From Pyropia yezoensis (Eukaryota > Rhodophyta > Bangiophyceae > Bangiales > Bangiaceae), in the NCBI GenBank assembly GCA_009829735.1, contig CM020620.1, positions 10,284,920 through 10,348,919 on the forward strand: a DNA stretch of 64,000 bases, given 5' to 3'. Below, piece by piece: positions 1-64,000 of the stretch. The notes under the pieces are model-generated. The model made no database searches and was not told the DNA's origin. It saw only the letters and a program-made list of their open reading frames with translations. A program made the translations under genes and the position numbers. The first letter of the stretch is position 1; every line of letters begins with the position of its first letter.

Positions 1-857
1 GGGGGGGCAGTGCATACGACTGCACCAGCCCGTTGGCGCGCCTGTCGCTAGACCGGGGGACGCTCGGGGGTGGAGTATTGTCAGTCGCTGGACCTCGCTT
101 TTTGCAGCGGAACTGTGCGCGCGGTATGGCCGTCGCTAGTGACGCTGCTGCCGCTGACAATTGCCCGCCCACTGGCACGGCGGGGTCGGCGTAGCAGGCT
201 GGCTGGTTGCTGAATATTTTGCCGCCGTCGCCGTCTCATCGTCTGTGCGTCTGCGGCGTCTCGTACGCGTCTGAATGCGGGGGCAAGGGGGACACACTCT
301 GTCTTCGCCCGCGTGTGATGCGGGGGAGTAGCTTGGGGCTGGATGGGTTCTTTATCGCCTGCATTTTATTGCGAGGGCGGAGGAGGGGGGGGGGGCGGCG
401 TGGCTTTGATGCGGTGCTGTGGGCGGTCAGCTTGTGTGTTGAGTGGCCACAATCTGCGACGCTGACCCGGCGGATGTGGCGGGAGGCTCACACGCGGGCC
501 GAGATGCATCTCTGACGATGACAGCCGCACGCCCTGCGTGGCGCATGTGGCGCGGCTCCTTTTTTCATACCAGTTTTTCCCCTGCCCGGGACGCTGTTCG
601 TGCCCACACGACTTGACGGGGGCCACCACGCTTGCTGGACCATCGACGGGTGTTTTGACGACCAGGAGGGGCGTGTGCGACACTCCCTGCGGTTGAGCAG
701 AGGGCGTTCACTGTGTGTGCCTGTGCCACCCTGGCGCGCTCGTGGTGGTCGTGTTGCGCAGGGGTGTTGTGGCGGACGGCGTTGGCGACGCTGTGACGGT
801 GGCCACTCTTTCTAGGTTGCTTGTTGGTACCGTTTCTGCTGGGCTGGCGCCGGCGCC
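1..857. other. Upstream region without a convincing gene
   Basis: Short overlapping open frames occur on both strands, but none shows a recognisable domain, a targeting leader or a plausible splice pattern. The composition is less extreme than in the low-complexity parts of the window, with G/T-rich stretches. It probably contains the promoter and 5' leader of the gene that starts at 858. Confidence 0.4.
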
Positions 858-3800
858 ATGTCCATCAACCGGTATGACCTCAAAGAGGCGGTTCTGCTGG
901 CACGCGGCGAGCGAGACGCCGAGCTGCTGAGGCTGACTACTCTGCGGGAGCTGCCCAAGTCACTCTTCTTTTCAAAGCCCGCCGCGTCTGCGCTCCCCGC
1001 CGCGCACCGGGGAGGTTGGACGGGAAAGCCGGTTATCTATTCCCATGGAGAGGTGTACAAGATGGTTGAGTCGGTAGCTGCCACGATGCGGGAAAGCGGC
1101 GTCCGTCCCGCAACGGTCTGTGCGCTGGTGGCACCGTCAGGCAGCTTGGAGGCGGCTGTCTTTTTCTTAGCGCTCGTGTGGATTGGCGCCGTCGCCGCGC
1201 CTGTTGACGCGGGGCTGGACAGCGAGGGCCTGGCCGTGGCGCTCCATGCGTGTGCAGCGACGATTGTCGTCTCCCCTATCCCCGACGAGGGGGCAGACGG
1301 GGACTTGGAGGAACGCGTCGGGGGGGAGGCGCTGGAGATCGGTGCCCGTGTAGCGAGCGTGGCCAAGAAGATGGGCATCATCTCGTGGCATCTGTTCCGC
1401 ACGACGAACGAGGGGGTGAAGCTGGAGATGCATGGCGCGCGGGCAGGTGCGAGCGCGGCTTGGAAGGGCGGCTCGGCCGACTATAAGGTGGACCCGGAGG
1501 AGGTGGCAGTCCACCTGCTCGCATCCCCCCCGACGCTGGACCCTGCAGGTGGGGACCTTGGCAACGCCCACGTGGTGGACGTGGTGCGTTTGACGCATCG
1601 CAACTTGGTGTCTTCGGCCAAGATGTTCGCCACCAGCTACAAGCTCAAGGTGGAGCAAACGACGCTCCTCACTTGTGCGCTGCATGACGCGCATGGACTG
1701 GTTGTTCTACTTGCGACCCTGCTGTCTGGTGGGCAGCTGGTTCTCCCACCCGCGACGGCCGCGCCTGAGGAGTTCTTTACCGCGGACATGTTTTGGCCGC
1801 TGGTGTCGTCCTGTGAGCTCGACTGGCTGTCGGCGTCACCAGCCAACCTGCGCATCGTATCGACGGGTGATTCCTTCCCGGACAAGTCGAGCATCACATT
1901 TGTGCGCGTCGCGACAGGCCTCCACACAATGTCTGAGGGGAGTGCCTCTGCCGACGATGCCCTCTCCCTTGAAGAAGTGGAGTTTCTGGCGGACAAAGTG
2001 TTCCACGTGCCAGTACTTCCTGCGTATGGTCCTGCCGCGGCCGCGGGTCACGCGGCTGCCAACACCACGGACGCTAGCGGAGAGAGCCCCGGTACGCTGG
2101 GCAAGCCTGTTCCCAACGGCGTGCGTCTTGCCATTCTCGACCCGGTCACGCGTGCTTACCTGCCAAAAGGGGAGGTCGGAGACGTGGCTGTATCTGGCGA
2201 CGGCGCGTCGTCGGCGGTCCTCGCTGGTGCAGGCCGGGACGAGGAGGCGGTGCGCAAGCTCTTCCTTCATGAAGTCTTGGATGACGTCGACGACCAGGAT
2301 GGCTTCCAGGCCGGTGTTATGCCGACGACGGGACCGGTGGCTGGTAAGTACTCGACCATGGCGGCTGCGCCTGTCCCCATGTCCCAAAGCGCCCGTGCGG
2401 CGGACAAGGGGATTCACGACTGGGACTCGGACACTGTCGCGTCAGGTGGAGTGTACCGAAACCTACCCCCGCTCAGCGCTCGCGCGTCGGCGACGGCGGC
2501 CGCAGCGGTTGCGGCAGCGCAGGCAGCGGCCCGGCCGGCGACGGTGTGGTTCATGACGGGTGATCGCGGCAATCTGGACGAGGATGGTTTCCTGGTGGTG
2601 GTTGGCGACGCCCGTGAAATGCGGGCGGCAGAGGCACGGAAGCTGGCGCTTGCTGCAGCAGCGGAGCAGCGGCGCAAGGAAGAGGAGGATACAGCCGACG
2701 AAGCCAAGCGCCGGGCGGAGGAAGAAAAGGCTGAAGCGGAGGCCGAGCGTCGCCGGGCTGCTGGCCTTGAGCAGGTGGATGATGAGGCTGATGCTGCTCG
2801 CAAAGCAGACGAGGCCAAGCTCGCTGCCGCCGCGGCGCTTGCAGCGGCCGGTGGCGCCGCCGCCACCCGCGGCAGCTGGATGCGACGTCAGTCGAACGAG
2901 GCTGACTCCTCTGTCACTCGTGCGGATAGCAACAACGGCTGCGCCATGCGCTCGTTTGGCAGCCTCGGCACTGCCGAAGACGGGCGTATGAAGCTGGACG
3001 GCTCGTCAGCTCAGGCCATCCTGGCGCACCTCGACAAGCTGGCAGCCGGTCAGGAGACGCTTGAGGCAGAGCTGACGGTCGCGCACAAGGCGCGGATGGA
3101 CATGATGCAGCAGCGCCTCCAGGCAGCGGAGGCCCTCGCGGTGAATCGCCGCCAGGAGATGCGACTTGATGCTAACGCTGCGGCCGCGCGGGATGCAGCG
3201 GTGGCAAACTCTGCGGCCGCTGCCGCGGCAGACCCCGCGGTGATGGAGGTGTCGGTGGACGAGGCCCAGGCGGCCATCATGTGTGCGGCAGCAGCTTCAG
3301 AAGAGTCGGCGCAGGCCACCGCCGCGGCCGCGGCAGCCGCGCAGGCCGCGGCCGCCGCGGCAGCCGCGGCGGAGCGTGCGTCCGAGGTCACGGCGGCTGA
3401 GGTGCGGAAGCTGCCTCCCCCTCCGTCGGCGGCGGAGAAGGCCATGAAGTTGGCTGTGGCGGCCGCGGCGTCGGAGCGGGCGATCGCTGCGAGCAAGGCC
3501 GCCGCCGAGCGTGCGGCGGCGGCGGCGCTGCTGGATGTGGTGGACCCCAACAACGTGACCAAGGTCGTGGCGGTTAGCCTTGACGATGTGGAGGCGGCAG
3601 TCGAGGGCCACCCCGCCGTGGCCAGTGCGCGTGCATTTGGGCGGCCAGACCCGCGGTTTGGGTCGGAAATCTATTGTGCGGTGGTGGTCAAGGGCGGCGG
3701 GCGGCTCTCTGAGCCGTGGCTCCTCCTTCACGTACAGTCGCTGCTGCCTGCAGCTGCTGTCCCCCGCCGCTTTTACGTGGTTGATGAGGCCACCATTGCG

Positions 3801-3932
3801 GCCGACCGCAGCACACTAGCGGCTGACAACAAACTCCGGCCTCTCTCGGGGGTGAGCGGCTACGCGGGCGCCGCGGTCGTGCGGCCGCCAACGTGGGTGC
3901 CCAAGAGCCGTCGTGTGCAGGCATCAGTCTAA
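858..3932 (+). CDS. Acyl-CoA synthetase-like (AMP-binding fold) protein with large coiled insertion, probable pseudoenzyme
   Basis: A single open frame of 1024 residues. Residues about 55-580 follow the adenylate-forming fold of the AAE3/Pcs60 (oxalyl-CoA synthetase-like) group: LTHRNLVSS at about 241, the PVPNGVRLAILDP segment, and a TGDRGNLDEDG hinge-proximal motif at about 566. Residues about 893-1000 match the small C-terminal lid (VEGHPAVASARAFGRPD). Between the two halves sits an insertion of about 300 residues, Ala/Glu/Arg-rich and coiled-coil-like. Catalytic motifs are degraded. The Thr/Ser/Gly-rich ATP loop that should precede LTHRN reads ASPPTLDPAGGDLG, YGxTE reads YGPAA, and the lid loop after GD is replaced by the insertion. 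NKLRP near the end may preserve the last lysine. The start ATG at 858 gives a full N-terminal subdomain. A regulatory or scaffold role is inferred; residual activity cannot be excluded. Confidence 0.8.
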   Translation: MSINRYDLKEAVLLARGERDAELLRLTTLRELPKSLFFSKPAASALPAAHRGGWTGKPVIYSHGEVYKMVESVAATMRESGVRPATVCALVAPSGSLEAAVFFLALVWIGAVAAPVDAGLDSEGLAVALHACAATIVVSPIPDEGADGDLEERVGGEALEIGARVASVAKKMGIISWHLFRTTNEGVKLEMHGARAGASAAWKGGSADYKVDPEEVAVHLLASPPTLDPAGGDLGNAHVVDVVRLTHRNLVSSAKMFATSYKLKVEQTTLLTCALHDAHGLVVLLATLLSGGQLVLPPATAAPEEFFTADMFWPLVSSCELDWLSASPANLRIVSTGDSFPDKSSITFVRVATGLHTMSEGSASADDALSLEEVEFLADKVFHVPVLPAYGPAAAAGHAAANTTDASGESPGTLGKPVPNGVRLAILDPVTRAYLPKGEVGDVAVSGDGASSAVLAGAGRDEEAVRKLFLHEVLDDVDDQDGFQAGVMPTTGPVAGKYSTMAAAPVPMSQSARAADKGIHDWDSDTVASGGVYRNLPPLSARASATAAAAVAAAQAAARPATVWFMTGDRGNLDEDGFLVVVGDAREMRAAEARKLALAAAAEQRRKEEEDTADEAKRRAEEEKAEAEAERRRAAGLEQVDDEADAARKADEAKLAAAAALAAAGGAAATRGSWMRRQSNEADSSVTRADSNNGCAMRSFGSLGTAEDGRMKLDGSSAQAILAHLDKLAAGQETLEAELTVAHKARMDMMQQRLQAAEALAVNRRQEMRLDANAAAARDAAVANSAAAAAADPAVMEVSVDEAQAAIMCAAAASEESAQATAAAAAAAQAAAAAAAAAERASEVTAAEVRKLPPPPSAAEKAMKLAVAAAASERAIAASKAAAERAAAAALLDVVDPNNVTKVVAVSLDDVEAAVEGHPAVASARAFGRPDPRFGSEIYCAVVVKGGGRLSEPWLLLHVQSLLPAAAVPRRFYVVDEATIAADRSTLAADNKLRPLSGVSGYAGAAVVRPPTWVPKSRRVQASV

Positions 3933-4820
3933 GGCAGTGCGGTGACGCCACTGTTGCACATGGAAGCGTGGAGGCACTTGTTTTAGTACATACTCCCTGC
4001 GTTCTATTAATGCTTTGGCGTGCGTTTTTCGATTCCCTCACTGCTGGAATGTGAATACCTCCATGGTCCGCGGTACTTGGTGGCCGGGGATGAGTGTTAG
4101 TGGTCTGGTGCAACTGTATGCCTGTGTCTTCAGGAGTCTTTTTCACGCCGCTTCTGGTCGTGGGATATGATCGTAGTGGATAGTAGCCTGTGGGTGCTCT
4201 ACCTCGAGCGTGCGCTGACGTATGTTGTGTATATACTGTTCTGTGCGTAAAACTTTGGGTGTGGGTGATGCTTGTAAAGTACCCTCAACTGGTGTGCCCC
4301 GGCAGTACTGTCTACGAAACCTACTGGCCGCTTGGTGTGCCGGGGGGGGCGTTGTGGGGGCGGCGCCTGTTTCCTCCCCCGCCCCCACCCCAGCGTCGGC
4401 GCCGACCCCGACCCCGACCCCGGTGGCCCTTGGTCATTGACGTCAACCCGACGCCGACTCCGACACCGGCGCCCCCCTCTCCACTAGCAGCGCATGCGCC
4501 GTCTACGCGGGCGCGCCGGGAGTGGTGCGGATGTCCGCTGCCGCTACGGACGGTGGCGATGGCTAAGAGGTCCAAGAAACAAAACTTTCAGTGACAATTC
4601 TCAGCTGCGTTTCACAAGCGCAACGGACGGGCACTTTGTTCTTACTACAATTGACGGATGGCTGCTGTTCAGGATTGCCCCTACATGGTGGCGACGGCCG
4701 CGCAACAGGGCGCCGACGCCTTCTCCAGCTTGCGAGTTCCCTTTGGAACCCAGTGTCAGTGCCTGTTTTCTTGCAGCTGCCTTTGTATGTACAAGGTGAG
4801 AAAACATAACGGCGCGTACC
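3933..4820. other. Intergenic region between convergent genes
   Basis: The + strand gene ending at 3932 and the - strand gene ending at 4821 converge here. The stretch has T-rich patches typical of 3' untranslated regions, and an imperfect hexanucleotide repeat (CGACCC and CGACTC variants) at about 4400-4475. No gene with recognisable content was seen. A short segment at about 4755-4800 has splice-like borders (TTCTTGCAG before it, AAGGTGAG after it) on the + strand, but it joins nothing recognisable. Confidence 0.4.
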
Positions 4821-6653
4821 TCACCGACCTCTCCGATGTCGTCGATTCCGGACGGTGAGTGCCTGCTCGTCCAAATCCGACGACGGGTCCCCATCATCCT
4901 CGCATAGCTCCGCCGCACCGGCCCGCTGCCGCATCTCCTGGTGGGCGTACCGCCGCGACTGCCCAGCATCGGGGGAGTCCCGCCGGCGGTCGCCCAGGTC
5001 AATCACAAACTCCAGTTCGCTGACAGCGCCACGCAAGGAGGAGGGGGAGCGCGACACGCCCGACCCGAGCCGCCGCTGGTGGCGGATAGAAAGGTCACGC
5101 TCGATGTCACCGTCCGACTTGGACCCCCCGCTACGGGCGCTGCTGCTGTCGTCGTCCGATTCAAAGCTGTCCGACGTGTAGGTTGTGGCCGGGGAGGCCA
5201 TGACGTCCGAGGAGAACGACCCATCATACGCCATTGTGATCACCGAACAAACTGCCTGGGCGCAGTCCGCCTCGTCCGCAGAGACGTTCGTGTCAAACGA
5301 CCCGCGTTCGCTGCCGTCGCTGTCTACTTGCGCCGAGATGGGGCTGGACACCAGTGGGCTGGTGCGCACCACCTCCACGCACCCCAGCGTGGCGACGCTG
5401 CAGCTCCCGTCGATGATATCAGCAGAGAGTGGCGGCACGACCGCTTCGTACTCGCCAGGCTTGACGTTGGTGACGGTTCCCCCCGCGACTAGCTGCGCGT
5501 TGAGGCCGCGCAGGCGCTCATCGAGCTCCTGTCGTGCAGGCAGCAGCATATCTGCCATATCTCCATCGTCGTCGCCGCCGCCTGCTGCGAGGGCAGCAAG
5601 CTGCGCGTCAAAGCGAGCCAGCGTCTCCTCCACACTCCGTTTCTCGGCCAGCAGCTCGGCGGTGGTCATTTTGGTAGCGCCTCTGCCCGCGCCTGCGGCC
5701 CGACGGCGAAAAGCGGCTCCCTCGGAAGAGGCTATCTCCCAGTTCATGCGGCTACGGCCAGGACTCACCGCCGTGGCGGCGCCGTTGACACCCTTGGCAG
5801 CCGTGGCGGAGGAAGACTTGGGTTTCTTGCCCGGCAGCGAAAAGCCCTTGAAACCCTTCTTTTTCTTCTTCTCCTCGTTGCCTGCCGCGGGGGCGCTGCT
5901 GTCGACATCCGCCTTGAGCGACGCTCTCTGCACGGTGGCCTCGGCAAGCACCCGGATGCGCTGATCCACCGCCGCTGTCGGTGCCGTCGAGCTGGTGAGC
6001 AGGAACGTACTGACCCGTTGGAGGGTCGCAAAGGAGAGGTTCACCGGTAGCCAGTCCTCCAGCGCCTGCATCTTGTGGCTGGGCAGGTCCTTATCCCCGT
6101 ACAGCCAGCGCTCCTCCTCTGCAATGGCGATAGTGCAGTGCAAGTGGCCAAGCGTTGTCCAGTCCGCCTTGGCATCCACATCTGTCCGCTTGCCGTCCTT
6201 GTTGTACCTGCCTCCCCCGCCACCACCCCCACGGCTGCTGCTGCTGCCGTCCGATGCAGCGACTGCCTCTGCCACCCGCGCCGGGCAGACGAGACCCATG
6301 CCCTCCACAACCACCCACGGCGCACACGTCGTGGCCGCGTCCCACCGCTTGGCTGCCGGGTCAACGCTGCCCGTGTTGCAGCCGCCGTAGGGGCGCCCGT
6401 CATCCCGCAGCACCTGGACAGCAACGTCGTGGACGTCGAACAACTTGCCATGGGAGTGGGGCAACGCGCCCAACCCGCGCCAGCACCCACCGAGGGGGTG
6501 GTCTCCGGAGCCGGCCGCCGCCCCCATCGAGCTGCCACCCCCACCACCCTTCGGTCCTCCGCTGGCGCCACCGGCGGCAGATGCGTCGCCCAGTCCATGC
6601 CGCTGCGCCGCCCCATGGCGGTCCCCCCCCCACTTTGTCGTCACGCGGCGCAT
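4821..6653 (-). CDS. Unknown 610-residue protein, basic patch and acidic Ser-rich tail
   Basis: I do not recognise the family. The frame opens with ATG at 6653 and runs unbroken for 610 codons. Residues about 60-210 look folded, with mixed hydrophobic and Trp/Cys content (for example KLFDVHDVAVQVL and WTTLGHLHCTIAIAEEE). A strongly basic stretch (EEKKKKKGFKGFSLPGKK) follows near 255, then a helical segment (LLAEKRSVEETLARFDAQL) that could form a coiled coil. The C-terminal 200 residues are Ser/Asp-rich and probably disordered, with many acidic-Ser clusters that resemble casein-kinase-2 targets. Composition and length argue for a real gene. The last exon could end differently, because a GT-rich stretch lies near the stop. 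Confidence 0.6.
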   Translation of the reverse strand: MRRVTTKWGGDRHGAAQRHGLGDASAAGGASGGPKGGGGGSSMGAAAGSGDHPLGGCWRGLGALPHSHGKLFDVHDVAVQVLRDDGRPYGGCNTGSVDPAAKRWDAATTCAPWVVVEGMGLVCPARVAEAVAASDGSSSSRGGGGGGGRYNKDGKRTDVDAKADWTTLGHLHCTIAIAEEERWLYGDKDLPSHKMQALEDWLPVNLSFATLQRVSTFLLTSSTAPTAAVDQRIRVLAEATVQRASLKADVDSSAPAAGNEEKKKKKGFKGFSLPGKKPKSSSATAAKGVNGAATAVSPGRSRMNWEIASSEGAAFRRRAAGAGRGATKMTTAELLAEKRSVEETLARFDAQLAALAAGGGDDDGDMADMLLPARQELDERLRGLNAQLVAGGTVTNVKPGEYEAVVPPLSADIIDGSCSVATLGCVEVVRTSPLVSSPISAQVDSDGSERGSFDTNVSADEADCAQAVCSVITMAYDGSFSSDVMASPATTYTSDSFESDDDSSSARSGGSKSDGDIERDLSIRHQRRLGSGVSRSPSSLRGAVSELEFVIDLGDRRRDSPDAGQSRRYAHQEMRQRAGAAELCEDDGDPSSDLDEQALTVRNRRHRRGR

Positions 6654-7056
6654 GGCACATGGCGCGGGGCGGGCGTGACCTTCCGCACCATACAGTGGGT
6701 TTGGGGGAGATGGCGAAGGAGACGCGCGTGGAGGGGAAGGTTAAGATGGGCTGCGGGTCCCGCCCGTCGCCACAGGGTCAGGTCTGCACCCACGGCAGAG
6801 CCGCCCCGCCCGCCTGGCGGACACAGCGATGATCCTCTTCCCACAAACACGCTGCAGCACAGCCACGCGTGATGTTCTGTCAGTCGCTGCCCTCCCAATT
6901 GACAGCCTCCAAGAGTTGGACTGTCGACCGAATCAATGCTGTACAGTACACTGACGTTGACTAGGCAGACTTGCGAACTGAACAAGTACTCTGAAATTTG
7001 ATATCCCTACATTAGAGACTTTCAGCACGTAGGATCCGGGTATGTTATGGGGTCCC

Positions 7057-7152
7057 CTCAAAAGCGGGCTTTCGATGGGAGTCTCGATGGGCTGGAATGC
7101 CCCATCGAAAGCGCTCGATGGGTCTCGAGGGGCTTAGATGGGCTACGTGTAA
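7057..7152 (+). repeat. Solo copy of the TCGATGGG repeat family
   Basis: About 95 bases with several TCGATGGG or TCGAGGGG motifs in both orientations. It follows the same order as the right subterminal region of the transposon at 19997-20126: AAAGCG, CTTTCGATGGGA, then GCTGGAA, then CCCATCGAA, then CTCGATGGG. It lacks the terminal AGCGGGAGCTGACG sequence. It is probably a fragment or a non-autonomous relative of the element at 9086-20126. Confidence 0.65.
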
Positions 7153-7803
7153 GTATCTACGCTGTTCAATAGATGGAACACTTTTCATTGTTTTTATTCT
7201 GTAGATATAGAACGGCTTGTCCCCAACAGTGTACAGAGACATGAAAAAAAAAACCATGAGCGACCGTCTGCGCGATACCAAAGAGCGGGGAGGTCAGGGG
7301 CGCGGGGCCAGCCGACGGACGCTGCCGAGCACCGGCGTGCTCGGGTACCCGCGGCGGCCGCCGTCAAATACGCCGGGACGGCCTCGCCGAGGGGCGGGGC
7401 GGCGGAAGGGGGCAGCGGGCCACCGCGCCGACCGCCACCCAGGCAGTAGACCAAGCTGCGGGCGCCCCACTGGGCGTCCTCACGGCCGCCGGTGGCGGGA
7501 GCCACTCCCAGTAGCGTCCGGCGTCCCCAGGCAGGAAGGGTGCGCAAGGCGAAACCGCCAGGGTCGACCGTTGCGCCGACGCAGCCGCCAAGAGGCTCGG
7601 CGCCGGGCATGCACGCGACAAGCACCGACTGGTTGCCCCGCCACAAATCGCCAGCCGCAATTCCGCCCCTCGGCGCGCGGGCCGGATGCCAGTTACCGGC
7701 CATGGGTTGGAGGCAAAGGGAGGAATTCTCGGCACTTCTGCGAAAAAACGATGAGGAAGAGATGCATTCTGCCTAGGACACTAGTGTCTATTCTACCGCT
7801 TGA

Positions 7804-7843
7804 GAGGATTCCAGAATCCGTCCATGAGGATTCTGGAATCCTC
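7804..7843. repeat. 16-bp perfect hairpin
   Basis: GAGGATTCCAGAATCC at 7804-7819 is the exact reverse complement of 7828-7843, with an 8-base loop. A third partial copy (GAGGATTCTG) follows at about 7854. It may be a transcriptional hairpin or the remnant of a very small inverted-repeat element. Confidence 0.75.
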
Positions 7844-8900
7844 AGGAGAAACGAGGATTCTGTCCAGTGTGAGGCACCCCACGGCCAGAAAAAAAAAGAA
7901 ACAATAATGCCGCGAGTGTGCATACAGACGACACCCTCCGCCGCCAGTGGCGCCAAGCCCCCCCCACTCGGACGCCATCCCCACCCGTTGGGTGCTCGAC
8001 GCAGAGTCTACGGGGCGCCTCCGCGGCGGCCATGGTTCCGTGATATGGAGTCAGCGCCCGAAAAACAAGAATGGCGGCACCCCCCCCCCCCGCGTGATCA
8101 CATCACCCAATGGTAGACACACCGGACTTGTCCCCGTCAACGCCCCCTCTCCTGCGCCGCCGCCGCCCGCAGCGGCACACGCCCACCGCCCGGTACTACC
8201 CCCCCCCACCCCTCGACCGCTCTACCATGAGGCCACAGCCGCACCCCAAAACCGCGGGTCGCCCAACCCCCCCCCCCCCTCCCCCCTCGGGTATCACACC
8301 AAGAAGTTAAGCAGTGGCGTCAACGCCATCGCCACCACACACGTCCACGCGAGGGCACTTGCCGACCACGGCGAGGCAGCGGCAGCGGCGGCAGCAGCGG
8401 CGGCGGCGGCGGCGGCGGCAGTGCCCTACGCGGCGTTGAGATCCCCCCCCCTCTTGCCGCCACCACCCACCAACCCCCCTCGCAACCCCCCCCCCGCCGC
8501 CGCCGGCAGAGGGGACCCCAACGGCCGCCTGCACGGCCGATGACGCGGCCATGATGGCCGAACCCATCAACGCCCACGAGCCAACCCCATCCGAGGCACC
8601 CCCCGTCCCCCCCCCTACCTCCCCCTACCCCCCCGCCACCACCTACCTCCCTCCGCCCACCCCCCCCGCCACCACCACCGTCACCGCGGTCACTCGCGGC
8701 GGTCAGCGAGTAGTCGCTGCGGCAGCCGCTGCTGCTGTCGGTGTTGTAGCCATCCGCATCCCCATCGACGCTGCCAACGCCACAGGTCGTCTCGTCTGCG
8801 CCCCGGCCGTCTCCGTCCCAGCCTTCGCTGTCGGCGACGGGAGGCCAAGGGCAGTTGGCAACGGCCGCTGCCCCCCCCGGCCCCCACGCCCCCCCCCCCC

Positions 8901-9057
8901 CACGTGGGTGGCCGCCCGCCCGCTCGCCCACTCGCCCGCCCGCCCGCCCACTCGCCCGCCCACTCGCCCACTCGCCCGCCCTCCCACCCGACACCACGCA
9001 CTCCCAGCCATCCATTTTTTTTAAAGGCCACCCAGTCCGCACGCAGTGCAAAGGCAT
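8901..9057 (+). repeat. Dispersed repeat, left copy (CACGTGGGTG...GCAGTGC)
   Basis: It starts CACGTGGGTG, passes through an irregular CGCCC/ACTCGCCC array and CCAGCCATCCATTTTT, and ends near GGCCACCCAG, GCAGTGC and GGCATTGC. A second copy in the same orientation lies at 20190-20308. The two flank the transposon outside its ends, and this copy almost abuts the left terminus. Confidence 0.7.
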
Positions 9058-9085
9058 TGCAGCCACCCACTTTGCCTTCGCGCAT

Positions 9086-9253
9086 CATCGTCAGCTCCCG
9101 CTGAAAGCCCGCCGAGTCCGCGCATTCGATGGAAACTCGACGGGACTCGACGGGGCTTCAGTGGCCGCCGAAGCCCCTTTTCGATGGGCCTTCGAGGGAA
9201 ACTCGATGGGGACGCGCTCGATGGGCCTCGATGGAGATTCCCATCGGGCGCGC
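9086..9253 (+). repeat. Left terminal inverted repeat and subterminal repeats
   Basis: The outer 25 bases pair with 20102-20126 at 24 of 25 positions. The following 140 bases contain a cluster of TCGATGG, TCGACGGG and CCCATCG motifs in both orientations, similar to but not identical with the right end. This arrangement is like the subterminal binding sites of En/Spm elements, where an element-encoded protein binds. Confidence 0.8.
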
Positions 9254-10039
9254 GTCCTTTACAGTCTCGCATGCACAGTCTCGGACTATGATATTTCTCA
9301 GCTCTCTCACGAGGTCTTCGTGTGGGACCACAACCTATACCAGTGTTCCCACTTTCGCTTCCCTTTCGTCCCCCCCCTGCCCTGGTACTCCTGCTCACTG
9401 TGGCAGCCACTAGTGCTGTTGGTAGGACCCTGGATACCGCGCAACGAAGAAGGACACACTGTTGACGCTGTGGTGGTACCAAAGCGGTCCTGGCCATCTT
9501 CAAATCATCTCTGGGAGCAACGAATAACTCACACGCAGACGTACAAACTGTGCTCATACAGACAGCGCTGGCTCGCCAGCGTCTACTCGGCTGTCTACCA
9601 CTACATAGAAAAGGCGCTCAAGCAAGCCAAGGGCGTCTGCTTAAGAGTCTCGCCTATCCCCCCCCCACCCCTCCCCTCGCCCACCGGTTCCTCCTTCCCA
9701 TGCAAACAACAAGCTGCCGGCGGCTAGGTCAGCGGCCAGTTCCAGTCTTCATGCCACCCCCCCCCTCCCCCCGCCCCCCTCCCGCCGGCTACACCTCCTC
9801 ACGCTTTCCGCCTGCCCGCACTTTGCTATCACACTCTCAGCAGCCAGTCCCGGCCTACGAGCAAGGCCGCCAAGACGACACAGTTCCACAATCCCACAGC
9901 CGACAGCGGCGAGCCCGCCAGCACGAGCAGCAGCAAGCTGTCCCGGGCATATCCTCGAACCCACCCGGGTGAGTCCAACGAGGTTATTGGTTGCACTCCG
10001 CCACACTCCGCCACACCCTCCTCACGTCGGCAAAGCACG

Positions 10040-11737
10040 TCACAGAGGCACCTCCTCGAGGTACTCAGCAAACCCGCCCGGATATGCGGCGCTCTCCGGG
10101 AGAACTCCAGGCGGAGCGGGACCCAGCTCGCCACCGTCAACGCCAACCACGGCGTCGGCACCCCCCGCAGCGTCAACGCCATCCGCAGCGTCAATGCCAG
10201 CACCACCGCTCACGATCCCTGCAGATTCACCAACAGCCCCACTGGCCACGTCCCCGACAGCACCAAGGCCGGCCCCATCGTTGGAGCCATCCACGACGAC
10301 ACGAGTACCCCCCTCATGGGCAGCGCCCTCCCCGCCCTCAGCACCATCCGCGACGGCGACACCCTCCCCTCCATCAACGCCATCCCAGACACCGACTCCC
10401 TCCTCTCTCGCAACTCCCTCCTCTTGCTCGACGCCCTCCCCATCGCCAAGGCCCTCCCCGTCATCATAATCTTCCCCGTCATCATAACCCTCCCCACCGT
10501 CTACGCCCTCCCCACCGTCCGCACCGCCGTCCCCTGACGCATACCCAGGCAGCAGCGTCGCACTACTATCCCACTCCGGATCGGCAGAGCCATTCGACCC
10601 CGCAGAGCCATCCGACCCCGCAGAGCCACTCGACCCAGCAGGACGAGCCGGACGCTCTTGGAGCTCATCGCCCGACGCGTCAATGACAAAGGTCCCGTCG
10701 TCGGCAACTTGCATGGCGCGTCGTTTGTCCTTTCCATCACACAGCCGGAGACCGGCCTTGACGTTCTGGTGCTTGCGGAGGAACTTGCTGACATGACGCA
10801 CCTCCTCCCGCCACCCATCGTATGCACCGTCATCGTTGCCACTTCGGCGCAACTTACGGACCCCAGCCACCTTCTCAAACATGCCTCGTGCCCAGTGGGC
10901 GATAAGCCCGACGTGTCCTGTGCTTGCGTCAACGTACTCGGCGTCGCCCACGTCCTTAGGCTCAAGGACACGCGAATGGTGGCCATTTCGCTTGAACATC
11001 GCTTTCAGCGCGGCGTTGATGGCGGCGTCCGCCGTTTGAGAGTTCGCGTACTTGCCCTTCTGCAGCCACTTGGCCGCAACCTCGGGGGTCATCAGCTCCA
11101 CGTTCTCGCCCAAGCTGCTGAAGTACGCCTGCATTGCCACCTTCCCCAGAGCCTCGTTCACGTGGCTGGTGATGCGGAGGAGCTTCTCACTGACGCGAAC
11201 GCGCTTCTCCGTTGGGGTGCCGGCTGTCGTCAAGAAGACGCGGAAGCTCGCAAGGTACGCCTCCGAGTCGTCGCGGGTGCCACCTCGGACGCTCTCGCAA
11301 GCCTCGCACAACATACCCAGGAAGCGCGCCCGGTTGGGCATCGCCTTGTAGCTTTCGGTGGACCCCAACATCTCGTTGATCAGCGCCTTCTTGGCCACGT
11401 CGCGCACATCACCGAGCTCCTGTTCATTGATGGTTGCCAGCTCCAGCTGGGCCTCACAGTCGTCCAGCATCGCGGTGCTCCCACGAATTTTGACCGCCCC
11501 AACCGGCTCCGTCTTGACTCTGGCGACCACCCCGTCGTACACGCCCTTGACGGCGCCCTGCAGTTGCACCACAGCTTGGGCGGTGCGCTCGTTCCTCACG
11601 CCCTGGTTGTGCAAGCTCGTTGAAAGGCGGTTGACGGAGGTGTGGACCTCATCGAGCTTCTTGCTCAGCCCCGCCAAGTGGGCACACACTGGGCGAAGGC
11701 CCTCTGCAAACACCCTGGTCATTGCGACCACGGTCAC
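10040..11737 (-). CDS. Transposon accessory protein, C-terminal part (acidic repeat tail)
   Basis: About 565 residues, not recognised by family. The N-terminal part contains a likely coiled coil (LSKKLDEVHTSVNRLS, then AVVQLQGAVKGVYDGVV). Residues about 90-340 look like a helical folded region (for example AKKALINEMLG and DAAINAALKAMFKR). Residues about 290-340 read GVRKLRRSG then GAYDGWREEV then GLRLCDG, loosely like the pre-catalytic stretch of the transposase encoded on the other strand. The last 200 residues are acidic and Gly-rich with DGGEGV-type hexapeptide repeats (18-nt units, about 10310-10520). The nominal start is GTG, and the frame is open further upstream. It overlaps the 325-residue frame at 11734-12711 in another phase. 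The two may be exons of one gene or two genes. Confidence 0.55.
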   Translation of the reverse strand: MTVVAMTRVFAEGLRPVCAHLAGLSKKLDEVHTSVNRLSTSLHNQGVRNERTAQAVVQLQGAVKGVYDGVVARVKTEPVGAVKIRGSTAMLDDCEAQLELATINEQELGDVRDVAKKALINEMLGSTESYKAMPNRARFLGMLCEACESVRGGTRDDSEAYLASFRVFLTTAGTPTEKRVRVSEKLLRITSHVNEALGKVAMQAYFSSLGENVELMTPEVAAKWLQKGKYANSQTADAAINAALKAMFKRNGHHSRVLEPKDVGDAEYVDASTGHVGLIAHWARGMFEKVAGVRKLRRSGNDDGAYDGWREEVRHVSKFLRKHQNVKAGLRLCDGKDKRRAMQVADDGTFVIDASGDELQERPARPAGSSGSAGSDGSAGSNGSADPEWDSSATLLPGYASGDGGADGGEGVDGGEGYDDGEDYDDGEGLGDGEGVEQEEGVAREEGVGVWDGVDGGEGVAVADGAEGGEGAAHEGGTRVVVDGSNDGAGLGAVGDVASGAVGESAGIVSGGAGIDAADGVDAAGGADAVVGVDGGELGPAPPGVLPESAAYPGGFAEYLEEVPL

Positions 11738-12711
11738 GTGCGAAGAAGCAGGCGGCTCGCCGACCTGGTGAACTGGAGGAGGAACAGCAAGCGCGTAGCT
11801 CCATTCTGCGACGCTGCCGTTGGCGGCCCGTCAGACACCCGAACAGGCCCGCCAGCAGGACCATCGGCCAGCTGCTGAGTCACCGTCTTCTTGGATGCGC
11901 GCTTGACGCGCGGCTTGACCTGCTTTCGAACGCCCTTGGTTGATTTGGACGGGGACTTCGTAGCCGCTCGCGTACGCGACCGCTCTCTAGCGAGACCGGC
12001 GTTGTTGGCAGCAGCCCCCCTCTGCACCACCCGATAATAGAGACCTCTGGGTGGAACAACCACAGGAGCCTGACGCGTCTGCAGGGGCGCCTTGAACAAG
12101 GAAGGCCTACGCACGCCGGACGACGATGGCGGTGCATGCAGGCCCGCCGACCCCGGCGACGCAGCTCGTGAAACGGCGGGCTGGCTTGGCGTGCTGGCCC
12201 GTGAGCCACCCCCCCCGACAGGCACCATCGGCGTGGTTGTGGCACGTGCGCCCCGGCGCGCGGCTTCTGCGATGGAGACCGGAGAAGCGCCATCCTCCTC
12301 ATGAGCCGTCCCGCCTGCAGCTGTCGCATCAGCGCCACCTTTCAGAGTCGTGGACGCCCCCAGCGCGCGCTTCCCCGACTGCATCGCCGAGGTGCGCCGC
12401 GGGGGCGTCGACGCAGCAGCAACGAGCGTCGCAGGTCGCCGGGGGGGCAAGGCCATCCCGCGCACCTCCGCAGCCCGGAGAGGACGGGCTGCAAGCGGTG
12501 GTCGGGCCGAACTGGCCGCCGGGGACAGCACTGGAGGCTCGAGAACGGACGACTCGTCCGAGGCGAAGCCAGGAGTGACCCAGTGCAGTTGCGCCTGACC
12601 CGTCGGCATCTCCGCCAGAACAGCGGCTGCTGCCGCATGGCCATCACTTGCGGCCGTCGGCTGCGTCGAAGGAAGGTTGGCAAATAGCTGAGGAATGCGC
12701 CGAGGAGGCAT
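11734..12711 (-). CDS. Transposon accessory protein, N-terminal part (basic, Pro/Ala-rich)
   Basis: ATG at 12711 opens 325 codons (MPPRRIPQLFANLPS...). The protein is Ala/Pro/Ser/Arg-rich and mostly unstructured, and ends in a basic patch (KSPSKSTKGVRKQVKPRVKR) that looks like a nuclear localisation and DNA-contact segment. The downstream frame (10040-11737) is open in another phase for about 95 bases before this one stops. An intron in the overlap, translational frameshifting or a short sequence error would all explain the layout. The gene is divergent from the transposase and shares the 12.7-14.6 kb promoter region. A TNPA-like regulatory role is inferred from position only. Confidence 0.5.
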   Translation of the reverse strand: MPPRRIPQLFANLPSTQPTAASDGHAAAAAVLAEMPTGQAQLHWVTPGFASDESSVLEPPVLSPAASSARPPLAARPLRAAEVRGMALPPRRPATLVAAASTPPRRTSAMQSGKRALGASTTLKGGADATAAGGTAHEEDGASPVSIAEAARRGARATTTPMVPVGGGGSRASTPSQPAVSRAASPGSAGLHAPPSSSGVRRPSLFKAPLQTRQAPVVVPPRGLYYRVVQRGAAANNAGLARERSRTRAATKSPSKSTKGVRKQVKPRVKRASKKTVTQQLADGPAGGPVRVSDGPPTAASQNGATRLLFLLQFTRSASRLLLRT

Positions 12712-13781
12712 AGTGGTGGGAGTGTGGGGAACGAACGGGTCAGGTCACAGTGAACACAGGAGGGAGGTAAGGGAGAAACAACAAGGGGCGCCACCACAAA
12801 GCGCAGGCTCAAACGCGTCGTCAGAGACACCGCATTAAAACCGCCCTCATCGCTCACTGGGCCATGCCCTGCCACGCTTTTGTACCAAAGAGCACACTCA
12901 AGGGTCCACATGACAAGACGCAAGAGCGAGCGCCGGATGCAGTTGCGACCGCACAGGGGAGCCTAACCGGCAGGAAGTTACCTTCGCGCGGGCGCGGCGC
13001 CAGGCAGGACAAAGAATCTTTGTCCACGGGCAGCAGGCCTCAGCACCGCTGAATACCGTCCTCTCATCAGGACGGAGAAGCAACCCCTCGCCCTCACTAG
13101 CTGCGGCACACATCTGTGGAAGCGCGACCGAAGACGCTGCGCCGCTCGTGGGCTGGCCTCAGGCGCCGGCTACCCCTCTCCCCGCCGTCCACGAGCCGAC
13201 GTACCGTCGTCGGTTCCGATCCATGACCAGAAAGTACGTGGGGACGAGCGCAGTCCGACATTGGCAGCGGGTGCCGTACCAGGAAGAGACGCGGACCACA
13301 GGCGCTGCGCAGGCGTTCAGGCGATGGTGTGCGAAGCGCAGGAGCCAAAGCAGCGGCGAAACGCTCTCGTTGGGGACCCACAGAGGGAGGCAGATTGCGT
13401 GGCGTGTCGGAAGCTGTTGGCGCCGAGGCCAGAAAAAAAAGTACCACTTGGAGCAGTCAAGTATTGGCAATGCCGCACATCTATTGGTCGACGCATCCCA
13501 TAACTCTGTCATTTACACTCACTTGCTCTCGAAGACAGCAAGTTGCGCTGGCGGAGCTTGAAATCTTGCGCTGACGACGGCCTTCTCGGGGCTCGATGGG
13601 CCTCGATGGGCCTCGATGGGCCTCGGTGGTACCTGTCGACGTCGGCCACAGACCTGCCACAGCAGCCTGCAACAGCCTGCCAACACGCCTGCCAACAGCA
13701 GGAGGCATGGCCACACTCTCTGTACGTTGCGTGACTTTCTTGGATCTCCTTTGAGGGTCCTATGCGGAGGCGGTGGGGGGG

Positions 13782-13814
<33 letters not shown>

Positions 13815-14600
13815 AGGCAGCGGGTGGTGGAAAGGGCTCCAGCCCGCCCTGCCTTCCAAGGGAAATGGCGCGCGGCCGCCACACACAGTGTCGCCGAGGC
13901 GCGGCTACCACACGCGGTGTCGCCGGGGCTCTGATTGCGCTTTGGACGGTGCAGACGGGTGCCTGACGTGTGAAGCTGAGTGACTTTGCGTGAGAGCGGT
14001 ACCGTGTGGTCGCTTGCGTCACCCTGCCTCAATGCGTGACCGACTGTTCTTGAGGCACAGGTCATTTTCGCTGAGCCGCGCTGGCGTACGACCGTAAGTC
14101 CTGTAGGCGCCACGCAGCTACCCTCCATTCTCTCGACCAGGCGCGCCGCTCTGCTGCCCTCCACACTTTCCACCTGGCGCGCCGCTCTTCTCTCCGCCGA
14201 CGCCGACGTGTGAGCCGCCTGCCTCTGCCCGCCAACGCGCAGCATCTTGGCCGTGCAGCCGTTCTCTTTCCTCCTTGTCTGGGCCGACGTGCCGCCCCCG
14301 CAACGCCAGAGACCTATGTGCTGCTCTCTTCCGCGTCGAAGCGGACGTCCCACCCTCCTCACTTTTCGTCTGCACTGCCGATGGGGTGGCCGCCTGTTAC
14401 GCCTATGGTATGTGTATCTCCACAGGCGTTTTATGGGCGTCAATGTGTGCGCGGGATCGAGAACAATGCGTTGCCGTCGTGGACCTAGCGCCGCGGGTTC
14501 CTTTGCTGTGAACAGGTCATTGACGCTGACATTGGACCGCTTCACGGTGTGCTGCCGCTCGTTGGTTCGGTCTCTGTCACTGCTACTGCCGTTGACAGAT
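12712..14600. other. Central divergent promoter region of the transposon
   Basis: It lies between the - strand accessory gene (ATG at 12711) and the transposase ATG at 14601. It carries a run of 31 G (13783-13813) and a tandem TCGATGGG cluster at 13591-13629. A few open frames of 60-160 codons occur without recognisable content. One + strand frame is open upstream of the transposase ATG, so a longer N-terminus is possible. Confidence 0.6.
13591..13629 (+). promoter_or_regulatory. Internal tandem TCGATGGG cluster
   Basis: Three exact tandem copies of a decamer containing TCGATGGG occupy about 13591-13620, with a fourth diverged copy (CTCGGTGG) after them. The same motif dominates both subterminal regions of the element, so this is a candidate binding site by which an element-encoded protein could control the divergent genes on either side. 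Confidence 0.6.
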
Positions 14601-17600
14601 ATGTCTGGTGGGAAGAAGCGGGCCAGGCTGCTCGTCTGCTCTGTCTGTGCCATCACGACACACAGCAAAGGCGGCTTTGTATGGCACCAGAGGTCGGCTC
14701 ATGGGAGAGAAGAGGGAAACGGCATACCCAGCAGGAAGAGGGGGAGGTCGCCACTACTGGGGGATCCTGATGGCGCCTTTGAGACGGCCGGCGCTCCCTT
14801 GCGTCCCAGGGCACGAAGGCACATGGACCTCCTGATGGGCGCCGGCAGCCCCACGGTGGAGCAGCTGGTCTCGGGAGCCGACAGCACCCCGGATCCAGAC
14901 GACAAGCTGATGGCAGATGAGGCGACTGTGGGTCTGGGTGCTCTCGTAGCCGACAGTACCGGCAGCCATGACGCCGCCATCCGTGCGAAGCTGTATCCTC
15001 TGCTAGAGATGACTGGGGTGTTGCGGGAAGGCGCTGCTGACTACGCTATGGATGCTGAGTACGCCTACCAGTCCTTGGCGACGCGTGTCCTCAGTCTTTA
15101 TGAGGTGCTCGATGACGCCGCGCGGTCCGTCCCCATTTTGCAGCGACGCAAGAACAGCCGACCAGGGAGGTTCAACACCCTCCGTCTTCGGGCACTGCAG
15201 CAGTTTGTTCTCGGTGTGGGCGGGGCGGGATTGTCATTGAGAGAGCAGAAGCAGCTGTACGACTTCTTGGAGGTTTGGGACCGTCGGGACGCAGTGGACC
15301 GGATGGAGGTACGTGACCACCTCTCTCTGAGTGCCGTGTTTCCTACGGCTTCTACATTTACGAAAGCGCTCCGCGACGACATCAGCGACGCTGTGCTAGG
15401 CGCGGGCTGGAAGAAACTGAAGACCCGTGAGGGCGGTGCCGTCTACGAGGGGTACTACCGGTCTGTCTTGGAGGTGGTAATGGCTCACCTGCGCAAGGGC
15501 GCAGCTGGTGTACGGTTGTGGAGCGGGGACGGTGCCCCTGCCCCTCCCACCAATCTACGACAGTCTGCCATGGACGGTGACGCGTTCCGCCTCTGTGAGA
15601 AAGAGGTTGTCGGCACTCACGGCGGCTCCAGTTTTGTGCTAGGGCTGAATCTCTATAGTGACAGCAGCCAGCTTTCGTGGTCTGGAGGTACGTTGCCGCT
15701 TTCGTTCATCATGCGAGGGCACGTGTTGACTGCCGTTCAGCTGCCTTCAATGTTTTGTGAGGGTGCGCTCGTCCTCAGTCCCACGTGCAGTAACTGAAGT
15801 CACGTCTGTTTTCTTGTCTTGCCTTGTACACTGACCTCACTGCCTTTCTCTTGCTCACCGCTGGCGCACCTCCTCAGCCCACAAACTGTACCCGGTTCGA
15901 GCTCGTCTTGTCAACGACATGACTGGTGATATCGATTGGATGACCGTCGCGTACATCCCTATTGTGCGGACCCTAGTTGAGACGGCGGCGAAGGAACGCT
16001 CCCGACTGCGCCGCTGTGGAGTCCTTCAGCGCGTCCTGTACGTGTGCATGCGTGCGGCCATGGCAGCGAGCAGATTTGGTGTGGAGGTCTGCGTGGGCGG
16101 CCGGCAGCTGATAGCCTTTCCTCGTGTGTTGCTTTATGTATGCGATCAACCGGAAGAGCGTGCTGTGTTGTGCCTCAAGGCGGGCCAGTGCCAGCGCCCG
16201 TGCTCCCAGTGTGACGTACTGGTGGGTGTCGCTGGGTCATCCGAGGCGCTGAGCGCTGCCGAACGCGACGTTGTGGAGACGCTTGAGCGCCAGCTGGAGG
16301 TTGATGGCCTCCGTCAGAGCAGTAGGCATCGTGCGAGACAGGAGACGCTTGAGGCCTCCGACAGCTTGACTGGCTTTGTGCCGGCGTTGGCTGCAATGGA
16401 AGGTCTTTCCACATCTCCCTACTTGCTGTACAAGATGATTGGCTTCGATGCCTTGCACGTACGTTGGCTTGCCTTTGGTGTGCGTGTGCAACGGGGTGTC
16501 GTGCATTCGCCTCCATTGACAATCTTTGGTGGAGCCCCGAGTCTGACAGTGTGCGACTTTTTGTGACCCTCTGCTTCGGGTTGCTTCGGATTTTGACGCA
16601 GGTGCTGGACCTGGGCGTGACCAGGCTGCTCGTGCAGTGCCTCGTCGAGGTGTTCCCCAAGATTTGCGACGGTGACACGCCCCTCTTAGGGACGGACGCC
16701 GCGTCGCACCGCATTTGCAACGAGCGTCTGCAGCACCTCGGGCGCCGCAGTAAAGCTTGCAAAACACCGCCAGGGTACGTTCTTGTGAAGGTCGTGCGAG
16801 GAGTGGTGGGCATGAGCATCCTCTTCGCCCCCTCTATCTGCAAATTGTGGCCTATGTGTGGACTGTGAGCGGTTGCGGATGGCGCCACGTGGTGCCGCCG
16901 TTGTCCCGCTCATGTGTGGCTTACGTCTGCTCTTGGTGTTTTGCTCGGCGTGTTTTCCTTCCGCACTGTCCTGCATCTCCTACGTCAACGTGAACGCATG
17001 CATGACTCTCTGAAGGTACTTGGTCAAGCACGACGAGCCGCAGTCGGTTTTCACGGGGAAGCATCAGCGGGAGGGTGTGTCGACCATGGCCTACTTGGTG
17101 GCCGGGGTCTGGCGTACACGCGGGGCTCTGCCGGTCCCCGCACCTACTGGCTCTGGAGCGGACGCATCTCTACCCGTCGGCGACGGCGTCCATGACGCTG
17201 TGCCTGACCTAGCCGCACGTGTCGCGGCTCTGGGTCTGCATGATCCTGAGGATGACGGTGAGGAGAGCAACGTTCCGGCCGGTCAGGCTGGCACAGCCCA
17301 ATATGACTGGCCTGCCTATCACGCTGTGTGGAAGGAGACGCCGATCGACGAGGCCATCACGGCCATGTTCGCGGAGGTCGCGGTGTTGCACGCGGAGATG
17401 TCCGGGTACACATGCTCCACCGCCCCCTTGCCCCTCACCCTTGACGTCGGCAAGTGCATCGCGGACCGGGCGGAGCGCTTTGTGACCATGTACCTGACAC
17501 CTATCCTAGGCGTTCAGCACTCCACAAAGGTGCACAAGCTGCTATGCCACGTCATGGAGGCCATACGCATGCATGGAAACATCAACAATGGGAATGCGGG

Positions 17601-18519
17601 TATTAACGAGCGTCTCCACAAGGACGACAAGCCCTACTACGCGCGCACTAACAAGGCGATATCGGACTTCACCCGCCAGCTTGTTGTGCAGGCGCAGGGC
17701 GCCCGTATCATCCTGCGGCGCAATGCTGAAGAGGACGAGTGCCTCCTCGCTGGTCTGGAGGAACTTGCCGGGGATGAGGACACTGACAGTGACGGGGCGG
17801 GCATCCTTCACGACGAGGACCTACCTGATGACGCGCTCGGTGGAGGTGGGACGGATGGTGCGACCGACGTGGCTCCCGGTGATCAACCTCGTGCGCGAGG
17901 GCCGCCTGGTTGTGGTGTCGAGAACGCAGCTTTGCGGACACCTGTGTATCACCTGCGTCGATTGCGTTTGTCAACCATGGCCCAGTGGCCAGGGTTGGCG
18001 GGTGTTGCGGCAGCCCTCGAGCTGCCTGTGGACGCGCGGGTGCGTATCAGCACTCGCGTCCAGTTCGAGGCTGTGTTTGAGTGCGGCTCGACGCTCACGC
18101 AGCTGCTGTACGCGTCCCCTTCTTTCCGTGGTGATCCATGGTACGACTTTGTCCTGTACTCCTCGGCTGATGACACCTCGACACTGTCGGTGGCCGAGGT
18201 TCGTGCAATCGTCCGGCAGCCTGACGGTGACGTCGCAGTTGTGGCAGACATGGCGGTCGTCCCAGGCGTAGCCAACTGCCCCTTGGTCTCCCGCGGGTGC
18301 ACGCGGCTGGCCTGGAGCGTACACGACGGCGAGACGGACGTTGTCTTGAGAATATTGCCCTTGCCTGCTATTCGACGAGTGCTTCACGTGGTCCCAGACT
18401 TTGCAGACCTGGCCAGTCGCCGTGGCTTTGATGCAAAGCCTGCGCAGTGGGGTGACCCTGTGGAAGATCGTCTCGCTATGCGCTTCTTCATCAACGCATT
18501 TTATCCATGGGGGTCGTGA
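14601..18519 (+). CDS. Plavaka/CACTA-like DDE transposase, four exons
   Basis: Cut-and-paste transposase. Proposed exons are 14601-15687, 15878-16458, 16602-16774 and 17016-18519. All introns are GT-AG, three donors read GTACGT or GTACGTT, and the join is 3345 nt, giving 1114 residues. A C2H2-type zinc finger lies at C13, C16, H29 and H34 (LVCSVCAITTHS, then WHQRSAH). The catalytic core resembles Plavaka transposases: D354 in LYSDSSQLSWSG followed across the first intron by HKLYPVRARLVNDMTG; D553 in FDALHVLDLGVTRLL, read across the second intron; and E812 in INERLHKDDKPYYARTNK after STKVHKLLCHVMEAIR. Every splice restores family-like sequence, which supports the model. No break was seen. The C-terminal 300 residues are acidic and then folded, and I cannot assign them. 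The start at 14601 precedes the zinc finger closely; an upstream start is possible. Confidence 0.85.
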
Positions 18520-18777
18520 TCTTTGCGGTGTGTCATTGACTGCTGTTTATGTCTTCGTCTTGCGCATTGACGCCTTGTCCAAAAAACTAGAACTAGAGTT
18601 ATGGGGGCAGAGGTGGTTGCGGACAATACGGCGGGGCTAACGAACAACATCTCAACGACAGCACTAAAGGTCATACCCAGCATGCGCCCGTCCACATGAA
18701 GACAGAAAATCGCCGTCCGTTGCACTCGGCAAGCAAGGTCGGCCCGTCCCTGGCGCGCGACGCATAGACACGCGCAC

Positions 18778-19990
18778 TCACGCCCTCCAGCATGTAGCCC
18801 TCGGTTGCTGCACACAGTACATGGGAAATGTCGCGGTACCGACCGGTGTAGGTGCTGCCGTCGCCACAGCGGCCGCCGCCGCGAGGTCGGCGGACGCCGG
18901 CACAGCCGCGGCGGCCGACACCGCCACGGCAGCGGCGATTGTATCGGCGACGGTGGCGGGCCCCGGCGGGGGGGGCGGCAGCAGCAGCTTGCGCTCGTGC
19001 CACAAAGGCGGGGACGGAGCCGCCGTCGCCGCCGCAGCCGCCAGGTCGGCCGACGCCGCCGCAGCCGCAGCTCCCGACACCGTCACGGCAGAGGCGATTG
19101 TATCGGCGACGGTGGCGGGCCCCGGCGGGGGGGGCGGCAGCAGCAGCTTGCGCTCGTGCCACAAAGGCGGGGACGGAGCCGCCGTCGCCGCCGCAGCCGC
19201 CAGGTCGGCCGACGCCGCCGCAGCCGCAGCTCCCGACACCGTCACGGCAGAGGCGATTGTATCGGCGATGGTGGCGGGCCCCGGCGGGGGGGGCGGCTGC
19301 AGCAGCTTGTGCTCGTGCCACACATGCGGGGACGGATCCGCCGTCTCCGCCGCAGCCGCCAGGTCGGCGGACGCCGCTACAGCCGCAGCGGCCGACACCG
19401 CCACGGCAGCGGCGATTGAGTCGGCGACGGTGGCGGGCCCCGGCGGGGAAGGCGGCTGGAGCAGCTTGTGCTCTTGCCACACTGGCGGGGACGGAGCCGC
19501 CGTCGCCGCCGCAGGCGCCAGGTCGGCGGACGCCGCCACAGCCGCAGCTCCCGACACCGCCACGGCAGACGCGATTGTGTCGGCGACGGTGGCGGGCCCC
19601 GGCGGGGGGGGCGGGCATTGGGGCGTCCGAAGCGACAGTGGCTGGGGACGTGGAAGCCGGGGCGGGGACATTGGATCCGTGGAGACGGTTGCGACCGCGG
19701 TCGTGGAGCGGTTGTCGGCGAGGTGGGACGGGGGGCTGCGCATTTTTCGGGAGGCGGCTGCCTTCACCTGGGCGGGGAAAGGCGCGTCCGACCACTGTGC
19801 CTGCTTCCCCGCGAGCTTGCTGCGACGCCACGCTGAAGTCGATCGGTCGACGGCCCGCTTCTGACAGCTGGTGCCGATCCAATGAGAGGGGCCACAGTTG
19901 GTGCAGTCTCGCAGTTGTGGAGGTGTCCTGAGACAGTGTTCACAAACGCGAGAGAAAGCCCATCGAACATTCAGAGCGCTGTTGGGCGGC
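18778..19990 (-). CDS. Transposon accessory protein with zinc-binding motif and 53-residue repeats
   Basis: The most protein-like frame on the - strand begins near the right subterminal region with CEHC, then CTNCGPSHWIGTSC, a Cys/His cluster resembling a zinc knuckle (CX2CX3HX5C). A basic segment (KRAVDRSTSAWRRSKL) follows, then about 4.8 copies of a 53-residue Ala/Pro repeat (PPPPPGPATVADTIASAV, ending near WHERKLLL). The DNA repeat unit is 159 bp, a multiple of three, so the other frames are also open across it. I prefer this frame because of the zinc motif. No ATG lies close upstream in frame, so a short 5' exon or intron is likely (a CTCAG acceptor precedes GACACC). It converges on the transposase gene. 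Function unknown; a DNA-binding regulator is inferred. Confidence 0.45.
18850..19612 (-). repeat. 159-bp coding minisatellite, about 4.8 copies
   Basis: The marker TCGGCGA(C/T)GGTGGCGGGCC recurs at 18944, 19103, 19262, 19421 and 19580, exactly 159 bases apart each time. The second and third units are almost identical, while the outer units are more diverged, which suggests recent local duplication in the middle. The unit length keeps all frames open. Confidence 0.9.
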
Positions 19991-19996
19991 GCCCCG

Positions 19997-20126
19997 TCAA
20001 GGGTCCCGTCGAAAGCGCGCTTTCGATGGGACTCTGGACGTGCTGGAAACGCCCATCGAAGGCGGCTCTCGATGGGTCGATGGGACTCGACGGGCTTCGA
20101 TGGGCTTTTAGCGGGAGCTGACGATG
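19997..20126 (-). repeat. Right terminal inverted repeat and subterminal repeats
   Basis: It ends GGGCTTTTAGCGGGAGCTGACGATG-type sequence, the inverted partner of the left end. Inside lie TCGATGGG motifs at about 20033, 20069, 20077 and 20097, plus CCCATCGAA in the opposite sense. It overlaps the likely 5' region of the - strand accessory gene. Confidence 0.8.
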
Positions 20127-20129
20127 CAT

Positions 20130-21419
20130 GAGAATCCTGCAAAGGTCTGGCAGACTTGGTGAGGGGTGCCCACGCCCCCCCCCCTCCCCCACGTGGGTGA
20201 CCACCCGCCCACTGGCCCACTCGCCCGCCCTCCCACCCGACCCCACCCACACCCAGCCATCCATTTTTGCAGGCCACCCAGCCCGCATGCAGTGCGCAGG
20301 CAATGTCTGCCTTCGTGCGGCGACCGCGGAGGTCGGTGATCTCGGTGAATGCATGCGCCGGTCCGTATTTACCATTGGCGTTGCACAAGCACACGAGGGC
20401 CCGCACCGCCAGCGGCTTCGCGGCTAGGCCAACAGGCACCAATGGTGCCTCGCCAGGATGAAGGGCGAAAAAGCCAAGGCCAGCGCATATCGAGTCATTT
20501 GCAGCGGCAGGTTCCTCCGCGTGCTGCTGCCCTCACTGCCTGCGGATTGGATGGTGCCAATTTGGGCTCAACCTTCTTGTTGCGCGAGACCCCGCCTCGG
20601 TATGTATGGCGAGTGCGGTCCTCCGTTCGGCGTTGACAGTGGTTTGTGCGCTATTCCCGCACCGCTTGCCTGCACCCGCGGGGGTGGGGTGCCGACAGCC
20701 ACGGGGGCCCGATGGCACCGGCACGGCTGTGACGCCATACCGAGCGCTGTCATCCACTTTGTTGGCCTGTTTGCGGGCCCAATGGCGCGCCCCGGTCACC
20801 GAGCCCCACCCACATGCGCGCGGCAGAGAGCCCACGAGGTGTGCGGCTTGGCCCTGCGGCCTCAAGAGGCCGCGGACCTCGGCATGCGCATGCAGGGGAC
20901 TGCTGGGGAGATGACAGCAGGTGTTGCCACGGTCGGCCGCGGCAGACGGCCGAGTCCCCCCTTCCCGCTGCCCTCTCTCTCGGTCGACCCCGAGAGGGGA
21001 GGCGCGTGGATGCTATGAGACTGTGGTCTTGCGCGGTGGCATTTCCACAATGGGCTAGATACCCCCACCCTCAGGCTGCGACAGCCGAGGGCGCGCGCAG
21101 GTAGTTTCACTCGCCCGAGCCACTCGTGGGCGCTGCGGCTTGTGGCTGTCACTGTAGCTGTCTTTGGCACCCGCAGTATTTGTTCCCCCACCGCACGCCG
21201 CGCTGCGCAGTGTGGTCCCTTTGTCTCAACCCATCCTTTAGCCCCGTGTCTGCCCGCCTCTTCCCAGCCCCTCATAACCGCATCATCTCGTCTTGCCGCG
21301 CTCCACTCCATCTCCTTATCACCAGCACATCTAGGTGCGACTGGCCTCCATTGGCCAGCACCGCCACCCGCCCTTGCCTCCCCCTCCGTGCCCCGCCCCC
21401 CTCCCCTCTGCTGCCGACC
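20130..21419. other. Intergenic region right of the transposon
   Basis: Apart from the dispersed repeat at 20190-20308 there is no confident feature. Several open frames exist on both strands but share no recognisable motif. The last 200 bases are C/T-rich and may be the 5' leader of the ORF at 21420. Confidence 0.4.
20190..20308 (+). repeat. Dispersed repeat, right copy
   Basis: The same order of motifs as at 8901-9057 and the same orientation: CACGTGGGTG, an irregular CGCCC array, CCAGCCATCCATTTTT, GGCCACCCAG, GCATGCAGTGC and GGCAATG. It is shorter in the CGCCC array and diverged by several substitutions. It lies 60 bases outside the right end of the transposon. Confidence 0.7.
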
Positions 21420-22148
21420 ATGGCGGCGAGAACGGCGGTGGTGGCTGTGCCGACGAGCCTGCCAACCCTGCCCCCAGCCGCCGGCACCGGTCATGGCCGC
21501 GAGTCTTGGACAGCCGCCGCCCGCTCTGCGGTCGCGGCCATGTGGTTGCCACGCAGCCGCGGCTGCTGGAGCGGCGCTCAGGCGGGCCTCTCATCCTTGA
21601 CGTCGGCTACACCCCTTTGGAACGGCGGCGCCGTGGACCACGGCGCCCGCCTTCAAACCGGCGCTGCCACTCGCCTGGCTACAGAACTCGCCGAGGCGCG
21701 CTCTGCGGCGGCAGACGTGGCGGGGGCAGCGGTGGCCATCATGCTGGTCCTGTTCTGTGGCCTCCCCGAGGACGAGGAAACCCCCGGAGGGGAGCCTCTC
21801 AAGGGGGGCTGGTGGACCACATGGGGTACCCCGCAGCGGCGGGAGGCGCCGGCAGCCGTTGGCGCTGGCGCTGCAGGCACTGCCCCTCCTGCCGACTGGA
21901 CGGTTGACCCCGAGTCGGACGACCCTTTCCACGCGGACCTGTCGCCGCAATGGCGGTGGGTGCTGGCCGTACACTTGCGAGTAGCCCGCGCAGCCGTATC
22001 TGCCGCGCAGTCCCAGCCGGCGGGCGAGAGGCGACGGCAACCGCGGATGACTCGGAGGCCTTCCATGCCAAGCATCTGTGAGCACTCACAGCTGTACGAA
22101 GACCAAGGCGACGCTTCACAGAGCGCCCCGGGACTTGCGTGCTTGTGA
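21420..22148 (+). CDS. Hypothetical protein with one possible membrane segment
   Basis: ATG at 21420 in the context GACCATGG opens 242 codons (MAARTAVVAVPTSLP...). I do not recognise it. Residues about 20-90 are Ala/Trp/Gly-rich, a hydrophobic stretch (VAGAAVAIMLVLFCGL) near 100 could span a membrane, and the rest is acidic and Pro/Ala-rich with DPESDDPFHADLSPQWRWVL. The N-terminus is Ala/Thr-rich and could be a targeting leader. It lies convergent with the DCC-family gene, with stops about 150 bases apart. Composition favours coding, but no homology supports it. Confidence 0.4.
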   Translation: MAARTAVVAVPTSLPTLPPAAGTGHGRESWTAAARSAVAAMWLPRSRGCWSGAQAGLSSLTSATPLWNGGAVDHGARLQTGAATRLATELAEARSAAADVAGAAVAIMLVLFCGLPEDEETPGGEPLKGGWWTTWGTPQRREAPAAVGAGAAGTAPPADWTVDPESDDPFHADLSPQWRWVLAVHLRVARAAVSAAQSQPAGERRRQPRMTRRPSMPSICEHSQLYEDQGDASQSAPGLACL

Positions 22149-22297
22149 TGGTTCCAAGGAAGGGGGACAATTGCTCACTGTTGTATGTATGTACGTACCA
22201 TATACCTGACGAACCTGTGCATAGAGTGAGAATGAGAAAAAAGAGAAAAGTACACCACGGGCTGCTGCTTCCTTGACCATGTTGTCCACCTCTTACC

Positions 22298-22768
22298 TCA
22301 CATTCTGCAAGAGTCCTCGCATTCACCCCGAGCCGCCATCACTTCTTCCATGGTACCACGTCCCGTCAGTGCCAGCCGAGCCCGCGCCCAGACCCCATAG
22401 ACTTGGTTGGCAACCGCCTCCACGGCGGGCACCTTGGTCGCTGCGTACACCCAGCCCATCCCCAACTCTTCATACACGCGGCGGAAGACGCGCACGTCCT
22501 GTACCACTGTCCCATCTGCTTCAATAGCGTGGATACGGCCCATGGCAGTGGCGTAGTCGAGGCCCGCATTCGCCTCCGGGTCATACGCCGGGTCTGCAAT
22601 GTCGACAAACGACACGAGGCCGCGGTCCGCGTCCTTCTTCTTGAGGAAGTTGACCTCCCGCACGCACAGGGGGCACTCACCATCAAAGAGCAGCTTCACC
22701 TTCCACGTGGGGGGAGCGTCGGGCGAAACCGATGCTGCTGCTGCCGTCGTCGACGCCGCCGCCGCCGT

Positions 22769-22816
<48 letters not shown>

Positions 22817-23050
22817 AGTCGTAGGGGAGGAGGGGGGAGTGGCCACTACAGCAGTGGACGGCGAAGGCGAGGGGGGGGGGACACCCGCAGCCATGCGTGC
22901 CCCGGCGACAGGGCGGGCGGCCGCCAAGCCGGGCACGCCCCGGCGGGCGGCCAGCGACCGACAGGCCGACGCGGCCGCGGCCGAGGCCACCGCCCGGTGC
23001 AGACCCGGCAGCGAGCCACCAACAAAGGCCAGTGCCCGGGAAGACGCCAT
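22298..23050 (-). CDS. Plastid DCC-family (DUF393) thiol-disulfide oxidoreductase-like protein
   Basis: 250 residues from ATG at 23050 (MASSRALAFVGG). The first 60 residues are Ala/Arg/Ser-rich without acids, as in a plastid transit peptide. An Ala/Thr/Pro linker with a run of serines (a TCG repeat at about 22789-22818) follows. The DUF393 domain begins with LLFDGECPLCVREVNFL at about 118-134, with the diagnostic DGxCxxC motif of the family. It continues through FVDIADPAYDPEANAGLDYATAMGRIH-type sequence to the C-terminus, as in plant and cyanobacterial members. The family is named for the Asp-Cys-Cys motif and is thought to act in thiol redox chemistry; the substrate is unknown. The upstream in-frame codons look like 5' leader. 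Confidence 0.9.
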
Positions 23051-24753
23051 GGTGGCGGACAGACAAACGGCGGGCGGGGAGGTCGTGCGGGCGATGGGGG
23101 GAGGAAGAGGGTCAGGCGCCAGCCAGTGGAAAAAGAAATAGGGCAGCGGAGAGGGCGGGGGCAGAGACGTAGGGCGTGAGGAAGGGCCACCGCCCGTGGA
23201 GCGGCGGTACGGCAGCAGGCAGGTGCAGGTGGGGGGATGAAGAGAGTTGTCGTCAGGCGCCACGCAGGGGCGCGTTGGCAGCTACACGGGCGCAAAACTC
23301 GCGCACGCGCCAGCAACGGGGCACCTCCCTCAAGACACCAGCCCCTGCATCGGCAACGGCGGCGGCAGCGGAGGCGGTAAGCGTTCGCGTTGCGCAACGG
23401 TGGCCGCAAACGGCCCACCGCCGTCCTGGTCAGACGCGGTGGGGGGTCGGCGAGTTGACCATTGCAAAGGAGGCGGCGCTGGAAGGAGGGAGGCTGCGGT
23501 TGCTTCGTGTGGGGTGGAGGGTGTGGGGTGGATCAGCCGCCGAACGGCGCGGGCGGAGGCGGGCGTGACCACACGCGCGCATGTGGGGGGTGGGGGCCTC
23601 CCAAATGGCCAGGGGGCTGGACCGCCCAGGAGACGAGGCTGGGAGTGGCGCGACCGAAGCGGAGGATGGCAGTACTAAAGTAGCACCCTCAAATCCAAGG
23701 TGTACATACAGTACTGTACAGTACGCGTGGTACAGAGCTGGAATGGTACAGCGCGAGCCCTTGTCAAAAGGGACACTGAGTTCCAGATTCCAGATGACAT
23801 CTAGCAAGCGTAGAGCAACAGAGAAAGCCGTCCGAGATGGGAACCAGGGCGGCGGGGAGCTGTACAGTACCTCGCGGCGGGCGCGGCAACGTGCCGCCAA
23901 CCCCGCCATTGGCTGGCCCCGGCACCCCCCCCCCCTCCCCCTCCCAGCAACCCCGCCATTGGCTGGCCCCGGCACCCCCCCCCCCTCCCCATCCTACCCG
24001 CGCCGACGCGGTGGGGGGGCCGCCCGCCGCGTTAGCGGCGGCAGCCCGGAACGGCGCCGGTGCGTGGCGGGGGCGCCCGAGCCACGGCGCGCCCGCCGCG
24101 TAGACGGCTTCTTGCACGGCGGGAGTGAGGAAGTGGGGGGGGAGGATGCCCAGTCGTGTGCGGAGGACCGGGCGGAAAAGGGCACGGAATGGGCAAGGTG
24201 GAGGGGGGGGGCAGACGCCGTGGCGGAGAAGCAGGGGCGGGAGACGCCGGGGGGGGGGGGGGGGGCGCTGGCAGGGTGTGCGTCCGTCTGCTTTCCAAGA
24301 ACGCATCGCGGGTGTGGGACATCCCGCCGCGTGTGTGGTCTGACAGTTCTCACAGCGTCACCAGGGGTCGTGGGGTGGCGACCATCATCACCCAGCCGTG
24401 GGACGTGACGGCGCATCCTCTGTAGGGGTGCAGCGGTGTCCATTAGAGAAAAAGCCTATCCTTTTGTACACAGACCATTACCATACGAACCAAACGACAC
24501 ACGCGAGTAGAGGATTCCGACTGAACGAAGTACAAGTCGGCCAAGACACACAATGAAGCACACCGGCCTTGCGCTCCATCACAAAGGCAGCATACCGCCC
24601 GACAACCGCTGCTCAGCCCCTCACAAGCTGTCCGCATTGGGCGGGCCGCCTTGCTCCGCAGCTACCAAGCTTGCTTGGTCTGAACAATTCCACCGCATCG
24701 GCCACGGCCCGCGGGCCCGCCCCCCCCCCCCCTCACAAGGGGCAACCGCCGGC
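23051..24753. other. Intergenic low-complexity region
   Basis: No supported gene. It holds two exact TGTACAGTAC sites (23715-23724 and 23861-23870), a 50-bp tandem duplication (23899-23998) and C/G-rich stretches in which frames on both strands stay open by composition alone. Confidence 0.45.
23899..23998 (+). repeat. 50-bp tandem duplication containing a CCAAT-type box
   Basis: AACCCCGCCATTGGCTGG followed by CCCCGGCA and a C-rich tail occurs twice, at 23899 and 23949, almost identical over about 42 bases. Each copy holds ATTGG, an inverted CCAAT box. It could be a duplicated promoter element, though the nearest confident gene is 850 bases away. Confidence 0.7.
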
Positions 24754-25041
24754 CTAGGCGGTCTTACCGCTCACAGTCCACATGCCGCTGTCCGGTGCGC
24801 GGAGGGTGCTCCACCCCCATAGCCCCGCAGTGGTGACGACCAGTAAGCCACCCGCAATTTTGGCTCCCGCATTGGACCGGGGAAGGCCCACCACCTCGGC
24901 AGCCGGCGCCGGGTTGGCCGTGTCGCCCACCGGCATGGTGTGCTTGTCCGACACGGCGCGGCGAGTGGAGGATGCCAGCCGCGTCGCCCGAGACGCCCGC
25001 GCCATTGGCAGCGTCCGGCTGACGGCCAGGCGGAGGCTCAT
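24754..25041 (-). CDS. Small mitochondrial-type single-membrane-span protein
   Basis: ATG at 25041 gives 95 residues. The first 30 (MSLRLAVSRTLPMARASR...) are Arg/Ser/Ala-rich with no acids, as in a mitochondrial presequence. A hydrophobic segment (AKIAGGLLVVTTAGLWGW) at about 65-82 is the only membrane span, followed by a short polar tail. Size and shape recall small accessory subunits of respiratory complexes, but no family motif identifies it. In-frame codons upstream of the chosen ATG lack a leader character. Confidence 0.6.
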   Translation of the reverse strand: MSLRLAVSRTLPMARASRATRLASSTRRAVSDKHTMPVGDTANPAPAAEVVGLPRSNAGAKIAGGLLVVTTAGLWGWSTLRAPDSGMWTVSGKTA

Positions 25042-26511
25042 GATGGTGGGCGTAGGGAAAGTGGGGGAAGCGGGGGGACAGAGACAGTGAGTGTTGGGGG
25101 GGGGAAGGGAGGCGGTGAGACACAGGGTGAGCGGCGGGGAAACGGTTCGACGGTCGCTTGGTCCTACTGGGACGGGCACCGCGGGGGGGGGAGACGTGTG
25201 TTGACGATAGCGACCCCCGCTGTTCCGTCGGGTACGCGTGAGGCCGACGACGACAGTGTGTAGGTACCCCTGCTACAGTCCGTCGGAGGGAGCGCCGGCC
25301 GCGCAGAACAGCAAGTGGCGTGCGGCGGGGCAGAACTGATGAGCGTCCAGCGGCGCGAGACAGGGGGGAGGAGGCGTGTGCAGAAGCGGTTGACGCCAAG
25401 CTCACGCTCCTCGCGCCAAGACTTGCAGCTGGCAGCCCGACTGGCGGTTGACCTCCCGACCGTGCAAGTAAATACAGTGCTGAAAGTGAATCTGGATGGA
25501 AGCCCACGTGCGAGTGGCTGATGCAGTCCCGCCAGGCCACTCAGCGATGCGGATCCACGGGGATTTGGGGTGCACCTGGCTGCCAGTGTCGCTGTGGTGT
25601 CGGCAGATTCATAACCAATGACGTGTTGGTGATCTCTTGCGGGCTGCTTGGCCGCCACGTGGGGAGCATTGGGGTGCAAAACCGAGACGAGTGACGAAAG
25701 AGATTTGGCCGCCCTGGCTCTGGCGAGTGGAAGGCGGCTTCCCACCACTCACCAAATCTGGCGTTGAGGGGCGCCACGTGCCGCATCTTCGGTGGACGCG
25801 ATGGCAAGAACATGGGCCTTGCTCTACCGCGCAGTGGGTCTAAGACCGAGTACCTACATTTCCGTGCAAGATGGCCTTTACGGCCTCTGTGGGGGGGTCG
25901 GCTTCTGTAAGCAGGCCCTCACGACCCCCTGAGGGCCGTCTTGCACGAAAATGTAGGTACTCGGTTTTAGACCCACTGCGCCGGTGTGCGAGTTCAGTTG
26001 GTGCGAAAAGCGACAATACAGTACTGTACGCGGTGACGCAGGAGCTGTGCCCTCCTCGAGGAGGGGCGCACGGTTCGACGTCGAGGAGGGGAACTGCGGC
26101 ACAGCGAATACCTCGACCGGTGGCGCAAGCGCACGTTGGCAGACTTTCCTGGGCGGACGCGGCCACAGCCAGGGTTGTAATGCTCCGCGAGGAGCCCGCC
26201 CCCACTTCATTACTGCCACGGTGGCACACTGGACGAGGCACGAGGAGACGACGCCTACGCAGATGCGTCCGGGTCCTTGAGGTGACACTCAGACCTCCTT
26301 CGCAGCTGGAGCGCGCAGGCGCATCAGGCAGGGGATCCATCAGTTCGTAGGTATGAACACAGGGAGAGGGGCAAACAGCGACAAGAGAGGGTCCCGAGGG
26401 CAACACCACCACGTGTACCTTTGGCGAGACTACACTCCACCGGCGCCTCAACCGCCCAACCAGTGGCACGCTGCCTTCTCAACCCTTTCCCCCCCACCTG
26501 CACCTGATCAG
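25042..26511. other. Intergenic region with a MITE
   Basis: No confident gene. The 151-bp inverted-repeat element at 25830-25980 and a GTACTGTAC site at 26021-26029 are the main features. Open frames on both strands between 25.2 and 26.4 kb run across the MITE and are not credible. Confidence 0.45.
25830..25980. mobile_element. 151-bp MITE with long terminal inverted repeats
   Basis: The left arm begins CGCAGTGGGTCTAAGACCGA and the right arm is its inverse (ending GACCCACTGCG). About 45 bases pair with only a few mismatches, and the loop is about 50 bases. The element is flanked on both sides by CCG (25827-25829 and 25981-25983), a 3-bp target duplication. It has no coding capacity. The 3-bp duplication fits a CACTA- or Harbinger-type source; the ends do not resemble the large transposon in this window. 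Confidence 0.85.
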
Positions 26512-27702
26512 CTACCAGCCTGTCCCCCCCCCGTTGGCGCCAGCCTCCTTCCCTCCCCCCTCCTTCACCTCGTCCACCCCCTGCCCCTGCCGCCACCCCC
26601 CCAGCCACCGCATGACCGTCTCGTCAATCTTGTCCCCGTACTTTATCGGGTACATTCGCCCCAGCTGCACGTGCGCCGCCCCCTCCACACGCCAAGTGTG
26701 AGCGCCCGCGGCGGCGGCCGCCGCCTCCAGGCGGCTAACCCCCGCCGGTCCCGCCAGCACCGCGTCCCCTGTGGAGTACCAAAACGCCAGGCGCCCGCGA
26801 CCACCACCGCCGCTGCTGTCACCGTCGCCACCGCCGCCACCGCCGCCGCCGCCGCCGCAGCCGCCGCCGTCGCTGCCGTCGCCGGCAAGCCGCAGCCGCT
26901 GCATATCAGCCCAGTAGCGGGCGGCCACGTCGCCCGCCACTACCCACTGGGCGGCGGCGTAGGCGCGAAAGACGGCTCGCACCACCGCCGGGCGGAGGCC
27001 GTCGGTGGAGCCCCACGTCGCGAGGCTCACCCCCACCACCGCCGCCTCCAGGTCCATGGGCGCCGGCGCCGAGTCCAGCACCCCCCCCACGGACGTTGCC
27101 GCCACCACCGCCCGCACCCGGGGGGGCAGCGCGGCGGCGGCCGCCGGAACGGGCCCGTCGCGGCCGTCTCCGCCGCTGCCGGGCCCGCCTTCCCACACCA
27201 GCGTCGACAGGGCGCGGCAGATGTAGGCGCCGCCCGATGAAAAGGCGTGCCACGCCAGGCCCGACCGCCCGAGCAGCGGCCGCCCGCCCGTGTGAGCATT
27301 CCCACCATCACGGCCACCACCGCCGCCTGCCTGCGGCGGCACCACCGCGTCGACGAGGGCGGTGAGGAGGGCAGCCGTAAACGCCTGCTGCCCCGCCTCG
27401 GGGTGGATGCACAGAATGACGCCCGTCGGCGCTGTCGTCGCGGCCGTCGCCACCCCGCGGGCGGCGTAGAGGGCGGCGTACTTGGCAAGGTGCGCGGCAG
27501 GCGCTCCCAGCCAGCCAAGGAGGACCACGACAGGGGGGGGCGGCGCGTCCGGGGCCACGGGGGGGGGGACGTGGTAGTGGATCGTCGCGCCCGTGCCGGG
27601 GATGGGCGCCGTCCAGCGGGTGCCGTCGCCGCCGCCGCCGCCGCCACTCACGGTCGGCCCCGATGGGCGGGAGTCGGCGGCACTGGCCGCGGGGGGCGTC
27701 AT
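26512..27702 (-). CDS. TMEM53/DUF829-family alpha/beta-hydrolase-like protein
   Basis: 396 residues from ATG at 27702. The family (TMEM53 in animals, DUF829) has an alpha/beta-hydrolase fold. Visible landmarks are the first strand PPPVVVLLGWLGAPAAHLAKYA, the nucleophile elbow AWHAFSSGGAYICRAL, where the family usually has HxFSNGG, an acid segment WYSTGDAVLAG and a histidine in EGAAHVQLGRM. A complete Ser-Asp-His set is therefore plausible. Gly-rich inserts (about residues 130-145 and 295-320) lengthen it relative to animal homologues. In-frame codons upstream lack another Met close by, so 27702 is the simplest start, but a spliced 5' exon is possible. Substrate unknown. Confidence 0.85.
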   Translation of the reverse strand: MTPPAASAADSRPSGPTVSGGGGGGDGTRWTAPIPGTGATIHYHVPPPVAPDAPPPPVVVLLGWLGAPAAHLAKYAALYAARGVATAATTAPTGVILCIHPEAGQQAFTAALLTALVDAVVPPQAGGGGGRDGGNAHTGGRPLLGRSGLAWHAFSSGGAYICRALSTLVWEGGPGSGGDGRDGPVPAAAAALPPRVRAVVAATSVGGVLDSAPAPMDLEAAVVGVSLATWGSTDGLRPAVVRAVFRAYAAAQWVVAGDVAARYWADMQRLRLAGDGSDGGGCGGGGGGGGGGDGDSSGGGGRGRLAFWYSTGDAVLAGPAGVSRLEAAAAAAGAHTWRVEGAAHVQLGRMYPIKYGDKIDETVMRWLGGWRQGQGVDEVKEGGGKEAGANGGGTGW

Positions 27703-29316
27703 ATTGAGGGAACCAACGAGCCCGTGGAGGGGGTGGGACGACGGCGCCGCTCCCCCACCGGGAACAAAGGGGCTGCGCTGCTCCGGGGACGGCGGGAGGG
27801 TGGCCCGCGGCGCGCGTTCAGAGAGATGGAGCTGTGGGGGGGGAAGAGGTGGGGCTGCGTGCCAGTGCGGAGGTAACCGACGGAGAGAGGAAACTGAAGC
27901 CTGCGCGGCCCGCCCGTGACCCCGCTGACTGGACCGGGCCCTACGCAGCGCCGGGAGCTCCTTTGTGTGCGTTGATGTCTGTGCACAACCGCACGCCGGG
28001 GAAACGACAACAGCCCATGAACATGGGGCCACATGGGGTGGGTTTGAGAGGCGACAGCCTCGGCAGCAGCTGCGCCGCGCGGCCCCCCACCACCACGGGT
28101 GGTGGGGGCTCTGTTCCGCGGCCACCACCACGGGTCCGCGGCCGCCACCACAGGTGGGGGGGGCCATGGACCAGGTACGGGTCGGCGGCCGCCACCACCC
28201 GTGGTGGGGGCCGCGGACCAGAGCACCACAAGAGCACCACTCGCGCTCTTGTGCGCGTGGGAGTGCCGATGTGAGACGTGGCGGCGCGCTGGGCACCACT
28301 ATCTATTATTGTCTGCCATGTCGCCGAGGGGGTTGTGGGGCGGCCCGAGGGGGGGGGGAGCCGGGGGTGTGTGCGCCCCCGCCGCCCCCGACACGCGCGC
28401 CCTTGCTCCCGCTCCCCTCCAACCACCAGCCCCTGAAGCTGGTCCCCCCCCTCGCCCTCGTGGCGGATCACGAGCAGTGGTCCGGGGGGGGCGGCAACGG
28501 CCACCGGGGTGGGTGGCGGGTGGGGCGGCTGCGGGTAGGGCGGCCGGCGGGCCGCCTCGACCGGAACACCCGCCCCCCACGCGCGGCCTCTCCTCCCGCC
28601 GTGCTGATCCCGAACCCCCCGCCCTCCCCCCGGCAGGGCGTACCGCTCACCACGACTGGCGGGTCAGCCACACTGGGGGGGCGGGGTGGACGGCGGACAC
28701 ATCCGCCTCCCCCCCGCCGCCGATGCCACGGACGTGACGTCCCTCCCTTTCCATATCTGTGCGCGCTGCGCGGGAAGAAATGTACGCCCCTATTTGGTAC
28801 ACGACGCCTCCCTGGCCCCGGAAGAGCTGTGGGGCGGGGGGCAAGGACGGCGCTGACGGCAGGCGGCGACGGGCGGATGCGATTGGGTGGCCGGCGGCCG
28901 CGCGCGGCGCGGCGCGGCGAACATGCTATTTGCCCCGCCGGCCCCGACTGGCTGGCAGCACACCCGCCCGTGCGCGACGACGGTCACGCCGCGCGAGGAG
29001 CGACCCCGCGGGCACTGCAGTGCTGCGCCGCGTGGCGACGCCCCACAGGATCTATGGTGACGTGCTTGCCAAAATTACACACACGTCACCCTGCCATTTT
29101 TGGGCAAACCTTGAATAGTTGCTGGGCCAGTTTCTGTAGTTATTTGAGAGACAGATAAAATTAAAGAGAGAACTGAAAGTCACAGAGTGTCCGACCCGAC
29201 GATGAGCTGTGTGAGGCCGTCATCCCCGCGCCACCACTGCGACGCCGGCGATGCCAGTCCCGCTGACTGCGCGTGTGCCTCTTACCCCCCTCTGGCTGCC
29301 GCCCCCGCCTACGAAC
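27703..29316. other. Divergent intergenic region between the hydrolase and PTH2 genes
   Basis: Shared upstream region of a - strand gene and a + strand gene. It contains the CCACCAC/GTGGTGG palindrome cluster at 28080-28240 and C/G-rich low complexity up to about 29000. The last 250 bases are less GC-rich, with T-rich patches and GATAAAATTAAAG, and are the likely core promoter of PTH2. No extra gene is supported. Confidence 0.45.
28080..28240. repeat. Cluster of CCACCAC/GTGGTGG palindromes
   Basis: CCACCACGGGTGGTGG-type inverted pairs recur four or more times, separated by CGCGGCCGCCACCAC and GGGGGC links. Neighbouring arms can pair in alternative ways, so the stretch could form several hairpins. 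It lies in the divergent promoter region. Confidence 0.65.
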
Positions 29317-30227
29317 ATGGAGCAGTCTGGGTGGGTACAGGTGCTTGTCGCCGCCGCCGCCGCCTACTTTTTCGGCCGCTTCCAGTCGCGGGCGGTCGGC
29401 CCCCCCCCGCTCGCGCCGGGCAGCGCCGACAGTGCGGCCGGCGGCCGGCGGGGCGCGCCCCCCTCCCCCCCCCCCGGGGACTTCAAGCTGGCCCTGTGCG
29501 TGCGCACAGACCTGGGCATGCGCAAGGGCAAGATGGCCGCGCAGGCGGGCCACGCCGCCGTCGGCGCGTACGCGGCGCTCGTCGACGCGGGCGACGCTGC
29601 CGGGTGGGGGGCGGCGTGGCGCCGGCGGGGGGAGGCCAAGATTGCGCTCGCCGTGGGGAGCGAGGGCGAGATCCGCACCCTCGAGGCGGCGGGCAAGCGC
29701 GCCGGCGTTGGCGTGTACGTGGTGGTGGACGCGGGGCGCACCCAGATTGCGGCGGTACGTTTTTGGCTGGGGGGGGGGGCGGTGGAGTTTGAAAGTCGTT
29801 GGTGGGGGAGCGCATGGCGGGGGGGGGGGGGGAGGCCCGCAGGGAGGGTGGTGGGGTTTGAGCAGAGGCCACGGGACCTGCGTGTTGCCACCGCGGGGGT
29901 GGAGGCGAGTTCCCACTGGCAGCGGCGGTGGCAGCGGGAGGACCCGCCGCCGGGCGTGGCAGAGGGGATGCCTGGTGTGGCTGCTGACTGGTCTGCCCAC
30001 CGCCCTTGTGTGCCACCGCCGCCGCCGTGTCGCTTCCGCCGCCCGCCCGCCCCCCTTTCCACCCCGGACTGCCCGTCGCGTTTCTTGTGTTTCCCCCGCC
30101 CTCACTCCCTCTTGGTGCCCCCCTTTGTCCTATACCCATCTCACAGGGCTCCGTCACCGTCCTGGCCGTTGGCCCCGCGCCGGTGGAGATGGTCAACAAG
30201 GTGACGGGCCACCTCAAGCTGCTCTGA
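29317..30227 (+). CDS. PTH2: Peptidyl-tRNA hydrolase 2, two exons
   Basis: Releases peptides from prematurely dropped peptidyl-tRNA. Exons 29317-29754 and 30147-30227 join in frame into 172 residues, with a 392-base intron (GTACGT donor, CTCACAG acceptor). The N-terminus (MEQSGWVQVLVAAAAAYFFG) is a membrane anchor like that of mitochondrial or ER-linked PTRH2. The catalytic domain runs from FKLALCVRTDLGMRKGKMAA through AAQAGHAAVGAY, RGEAKIALAV and VVVDAGRTQIA, then after the intron GSVTVLAVGPAPVEMV and the invariant end NKVTGHLKLL. Size matches the human protein. The ATG at 29317 is preferred because it keeps the anchor. The domain is complete, including the family lysine and the DAGRTQI loop. 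Confidence 0.95.
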
Positions 30228-30389
30228 GCATTGTGTTTTTTGCCTTGTTACCCGCACCCCCACTCCCCCCGTACCTTCCCCCTACTGGCCACCTTCCCGT
30301 GGTATGCCTTTCCTTCCCTGCGCCACTTTCTTCCCCCTTCGCGACCCCTCCCCGTCCCCCGTCCCACCCCGCACCCTGTGCGAAAATGG

Positions 30390-30395
30390 AATAAA
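30390..30395 (+). terminator. AATAAA polyadenylation signal
   Basis: AATAAA occurs 163 bases after the PTH2 stop in an otherwise AT-poor region. It is a plausible cleavage signal for that transcript. Confidence 0.5.
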
Positions 30396-30457
30396 TGAAA
30401 CGGACAACGTATCGGAGACCGTTCGGAAGGGGCACGGGCGGCTCACGGGGGGCCCAC

Positions 30458-32107
30458 CTACCGTCCGGGAAGCCCCTCACGGTCCAGCCGGCCCGACAGA
30501 GCCCTTGTGGCGTTGACGGCAGCAGCGTGGGGCGGCGGCGGGCATGGGCACCGCCCGACAGGCCTTCTCCCCCCCTTCCCCCCCCCCATCCTTTCCCCTC
30601 CTTCCCCTAGACGTCCCCGACCGCTGCCACCGCCACCGTCATGGCCGCCACAGCAGCCAACCTGGCGAGATTGGGACACGGCAATCACGCCGACGACGGG
30701 GCTGTGGCAGGCCAACCCCCTCCCCCTCCTATCCCCGCTCGCCGTTGTGCTGCACCTTGCGGGGTTGAGCGACGGCAACCGCCCCCGGAGCCACCACAAA
30801 AGAAAAACGCCCGCCAAAGGAACACAATTCCGCAGCGCGGCGGCGTGAGTGGACCGCGCGGAGGGTCGGCGCGCACGCACGCCTGCTCGCTCACGGCGGC
30901 CCGTCGTCTGGCCGGAGCGACGACTCCCCCCCCAACCCCCGAGGGCTGTACAGCACATGTGCGGAGCGGTCGCTGGTCGGGGGCGACCGCGCGGCGGGTG
31001 GGCGTCCCCTTCCCAGCCTGGGAAGGGACGCAAACCCCCCGGCGGACGCCTGCTCCCCCCCTGGCGGCAGCGCCCCACCCCTTCCCACCGCCGGAGAGAG
31101 CATCCCCCCCCCCTCGGAAGAGGGAGCCCCCCCCCCATTGGGGATAGCACGCTCCCCACAGGCGTAGACAGCGTCGACGATGGCGGTGGTAGCAGCACCT
31201 CCCACCCATCGTCGTCCCCGCCTGGTGGCCCCCCTCCCTCCCCAGCCCCAGGATCGGCAGGGCTTGTCGACGGGGACGCGGCCGCCGACAGCTCCCCAAT
31301 GATGCAGCCGACGGGACTCCCCCGTGATGGGTCCGACGCCGCAGCGGCGGCAGCGGCGGCGGCGACGGCGCCGCCTGACCAGGCGCCGCCCCCCCCGCCG
31401 CCGCCTTCCTCTCCCAGTGTGGGCCGGCGGGCAGGCAGACCCGTCCAGGGCGCCCACGCCAGGCCGTGCGGGAGGAGGCGGTGGAGGAGGCCGCCGCGCG
31501 CCGCACCCCCGTCGATACCGCTGCCGCCACCACCACCACCACCACCGCCCCCGCCGCCGCTGCCGCCACCACCGCCACCGCCGCTGCCAACGCCACCCAT
31601 GCTGGGGAACCACCGGGAGCGCTTTCGAGGGGAGGTAGGGGACTCGACGGGGTGGACCAAGTGAAGGGTAAGGGCGGGTGCCGCCGCCGCCGTGTCGGTC
31701 GGGTCGTCATACAGGGCGAGCGGCTCCTGCCCAGCCCAGCGCAAAACATAACCACCACCAAGCAGCTCAGACGACAGGTGCACCCACAACCCGCAACAGC
31801 CACAGCAAGCATCCATAGGAGGGTGAGCGTCGGCCCACATGTGCACGGCCGACAGCCCCTCCCCCTGCCCCCCTTCCCACCCCGCCGCCTTTCCCACCAG
31901 TGTCACTATTCAGGCACGCCCCACCAAGCCGCACAACCAGCACCGCCAACCAGCACCCCATTCCCTCCCGCCCACAAGACTTACGGATACAGGCGCCACC
32001 ACCGCCCGTCGAAAGCCATACACCCGCCGCCGCGCCCGCCGTACCACCGCCACCGTACGAAAGCCGATGCACAGGCCCGCAACGGTGGCGGCGGCGGTCA
32101 ACGCCAT
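30458..32107 (-). CDS. Uncertain spliced gene, membrane segment plus Gly-rich tail
   Basis: Low confidence. A 41-codon exon starting with ATG at 32107 (MALTAAATVAGLCIGFRTVA) contains a membrane span and an Arg-rich stop-transfer segment, and ends at a strong GTAAGT donor (about 31984-31979). Joining after CAG near 31861 keeps phase and gives GEGLSAVHMWADAHPPMDAC, then CGCCGLWVHLSSELLGGGYV, Cys/Trp-containing sequence that looks coded. The rest of the frame to 30458 is Gly/Ser/Pro-rich and may contain further introns. A - strand frame upstream (33230 to 32840) has a good acceptor and membrane-like segments (RVLWVVVPPLVAYVVCGL) and could be earlier exons of the same gene. No family recognised. 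Confidence 0.3.
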
Positions 32108-35100
32108 GGCTGCCGCGACCGCGCCTGCCAGCCGCAGCGCCGACAATACGCACCCACCGCCGGCGCCGCAGCTGCGCGGCCGGCCGGCCGGCCGGAGAAG
32201 AGGGAGGGGAAGAAGGCACAGAGTGAGAAGTGGCAGAGGATATGGCGAGTCAGCCAAACGGGCCGGTTGCGCAACGCCGCCCCCCTCCCCTTCCACCCCC
32301 CTCTGCCTCCCAGCCCGCTCAGACCCTCCTCCCCTCCCCCTTGACCCGTGCCCTGTTTGCCACACCGACTTGCCGCTGTCGTCGTCATTATCCCCCTCCC
32401 GTTTCCCCACCAACCTACGGTGCGCACGCGTGGAGAAGCGTCGGGCAGCGCCATGCCCCCCCAGGGGACACGAGAACGCCCACCCCAGAGCACCCATCCG
32501 CGCCGTTTCCTCCCGCTCGCAAGGCGCCACCCAGCCGGTGTGGCAGGAGCACCCCTCCCCCTACCACCCCCGCCGGGTGGGGGCCCCAGGGGGGCGCCAC
32601 CGCCCGGCTCGCCGTTCCAGACGCCGCCGCCGACGCTGCCGCCACCGCCATCACCGATGCCGACGCACCCGCCGACGGAGCTGCTGCTGGCGGGCCGCCG
32701 CTGCCGTCCCCCCCACCCCGCCGGCTCGGGCCCAGGTCCGCGGCCGTGACGAGGCCAGACGCTGGCACCTGGGCCGCGCCGCCGTTCGCAGCGGGGGGCG
32801 GGCCGGGACAAGCGTAGCGCGGGGGGCAGGTGCAGGTGGTCATGGCGTCGGCGGCACACCCTCCCCAAACGTTGGACGGCACGGCCGCGGTCCCGTACCC
32901 GACAACGTTACCCAGGGGAGGATGCCGTCGCCGCACGCCGCCTCTCCGCCACCACCACCTCCGCCGCCACTGCCACAGCCACTGCCACCGCCGCCGCCGC
33001 CGCCGCTGCCGCCCCCACCCCCACCAAAGACCGCCACCGCCACCACGCAGAAGCCGCCGCCGCCGCCGGCTGTCAGGACCGTACCGACCGGACGACCACC
33101 CCCCGACAGCCCACACACAACGTACGCCACCAGCGGAGGGACGACGACCCAAAGCACGCGTCCGTGCGAAGCAGGGTGGGGACGGGGGGGGTGTAATAGG
33201 GGGGCGCCGCCCTCCTCCTGCAAATGCACAAGAAAAAATGAGGGGCAAGAACAGGAGGGGGGGACGCCGAGGGCGAAAAGAGGAGGGGGTGGGAGGGCAA
33301 CGCGCACGAAGCGGCCGGGCGCCCCCGGCGCTACGGATGCGCAAAATAATAATCATGGGGGCGCGTCATGACGGCGGGGCCTGCATGACGGGCAGCGACG
33401 CGCGCAGGCGCGCGACGGGGGAGGACACGACGATGCCCGACCGTCGTATTCCCAGTGCCTCCTCCCCAGGCAGAAAGAAGCGTTCGCAGTGGGGATGACC
33501 CATCCACTACGCCATGAAAACCAACTACTCACCCAAGTTTCCTCCTTAGACTGTCCCGATGCACTGTACCGTGTACAGCCACTGTAAACGGCTGCCTCGT
33601 CACTCCGTCTCTCCTGCGTGAACAGTGAACGAAAGTAGTCTTCTCGGTCGACTGTCACGATGGGTGCGTATGCGTAGCACCACTCCCACCCGCCAAGTTG
33701 GGCGCTCACAGGGGGGTGGTATCTGGCAGGAGGACGTGAATCCGATGCTCTCGAGCAGTCGCGCGCGGTCTTCGGCGTTGACAGCGTTCCACAGAGGCAG
33801 CTGCGGGGCCGTTCTAATGGGTGCCCCCCTCGGCCAGCTCCCAGCGAGGCCCGCAGTCCCCTGCAAGACCCAACCCCCTCCAGTGGTCTGGATGGGGCTC
33901 GCGAGCACCCAAAAGAAAACTAGGTAAAAACGGGTCTTCCTGTAGGGTCCGCAGAGCCCCCCTTTCTCTACCGCCCCTTCCACCGCCCCCACCTGGGTGT
34001 GACGATGCCACGCTGCGAGCGCGAGACGCTGGCGCCCCCCTCTCCTAGCCACGGCGCCGGCAGACAGGGACCAGCCGGCACACGGCACACGCTTAACCCA
34101 CCACACGCTGGGTTCCTCGAGGCGGTCGGGCGGTGACAGAATTGCTCCCAGCCGGCCGCCAGCCACCACTACCCCGCGACAACCACAGGTCGCGAGCGGG
34201 CGTGGCGGGCGACGGAGGGGGGTCGCCCAGTTGGCACCCCCCTCCCTCCCCGCGCGGCTGCTGAGCCGCTGGTTTTCGTGCTATTCCCACGGGCGTCTGC
34301 GCCCCCGCATCCGCGCACGTGCCGCGAGGTCTTCTCCGCCCGCGCTCCCCCCCCCCCCCCCCCCCCTGCTGTTGGGTTAAGGGAGGAGGTGTGCGCAAGG
34401 GCCGCGGCTGGCGGAGAGCGGGGGAGGGGGTGCCAGACCGTGGCTGCAGCTGACGTCGGCGCCTGGCCGGCCGTGCGCACCCAGCGTGGAGACCCGCTTC
34501 CGCCGTCAACCCTCCTCCCCCCCGAGCGCGCCAGTGTGGGACGCTTGGCTGGGGTGGGCCACCACGTTGGTGGCACCATCCACCGGTCTTCACGCGGGCC
34601 CGCTCGTGCCACCACCCCCTCTTTTTCTTTTTTCCATTTCCTGTGTGTGTCTGTGTGAGCTTTTTTTCTTCATTCGCGTCCCTCCTCCCCTCCCTCTGCG
34701 GTGTGTGGTGTGACTCGGACGCGCCGTTTTTGTTGAGCCGCGCAGCCCCCCCCCGCCCCCCCGCCGCCACTCGGCTGGACACCCCCCCCCCCCCCCCCCA
34801 CCCATCGCCGGCTCCTCCTTTTTGGGGGCGCCACCCGCCGGCCGCCGCGCAACGTCAACTGCTGGCGCTTTACTGTATCCCCGCCGCGTGTCGGGTCGAC
34901 GTCCACGCGCGCACGCTTGCGCGCCCCGGCCGCACGCACCGGCCCGTTGCCGCGCACCGGGTGGGGCGGTCGGCCTCTCTTTGCCACCTCTTCACGGCGC
35001 ACGCTTCTGAGCACCCCCAAGGCCCCCCGCGCCTATCGCGTCTCGCTCGTTGGGACTCGACCACTACCCTACGTGGTCCGTGCCTCTCCGGCGGGCTGCT

Positions 35101-35205
35101 GCGGAGCTGCCGCGTCCTCCCGCCGGTCATTCGCCCCCCCCCCCCCCCCCCCCCCCCCCCCCCTTCGAGGTAGGCTGCGGGTGCGCACCCCGCCGTGTGG
35201 CCGCG
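32108..35205. other. Low-complexity region, possible upstream exons, no confident gene
   Basis: C/G-rich runs keep many frames open on both strands. Candidate - strand exons at about 32840-33225 are noted with the gene ending at 30458. A - strand frame at 33600-34169 has mixed composition (LPLWNAVNAEDRARLLESIG) but no recognisable family. The 5' leader of the gene at 35206 probably begins after about 34600, with a 20-C run (34347-34366) upstream and a 30-C run (35134-35163) within it. Confidence 0.35.
35134..35163 (+). repeat. 30-base C homopolymer in a 5' leader
   Basis: Thirty consecutive C end 43 bases before the ATG at 35206. The true length in the genome is likely to vary or be miscalled. 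Confidence 0.85.
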
Positions 35206-36855
35206 ATGGGTAACGTCCTGGGCTGCTTCAAGTCCGACGATCCCAACGCCGCTGCGGCGGGGGCGGGGGCGGCGGGGGCCAAGCCCAGCTTGGCCAAGAA
35301 GGCCACGTCTGCGGCGTCGGGGGCGGTCAACCAGGCCAAGGTCACGGCCGCTGGCGCGGCGGGCGCGGCCCAAGCGGCTGCTGGCAGCGCGGCGGACGCG
35401 GCCAAATCCGCGACCGCGACCACGACGGCCGCGGGGGACGATGCGGTCAAGGGCGTGTCGGGGGTGGCCGGGAAGGGGATGACGAAGGCCAAGAGCGCGG
35501 TGCTGGGGGGGGCGCCCCCGACCGATGAGTCGGAGGCGCCTGCGGAGGAGGCGGAGGGGGTCACCCCTGTGACGGCCGATGACCCGGATGGGGTGACGGT
35601 GACGGGAGATAAGGCCACAGACGGCGAGGTGACGGTGGAAAAGGCCGCCGAGGTGGTGCCGGTCGCTGCCGATGATGTTGCGGACGCGCCTGTGGTAGTG
35701 GCTTCTGAGCCGTTGCTGCCGGTGACCTCTCCCGTCTCTGACGACGCGTCGTCGTCGGTGCCTGTTGCGGTGGCGGTGACTAGCGCGGCCGGCGTTGTGA
35801 CTGCGGCGGCCGTGGCGGTGCCCACCGAAGATGCTGAAGCTGAGGAGGTGGTGCCGTCGTCGTCAGCCGATGGGCTGGGTGAGGAGAGCGCCCGGTCCCC
35901 TTCCCCCGACACGATTGTTCCCAAGGCGCCCGAGTTTAAGGCGGTGGGCTTGGAGGAGGCCGGTGCCAAGATTGCCGATGCTCCGGAGGACTCTATCCCG
36001 GACACCCCTGTCGTGGACCATCACGTGCCGGCGCCCCTTCCGCCGCGTCCGGTGGTCGTGGCAGCACCGGAGGCGGAGGCGAAGCCCGATGTGCCGGACG
36101 CGGCGGCGGCGGCAGCAGCAGCAGCAGCAGCAGCAGCGCCATCGGTGACGTCGCCGTCCGCGTCGTCCCCCATGCGCGAGGCACTGGTGACGGATCCGCC
36201 GTCGCCGCTCAAGGAGGACATGGACCCCTCGGATGAGACGGACCCGAACGACCCCAACCGCGCCTCGTATGGTGGCAGTGGGGACGTGGCGGCGTCGATC
36301 AAGGAGCGGCAGGCTGCCTTTTCCCATCCCGCCCAGCCAGAGGAGGATGCTGGGGCTTTTGGTTCGAGGCTCAAGTTTGGGGCGGTGGAAACCAACGAGG
36401 CGGCACGGATGGAGGCGGCCCGCCATCGTGGGATGGTGTTTGACGTTGTGTCGGGCGAAGAGATTACCGAGGCGGAGTACCGCCGGCGGTTGCACCTGCG
36501 CGGGATCGTGGAGGAGAATGTCAACAAGTACGAGGAGCTGCAGAAGGCGGAGGCCCTGCAACAGCGGGAGCTGGCCATTCAAAAGGCCACCCTTGCGTCC
36601 CGCCGCAAGGATCAACCCGGCGGTTCTTCTCCGTCGTCGTCGGCAATGGAGGGGGTTACCGCCCCGAGCGAGGCATCGATGGAGCCCGAGTCGCTGACGC
36701 CGTCGGTGGCCGCGACCTCGGCGGTGCCACTTCCAGTGGCTGCTGAGACAGCCGATGTGGCCCAGGACGAGGCCCAACCGCCAGTGTCGACCACTACGGT
36801 CACATCAGAGCTCACAGTGGTGGAGGATGGGGCAGAGGCACCTGTTACGGCTTGA
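35206..36855 (+). CDS. N-myristoylated, Ala/Val/Asp-rich membrane-anchored protein
   Basis: 549 residues. The N-terminus MGNVLGCFKSDD carries the Gly2 acceptor, a small residue at position 6 (Gly) and Cys7, a classic dual myristoylation/palmitoylation signal, so it should sit on the plasma membrane or an endomembrane. Residues 15-100 are Ala/Lys-rich with helical, LEA-like repeats (KKATSAASGAVNQAKVTAAG). The middle is acidic and Val/Pro-rich with a 14-Ala run (36096-36138). Residues about 375-475 look folded and helical (GDVAASIKERQAAFSHPAQ, EEITEAEYRRRLHLRGIVEE, NKYEELQKAEALQQRELAIQ). The start is fixed by the lipidation motif. The family is not recognised; a membrane or cortical scaffold is inferred. 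Confidence 0.75.
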   Translation: MGNVLGCFKSDDPNAAAAGAGAAGAKPSLAKKATSAASGAVNQAKVTAAGAAGAAQAAAGSAADAAKSATATTTAAGDDAVKGVSGVAGKGMTKAKSAVLGGAPPTDESEAPAEEAEGVTPVTADDPDGVTVTGDKATDGEVTVEKAAEVVPVAADDVADAPVVVASEPLLPVTSPVSDDASSSVPVAVAVTSAAGVVTAAAVAVPTEDAEAEEVVPSSSADGLGEESARSPSPDTIVPKAPEFKAVGLEEAGAKIADAPEDSIPDTPVVDHHVPAPLPPRPVVVAAPEAEAKPDVPDAAAAAAAAAAAAAPSVTSPSASSPMREALVTDPPSPLKEDMDPSDETDPNDPNRASYGGSGDVAASIKERQAAFSHPAQPEEDAGAFGSRLKFGAVETNEAARMEAARHRGMVFDVVSGEEITEAEYRRRLHLRGIVEENVNKYEELQKAEALQQRELAIQKATLASRRKDQPGGSSPSSSAMEGVTAPSEASMEPESLTPSVAATSAVPLPVAAETADVAQDEAQPPVSTTTVTSELTVVEDGAEAPVTA

Positions 36856-39125
36856 TTTTGTTTTTTCTCTCTGACCTCTGTCGTCTGCTGTTGGACATAC
36901 TGCCGACTGTCGCCGACTGCTGCTGCTGCTGCTGTCCCACCTGTGCCCTGCTTCTGGCGCTTTCGGCTATAGCTCCCGCACCGACTGTGCTGATTCCTTT
37001 TCTTTTTACTCATGCGCCTCGCTCATCGGAAAGCAACCGGCGACGCTCCCTCGCCAGCGGTTGGTGGTGACTGGGAGCGACAACACCCGCACTTGTGCCG
37101 CCTCTTTTTTCTGTGGCTGTGTGTGTCTGTGTGTGTGCACCTTTTTTCGCGCCCTCCTCCCCCGACTCGACGTGATGGGTTGTGCTCTTTTTCGAGTCAT
37201 GAGAGGAGTGGGCGGGCCCGCGGGGATGTTGTGTGGGCGGGAAGGGTGCTCGCGTGAAACGCGTGTAATGAACAAGGTCGCCCCTCGTGTATTTTCTTTA
37301 ACGTGCCCGTTGGTTTGCTCAGCTGGCAGGGGCGGCTCTGCTGCCCCTGTGTCTCTAGTGCGAATGCCGCCGTACCGCGGCTTTTTTGGACATAGCCCTG
37401 ATGGGGCAGTAGCTTCCCCTCCTCGGCTGTGTACGTATGTCGCTGGTACGAGCCACTGCACGCGCCCCTACCTGTACCAGTGGTCAGGCGCTGGCTCCCC
37501 CGCCCATGCGTACGCATCAGACGGACGCCTACTCAGAAAAGGATACCCCCCATCAGACCCGCGATCCGCGGCCACCAACGAGCCGTGATGAAGCGATGGG
37601 CACCCCGGCATGCGCACTCAAAGGAGGCATACAGCCGAACAGAGGCGCTCGGACCGTGCCCAAGCGCTCGCATGGGGTGTACCCCTCCCATTCTAGGCAT
37701 CTGCTCACCCGCCTGCCATCTTCCCCCGGCCCCCCTCCGCGACTGCCCAGCAACTGTGCACGGACGCCAGCCCCCGTCGCCTCTCCGCCGTGTGTACCCG
37801 TCGCCGCCGCGCGGCCGCATCGTGCAGGCGGCGGGCACCCACAGGACAGCACGTGGACGCGGCAGACGCCTTTGGGGTGGCCCACGGAGGGCGGTGGCAC
37901 CACCGAGGCCGGTGGTCTCGTCCGCGCGCAAGGACCCGGCGGATGGGCAGCCGCCGCCCGTCGGCAGCGGCCGCTGTTGCACCTCTCGAGAGTCACTGTT
38001 GTACTGTACCGACTCGCATGGGTGCACAGGAGGCACGGCAGACGAGTGAAGATCTGGCCGGTTTGGAAAGTACTTTTTAGCCCTTCACAGCCTGTCCCTT
38101 GGAAAGCCCATACCTCGGTGCCCGTATGACACCCGCGATGGCTGGCTTCGTCAACGGACGCGGAGCGTCGTACGACGATCGTCGCGGTTGGGTGGACGCC
38201 ACTTTGGCACCCCCGCTCCCCCGACACCAGGAGGCGCGACGCTGTCGGCCTCGCAGCGCAAGCACCCGCGAGTAAAAATGCAGCTGAGTGTAGTCAGGGG
38301 ACCATGTAGTCGATGGCACGGCGGCGGCAAGGGGGCAAGGACGCCGACCCACTGCTGCCGCCGTCACCAGTCGAGACGGCCGGGTCATGTCCAACGGCTA
38401 CCGCCAGCGATGAAACACGATTGCCAGTGGCAAGCCCCAGGCGTAGAGAGCTTCACGACGGGACGACTGCAGCGGCCTGTCTGGTGGTGGCGGTACCGTT
38501 GTCTTACGTGCCGTGCGGACGTTCATTTGCCGTACAGGCATACAAGGTGTTGTATTCCGATTGCTGGTCTTGTATCGCGCAAAGAGAGAGCGCGAAGCCA
38601 CCTGCAGATGTCAGTAGCTGCTGCCTCACTACCGAGCCGCCGCTACCTCAATTCACAGGACAGCGCAGGGCTTTCGCGTTGTACTGACAAGTCAAAGGGC
38701 CGCGCCGTGTGCTCTCTTACACAGGACGGCGGACACTTCGGGTGGGCGGTTCTGCTGGTGGGAATCATACCCGTGGGGATCACCGTGATAAGAAGCAGCG
38801 GCCACGCTCTACATACGTATGTACATAGCTTCGTGACGCTGTAGCAGGGGCCGGCGACGACAATGGTAGTGACGGTGGCAGTGGTGATCGTATGGCACTG
38901 TACAGTACAATGTACTGTAGATACTATGTACTGTACTATTGTCTTCGAGCAAACTGCCGAAGTTGGAGCCACAGCGGTACAAAATAAGTACTACAACTCG
39001 TTTCACGGCGGAAGTAGACTTGGTCTATACAATAACATAATTATCTAAAGCCACGAAGCCCGTACATTGGTGCTGGGGCGATTTTGGCGTCACTTCGTCT
39101 TTCCGGTCACCTGGCCGAAGCGGGC
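36856..39125. other. Intergenic region, no confident gene
   Basis: The first 200 bases are T-rich 3' untranslated-type sequence. Open frames of 100-230 codons on both strands between 37.0 and 38.8 kb have no recognisable motif and overlap one another. A TGTACAGTAC site at 38899-38908 lies within a longer palindromic ACTGTAC/GTACAGT patch (38896-38942). The last 120 bases include AT-rich sequence upstream of the WD40 gene. Confidence 0.45.
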
Positions 39126-40861
39126 ATGTGGCGCCAAACCAACTCTTTGCATGGCCGCGCGGGGACCATCGCCTGGTCGCCTCTCTTGACTGCCTGCCTC
39201 CTTCCCTGCCATCCCATTCTTCTCGCCGCCCACTTCTTCTTGCGGAGCCGGCGTGTCCCTCTGCCTGGCTCTGTACCCGCTAGTATAGCCAGGCTGCGCG
39301 GGTTCCTCCCCGCGTGCCGGCACCATGCCCCCCCCCCCCTGGCCGTTGCCACCGCGTCTGCCGCTGGCATCCGCACGTACGAGCTCCACCCGACGGGCTT
39401 GACGAGCCCTTCGCCCAGCGTGACGACCCCGCACGCGGCGCTCACCTATACCCCGTCTGGAAAGGTGCTCATTGGCGCCACCCCGGCGGGCATTGTCTTC
39501 TACTCGGCGGCCCGACTGGGCACCCTCGACACGCTACGGCCGCCGCCGCCAGCTGCCGCGGGCGACGTCGGGGGCGGGCGGCGGGCGCCGCCGGCCGTGC
39601 CACCAGAGAATATCCGCAGCGTGGCGGTCACCCCGGGCAGCCGGTACATCGCGTCGGGGGGCGAGGACGGCATGCTGCGGGTGTGGGACCTGTCTGCATC
39701 ACGGCAGGAGCTGGCGCTGTGCCCCACCCCCGGCGGCAGCGGCGGCAGCAGCGGCAGCGGCGGTGGCGGTCGAGCGCCTCCGGCGGTTCGGGCACTCGCA
39801 TTCCCCGCCGCCGCCGCTTCTCGTCACGTTGCCGCCGCGGCGGGCGGGCGGGTGGCGGTGGTGGCCCGCGACGCACGTGCGACGGTGGCGGCGTTTGAGG
39901 CCCCCCCCAGGGTGGGTGTGGTAGCACTCGCGTATGGGGGGCGTGGCAGCGGCCGGCCGGCGGGGCTTGCCGCCGCTACCGATGCGGGGTCAGTGACGCT
40001 GTGGGATACGGCGCGGGGGGTGGTGGAGCGCGCGTGGGGCGCCACCGCCCCCTCTGCGCTGGGGGGGGCGGGTGGCGCCCCCGCCACATGCGTTGTTGCG
40101 TGGGGGGGGGGATGGCTGGTGGGTGGCCTGGGGGGTGGGGTCCGGGTCCTCGACCCGCGCGTTCCGGGTGACGGGGGGGGGAGCGGGGGGGTGGCGGTCG
40201 GCGAGCCCGTCACCGCCCTCGACGCGACGGCCGAGGTGCTCGCCGTTGGCACCGCGTCGGGGTCGGTGCGGGTGTACGACCTGCGGGTGGGGGTGGGGGT
40301 TGGGGGGGGGGGGGGGGGGGGAGAGGGGGGGCTCAAGGGGCCGCCCCCGGAGAGGGGCCCGCTGGGCACCTACGCCGCCTGCCCGGGCGCACCGCCCGTG
40401 GTGGGGCTGTCCATTGCGCCTGTGCCGGCGGCCGGCGGCTCCTCGCCGGCGTCGCGGTCGCCAGCCGCGTCGGCGGTCGGGGGCGGCAGTGGCGGCGGCG
40501 GCGGCGGGCGCTCCCACACGCCCCCTGGCGCCACTCCCGCAGCCGACCGGCGGCGGTCGTCATCGTCAGCCGCGGCCGCCGCGGCCGCCGCGGCCGCCGC
40601 CGCGGGCGTCGGCCCCACCCCCCGCGGGCAGGCACGGCGGCGGGACGAGGACCTCTTTTCGCCTCTCGGCGCCGCTCCTGTCGGGGATAGCGACGTCGAC
40701 GTCGGCGGGGAGGAGGGCAGCCTGTGGGGTGGCGGAGGCGGCGGCGGTGGCGGGGGGGGTGCCGACGACAGCCCAGGGGGGTCAGACTATGGAGCCTACG
40801 GCCGGCGCTCCCCAGGCGCCGCCGGGGCGGGGGGGGTGCTTCGCGGTGGCTCCCCCCGCAC

Positions 40862-40898
<37 letters not shown>

Positions 40899-41531
40899 CT
40901 CCCGCGAGGGGGCAGTGGCGACGGCAACCGGGGGCGGCTCCCACCGCGTGCACGCGGCGGCAGCGGCGGCCGCTTCCACAGCGCCAGCCCGGGAGCCGGG
41001 GGGGGCGCCGCCGCGGCGGCGGCCGCCTCCCCCGGACGGGGCGGCGTGCCGCCGGGCGCGCCGCCTTCTGAGCCACTACCGTCTCGGCTGGTGCTGGCGG
41101 GCGCCTGGGGTGCCGACGGGGCCGCCGGGGGGAGCGCCGCTGGCAGCGCTACCGGCAGTGCCGCACCTTCGGACGATGGCTTTGACGCCGCCGACAGCCG
41201 GTGGGGGGGGGGCGCCGCCCCCCTCGGCGGCGGGGGCACGGCCAATGGGGAGGCAGCGGCGCCGGCCGACGGCAGCGACGGTTTTGGCGGCGTTGGGGAG
41301 CCCCTCCTTCGGCGGGTGGTGGCGGAGGAGGTGGACGCGCTGCGGGAGGACCTGCGGTCTGACGTGCTGGCGCTCCACCGGCAGCTGGTTGTGTCGCTGG
41401 CCGAATTCAGCGGCGGCGGCGGTGGCGGCACCACCGTGCAGGCGCAGCTCGCCGATGCGCGCGCTGAGGTCGCCGCACTGCGGCGGGAGAATGCACGGCT
41501 ACAGACGCTCGTCGACGGGCGGCGGGCGTAG
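39126..41531 (+). CDS. NEDD1/GCP-WD-like WD40 protein
   Basis: In other eukaryotes NEDD1 recruits the gamma-tubulin ring complex to spindles. The frame gives 801 residues from ATG 39126. WD40 blades are visible in the N-terminal half: TIAWSP near the start, NIRSVAVTPGSRYIASGGED followed by GMLRVWDLS at about 160-190, GSVTLWDTARG at about 295, GGVRVLDPR and GSVRVYDLRVG at about 385. A long Gly/Ala/Ser low-complexity middle follows. The C-terminus (about 727-801) matches the conserved NEDD1 helix region: RRVVAEEVDALREDLRSDVL, then ALHRQLVVSLAEF, then AEVAALRRENARLQTL. In animals this helix binds gamma-tubulin. Residues 30-80 read poorly, and a small 5' intron is likely. Confidence 0.75.
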
Positions 41532-41573
41532 CGGGGCGCTCGCCCCGCCAGCGCGCGCGCGCGCGCGCGCGCG
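41531..41573 (+). repeat. Hairpin and (CG)n tract just after a stop codon
   Basis: GCGGGGCG (41531-41538), CT, CGCCCCGC (41541-41548) form a perfect 8-bp hairpin overlapping the last base of the NEDD1-like stop codon. It is followed by 23 bases of alternating GC (41551-41573), sequence prone to Z-DNA. It may influence transcript ending. Confidence 0.8.
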
Positions 41574-41933
41574 TCCCGTCGCGGGATGGTGGGGGCCTGT
41601 AATCGCAATCTTGAGGTGCGTGTCCCGTGTGAGAACAGAGCCGCACGCGGGGCTTGCCGGGAAGGCCGCATGAAGACGACAGCAGAGGCTCAACCGGCAG
41701 AAACATGATACGCAAGTAAAAAAAGACAGGCAAGGTTCTTTTCTTTTTGGCTTGCTTGGACCCGGAGCTCGGTAGTAGCGAGAAGGGCAACATCAATGAG
41801 CGGTGGTCTGGCTCGCACGGCCACACAACCCACAACGAAGTGACAGGATCCTACGTCGGCACAGGGCAACGACCAGAGGGTGACACGAGAGGGGCAGAAG
41901 GGAACCCGCTGACACACAGGCCTGCGAGCACGC

Positions 41934-43469
41934 TCATCGCTTGACCAGTTGGAGGACGTCCTCATCACAGAGCTGGTGGTCCTTGCCGACCTTTTGCGGG
42001 TTGAACTTGGTGGACCGCCCCCACACGAGCGCGTGCTTCAGGTCGTGGATGATGGCCTTGTGCAGCTTATTGCAAAACGCCTCGACGGTCGTGTGGCGCT
42101 TGTCGTTGCGCAAGATGACCGGCTGGTCAAAGTCTGGGAAGAGGCCCCGCGGCTTGGTGTACACGCGCAGCAGGTTGAGCTCGTCCCACATGGCCTCCAG
42201 CAGCCCGTCCAGGTTCCAGTCCAGGTTGGAGCTGATGGGCACGTAGTGCGGCAGACGGTCGTACAGCTCCAGCTCCTCCATGGAAATGGCGTCCACCTTG
42301 TTCACCACGTAGATGCACGGCAGGTAGACGCGGTTCCCCTCAATGACGTCAATGATCTCGTCAATGGTGCACTCTCGCCGCACATGGAACGCCGCGTTGT
42401 GGATGCGGTACTCGCTGCAAACGGCCTTCACCTGCTCCACGTCTAGTGCGGATTGGACTGACGCGGAAAAGGTGATGCCGCCCCGGTCCTTGCGCACAAA
42501 CGTCACGTCCGGGGGTCGCTTGTTGAGCCGAATGCCGAAGCCCTCCATCTCGTGCTCAATAAGGCGCTTGTGGACAGCCGGCTTGGCCGCGTCCAGGCAG
42601 AGGAGGATGAGGTTGCACGAACGTGCCACGGCAATGACCTGGCGGCCACGGCCCTTGCCGTCTTTGGCGCCCTCAATGATACCGGGGAGGTCGAGCAGCT
42701 GGATTTTCGCGCCCTTATAATGAATAACACCGGGGATGCACGTCAGGGTTGTAAACTCTGCAAGGGGCAACACCCCCCAGGCCAGATTTGCAAGACAACA
42801 GAACAAGCAAAAAAAAACAAAACGCGAGTGAGTCACGCAGCAGGAAACAGAGGGTGTGTGCGGAATGCGCAGCCGACACAAGAAAGGGAAATGAACGGAG
42901 CACCCACTGGCACAGACAGGGAGGCACACCCAACGGCTGCAGCAAGCGGCAGACGGGTACGCACCATAGGCTGCTACTTCGGACGTTGTGCCTGTTAACT
43001 TCGTCAACAACGTAGACTTCCCCACTGATGGGAAGCCAACGAGGCCGACCCGCGCGTCACCCGTCTTGGTGACCTCAAAGCCCTCCCCGCCACCACCCCC
43101 CGACTTCGGTGGGGCAATCAGCTCGCGGCGGAGTTTGGCAAGCTTCGCCTTGAGACCGCCCAGATGGTTCCTGCCGCGAGGATACACAGGCAAGCAGGAA
43201 ACACAAGACAAAATAGACAACGTCCGGTAGTGCGGCGAAGCAGGGAGAAAAGTCGTCACCTCTCTTAAGAAACCCACACAGAATGTCAGCTCGTCTGTAG
43301 GGTGTGGCACTCGACAGAAAAAAATAGCACCGCAGGCCCCACAAAAGATCAATAGATACAGGAGAAAAGCTTGCATCCCAGTCCTCCCAAGCACGTACGC
43401 GGTTGCCTTGTTTTTCTGCGTCTTCGCCATCTCCGCCTCAATCTCCTCAATCTTCTGAAGGATCGACAT
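41934..43469 (-). CDS. DRG1: GTPase DRG1, three exons
   Basis: Developmentally regulated GTP-binding protein of the OBG/HflX-related TRAFAC class, a ribosome-associated translation factor. Exons 43469-43399, 43170-42965 and 42757-41934 join to 1101 nt, 366 residues, one fewer than human DRG1. The joins recreate conserved sequence: NKATA before [17 protein letters not shown], and SEVAAY before [11 protein letters not shown]. Motifs are G1 [10 protein letters not shown]3 [21 protein letters not shown]4 NKVD and the C-terminal TGS domain ending [20 protein letters not shown]. Introns are 228 and 207 bases, GT-AG, with GTACGT and GTGCGT donors. An upstream in-frame extension exists, but the family start [14 protein letters not shown] is clear. 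Confidence 0.96.
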
Positions 43470-44828
43470 GGCGGCCGGCAGCCAGAGGCAGGCCCTGCGA
43501 CACAAAGATGGGGAGGTCGCGAAGCCAGGCACAGCCAGGCAGATAGGCCTGGTCTTTCGGTGGAACACGGGACGCAGCACAGCCGGTGAGCAAGGGCGTC
43601 TAGGGATGCTGATGGCGCAGCAGCGCGGGGCGGCGAGCCATCGCGATGACCTATGACGAACAAGTAGCACCGACCATGGAGAAGTCTACGGGTGCAATTG
43701 TAGGGGGAATACACAAATGACGAGGTATTCACCGGTGAACAAGAGGCTCTACCGTCAACCGAAATACTGCATGCAACAAAAGAGGGGTCTGACCGCAGTA
43801 AATACAACAGGCGGCATTATTTTTGGTCTGCGCGTCTCAGGTGGCTTCTGCCACTTCTTGGCCACACCAGACCCATGGCAGCGTGTTCACACTTTTCGCC
43901 TGTGCTGCCGCTCTGCCAAAGTAAGAAAGAGGCTCTCATCAGCAGCCAGTACTTATGCAGCCGCACCGCGCGAACCCCGTTGATGGACTGCATGGAGACG
44001 GAGGTTGTGGAAAGACCCACCGACACCGCGGTGAGCACAGCCAGTGTCATGCACCTACGTCCGTACGCGTAACAAGAAGCATGGAGCGGTACAACTCCTT
44101 GATGAGAGACACTACGCCTCTCATGATGGCACGGGCCAACTCGGGGGTACCACCACTTCAGGCGGGGGTGCGACATGTGGGCGCGCACGCGGAGAGTACA
44201 CTGAGTGCAGGAGTAGAGCCGACACCCATCGCAACAGCGCGGTTGGAGAGCGAAGCGCCAAACGCCCAGCGGCCGAGATGGCAGGCAACCGCTGCGGACA
44301 CACGCCCCCCGGCGCCACGCGCGTGTATCCTGCAAGCAGAGGCGACTCTCACAACAGAGCACAAAAGAACAGCGTGATGCAGCGCTACGGAAATGGGGGC
44401 AATGGAGCGCCCCCCACCGCCCACCCCGGAGAGTACTCGCTCATCAGCCGCGCCCGCCTCAGATGGGTAGGCGAAACCGGCCGCTGTGGCCTTCAGTGCC
44501 GACCGCCCTCCCACACAGCCGGGACCTCGCAGACAGTTACTTCCGAGGGTGGCGTACGTGTTGAGAGATGGTGTGCGAAGCAGTGTAGGGCGCAAGGGCG
44601 TACCTCGGATGCGCCCGCGCTTGTGGTTCATGAGTGATGCCGGTGCCGAAAGAATAAACAATCTGTACAAACCACTTGCCCACCCGCCCCACACAACGTC
44701 TCCGCTTGAATGGACCACGGCGCCCTCGCCGTCTCGCCATGTGCAAGATATCCCCCCCCCACACCACTGCATCCCCCAAAAATGTACTCTCTCTTGCCCA
44801 TTGTCGTCCATCATGAGCCCCCACACCT
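43470..44828. other. Intergenic region, no confident gene
   Basis: Upstream of DRG1 and downstream of the 2Fe-2S gene, both on the - strand. Frames of up to 240 codons are open, but they have no recognisable motif and an odd Cys/Arg-rich composition. Nothing else noted. Confidence 0.4.
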
Positions 44829-45368
44829 CTACGCTTGTGGCTTGGTCCTCACAGTGACGTCCCCAAACACCTTGAGCTGGCACGCCAGCCGCCAGCTCTC
44901 TGGCTGCCCGTCCAGCTTGCGGTCCTCCCGGCCGCTAAGGCCGTTGCACACAGCCCCCCCCTCGATGACGTCCACTTTGCACGTACCGCAGCTGGCGCCG
45001 CCTCCACAGTTGGTTAGCTTCCCTCGCAGCGTGTACACGTCAATTCCAGCAGCAAGAAGGGCGGAGCGGAGGTCCTCGTCGGTCGAGACAGCCAGCTCGG
45101 TAGTCTTCCAACCCTTGCCCGCCTTCTCCTGCACCGTCACCGTCACGGTGCGGGGGGGGGATTCGGGCAGGGGAGGACCGCCATAGCCGGTTTGGTAAAT
45201 GGCCGTGGTGGACACAGCCGCTGGCGCCGCACGCGCACGCCGTGGGCGCACGGGCGCGGACGGCCGGACGGCGAGGCCGCCCGTCCGCGGGGAGCCCAGG
45301 GAAGTAGTGACGCCAGTGGCGCCGGCGCCGCGCGCCAGTGGCAGGGCGGGGGAAACAAACGCCGTCAT
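44829..45368 (-). CDS. Plastid 2Fe-2S ferredoxin-like protein
   Basis: 179 residues from ATG 45368. The first 55 residues (MTAFVSPALPLARGAG, Arg/Ala/Pro-rich, no acids) form a plastid transit peptide. The ferredoxin fold follows: VTVTVQEKAGKGWKTTELAV, LRSALLAAGIDVY, then TNCGGGASCGTCKVDV with cluster ligands C121, C127 and C130, and the fourth ligand C163 in WRLACQLKVFGDVTV. The spacing C-x5-C-x2-C differs from the C-x4-C-x2-C of photosynthetic ferredoxin. It resembles the plastid NDH-associated PnsB3/NDF4-type and related cyanobacterial ferredoxin-like proteins. Which of these it is cannot be settled here. An electron-transfer or structural role at thylakoids is inferred. Confidence 0.88.
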   Translation of the reverse strand: MTAFVSPALPLARGAGATGVTTSLGSPRTGGLAVRPSAPVRPRRARAAPAAVSTTAIYQTGYGGPPLPESPPRTVTVTVQEKAGKGWKTTELAVSTDEDLRSALLAAGIDVYTLRGKLTNCGGGASCGTCKVDVIEGGAVCNGLSGREDRKLDGQPESWRLACQLKVFGDVTVRTKPQA

Positions 45369-46804
45369 AGCAACAGAAGTCGAGAGGGAAGGGAAAGGGT
45401 AGGGTGTCGGGGGTAGGGGGAGCAACAACGGATCGAAGGGCGAGCGTGGGCGTACGACAGGGGGAATGGCCGGCGGCAGGAGCGTGTGACGGGGTAGGCA
45501 GCGCAACTGCGTCGGTCGCACAGCGCAGCGAGTGGCCAACTAGCTAGTCCGAGAGTAGTGGTGTCGTCGTGACACGAATGACTGCTGGCGGTACGGGGGG
45601 AGATAGAAACATACGAGCTGTACCCCCTATCGCCACAGAACCTGGGGAGTAGCCGCACCGTGGAAGGACGTGGGCGGCGGCAGTGGCCAGAAGCCAGGCT
45701 ATGACAGTCGCCAGTTCGCGCGCGGGCGGCCACAGATCGGCGCGGGCTGGCCGGGATAGCACGCTGATTGCATCCGTTCCGCTTTGAGGGACACAAACCG
45801 CATGCGCATCCACAGCTGGTCCGTCGTGCAGTCGCTCTTTGATTCCTGTGTAGTTCGAAAGTACGGCGTGCATGCAATCTCCGAGACACTACCTCGATTC
45901 TGAGAGTACTTGTAGTTACTTCACACGAAAATGAACTGCATGCAAACGATCCATGTCTTTGTCGTCTCGCACCTGCGTCTGCTCCACAATACATCGAAAA
46001 GTCTACTTGTCAGTCTCGAGATGATCATTGTAATCTCACTCCGCAATTGGACAGCCATAAGGAGGCAGGGTGCGGCTCGTTTCAAGGTCACCAGTCTGGA
46101 AACCTATTTTAAACTGAGTCGTCAGTTTTAAGAGCCTTCACGAGAATTGCTGAGACGTGATCGGCTCCATGATGCGGGTGGACCACCACCATGGCACCCG
46201 CGAGTGGACGGCACCTGCCCTAAGCGTACTGCTCCAATGTCACATCATCATGCACGGCTTCAAGTATCTCCTGCTTGTTCCCCACCCTCAACTTTCGAGG
46301 CAAGCGCTGTGCTACGCGTGCACGTCTGGCTAGACGATGCAGAGTCGGCTGGCAATCACTGTGGCGGTGGCACGCTGCTGAAGCCGTAGCCTGCCGTGTA
46401 GGGCCCGTGGTGGTGGCTGTAGCGCGGGGTGACGGCTCCCGACCCTTGCGCGGGAAGCGTCGTGCACAAGTGGGGGTGCTAGGGATTGTTGTTGTCGCTC
46501 CAGGTGTTTCGTCCTCTTTTTCATTTTTTCGTGCGCATCGTGGTCCCTGAGCCACTCATATCGTCAGACTGCAGGACAGTATTCATTTAATTGAGAATTG
46601 GCTGTCAACCAATCGGTTTACCGGTTTCAGAAAGCACCCGGTTGCTCAGGCCTGCGTTTTCCTGTCGCCCTCGGCGGTCGTGGTCCCCGCGATGATCTGA
46701 GCCGGTGACCCGCATCGGCTGGGCGCTGTCCAGAGCTCCCCCCCCGTACCGCCGCGGCCGCAGTCGCCGCCTCCGCCTCCCCCTTCGTGAGCGCCGCGGC
46801 AGTC
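45369..46804. other. Divergent intergenic region of two plastid-protein genes
   Basis: It separates the - strand 2Fe-2S gene from the + strand KASII gene. The central part (about 45880-46140) is AT-richer than most of the window and could hold promoter elements for both. No additional gene is supported. Confidence 0.5.
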
Positions 46805-48238
46805 ATGGCGGCCTTTGTGCCCGCCGGCTCTTCCCTGGGCAGCGCCGTTGGCGCCCACCGCCGCCCCGCGCTGGTGGTGCGCGGGCGGCCAGGCGCCGCC
46901 GGCGCCGTCGGCGGCGGCGCCCGCCGATCCATCCCCATGACCATGGGCGGCAACACCCGCATTGTCGATGGGGTGGAGCGGCGGCGGGTGGTGGTGACGG
47001 GCATGGGCGTGGCGTCCGTGTTTGGGACGGATGTGGACGAGTACTATGACAAGCTGCTGGCAGGGGAGTCGGGCATCAAGGCCATTGACGGGTTTGACTG
47101 TGAGGGGTGGGCGACGCGCTTTGCCGGCGAAATCGCCAAGGGCGTCGTCGACTGGACAGGCTACGTGTCGCCAAAGGACGCGCGGCGGATGGACCCGTTC
47201 CTTATCTACGCGCTGGTGGCGGGCCAAAAGGCGCTCGAGTCGGCGGGCCTGAGCAAGGACGACCCCGCGTTTGCGGCACTGGACAAGGCCAAGTGCGGCG
47301 TGCTGTGCGCATCTGGTATGGGGGGGCTCAAGACGCTTGCCGACGGGGTGGAGAAGCTGGTCAAGGTGGGCCACAAGAAGATGTCCCCCTTTTTCATCCC
47401 CTACGCCATCACCAACATGGCGTCTGGCTACCTCGGCATGACCGTCGGATTTATGGGGCCCAACTACTCCATCTCCACCGCGTGCGCGTCGTCCAATTTT
47501 GCCATGAACAACTCGGCCATCCATATCATGCGCGGGGAGGCAGACTTGATGATCGCGGGTGGGTCTGAGGCGGCTATCCAACCGGTGGGCCTCGGCGGCT
47601 TTGTTGCCTGCCGCGCCCTCTCCACCCGCAACGAGGCGCCAACAAAGGCGTCACGGCCGTGGGACAAGGCACGCGATGGGTTTGTGATGGGCGAGGGGTC
47701 TGGCCTCATCGTGATGGAGTCGTTGGAGCACGCCAAGGCGCGCGGCGCGACGATCCTGGCCGAGTACTTTGGCGGCGCCCAGTCGTGCGACGCCCACCAC
47801 ATGACGGACCCCCGCAAGGATGGTGCGGGCGTGCGCAAGTGCATCCAGGACGCCCTCGCGGACGCGGGAGTAGCCAAGGAGGACATCAACTACATCAACG
47901 CTCACGCGACGAGCACGCCCGCCGGGGATATGGCCGAGTTCCGGGCCGTCCGGTCGGTTTTTGACGGCGACGTGAGCGGCGTCAAGATGAACGCGACCAA
48001 GAGCATGATTGGCCACGCGCTCGGCGCGGCGGGCGGCCTCGAGGGCATTGCGATGATCAAGGCCATCATGACGGGCAAGGTGCACCCGACGATCAATGTG
48101 GAGGACATGGACGAGGGCGTGGACATTGACATTGTGCCCAACGTGGCGCAGGACCATGACGTCAAAATGGCCATCAGCAACTCGTTTGGGTTTGGTGGCC
48201 ACAACTCGTCGGTCATCTTTGGCAAGTACGTGGAGTAG
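46805..48238 (+). CDS. FabF/KASII: Plastid 3-oxoacyl-[acyl-carrier-protein] synthase II
   Basis: Condenses malonyl-ACP with acyl-ACP in plastid fatty acid elongation. 477 residues with an N-terminal transit peptide of about 45 (MAAFVPAGSSLGSAVGAHRR...). The thiolase fold begins RRRVVVTGMGVASVFGTDV. The catalytic Cys227 lies in STACASSNFA, His367 in NAHATSTPAGD, Lys399 in NATKSMIGH and His404 in IGHALGAAGG. The Gly-rich end NSFGFGGHNSSVIFGKY is intact. Length and all active-site residues match FabF. The ATG at 46805 follows a GTG-initiated open extension with no leader character. It is intronless in this reading and is followed directly by a G run. Confidence 0.97.
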   Translation: MAAFVPAGSSLGSAVGAHRRPALVVRGRPGAAGAVGGGARRSIPMTMGGNTRIVDGVERRRVVVTGMGVASVFGTDVDEYYDKLLAGESGIKAIDGFDCEGWATRFAGEIAKGVVDWTGYVSPKDARRMDPFLIYALVAGQKALESAGLSKDDPAFAALDKAKCGVLCASGMGGLKTLADGVEKLVKVGHKKMSPFFIPYAITNMASGYLGMTVGFMGPNYSISTACASSNFAMNNSAIHIMRGEADLMIAGGSEAAIQPVGLGGFVACRALSTRNEAPTKASRPWDKARDGFVMGEGSGLIVMESLEHAKARGATILAEYFGGAQSCDAHHMTDPRKDGAGVRKCIQDALADAGVAKEDINYINAHATSTPAGDMAEFRAVRSVFDGDVSGVKMNATKSMIGHALGAAGGLEGIAMIKAIMTGKVHPTINVEDMDEGVDIDIVPNVAQDHDVKMAISNSFGFGGHNSSVIFGKYVE

Positions 48239-48984
48239 GGGGGGGGGGGGGTGCGGGCACGACGCGCGTTCGTTTGTGTGTCGGCGGCAGCGCGGGCGCA
48301 GCGATGGAGTGGCTCCTGGCTTCCGTGGTACTTTTTTTTTTGTCTCTCTTTTTTTTCTTTCCTCTCTTCCGGTTTCACCTTGTTCCCCCCCCCCTCCCTC
48401 CCCCCCCCCCTCCTTGCCTCTCTTTTTTCATCCTCCTCTGGTAGACGGTTGACGGTTACTGGTAGACGGTTGCTATGCTCCGTTGAACCCTACCGTGTGC
48501 CCTCGTCCCCCCACGCGCTGGGGATCCATGAAGGCCTCCACACCCCCCACCCAGCCTCCCTCGGTCGTCCGCGCCGTGGCGGCTGGCGCGCCGCCTCGCC
48601 GGCGCTCCTCCCAGCCGCCGCCGCGCCGCCTCGTCCCCATCCCCCCCCCCCGTCCACCCCCGCGCCACCCTGCGCGAGCCCACAGTCGGCCAGTGCCACC
48701 CGTGCCACCCTTCCTCCACCCCCCCCCCCCCACCATCCCTCCACGGCCAGGTTACCAGCCAGTCGCCCGCCCCACGGTCGTCCCGTGGTTGCGGGCGTGG
48801 CAACGCCAAGGTAAAAACCGCCCGCGCGCCCCCCCCCACGGCCGGCTGGCCGTCCCGGCTACGGCCCCGCCGCGGTGGCGCTCCCCCGGTGGGTGGCCCG
48901 TCGCGTTGGCCACCCCCCCCCTCCCCCCCCCGCGCCCCCCATCTTGGCCGGCCGGCCCGCCCCACCGCGTGACCAAACGGCGGG

Positions 48985-50568
48985 TCAAGGCAAGCCAAGA
49001 CCCACCCGCCGGTTCCCGTCCCAGACCCCGCCCGCCCGTGCGCGTGCCGCCGCGCCCGCCCGTGCACCCCCCCCCCCCCGCCAGCCAGTGTGCCGCCGCG
49101 CCCGCGCCCGGCTGCCGCCGCACCCGCCGGCCATTGCCGCCATGGCCGCCGCCGCCCACCCACCCGCCCGCCCGCCCGCCCGCCCGCTCGCCCGCCCGCC
49201 CGCCCGCCCGCCCGCCCGCCCGCCCGCCCGCCCGCCCGCCCGCCAGCCGTCCCGCCCCCCCGCCGTCCCACTCACCCGCCGCCCCCACGGCCTCGACCTG
49301 GCCTGCGCGGCCGTCACCCGACCGGCGGCGGCGGCCCCCCCCCCTCCCCCCCCACGGCGGACAGCACCCAGTCGGAGAGGCCCGGCCACCCCCCCCCCCC
49401 CGGCGGCCGCCCACAACCACCACCGTCGGCGCGCCGCCCACGTACCGGCGGGCGGCGAGGACGTCGGCGCGGCTGACGGCGAGGCCCGGGGCGGGCCGCC
49501 CCCCCCCCCCCCCCCCTCCACCTTGGACGCCCCCCCCCCCCCCCCGCCCCCACCCCCCCCCACAGCGCGCGCCCACGCGTCGCTGTGGCGGGCGGTGCCG
49601 CCGCCCCCCCCCCCCCCCCCCCCGCCACCCCCCGTCTCCCCCCCCCCCCCCCCGCGCCTGCCGCCCTCGGAATCCTCCCTCCCACCCCCGCCCGCCCCCC
49701 CCCCCCCACCCACCCAACGCCCCCCACTTCCCCGGAGGAGCACCCACACCACCGGCGCGGGGCAGCCGCCGCCCGCGGCGGCGAGCGCCACCCGCGTCAG
49801 GGCCTCAAAGGACGGCAAGCTGCCCGTCGCGGCGACCAGCACCACCGCGCTCGCCGCCGACAGCGCCGCCGCCAGCGCCGCCACGTCCGCGCCGCCGGGC
49901 GACGGCCGCACCGCCACCACCTGGAAGCGGGGGGGGGGGGCGTCGGCCGCCGCCTCCGCCGCGGCCGTTGCCTCGGCGGCGGTGGCTGCCGCCGCCGTCG
50001 CAGCCGCTGCCGCCGCCGACGCTGCCGCCGTCGCCGTCGCCGATGCGGTTGCCGATGCGGTGGCCGTCCCCGGGTCAGCCGCCGCAGTCGACATGGCCAC
50101 GGGCGTCCCCGAGGGGCGAGCCCCCCAGCGGGGGGCCACGGCCGCCGCCAGCGCCCCCCAGGCGGCACCCCAGCCGTCCACCGCGGCAGCCGACAGCGAC
50201 GCGCGGCGCCCCCCCCCCCCCCCCGCCAGGGCGGGAGCGCCGGCGGGAGTCGCGGCGGCCGCCCCCCCCCCCCATCGTCCGCTTCGTCTGCCGCCGCTGC
50301 GGCGGCAACGGCGGCCGCCGCCGCCGCCGCCGCCGCCGTCGCCGCCACCGCCGCCGCCGCAGCGGCTTGCGCTTTCGCTTCCGCCGCCGCCGCCGCCGCA
50401 GCGGCTTGCGCTTTCGCTTCCGCCGCCGCCGCCGCGGACGTGGCCGCCACCGCCGCCGCCGTCGCGGCCGCCGCGGCGCGCAGGCGGCCGCGCACGTCTG
50501 CCAGCACCCGCGGCGGCAGCGCGCCGACGACCACGACAATCGGCCGGGCGGGGGGCGCCGCCCGCCGA

Positions 50569-50612
<44 letters not shown>

Positions 50613-50649
50613 AGCAGCGTCGGGGGAGGACGGCCGCGGGGGTACCTTG

Positions 50650-50696
<47 letters not shown>

Positions 50697-51146
50697 AGCC
50701 GCCGCGGCAACGACCGCCCGCGGCGGCTGTGGGGGCGGCCGGTCGCGGGGCCCCCCCCCGGGCGTCCAGTCCATGCCCAGCACGCCGCTGGCCCAGCTGT
50801 TGAGCCCCCCACCCCCCCGGCCGGCGCTGGCCCAGCTGGGGAGGTCCCCCCCCCCCCCCCGGCCGGCGCTGGCCCAGCTGGGGAGGTCCCCCCCCCCCAG
50901 CGGCCGCCGCCGCCGCCGCTCGCCCAGCTGGGGAGCTCCTCCACCCCCCCCGCGCCGCCCCCCCCCCCCCAGCCGCGGCCGTGGTGGCTGCCCCCCCCCA
51001 GCCGGCGCGCCCACCCCCCCCGCGCCGCCTCCATCGGCGTCCCAGCTGGCCGCCGCCGACGCCCGCCGCCAGCTGCCGCGGTGTGCCCCGCCCCCCGCCC
51101 CCCCCCCAATGGCCACCACCCACCCGCCACACGCCGGGCACTGGCG

Positions 51147-51200
<54 letters not shown>

Positions 51201-51717
51201 CCCCCCCCCCACCCCCCCCGACTCGCGGCGGGCTGCCCCCCGGGGCCCTGCCCCCCCCTCCCACCGCCGACGCCCCCCCCACCCCCCCCCCCGCCGCCGT
51301 CACCCCCGCCGCCGGCCCCCCCGTCGCCGCTGCCACTGTCACGCCCGCCGGGGACACCACCCGCGGCAGCGCGTGCGCGCACGCGCCGCACAGCGGGGTG
51401 TGGCCACACGGCTGGAGGGCCGGCGGCGGCGGGCCGCCGACCCGCCCGCACCCCGTGCAGGGGGGGTGGTGCGCCGCCGCCGCGGTCGCCGCAGAGGTGA
51501 TCGCCGCCGCCGATGGGGCTGCCGCTGCCGCCGCCGCCGCCGCCGCCGCGGACGCAGACGCGGACGCGGCCGCGCGCGCCTGGTGGGACGGCCGCCACCG
51601 GCGGGCGAGCCGCGACGCCGCGTCCCCGCCACGGCCGAGGGCGGTGAGGATGGCGGCGGCCCAGCGGTGGCGGGGGGGGGGTGCCGAGGGGACGGAGGAG
51701 GGGGGGACGGCGTCCAT
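48985..51717 (-). CDS. Ala/Gly/Pro-rich protein with an N-terminal RING-like finger (frame uncertain)
   Basis: ATG 51717 opens a long frame. After an Ala-rich segment, residues about 88-122 read CTGCGRVGG, then LQPCGHTPLCGACAHAL, the first six ligands of a C3HC4 RING. The expected last pair, CPACGGWV, occurs about 220 bases further in another phase (about 51138-51147), beyond a GCC-repeat stretch, so an intron or a homopolymer miscount is likely. Further on, RPIVVVVGALPPRVLADVRG (third part of the window's C-run region) and FQVVAVRPSPGGADVAALAA then VVLVAATGSLPSFEALTRVA look coded, again in different phases. Internal repeats (DLPSWASAGRGGGG, AEAKAQAAAAA) and a CCCG tetranucleotide run complicate the reading. 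Function as an E3 ligase is only a possibility. Confidence 0.45.
49163..49243. repeat. (CCCG)n microsatellite
   Basis: About 80 bases of CCCG repeats with one CTCG interruption. Because the unit is four bases, any length change shifts the reading frame of a gene crossing it. This is one more reason to doubt the 3' part of the RING-type gene model. Confidence 0.9.
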
Positions 51718-53578
51718 GGCCTACCTTGGGGGGGGAGGGGGGGGGGGGTTGTTGGGGTGGGGGGACGCGGAGGATGGGAGAGGCGGGGGGGGCGGATGAG
51801 GTCGGAGGGGGGGGCGGGGGGGGGGAGGGGGATGGGATGAGGCTGGAGTGATGAGGAGGGGGAGGGACGAGAGAGGAAGCACAGGCGGGTGGGAGGGGAG
51901 AACGGCAGGGGCGTGGCAGGAGGCGGGGGGCGGGCGTGGGAGGGCTTGTAGCAGCAGGCGGGGACCCGCTGGGAAGCGCCGCCACCTGCAAGGCGGTGCC
52001 CGTGCTGGGGGGGGGGGGTTGTGGACAGCGTGGGGCCGCTCGGCCGCGGCGGGAGCGCGCGCCAGTCGCCGCGCGAACTCCCGCCACCCCACGCGGGCAA
52101 ACCCGCCACCGACGGGGATCAATGAGGGAGAGGCAGCCAGTGGACGTGACCGTTGATCTCAACCGGCAACGAGCCGTTGTGTGGGGGGGGGGTCTGCGGA
52201 GGCGCGTTTTTAGGGGGGGGGTAGCTAAATAGGGGGCGGTAGCTCAAATAGGGGGCGGTGGCGGTGCCCTGGTGGGCGTCGTTTTTTTCCGCCCCAGGAG
52301 CGGCGCCCCCCCCCAAGCAACCACTCGCGCGCGGTCGGCGTCCGGCGTACCACTACCACACTCCCTTGAGTGACGTTGGTCTTTGTTCACTACGAGCACC
52401 GCTCGCTGGGTCCCCCGGCGGAAAAGGGGCCCCGTGGTGGTCCCTCGCCCCGCCTCTGCCTGCTGCCTGCACAGGCAGGTTGTGCGCGCGCGTGCGCCGT
52501 CGTGCTGGGCAGTGGGGGCCACGCTTTTTCCCTCCGCTGCCCCCCCCCGCCCTCGGCTGTTCGCCCTCCCACTTGCTTTCCATCTATTTCCACTGCGGGC
52601 GTGCGCGGGGCCAGTCACGGCCACCGTCGGCCACGTTGCGGGCGGGGGGGGGAGGACCCTGTCGCGCCTATTCGCACCGCGCTAGCGCGGTGCGAAGAAG
52701 CGTGCTCCCCCCACACGCGACGACCGCCTCGGCCACCCTCCTCTTCCCGCTGCCATACATACTCTTTTTCTTCTCGAGTGGCTGGTGCTGGGTCAATCGG
52801 CCAGGGCGTTTCTCAGACACGCACGCACGCGCGCGCGCGCGCTCCGGTGGCTCGTTGGGGAAGAAAAGAGCACGAACACGAGAAAAAAAGCGGACAGGGC
52901 GGCGCAGCGGACCAGGGAGATTGGCAGCCGCCAGCGTGCGCACGGCCCTTTGGACCGTCGTCGAAGGGGTATGTCCACCCCTTCAGACTGCGCACCGCGC
53001 GGCCAACGGGGTTTGGCCGCGGCGAGCGGCCGCCGCCAAGCGGCGGCCGGCGGCCGTGGACAGGGTGGCCGGCGGCCCCGCGGGCCGCTGGCCTGCCACG
53101 TCGTTTTTCCCGCCACACCCCTCGAGTCCCGCCAGACCCACACGTGATGCCGCAGACTGGCATGAGCGGCGCGATGGTCTCGGGCCGGGCGGGTATGACA
53201 CGGACACGGTGGCAGCGGGAGCAGCGCTTTCCCCGTTTCTATGTTTGTAAGTACAGTGTTTTCCTGTACAGTACTTCCTGTGACGCAGGATGTATGTATT
53301 GTAGAGGACAGGTCCTAAATCTTGGTGCCCAGGAGACTGACAGGGAGGTGGCCACGCCGGCGCGAGCGCGATGCCGCAGCGCGATCAAGACCGTCGCGGT
53401 CGGGGTCCAGCACTTCGGCCGTTGCCGCCGCCGTCAACCTGCAACCGGCGCCTGGCCACCCAAGCTGCTGCAACGTCTGACCCCGTCGCCAAAGAGCCTC
53501 CCCCTGTTTGCGTTGCCCCCTTTTTCCCCCTCCCCTCACCTCGCCGTCTTGCCCTTCCTTCCCCCGCCGGCTGGGACG
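51718..53578. other. Divergent intergenic region with palindrome and (CG)n
   Basis: Upstream of the - strand RING-type gene and the + strand SRPBCC gene. It holds a 26-bp perfect palindrome (52671-52696), a CG-alternating tract (52829-52842) and a TGTACAGTAC site (53265-53274). The long + strand frame running into the SRPBCC gene from 52370 is a composition artefact before 53579. Confidence 0.5.
52671..52696. promoter_or_regulatory. 26-bp perfect palindrome
   Basis: The half-site TTCGCACCGCGCT is followed without spacer by its exact reverse complement AGCGCGGTGCGAA. Its position in a divergent intergenic region suggests a binding site for a dimeric protein or a cruciform. Confidence 0.7.
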
Positions 53579-54589
53579 ATGGTGGCCCCCGGCCTGATCC
53601 CCGCCCTCCTCTTCGCGCTCGTGGTGGTGGGCGCCCTCGCCCTATCCCGCCTGCCCGTCCGCCCACACACCCTGTCGGGGCTGGTGTCGGTGGGGGTGGC
53701 TGCCCCGCAGGCCCACGTCTACGCCCTCCTCACCGACCTTTCCCGCTTTTCTCACTGGTTTGGCTCTGTCACCGCCGCGACGGTGTTGCCGCCGTCAGAG
53801 GCGGGGAGGCAGGAGGGTGCGGATACCGACGGCGACGCGGCCGCCGCTGCCAACGCCGCCGCCTCTGGGTCGGCGGCCGCCCTGGCGGTGGAGGCAACGG
53901 GCGGGGAGGCCCCAGTCGGCCGTGTCAGCGGCGGTGACGGCGGGGACGTTGTCGCCCCGTCCTCCCCCCGCCTGGTCCCCGGCACCCGCTTCCGGCTGAC
54001 CATCACCGAGGCGGGCACCGTGGAGCACCACACCGCCGAGGTGACGGCCGCCACCCCCCCCTCGCGGGTGGCGCTGCGGAGCCACGGCAGCGACGCGGAC
54101 GGGAGTGGCAAGGTCATGTACGTATTCAACCTGGCCGAGCAGTCAGTGCCAGCAGCTGGGGGAGGCGGCGCGGGCGGCGCGGCGACGGCGGTGGGGGAAG
54201 CAGCGGTCCAGACCACCGTCCACTGCGCGTTTGACGTGGAAATGCCCTGCTCCGCCGCCATTGGCGTTCTGCTGCCGCTCGTGCGGGGGCTCGCCCGGTG
54301 GCAGCTGCGGGGGTACCTGACCAAGTTCAAGGCCCTCGCCGAGGCGGGCGCAGGGGCAGCGGCGGACGGCGCCCCCGCCGCCGCCGCGCCCGCCGCGCCC
54401 GCCGCGCGGGGTGTCCCTGCTGGTGGCGGCGGTGCCACCGCGCAGCCGGCCGCGACGGTCGACGTGGCCGGTAGTGGCGCTGCCGACGACGAGGCGGACG
54501 CGGACCCTCCCACCGCTGCTGTGCACGACGGGGAAGAGCAGCCGCCGCGGGATGTAGCCGCGTCCGCCGTGGCGACGGGAGCAGACTGA
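53579..54589 (+). CDS. Membrane-anchored SRPBCC (START-like) domain protein
   Basis: 336 residues from ATG 53579. The N-terminal MVAPGLIPALLFALVVVGAL is a signal anchor. The domain then follows the polyketide-cyclase/START-like pattern: SGLVSVGVAAPQAHVYALLT and DLSRFSHWFGSV, then after an Ala-rich insert LVPGTRFRLTITEAGTVEHH, TAEVTAATPPSRVALRSHG, TTVHCAFDVEMP and a final amphipathic helix (LLPLVRGLARWQLRGYLTKF). Such domains bind hydrophobic ligands; the ligand is unknown. The last 70 residues are acidic, Ala-rich and disordered. It is intronless in this reading. Confidence 0.75.
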   Translation: MVAPGLIPALLFALVVVGALALSRLPVRPHTLSGLVSVGVAAPQAHVYALLTDLSRFSHWFGSVTAATVLPPSEAGRQEGADTDGDAAAAANAAASGSAAALAVEATGGEAPVGRVSGGDGGDVVAPSSPRLVPGTRFRLTITEAGTVEHHTAEVTAATPPSRVALRSHGSDADGSGKVMYVFNLAEQSVPAAGGGGAGGAATAVGEAAVQTTVHCAFDVEMPCSAAIGVLLPLVRGLARWQLRGYLTKFKALAEAGAGAAADGAPAAAAPAAPAARGVPAGGGGATAQPAATVDVAGSGAADDEADADPPTAAVHDGEEQPPRDVAASAVATGAD

Positions 54590-56689
54590 ATGCCGCCGCC
54601 TCTGTGCGATGATGCACGTGTGCCGCGTCAGCACCGCAGGTGGCCTACCGACCCCAGCGCGTTGGCGGGTGGCGGATGCCTGACCGGGTGCTGCGGGCAG
54701 CGGGCGCAAGGCGGCGGGCGGCGGGCGCTGGGGCGGGCGGCGGTCGACCTGGCCCGGGGGGGGTAGCACGGGCGTCCCTGCCCATCGCGGTGGCGGCGGT
54801 GGCGGCGGCGCTGGTGGCAGCGGTGGTGGATAGACCTGCCGCCCCTTCGCGGATGGGCGTCGAGCCACTGGGGTGTCAATCCCCTGCGCTGGGGTTTCTC
54901 TTGCGACAAACAAGACGACAGCAGGCAGGGTGGCCTCAGCCGCGTGACGGCTGTCCTCATCGCGGCGGCTGTTCATGTCGTGGTCTCTCTCCCCGTCTTG
55001 GCCGCTGTGGCGGCGGCGGCGGCCACCACACACACCGCCGCCGCGGACAGCATTTGCCAGTGGGTGCCGCCTCCCGCTCGCCCTTTCGTTGACACGTAAC
55101 CAAGTTGCTGGTAAGGAGAGCGTGGTGGCACGGACATGAGCATCCTTTTCCTGACCTGTCTAGAGAGCGCGTTTTCTTTTTTTTTCTCTTCTGCTCCTAT
55201 CCCTCTGTCGTCTGCAGCTGTTCACCCCCAGCCTTATCGCCCGTCGCCCTTGTCTTTCTCGACGGCCAACCCGACCTTCGCCGGCCCCGGCAGGCGCGGC
55301 CAAAAACTCCCGCCGTGGCGTGCGTGCGCTGGGTGACGCTCGCACTTTGGCAGGCGCTTTCCACTCTGACGGTTCCCACGAGTGGTGGGCTCGGGGGAGA
55401 CGTCAGGCAAGAGAGAAAGCGCTGCCGGACGGCGGAGGGCACGAGGGAGGGCCACCCTGGAAAAGGCCACCCCCCTCCCCGTGTACCCACATGCAAAGCC
55501 CTCCCTCCCTTGCCTCCCTCACCAACATCGTCACACGCCCACCTCGCTACCCTCTCCCTGCTCCCCCCCGGCCCTCATCGGTGCCGGTACTGGTGTGGTG
55601 GGCACGCAGGGCAGCGTCGTGCGAATACCGTGAAGGAGGGGCTCCCGTCCATGCCGTCGCCCGGTTGCACGAATGGGCGTCGCGTCGGCAAGCCGTCCAC
55701 GGAGAGTTTGGTGATGAGGCGCGGCCAGGCGTGCCGGTGGTTCCCCCCCCCCTACCCCCCACCGCAAACGGCAATCGTGGAGACGGGGCCGGCCGCGCGC
55801 AACGCGCGCTGTGCGCGCGTGGTGCAGCTCGCGCAGCGATGTGCGTCGGACGCGTCTACCCGCCCGCGACGTCAGACGCGCCCACCAGACCGCGGTGACG
55901 GTCTGGGAGGGGAGGGGGGGCAGCGGCGCAGCGGCGGGAAGGGGGGGGGAGCCGCCCTCCGGGGACGGGACAGGAGGAAAGGGTTGTGAGCCGAACTCAA
56001 CGTCGGGACTTGGTCAGTTCGCATGCCACCCCCAGTTGGCTCTCGGTGCGGGCCCACGGGGACAGAGGGTGGGCGGCTGTGCCTCCGCCCGCCACCCTCG
56101 CGGACCACCATCTATGTCTTGCCGCCGCAGCGCAGTGGGAAGGGGGGGGGCGGGGCGTTCACTTTCCTCCTGCTCCCCAAGAACAACTCCGGATGCCTTC
56201 GTTAGTTGTGCTTTGGAATCGACCAACACGGGCCGCTGACCCCGCGTCGTTGCCCCCTCCCCAACTCCATGCTCGCCGAGGCTGACGCCCCCAGCGACGA
56301 TGCGCTCCCGACAATGCGCTCCCGTTGATGGTCCTGGTGTTTACGACGCCGCGGCCACGCGTCGCCGTTGCCCGGGTACCAGCGGGCCCCCTGGCCGGTA
56401 CCGTGCGCCTCGCCCGGCCGGGGCGCCGCGCGTCCCTGTCGACCCCGTGCAGCGACTGACGTGGCGGTGGCGGTGGGGGTGGCGGTGGCGATGGAGGCGG
56501 CGGTGGCGGTGGCGGTGGGGGTGGCGGTGGCGATGGAGGCGGCGGTGGAGGTGCGGATTGCGGTAGAGGAGGGTCTGCTCCCAGCCCACGGGTGCCCCCC
56601 TCCCTCCCCCCCGCACTCGCCGCGGAGCAACCCCGCCCCCGCCCCCCCCCCCCCCGCACGATGACAAAGCGAGAAAAACCAACGCGGCG
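54590..56689. other. Intergenic region, no confident gene
   Basis: It follows the SRPBCC gene and precedes the 3' end of the - strand helicase gene. Frames on both strands are open by composition. An imperfect GGTGGCGGTGG array (about 56458-56560) is present. Nothing recognisable otherwise. Confidence 0.4.
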
Positions 56690-59413
56690 CCCCTCACCCG
56701 CCCGACGGCTCTGCCACCGCCGCCGGCGTGGACACCGTCGTGGCGCCCGTCCGCTCGGCTGCCACCGCCCCCCCCCCCCCCCCCGACGCCCCGGCCGCCG
56801 CCGCCGCCGCCGTCGGCGGCGGGGTCGCGCCAGGCGGGGCGCCCCCCCCCCCCCCCCCTTGGCCGTGGCGTGGCCGTCAAAGAAGGCGGCCAACGAGGCG
56901 AGCGCCGCCTCGTGGCGGAGCGTCCCCCCCGCGTCGAGGGAGCGGCGCACCCACCGGGGCAGCGCCGCCTGCACGGCGGGGCGGCCAAAGCGGGTGTCGG
57001 CAAAGAGCAGCGCCCCGTGGTCGCCTCGGTGGCGGATGCACCGGCCGACCGCCTGGTTCAGCGCTCGGTACGCCTGGAGGGCGTACCACGCCTTGCCGTC
57101 GAGGAGCCACGGCAGCTCGGGGGGGGGGATCGGGGGGGCGCCGGCGGTGGAGGCGGCGGTGGCGGTGGCGGTGGCGGCGGCAGCAGCGGCAGCAGCAGCG
57201 GCGGAGGCGTCGGTGGCGGCGTTGACAGCAGAGGAGGTGGCGGGGGGGGGGGGGGGGGCGCGGCCGACGGCCGCGGGCGACCCAGCGGCGCGGGCCGCGG
57301 GGGGCCCAGCGGCGCTGGCAGCGGGGGGGGGGGGGTGCCCCCCAGCCCCCCCCGCCAAGCCGCTGGCTGTGACGGCCGGCCCAGCGGCACAGGCCGGGGC
57401 GGGGCGGGGGTGGTACCCCCCCCCCCCCCACCGCCGGCACGCGGGACGGCCGGCCGAGCGGCACGGCCGACGGCGGGGGCGTCAGCGGGGCCCCCCCCCC
57501 CAGTCCCCCCCGCCGCCGCCGCCCCCCCCCCGTGCCGCCGCGGCCGCCGCGCGTGACGCGGCCGCCCGGGAGCGGTCATTGTACTGCTGCTTGCGCTGCA
57601 GGTTGAGGTCCATGGCGGCCGGGTAGGGGACGCCGACGAGCACCACCCCCCGCGCGAGGTCGTCCTTAAAGTCCATCCCCTCGCTGACCTTTCCCCGGTA
57701 GACGGCAAACAGCAGCGCGCCCCCGCCGCCCGCCACGGCGGCCGCGTACGCCCGCGCCACCGCCTCGTAGGCTGACGCAGCGGTGGCGGCGGCGCCACCA
57801 CCCCCGTCCCCACCGCCGCCGCCACCGCCGGCGGCCTCGCGGACGCTCGCCGCCGACGGCTCGACCAGCACCGCCGACTTGGCCCCGCACAGCCGCGCCC
57901 ACACGCCCGTCGCTGCCCACCGGGCGGTCAGCTGGGACAGCAGCCGGTAGCTGGGCAGGAACACCAGCACCCCCGCGGGGATGACGGTGGCCCAGTCGAC
58001 GAGCGCCTCGCCGAGGGCGTCCTGGAAGGCGTCCCCCCCGGAATGGCGGTACGACGCGTCCAGTGGCGCGCCGCCGACCCGGGCCGGCCCCGTCGGCAGC
58101 ACCGCCGCCCACAGCTGCCGCCGCACGTCAATGACGTGCGGCAGCACCGCCGACACGGCAAAGGGGGTGCCGAGCTCGGATGCAAACGACGTGAGCGGCG
58201 CGAGCGTGCCGCTCGTCAGCACCACCGACCGGGCGGGGCGGGCGATGGCGCGAAACGCCACCGCGGGGTTGAGGCACCACAGCCCCAGCTGCACCGGCGC
58301 GGGCGCGGCGACGAGCGCGGTGCCGCCGTCGCGGCCACCCCCGCCACGGCCGCCGCCGCCGCCGCGGCCGCGCCACCGGCCGCGGCCGCCGCCATAGCCG
58401 CCGCCGCGGCCGCCGCCGCCGCCGCCGCCGGCGGGGAGCTCCCGCGACACCACGACCTCATAGTCGGCCACGTTCAACGCGAGCAGCCGGCAGATGGCCA
58501 CCACCGACGTTGCCACCGGCAGGGCGGTGCGCGCAAAGGACAGCTCGGCGGGGACGGGTGGCTGCCGCCGTCGCCGGGAGCGGCCGCCGCCACCGCTGCT
58601 GCCGCCGTCCGAGGGGGCACCCCCCCCGCCGCCCCCCCGGCCGGCCGCCCCCGCCCCCGCCGCCGCCGCCGCCGCCGCCGCCGCTTCGTCCACCGCCCGC
58701 AGGACAGACAGGTGGTGGGTGAGGGCGCCCATGGACGCCTCGCTGATGCCCAGGTGGTCGAGCAGCGGCGGCAGCTCCGCGGCGGGCCACACCCGCACCG
58801 CCCGGCGGCCGTCGCCCGGGCGCGGGGCCAGCCGCCCCCCCGCCGCGACCGCGTCGGTCCACGCCGCCAGGCGGGTGAGCGCCGTCGCAACGGCGGTGAG
58901 GGCGGCGACGACGGTCGGCTGCCGCTGCAGCGGCACCACCGCCGAGCGGAGGGTGTCGGCGGCGGCGGCCAGGACGGGCGCGGACGTGTCGAGCGACGCG
59001 CCCTCCCGGCACACGTCTTCAATGTTGTGGGCCTCGTCAATGATCACCACCGCGCCGTCCAGGTCAATGGCCATGGCCGCCCGCACCAGCGGGTCGGCCA
59101 GGTACGAATACGGGCACAGCACCAGGTCCGCCGTCGTCATGAGCGTGCGGGCGGCAAAGTAGGGGCACCCCCGTACCTCCCGGCCCACCGCCACCAGCTC
59201 CTCAATGTCGTGCACCGCCGGCACCGCCGCCGCCACCGCGTCGGCGCGCCGGTGAAAGCCACAGCCGTCCGCGTTGACCAGCGTCCGGCACTCTTCGGCA
59301 AGGGAGCCCGACGCGGCGCGTGACGGACCCGCGGCGGCGGCCACGTCAAAGCCGCCCGCCGCAAACGACGCGGCCGCGGCGGCACGCTCAGCCGCACGGC
59401 CGCCGCGGCCGCG

Positions 59414-59446
<33 letters not shown>

Positions 59447-60006
59447 CGGCAGGCGCGTCAGGGATGGGTGCACGCACGTGCGGTCGCGGGAGGCGAGCAC
59501 CGCCATACGCGGGGCGTAGGCAGTCTTGCGGAGCTCCGCCACCACCTGCGCCAGCTGCGCGTGCGTGCGGGACGCGTAAAAGACGCGCGGCCGGGGGGAC
59601 GGCTTGTGGCGCTTGCTGCGGTCGCCGCCGCCGCCGCCGCCGCCCTCCCCGCCACTGTCGCCGTCGGTGCCGTCGCCGTCGCCTTCGGCGGGGGGAAGGA
59701 AACCGCCGCCGGGGCCCGTTCGGCCGGGGGGGGGGGGCGGCGCAGAGCCCTCCGCCTTGACCGCCCCGGCTGGGTGGCCGGGGGCAGCGCCAAAGGGGGG
59801 CGGGACCACCACACCAGCAGACGGGGGGGCGGCGCAAGCGGCGGCGGCGGGGACGGCAGAGGTGGTGGCGGCAGCAGCCGCGGCGGCAGCGGCGGTGGCG
59901 ACGGCAGCGACGGCAGTGGCGGGCGGCGGCACCGGCAGGGCCGCGGCGGCGGGCACGGCGGCCGCCGCGGCAGACGCGGCAGGGGCGGCGCCTCCGACGC
60001 GGGGCG

Positions 60007-60046
<40 letters not shown>

Positions 60047-61281
60047 ACACGCGCCGGGGACGCCCCCGCAGCCCGCCGCGGCCGCCGCGACGGGCACCCC
60101 CCCCGGGGCCGTGGCCCCCCCCCCCCCTCCACCTTGACCGCCCCCCCTCCCTCCGCCTTGACCGTCGCCCCCGCCGCCCCCCCCCCCCCCCCCCCCGCCC
60201 AGCGGAATCGGTCGAGCGAGGCGGCGTTCCACCCGGAGGGCCCAGCAAAAACCCCCCCCCCCACCCCCCCCCCGTCCCCCCCCGCCGCCGCCACCCCCCC
60301 CCCCGCCGCCTCTGCCGCGGCGGACGCCGCCGCGGCGGTCGCCGCGCCGACCGCCGCGCCGACGGCGGCGGCGGCGGCGGCGGCGGCGCGCGCCTGCGAC
60401 GACCGCTCCTCGTCCACCCACGCGAGCGCGCCGCAGAGGAGCGCCAGGCTCTTGCCCGTCCCCGTCGGGGACTCGACCAGCGCGTGACACCGGCCGGCGG
60501 CGACGGAGAGGAGGCGGCTCATCAGCGACAGCTGCGCCCCGTACGCGGGGAGGGGGAACTCCACCCGCACCCCGCCCAGCGTGTAGACACGCCCGCCGGG
60601 CGTCAGCAGCCCGCCGGGGGGGCGCTCGACTTTGGGGGGGAGGGGGGGCGCCGCCGCCGCCACATCGACAGGGGGTTCCCTTTTGACCGCCGCCCCCCGC
60701 CCGGCGGCGGTGGCGGCGGCGGCGGCGGTGGAGGCGGCGGCGGCGCCCGCCGCGGCCGCCGCGGCGGCGTTGGCGGCGTTGGCGGCGGTGGCGGCCGTTG
60801 CGGCAGCGGCGGTGGCGGCGGCGGCGGCAGCGGCGGCGGCGGCGGCGGCGGCGGCGCCGCCGCCAGTGGGTCTGGCGGCGGCGGTGGGGGTGGTGGCGGC
60901 GGTCGCTGCCGCCGCCGCCGCCGCCGCCGACGCGGGTGCCGCCGCCCCCGCAGGGGGCGGAGGGGGGGGGGGCGCCCCGGCGGGCGGCAGTGGCAGGGAC
61001 AGGGGCGGCTCGGGCTTGACACGGACCAGGGGGAGGGGGGGGGGGGGCGTCGCTGTGGCCGACCCCGCCGCCCCCACTGCACCAGGAGCCGCCACCGCCA
61101 CCACAGGAGCCGCCGCCGCCGCCACAGGAGCCGCCGCCGCCGTCACCAGAGCGGACGCCGCCGCCGGCGTTGCCGCCGCTGCCGCCGCTGCCGCCGCTGC
61201 CACCACCTCGGCTGGAGAGCCGCCGCCGCCGTTGACCCCGCCCGCCGGGGGCCCCGACCCCGACCGCCCAACGGCCACCAT
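56690..61281 (-). CDS. FANCJ/BRIP1-like Fe-S DNA helicase with large low-complexity inserts
   Basis: Superfamily 2 XPD-type helicase of the FANCJ branch (5'-3', interstrand-crosslink repair and G-quadruplex unwinding in animals). ATG 61281. In order: an Ala-rich N-terminus; VEFPLPAYGAQLSLMSRLL; Walker A ESPTGTGKSLALLCGALAW at about 60475-60420; PRVFYASRTHAQLAQVV; Fe-S ligands in TCVHP, ECRTL, GCGFH and GCPYF; VVIIDEAHNIEDVCREG; WCLNPAVAF then VVLTSGTLAPLTSFASELG; VYRGKVSEGMDFKDD; QRKQQYND; and finally ALQAYRALNQAVGRCIRHRG. All helicase motifs are present, but three reading phases are needed. The shifts fall in C/G homopolymers near 60.12 kb, 57.4 kb and after about 56.87 kb, so introns or miscounted runs are likely. 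The stop near 56690 is approximate. Confidence 0.88.
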
Positions 61282-62520
61282 CCGGGCGGGGTAACAGTGC
61301 GCAAAACGAGCGGGGGGGGGGGGGGTGGGGGGTAGCGTCACGGCGGGGACGACCGACCGGTGGTCGTCTGGGCGGGCGAGCGCGCTCCGTAGCGACGGCG
61401 GGGGTGTGGGCGGGACTCTGGTCGGGGAGGGGCGCCGGCGGGGCGTGCCGACGAATGGCGGGAATGGTTGGGGGCACCAACGTGATCGTAATCAAGCGAC
61501 CCAGTCTGAGCGTGTGGACTGGCTCTCAAGATGTTCAGCCGGATTTAGAGCTAAATGTCTCGAGTGATTTTAACGCCATGAAAGCCGCGTAATCAAAGAA
61601 AGTCCTGGATATGGGGCAGAATTCATAAGCATTGTGCTGATAAACCATGCGAGACAAATTGTACGAACAACAACAACTGCTTGTGTCAGATTGTACTGTC
61701 TCGCATGCATGGAATTCCGTTGTCCAAGATACCACATGAAAAAAGCTCAACGGCTCAACGGTGCTGCGCAGTCCCGTGATCAAGGATATCTGACGGGTGA
61801 CCCGTGTGGGCCTGGCGGTGTCGGCTCGTACGGTGCGCTCAATGCGCGGCGCCGCGTCGCTGCGGGACGGGCAGTGGGCGTTGTGGACGGCGGCGAGGCC
61901 CCCCTCTCCCACACCGCCCCCCTAAGACACAGACGAACAGGGGGAGCTCCCCTCCCCATGCGGGTCACCCGTCTTGGCGCAGCCACCATCGCCAACGGCC
62001 AACGCCACCGCCAGGCAGAGCTGCCACCGCCACCGCTCCTACACCTTGAGGGTGTGACCCCCCCACCCCCCCCCCCCCAGGGGCCCCCCAGTGCACACCC
62101 TCCCCGTCGAGCCGTTGGCTGTGCCGGTGCGTGCGGCTCCCCCGTCCACGCGTCCCCCCCAGACGGTGCTGCCACCAGCAGCAGAAAAAAAAGTACATCC
62201 TCACTGTAGGTCATTGCGTAGAGAGGCAGCCCACCCACCGTGCACCCGCCGGCCCACCGCACACTCCCGCCGCCGCCCCACCAGGGGGGCCCCGACCCCA
62301 CACCACGCGGCTGCGCAGGCTGTCCACGGCGGCAGCCAAAACCTCGACCTCTGCCCCTGCGTGGGCACACGAGGGCACACTGACTGGCAAGCACACCCGA
62401 CACGACACAGGGGCGGGCGCGTGGAAGACCCGACTGGGACAGGCGTCGGCAAGGGGGGAGCTCTAGCCGGGGTGGTCCCAGCCGGGCCCGCACCAGAGGG
62501 CTCTGCGAAATAGGTACGGT

Positions 62521-62543
62521 GCGCGCGCGCGCGCGCGCGCGCG
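62521..62543. repeat. (GC)n dinucleotide tract
   Basis: Twenty-three bases of strictly alternating G and C, bordered by GGT and TGT. The length equals that of the tract at 41551-41573. Confidence 0.9.
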
Positions 62544-63502
62544 TGTCGAGTCCCTGTGGGGGGGCACATCCTGCGCCAATGACTGGCGGCGGGCACTGTG
62601 GGATGGGCATCCTGCGCCAAATGACTGGCGGTGGTGGCGGTGGGGGGGGTGGCGTGGGCGCCACCACCCTCCCGCCCCCACCCCCTCCACAGAGAGAGGG
62701 GGGGGGTCCCACGTGGCCACCCGACCTGCCCCCCCCCCGGCCATCGGATGCGCTGGGAGGGGGCGGGACTGTAGGGAGGGGGGGGGGGGGAGTGGGGGAG
62801 CTCCTCTGGTACGCGCCACCAACACAGAGCGAGGCTGCTTGGGGGCGCGGGCGTGATGGGATGCAGCGCGGCGGCGCGCCGTGTTCTCTTTTTGGTGTGT
62901 GCAGATTTATCCAGCCCCACGGTACCGTATACAGCAGCGGCCGGTGTCCCGCCAGCACCGGCGACAGCGTCCCGCGTCGGGGGGGGGGGGGAGGAGAGAG
63001 GAGTGGCAGCGGTTTTTCTCGGGACACCCCGCCGGCCTTGTGGTGTGGCGCGCACGCGCGTGTGTGGGCGTGTGCGCGTCGCCTGGCTGGCCACTCCGGT
63101 ACCGCCGCTACGGTGGGGGTGTTGCCAGCGTGCAGCCGTGGCGGTGGCGGTGCACTGCCTGCTTGTTTTTTTCCTCTCTTCTTCTTGTCCTCCTGGCGCA
63201 CCCCCCCCCCCCCCTCCCCCCGGCCACGCGACCGCGCGGCGCGCCCACACGCCACACTCCCTCCCACTGCTGGGCGCGCCTCCATCCGGCGCGGCTCGAC
63301 GTTGGCTGTGCGACCGCCGCCGGGGGGGGGGCACGCCGCCGCCGCCGGCGGCCGCCCCACCGCGCGGCGGCCCGCCGACAGCAGCGGCGGGACAGCGGGG
63401 TGTGGGGCGCCCTCCCGCCCGCGCACACCTTCCTTCCCCCCCCGCCGGCCCTCCCCCCCCCCCCGACCGCGCTGCCCGGGCCGGCCCCCCCTCCTCTCCT
63501 CT

Positions 63503-63505
<3 letters not shown>

Positions 63506-63545
<40 letters not shown>
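63506..63545. repeat. 40-base C homopolymer
   Basis: The longest homopolymer in the window. On the - strand it is a G run able to form stacked quadruplexes. The exact length is doubtful. Confidence 0.85.
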
Positions 63546-63548
<3 letters not shown>

Positions 63549-64000
63549 CGGTGTGCCCTTTTTGCCACCCGCTCCCCCCTTCCCCCGCCCCGCGCTTGGC
63601 CTTGCCCCCACCCGGCGCTCCCTTGTCCGTACCGTCCCCCCGGCGCGGTCGCGCCGCCGCCGTGGCCCCCCCCCCTCCGTTGGTGGCCCCCAGCCCGTCG
63701 AGGCGACCTCGCACCCCCCAAACCGCGGTGGGCCACCGGCCGCCCGCCGACGGAGCGCCCGGCCGCCCCCGCCGCCCGCACCCGCCCCCCCCCCCGCCCC
63801 TTGCACCCCCCCGCTGTGCACCGCGTCGCGGCCACCACCGCCCCCCCGCTACCACCACCGCTGCCGCCTCCAACCGACGCCACCGCCACCGCCGCCGCCG
63901 CCGCCCCTGTGCTCCCGCTGCCGCTGCCGCTGCCGGCGGCGCCGCACGTTGCCGCCGCCGCCGCAACCCCACGCCGCCGCCGCCGCGCCTTGCCACGCCG

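Follow-up and report, generated by a model that had tools for sequence, protein, structure and literature searches.

A segment of about 11 kb in the genome of the red alga Pyropia yezoensis carries inverted ends with CAT on either side, and the question is what kind of transposon this is and where exactly it begins and ends. We examined it in the window, a 64,000-nucleotide stretch at C3:10284920-10348919, and searched the whole 107.5-Mb assembly (11 contigs) for its relatives. The element is a member of a large Plavaka-type transposon family in this genome, and we read it, with a probability of about 0.9, as a cut-and-paste DNA transposon of the Plavaka group belonging to a family that makes 2-bp duplications. 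Host genes in the window encode an AMP-binding enzyme (816-3932, + strand), a GTPase with a TGS domain (41934-43685, - strand) and a beta-ketoacyl synthase (46709-48238, + strand).

Ends, empty sites and the target duplication

The inverted ends described in the initial annotation, 9086-9110 and 20102-20126, do match at 24 of 25 bases, and CAT is present on both sides, at 9083-9085 and 20127-20129. The boundaries placed there, at 9086 and 20126, have to be moved, as the empty sites of related copies shift each of them 3 bp inward, giving the following features.

9089..20123, + strand: transposon proper, 11,035 bp, CGTCAG...CTGACG (end comparison and empty sites of relatives)
9087..9088, no strand: left copy of the 2-bp target duplication, AT (homology to the empty sites of copies e, f and k; AT at 39/42 ends)
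20124..20125, no strand: right copy of the 2-bp target duplication, AT (homology to the empty sites of relatives)
9089..9110, + strand: left terminal inverted repeat (21/22 against the right)
20102..20123, - strand: right terminal inverted repeat (matches the left 22 nt at 21/22)
9126..9234, + strand: left subterminal array, seven TCGAYGG motifs (motif count; conserved in aligned left ends)
13593..13619, + strand: three more TCGAYGG motifs, located between gene 2 and the transposase gene (motif count)
19960..20103, no single strand: right subterminal array, eight TCGAYGG motifs on both strands (motif count; conserved in aligned right ends)

The left 22 nt match the right end at 21/22, and their next best place within the window at 16/22. 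The clusters of subterminal motifs noted at both ends are borne out, with 15 of the 19 TCGAYGG motifs of the element (both strands counted) lying within the outer 180/190 bp, a density of 40.5 per kb compared to 0.47 per kb elsewhere in the window. A segment outside the element, at 7050-7144, is 77% like the right subterminal region and has four of these motifs but no clear terminal repeat; it is probably a remnant of an older related element. The flanks at 8955-9059 and 20204-20305 share a direct repeat of ~105 bp (87%), which places the element between two diverged copies of a repeat of the host.

Empty paralogous sites are available for three insertions of relatives, copies e, f and k, and in 18 of 18 a dinucleotide is present once that flanks the inserted copy at each end, AT for f and k and CT for e. 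All four empty sites of copy e read CTC-CT-GGC, the single one of copy f (81.5% identical) reads CTC-AT-G, and those of copy k read C-AT-GATCAC in each of the 13 that were read among more than 40 spanning places listed. The host sequence of copy k is a short dispersed repeat of ~120 bp that starts near ATTGTGCGTCCCGT and occurs in more than 40 places (L094-L103, L032, L038, L042). The single dinucleotide in every empty site makes the family element CGTCAG...CTGACG and its duplication 2 bp long; the CT found both at the ends of copy e and in its empty sites shows that the duplicated letters belong to the target. Two bp, as seen across these three insertions, lies within the 2 or 3 bp reported for Plavaka duplications in PMC12730594.

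For the window copy W, and for copies a and b, a search for empty sites found none, so that the boundary of the window copy rests on homology; the empty-site comparison proposed in the initial annotation has been made with relatives, whose sites break 3 bp inside the claimed ends. The exon-4 proteins of e, f and k are 67-74% identical to that of the window copy. Three closer copies (L019, L020 and L021; ~95-98% identical in the parts compared) keep the terminal repeat and AT, followed on the right by G, C and A respectively, and support the AT-flanked boundary at 9089-20123. By homology to the relatives, the expected empty site of the window copy would be GCGCATC-AT-GCATGAG, and the CAT...CAT around it is most likely a chance feature of the target. 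The 2-bp model predicts an empty allele with a single AT between ...TTCGCGCATC and GCATGAGAATCC..., the 3-bp model a single CAT in place of CATCATGCAT, and an empty allele GCGCATCATGCATGAG at this locus would contradict the 3-bp reading.

Three other accounts of these ends were weighed. A CACTA-superfamily element reading CATCG...CGATG (9086-20126) with an exact 3-bp duplication, as initially proposed, would explain the CAT on both sides of the window copy, and two random 3-mers of the window are equal with a chance of 0.024. Among 14 pairs of facing ends listed, however, 12 were compared and just one, the window's own, has a 3-bp match immediately outside C...G, where 0.36 are expected with flanks swapped; copy l matches over 3 bp too, but at two other offsets. 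The empty sites moreover show 2 bp, the outermost C/G differs between close copies, and the transposase does not match Transposase_21, all of which make this account improbable. A second account, in which AT belongs to the element and nothing is duplicated, was first hinted at by a comparison of flanks, with AT at 39/42 ends and sequences beyond it that seldom match; it was dropped as highly implausible, since the empty sites show two letters inside the supposed ends to be duplicated, the dinucleotide occurring once in 18 of 18, and since CT flanks copy e on either side and stands in each of its four empty sites.

We consider it equally implausible that the ends are independent short elements flanking unrelated genes by chance. 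Some family ends are unpaired, and there is a 1.9-kb end pair without a transposase (C2:25706961-25708854), but several pairs elsewhere, 9.3-11.7 kb apart, enclose the same transposase, five of them showed gene 2 or exon 4 in unchanged order when read or matched, and the whole stretch is absent from the empty sites of e, f and k.

The transposase and the proposed accessory genes

The coding features of the element are listed below.

14601..15687, + strand: transposase exon 1 (splice sites and joined frame)
15878..16458, + strand: transposase exon 2, with the Plavaka domain, CDQPE and CxxC (splice sites, Pfam, motifs)
16602..16774, + strand: transposase exon 3 (splice sites and joined frame)
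17016..18519, + strand: transposase exon 4, with the H(4)H and NE..HK motifs (splice sites, motifs)
10040..12744, - strand: gene 2 (accessory), in two frames, 11734-12744 and 10040-11830 (one frame in 4/4 relatives read)
18872..19614, no strand: 159-bp tandem array, 4.7 copies, initially taken for a third gene (repeat analysis, frame comparison)

The transposase gene is open, as had been proposed, its four exons joining to a protein of 1,114 aa with a terminal stop only. All 13 relatives aligned retain GT and AG at each of the three introns, and exons are more conserved than introns in comparison with copy b (78-87% versus 55-65% identical), whereas in the near copy L050 the two hardly differ. 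The spliced protein narrowly passes the Pfam cut-off for the Plavaka domain (PF18759), with 26.7 bits against 26.3; exon 2 alone scores 25.6, 24.4 or 26.3 bits depending on the stretch given, below or at the cut-off, and 13 of 13 exon-2 relatives match the Plavaka family (E up to 0.1). Transposase_21 (PF02992), the CACTA transposase family, is absent among the Pfam matches of the spliced protein up to E 1. Genome-wide there are 114 Plavaka-domain matches (101 over the cut-off) and 48 Transposase_21 matches (40 over the cut-off), with no place common to the two lists by eye.

The motifs CDQPE, CxxC, H(4)H and NE..HK hardly vary across 29-30 loci, with CSQC following CDQPE and HKLLCH preceding NE..HK, although the second C of CxxC has been lost from copy e (L056). 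They fit the pattern described for the clade in PMC12730594; the assignment of the catalytic D and E is putative. Neither exon 4 nor the exon-2 profile matches a solved structure up to E 1. Comparison with seven diverged copies gives dN/dS values of 0.15-0.24 for exon 4 and 0.06-0.10 for exon 2, which are rough because dS exceeds 1 in several comparisons, and shows the transposase to be under purifying selection. The signal comes from the diverged copies and does not extend to the youngest branch, the values against the nearest copy, L050, being 0.50 for exon 4 and 0.65 for exon 2. One stop interrupts exon 2 in copy b, and another interrupts exon 4 in L050.

Two extra genes had been proposed, and one of these, gene 2, is a conserved gene of the family, with dN/dS of 0.16-0.23 in its second part and 0.19-0.38 in its first. 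It forms a single frame in the four relatives read (b, d, i and j) and two frames in the window copy, which is thus frameshifted near 11790, possibly through an assembly error. The structural completeness initially claimed therefore holds for the ends and the transposase, which are whole, but not for gene 2. Gene 2 has no Pfam match up to E 1, and the AlphaFold model of its protein alone (mean pLDDT 37.5) was not used. The other proposed gene is mostly the 159-bp tandem array; relatives resemble its frames to much the same degree on either strand, except in the subterminal part, and it was rejected as a clearly conserved protein gene. Pfam gave no TET/JBP gene in the ORFs scanned.

We propose that a DDE-type transposase, perhaps with the gene 2 protein, would bind the subterminal TCGAYGG arrays, cut at the CGTCAG...CTGACG ends and join these to the strands of a target opened with a 2-bp stagger at AT, which would leave a copy of AT on both sides. 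As a guess, the motifs at 13593-13619 would suit control of gene 2 and the transposase by an end-binding protein.

Target preference, age and activity

A genome scan with the family end pattern, allowing 3 mismatches and including AT, found 42 ends and none with the reversed control. AT is present at 39 of the 42, a count favoured by its inclusion in the pattern; with AT omitted the scan yields 44 ends, and the AT tally covers only the 42. With two duplicate flanks removed, 31 of 40 ends have C outside the dinucleotide (p 7e-9, taking 0.325 as the assumed value), and 8 of 13 AT pairs read CATG, compared to 0.14 of the NATN sites in the window (p 1e-4). The family targets thus prefer C-AT-G. 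Among these 13 pairs are g and three long ones, c (20.1 kb), h (19.1 kb) and l (43.8 kb), which may be composite.

The 1.9-kb end pair (L081 201-2094) has flanks C-AT...AT-G, is too short for a transposase and is likely non-autonomous; L081-like sequence at C2:22.86, C1:19.89 and C1:30.91 Mb contains empty sites of copy e. Other ends are oddly ordered, being unpaired, inverted or doubled (C1:37135757 and 37159875; C3:20744185 and 20774844; C1:3252940, 3264122 and 3273542), and may be rearranged copies or assembly joins. Beyond the P. yezoensis genome, pattern searches gave 16 matches in other genome contigs and 18 in viral contigs, none of them confirmed as relatives.

The suggestion that the element is possibly recently active fits a sister group better than the window copy. 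Over 1,662 bp at the left end, copies j, k and a third at C1:37.1 Mb share 99.7-99.8% identity, and over the transposase stretch 97-98.5% (repeat-number differences included); because their left ends are nearly identical while their flanks differ, this group has probably moved recently. The window copy, ~2-5% diverged from its nearest copies, is probably older, and its recent movement seems less likely; if gene 2 is needed, this copy would not be self-sufficient.

Relationship to other Plavaka and CACTA elements

In PMC12730594, CACTA/EnSpm elements have CAC..GTG ends and 3-bp duplications, and they share with the red-algal family a broad clade (CMCT) and subterminal repeats; the red-algal family differs in its CGTC ends, its 2-bp duplication and its Pfam family. 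In CACTA/EnSpm elements an accessory protein binds the subterminal repeats; in the red-algal family such repeats are present. Of the CACTA/Plavaka-type label initially given, the algal Plavaka-like lineage and the subterminal repeats thus stand, but CACTA membership was rejected, with neither CAC(TA) ends, nor a 3-bp duplication, nor a Transposase_21 match. ESTA elements, described in the same paper as EnSpm-like with TA duplications and a separate transposase lineage, also have a fixed dinucleotide target and belong to the same clade, although it is TA rather than AT; this comparison is by description (PMC12730594).

Two fungal sublineages are closer comparisons. According to PMC12730594, PlavakaA has TGT..ACA ends and a 2-bp duplication, and so shares the duplication but not the ends of the red-algal family. 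PlavakaB has a Plavaka transposase, reported duplications of 2 or 3 bp and CATCA..TGATG ends that resemble CATCG...CGATG if the target letters are included, but the red-algal family reads C-AT-CGTCAG, its CAT/ATG being largely target by the empty sites and its duplication 2 bp, nearly always AT (PMC12730594). By these published descriptions, the red-algal ends fit neither PlavakaA nor PlavakaB and set the family apart from both. Our search found no publication on red-algal Plavaka elements; it covered neither most subscription papers nor Repbase, and an earlier record is possible.

We speculate, tentatively, that this is a red-algal Plavaka sublineage whose transposase picks C-AT-G and duplicates AT, so that the CAT/ATG mimicking the outermost inverted repeat is target, and that the same could hold for the CATCA..TGATG of fungal PlavakaB, whose boundaries would then need redrawing. 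For the family itself, a boundary misread by plain inspection is corrected and its duplication is settled by empty sites, while near-fixed insertion at AT is a feature of the enzyme that can be tested. The group, with its 114 Plavaka-domain matches, makes up a sizeable share of the mobile DNA of P. yezoensis.
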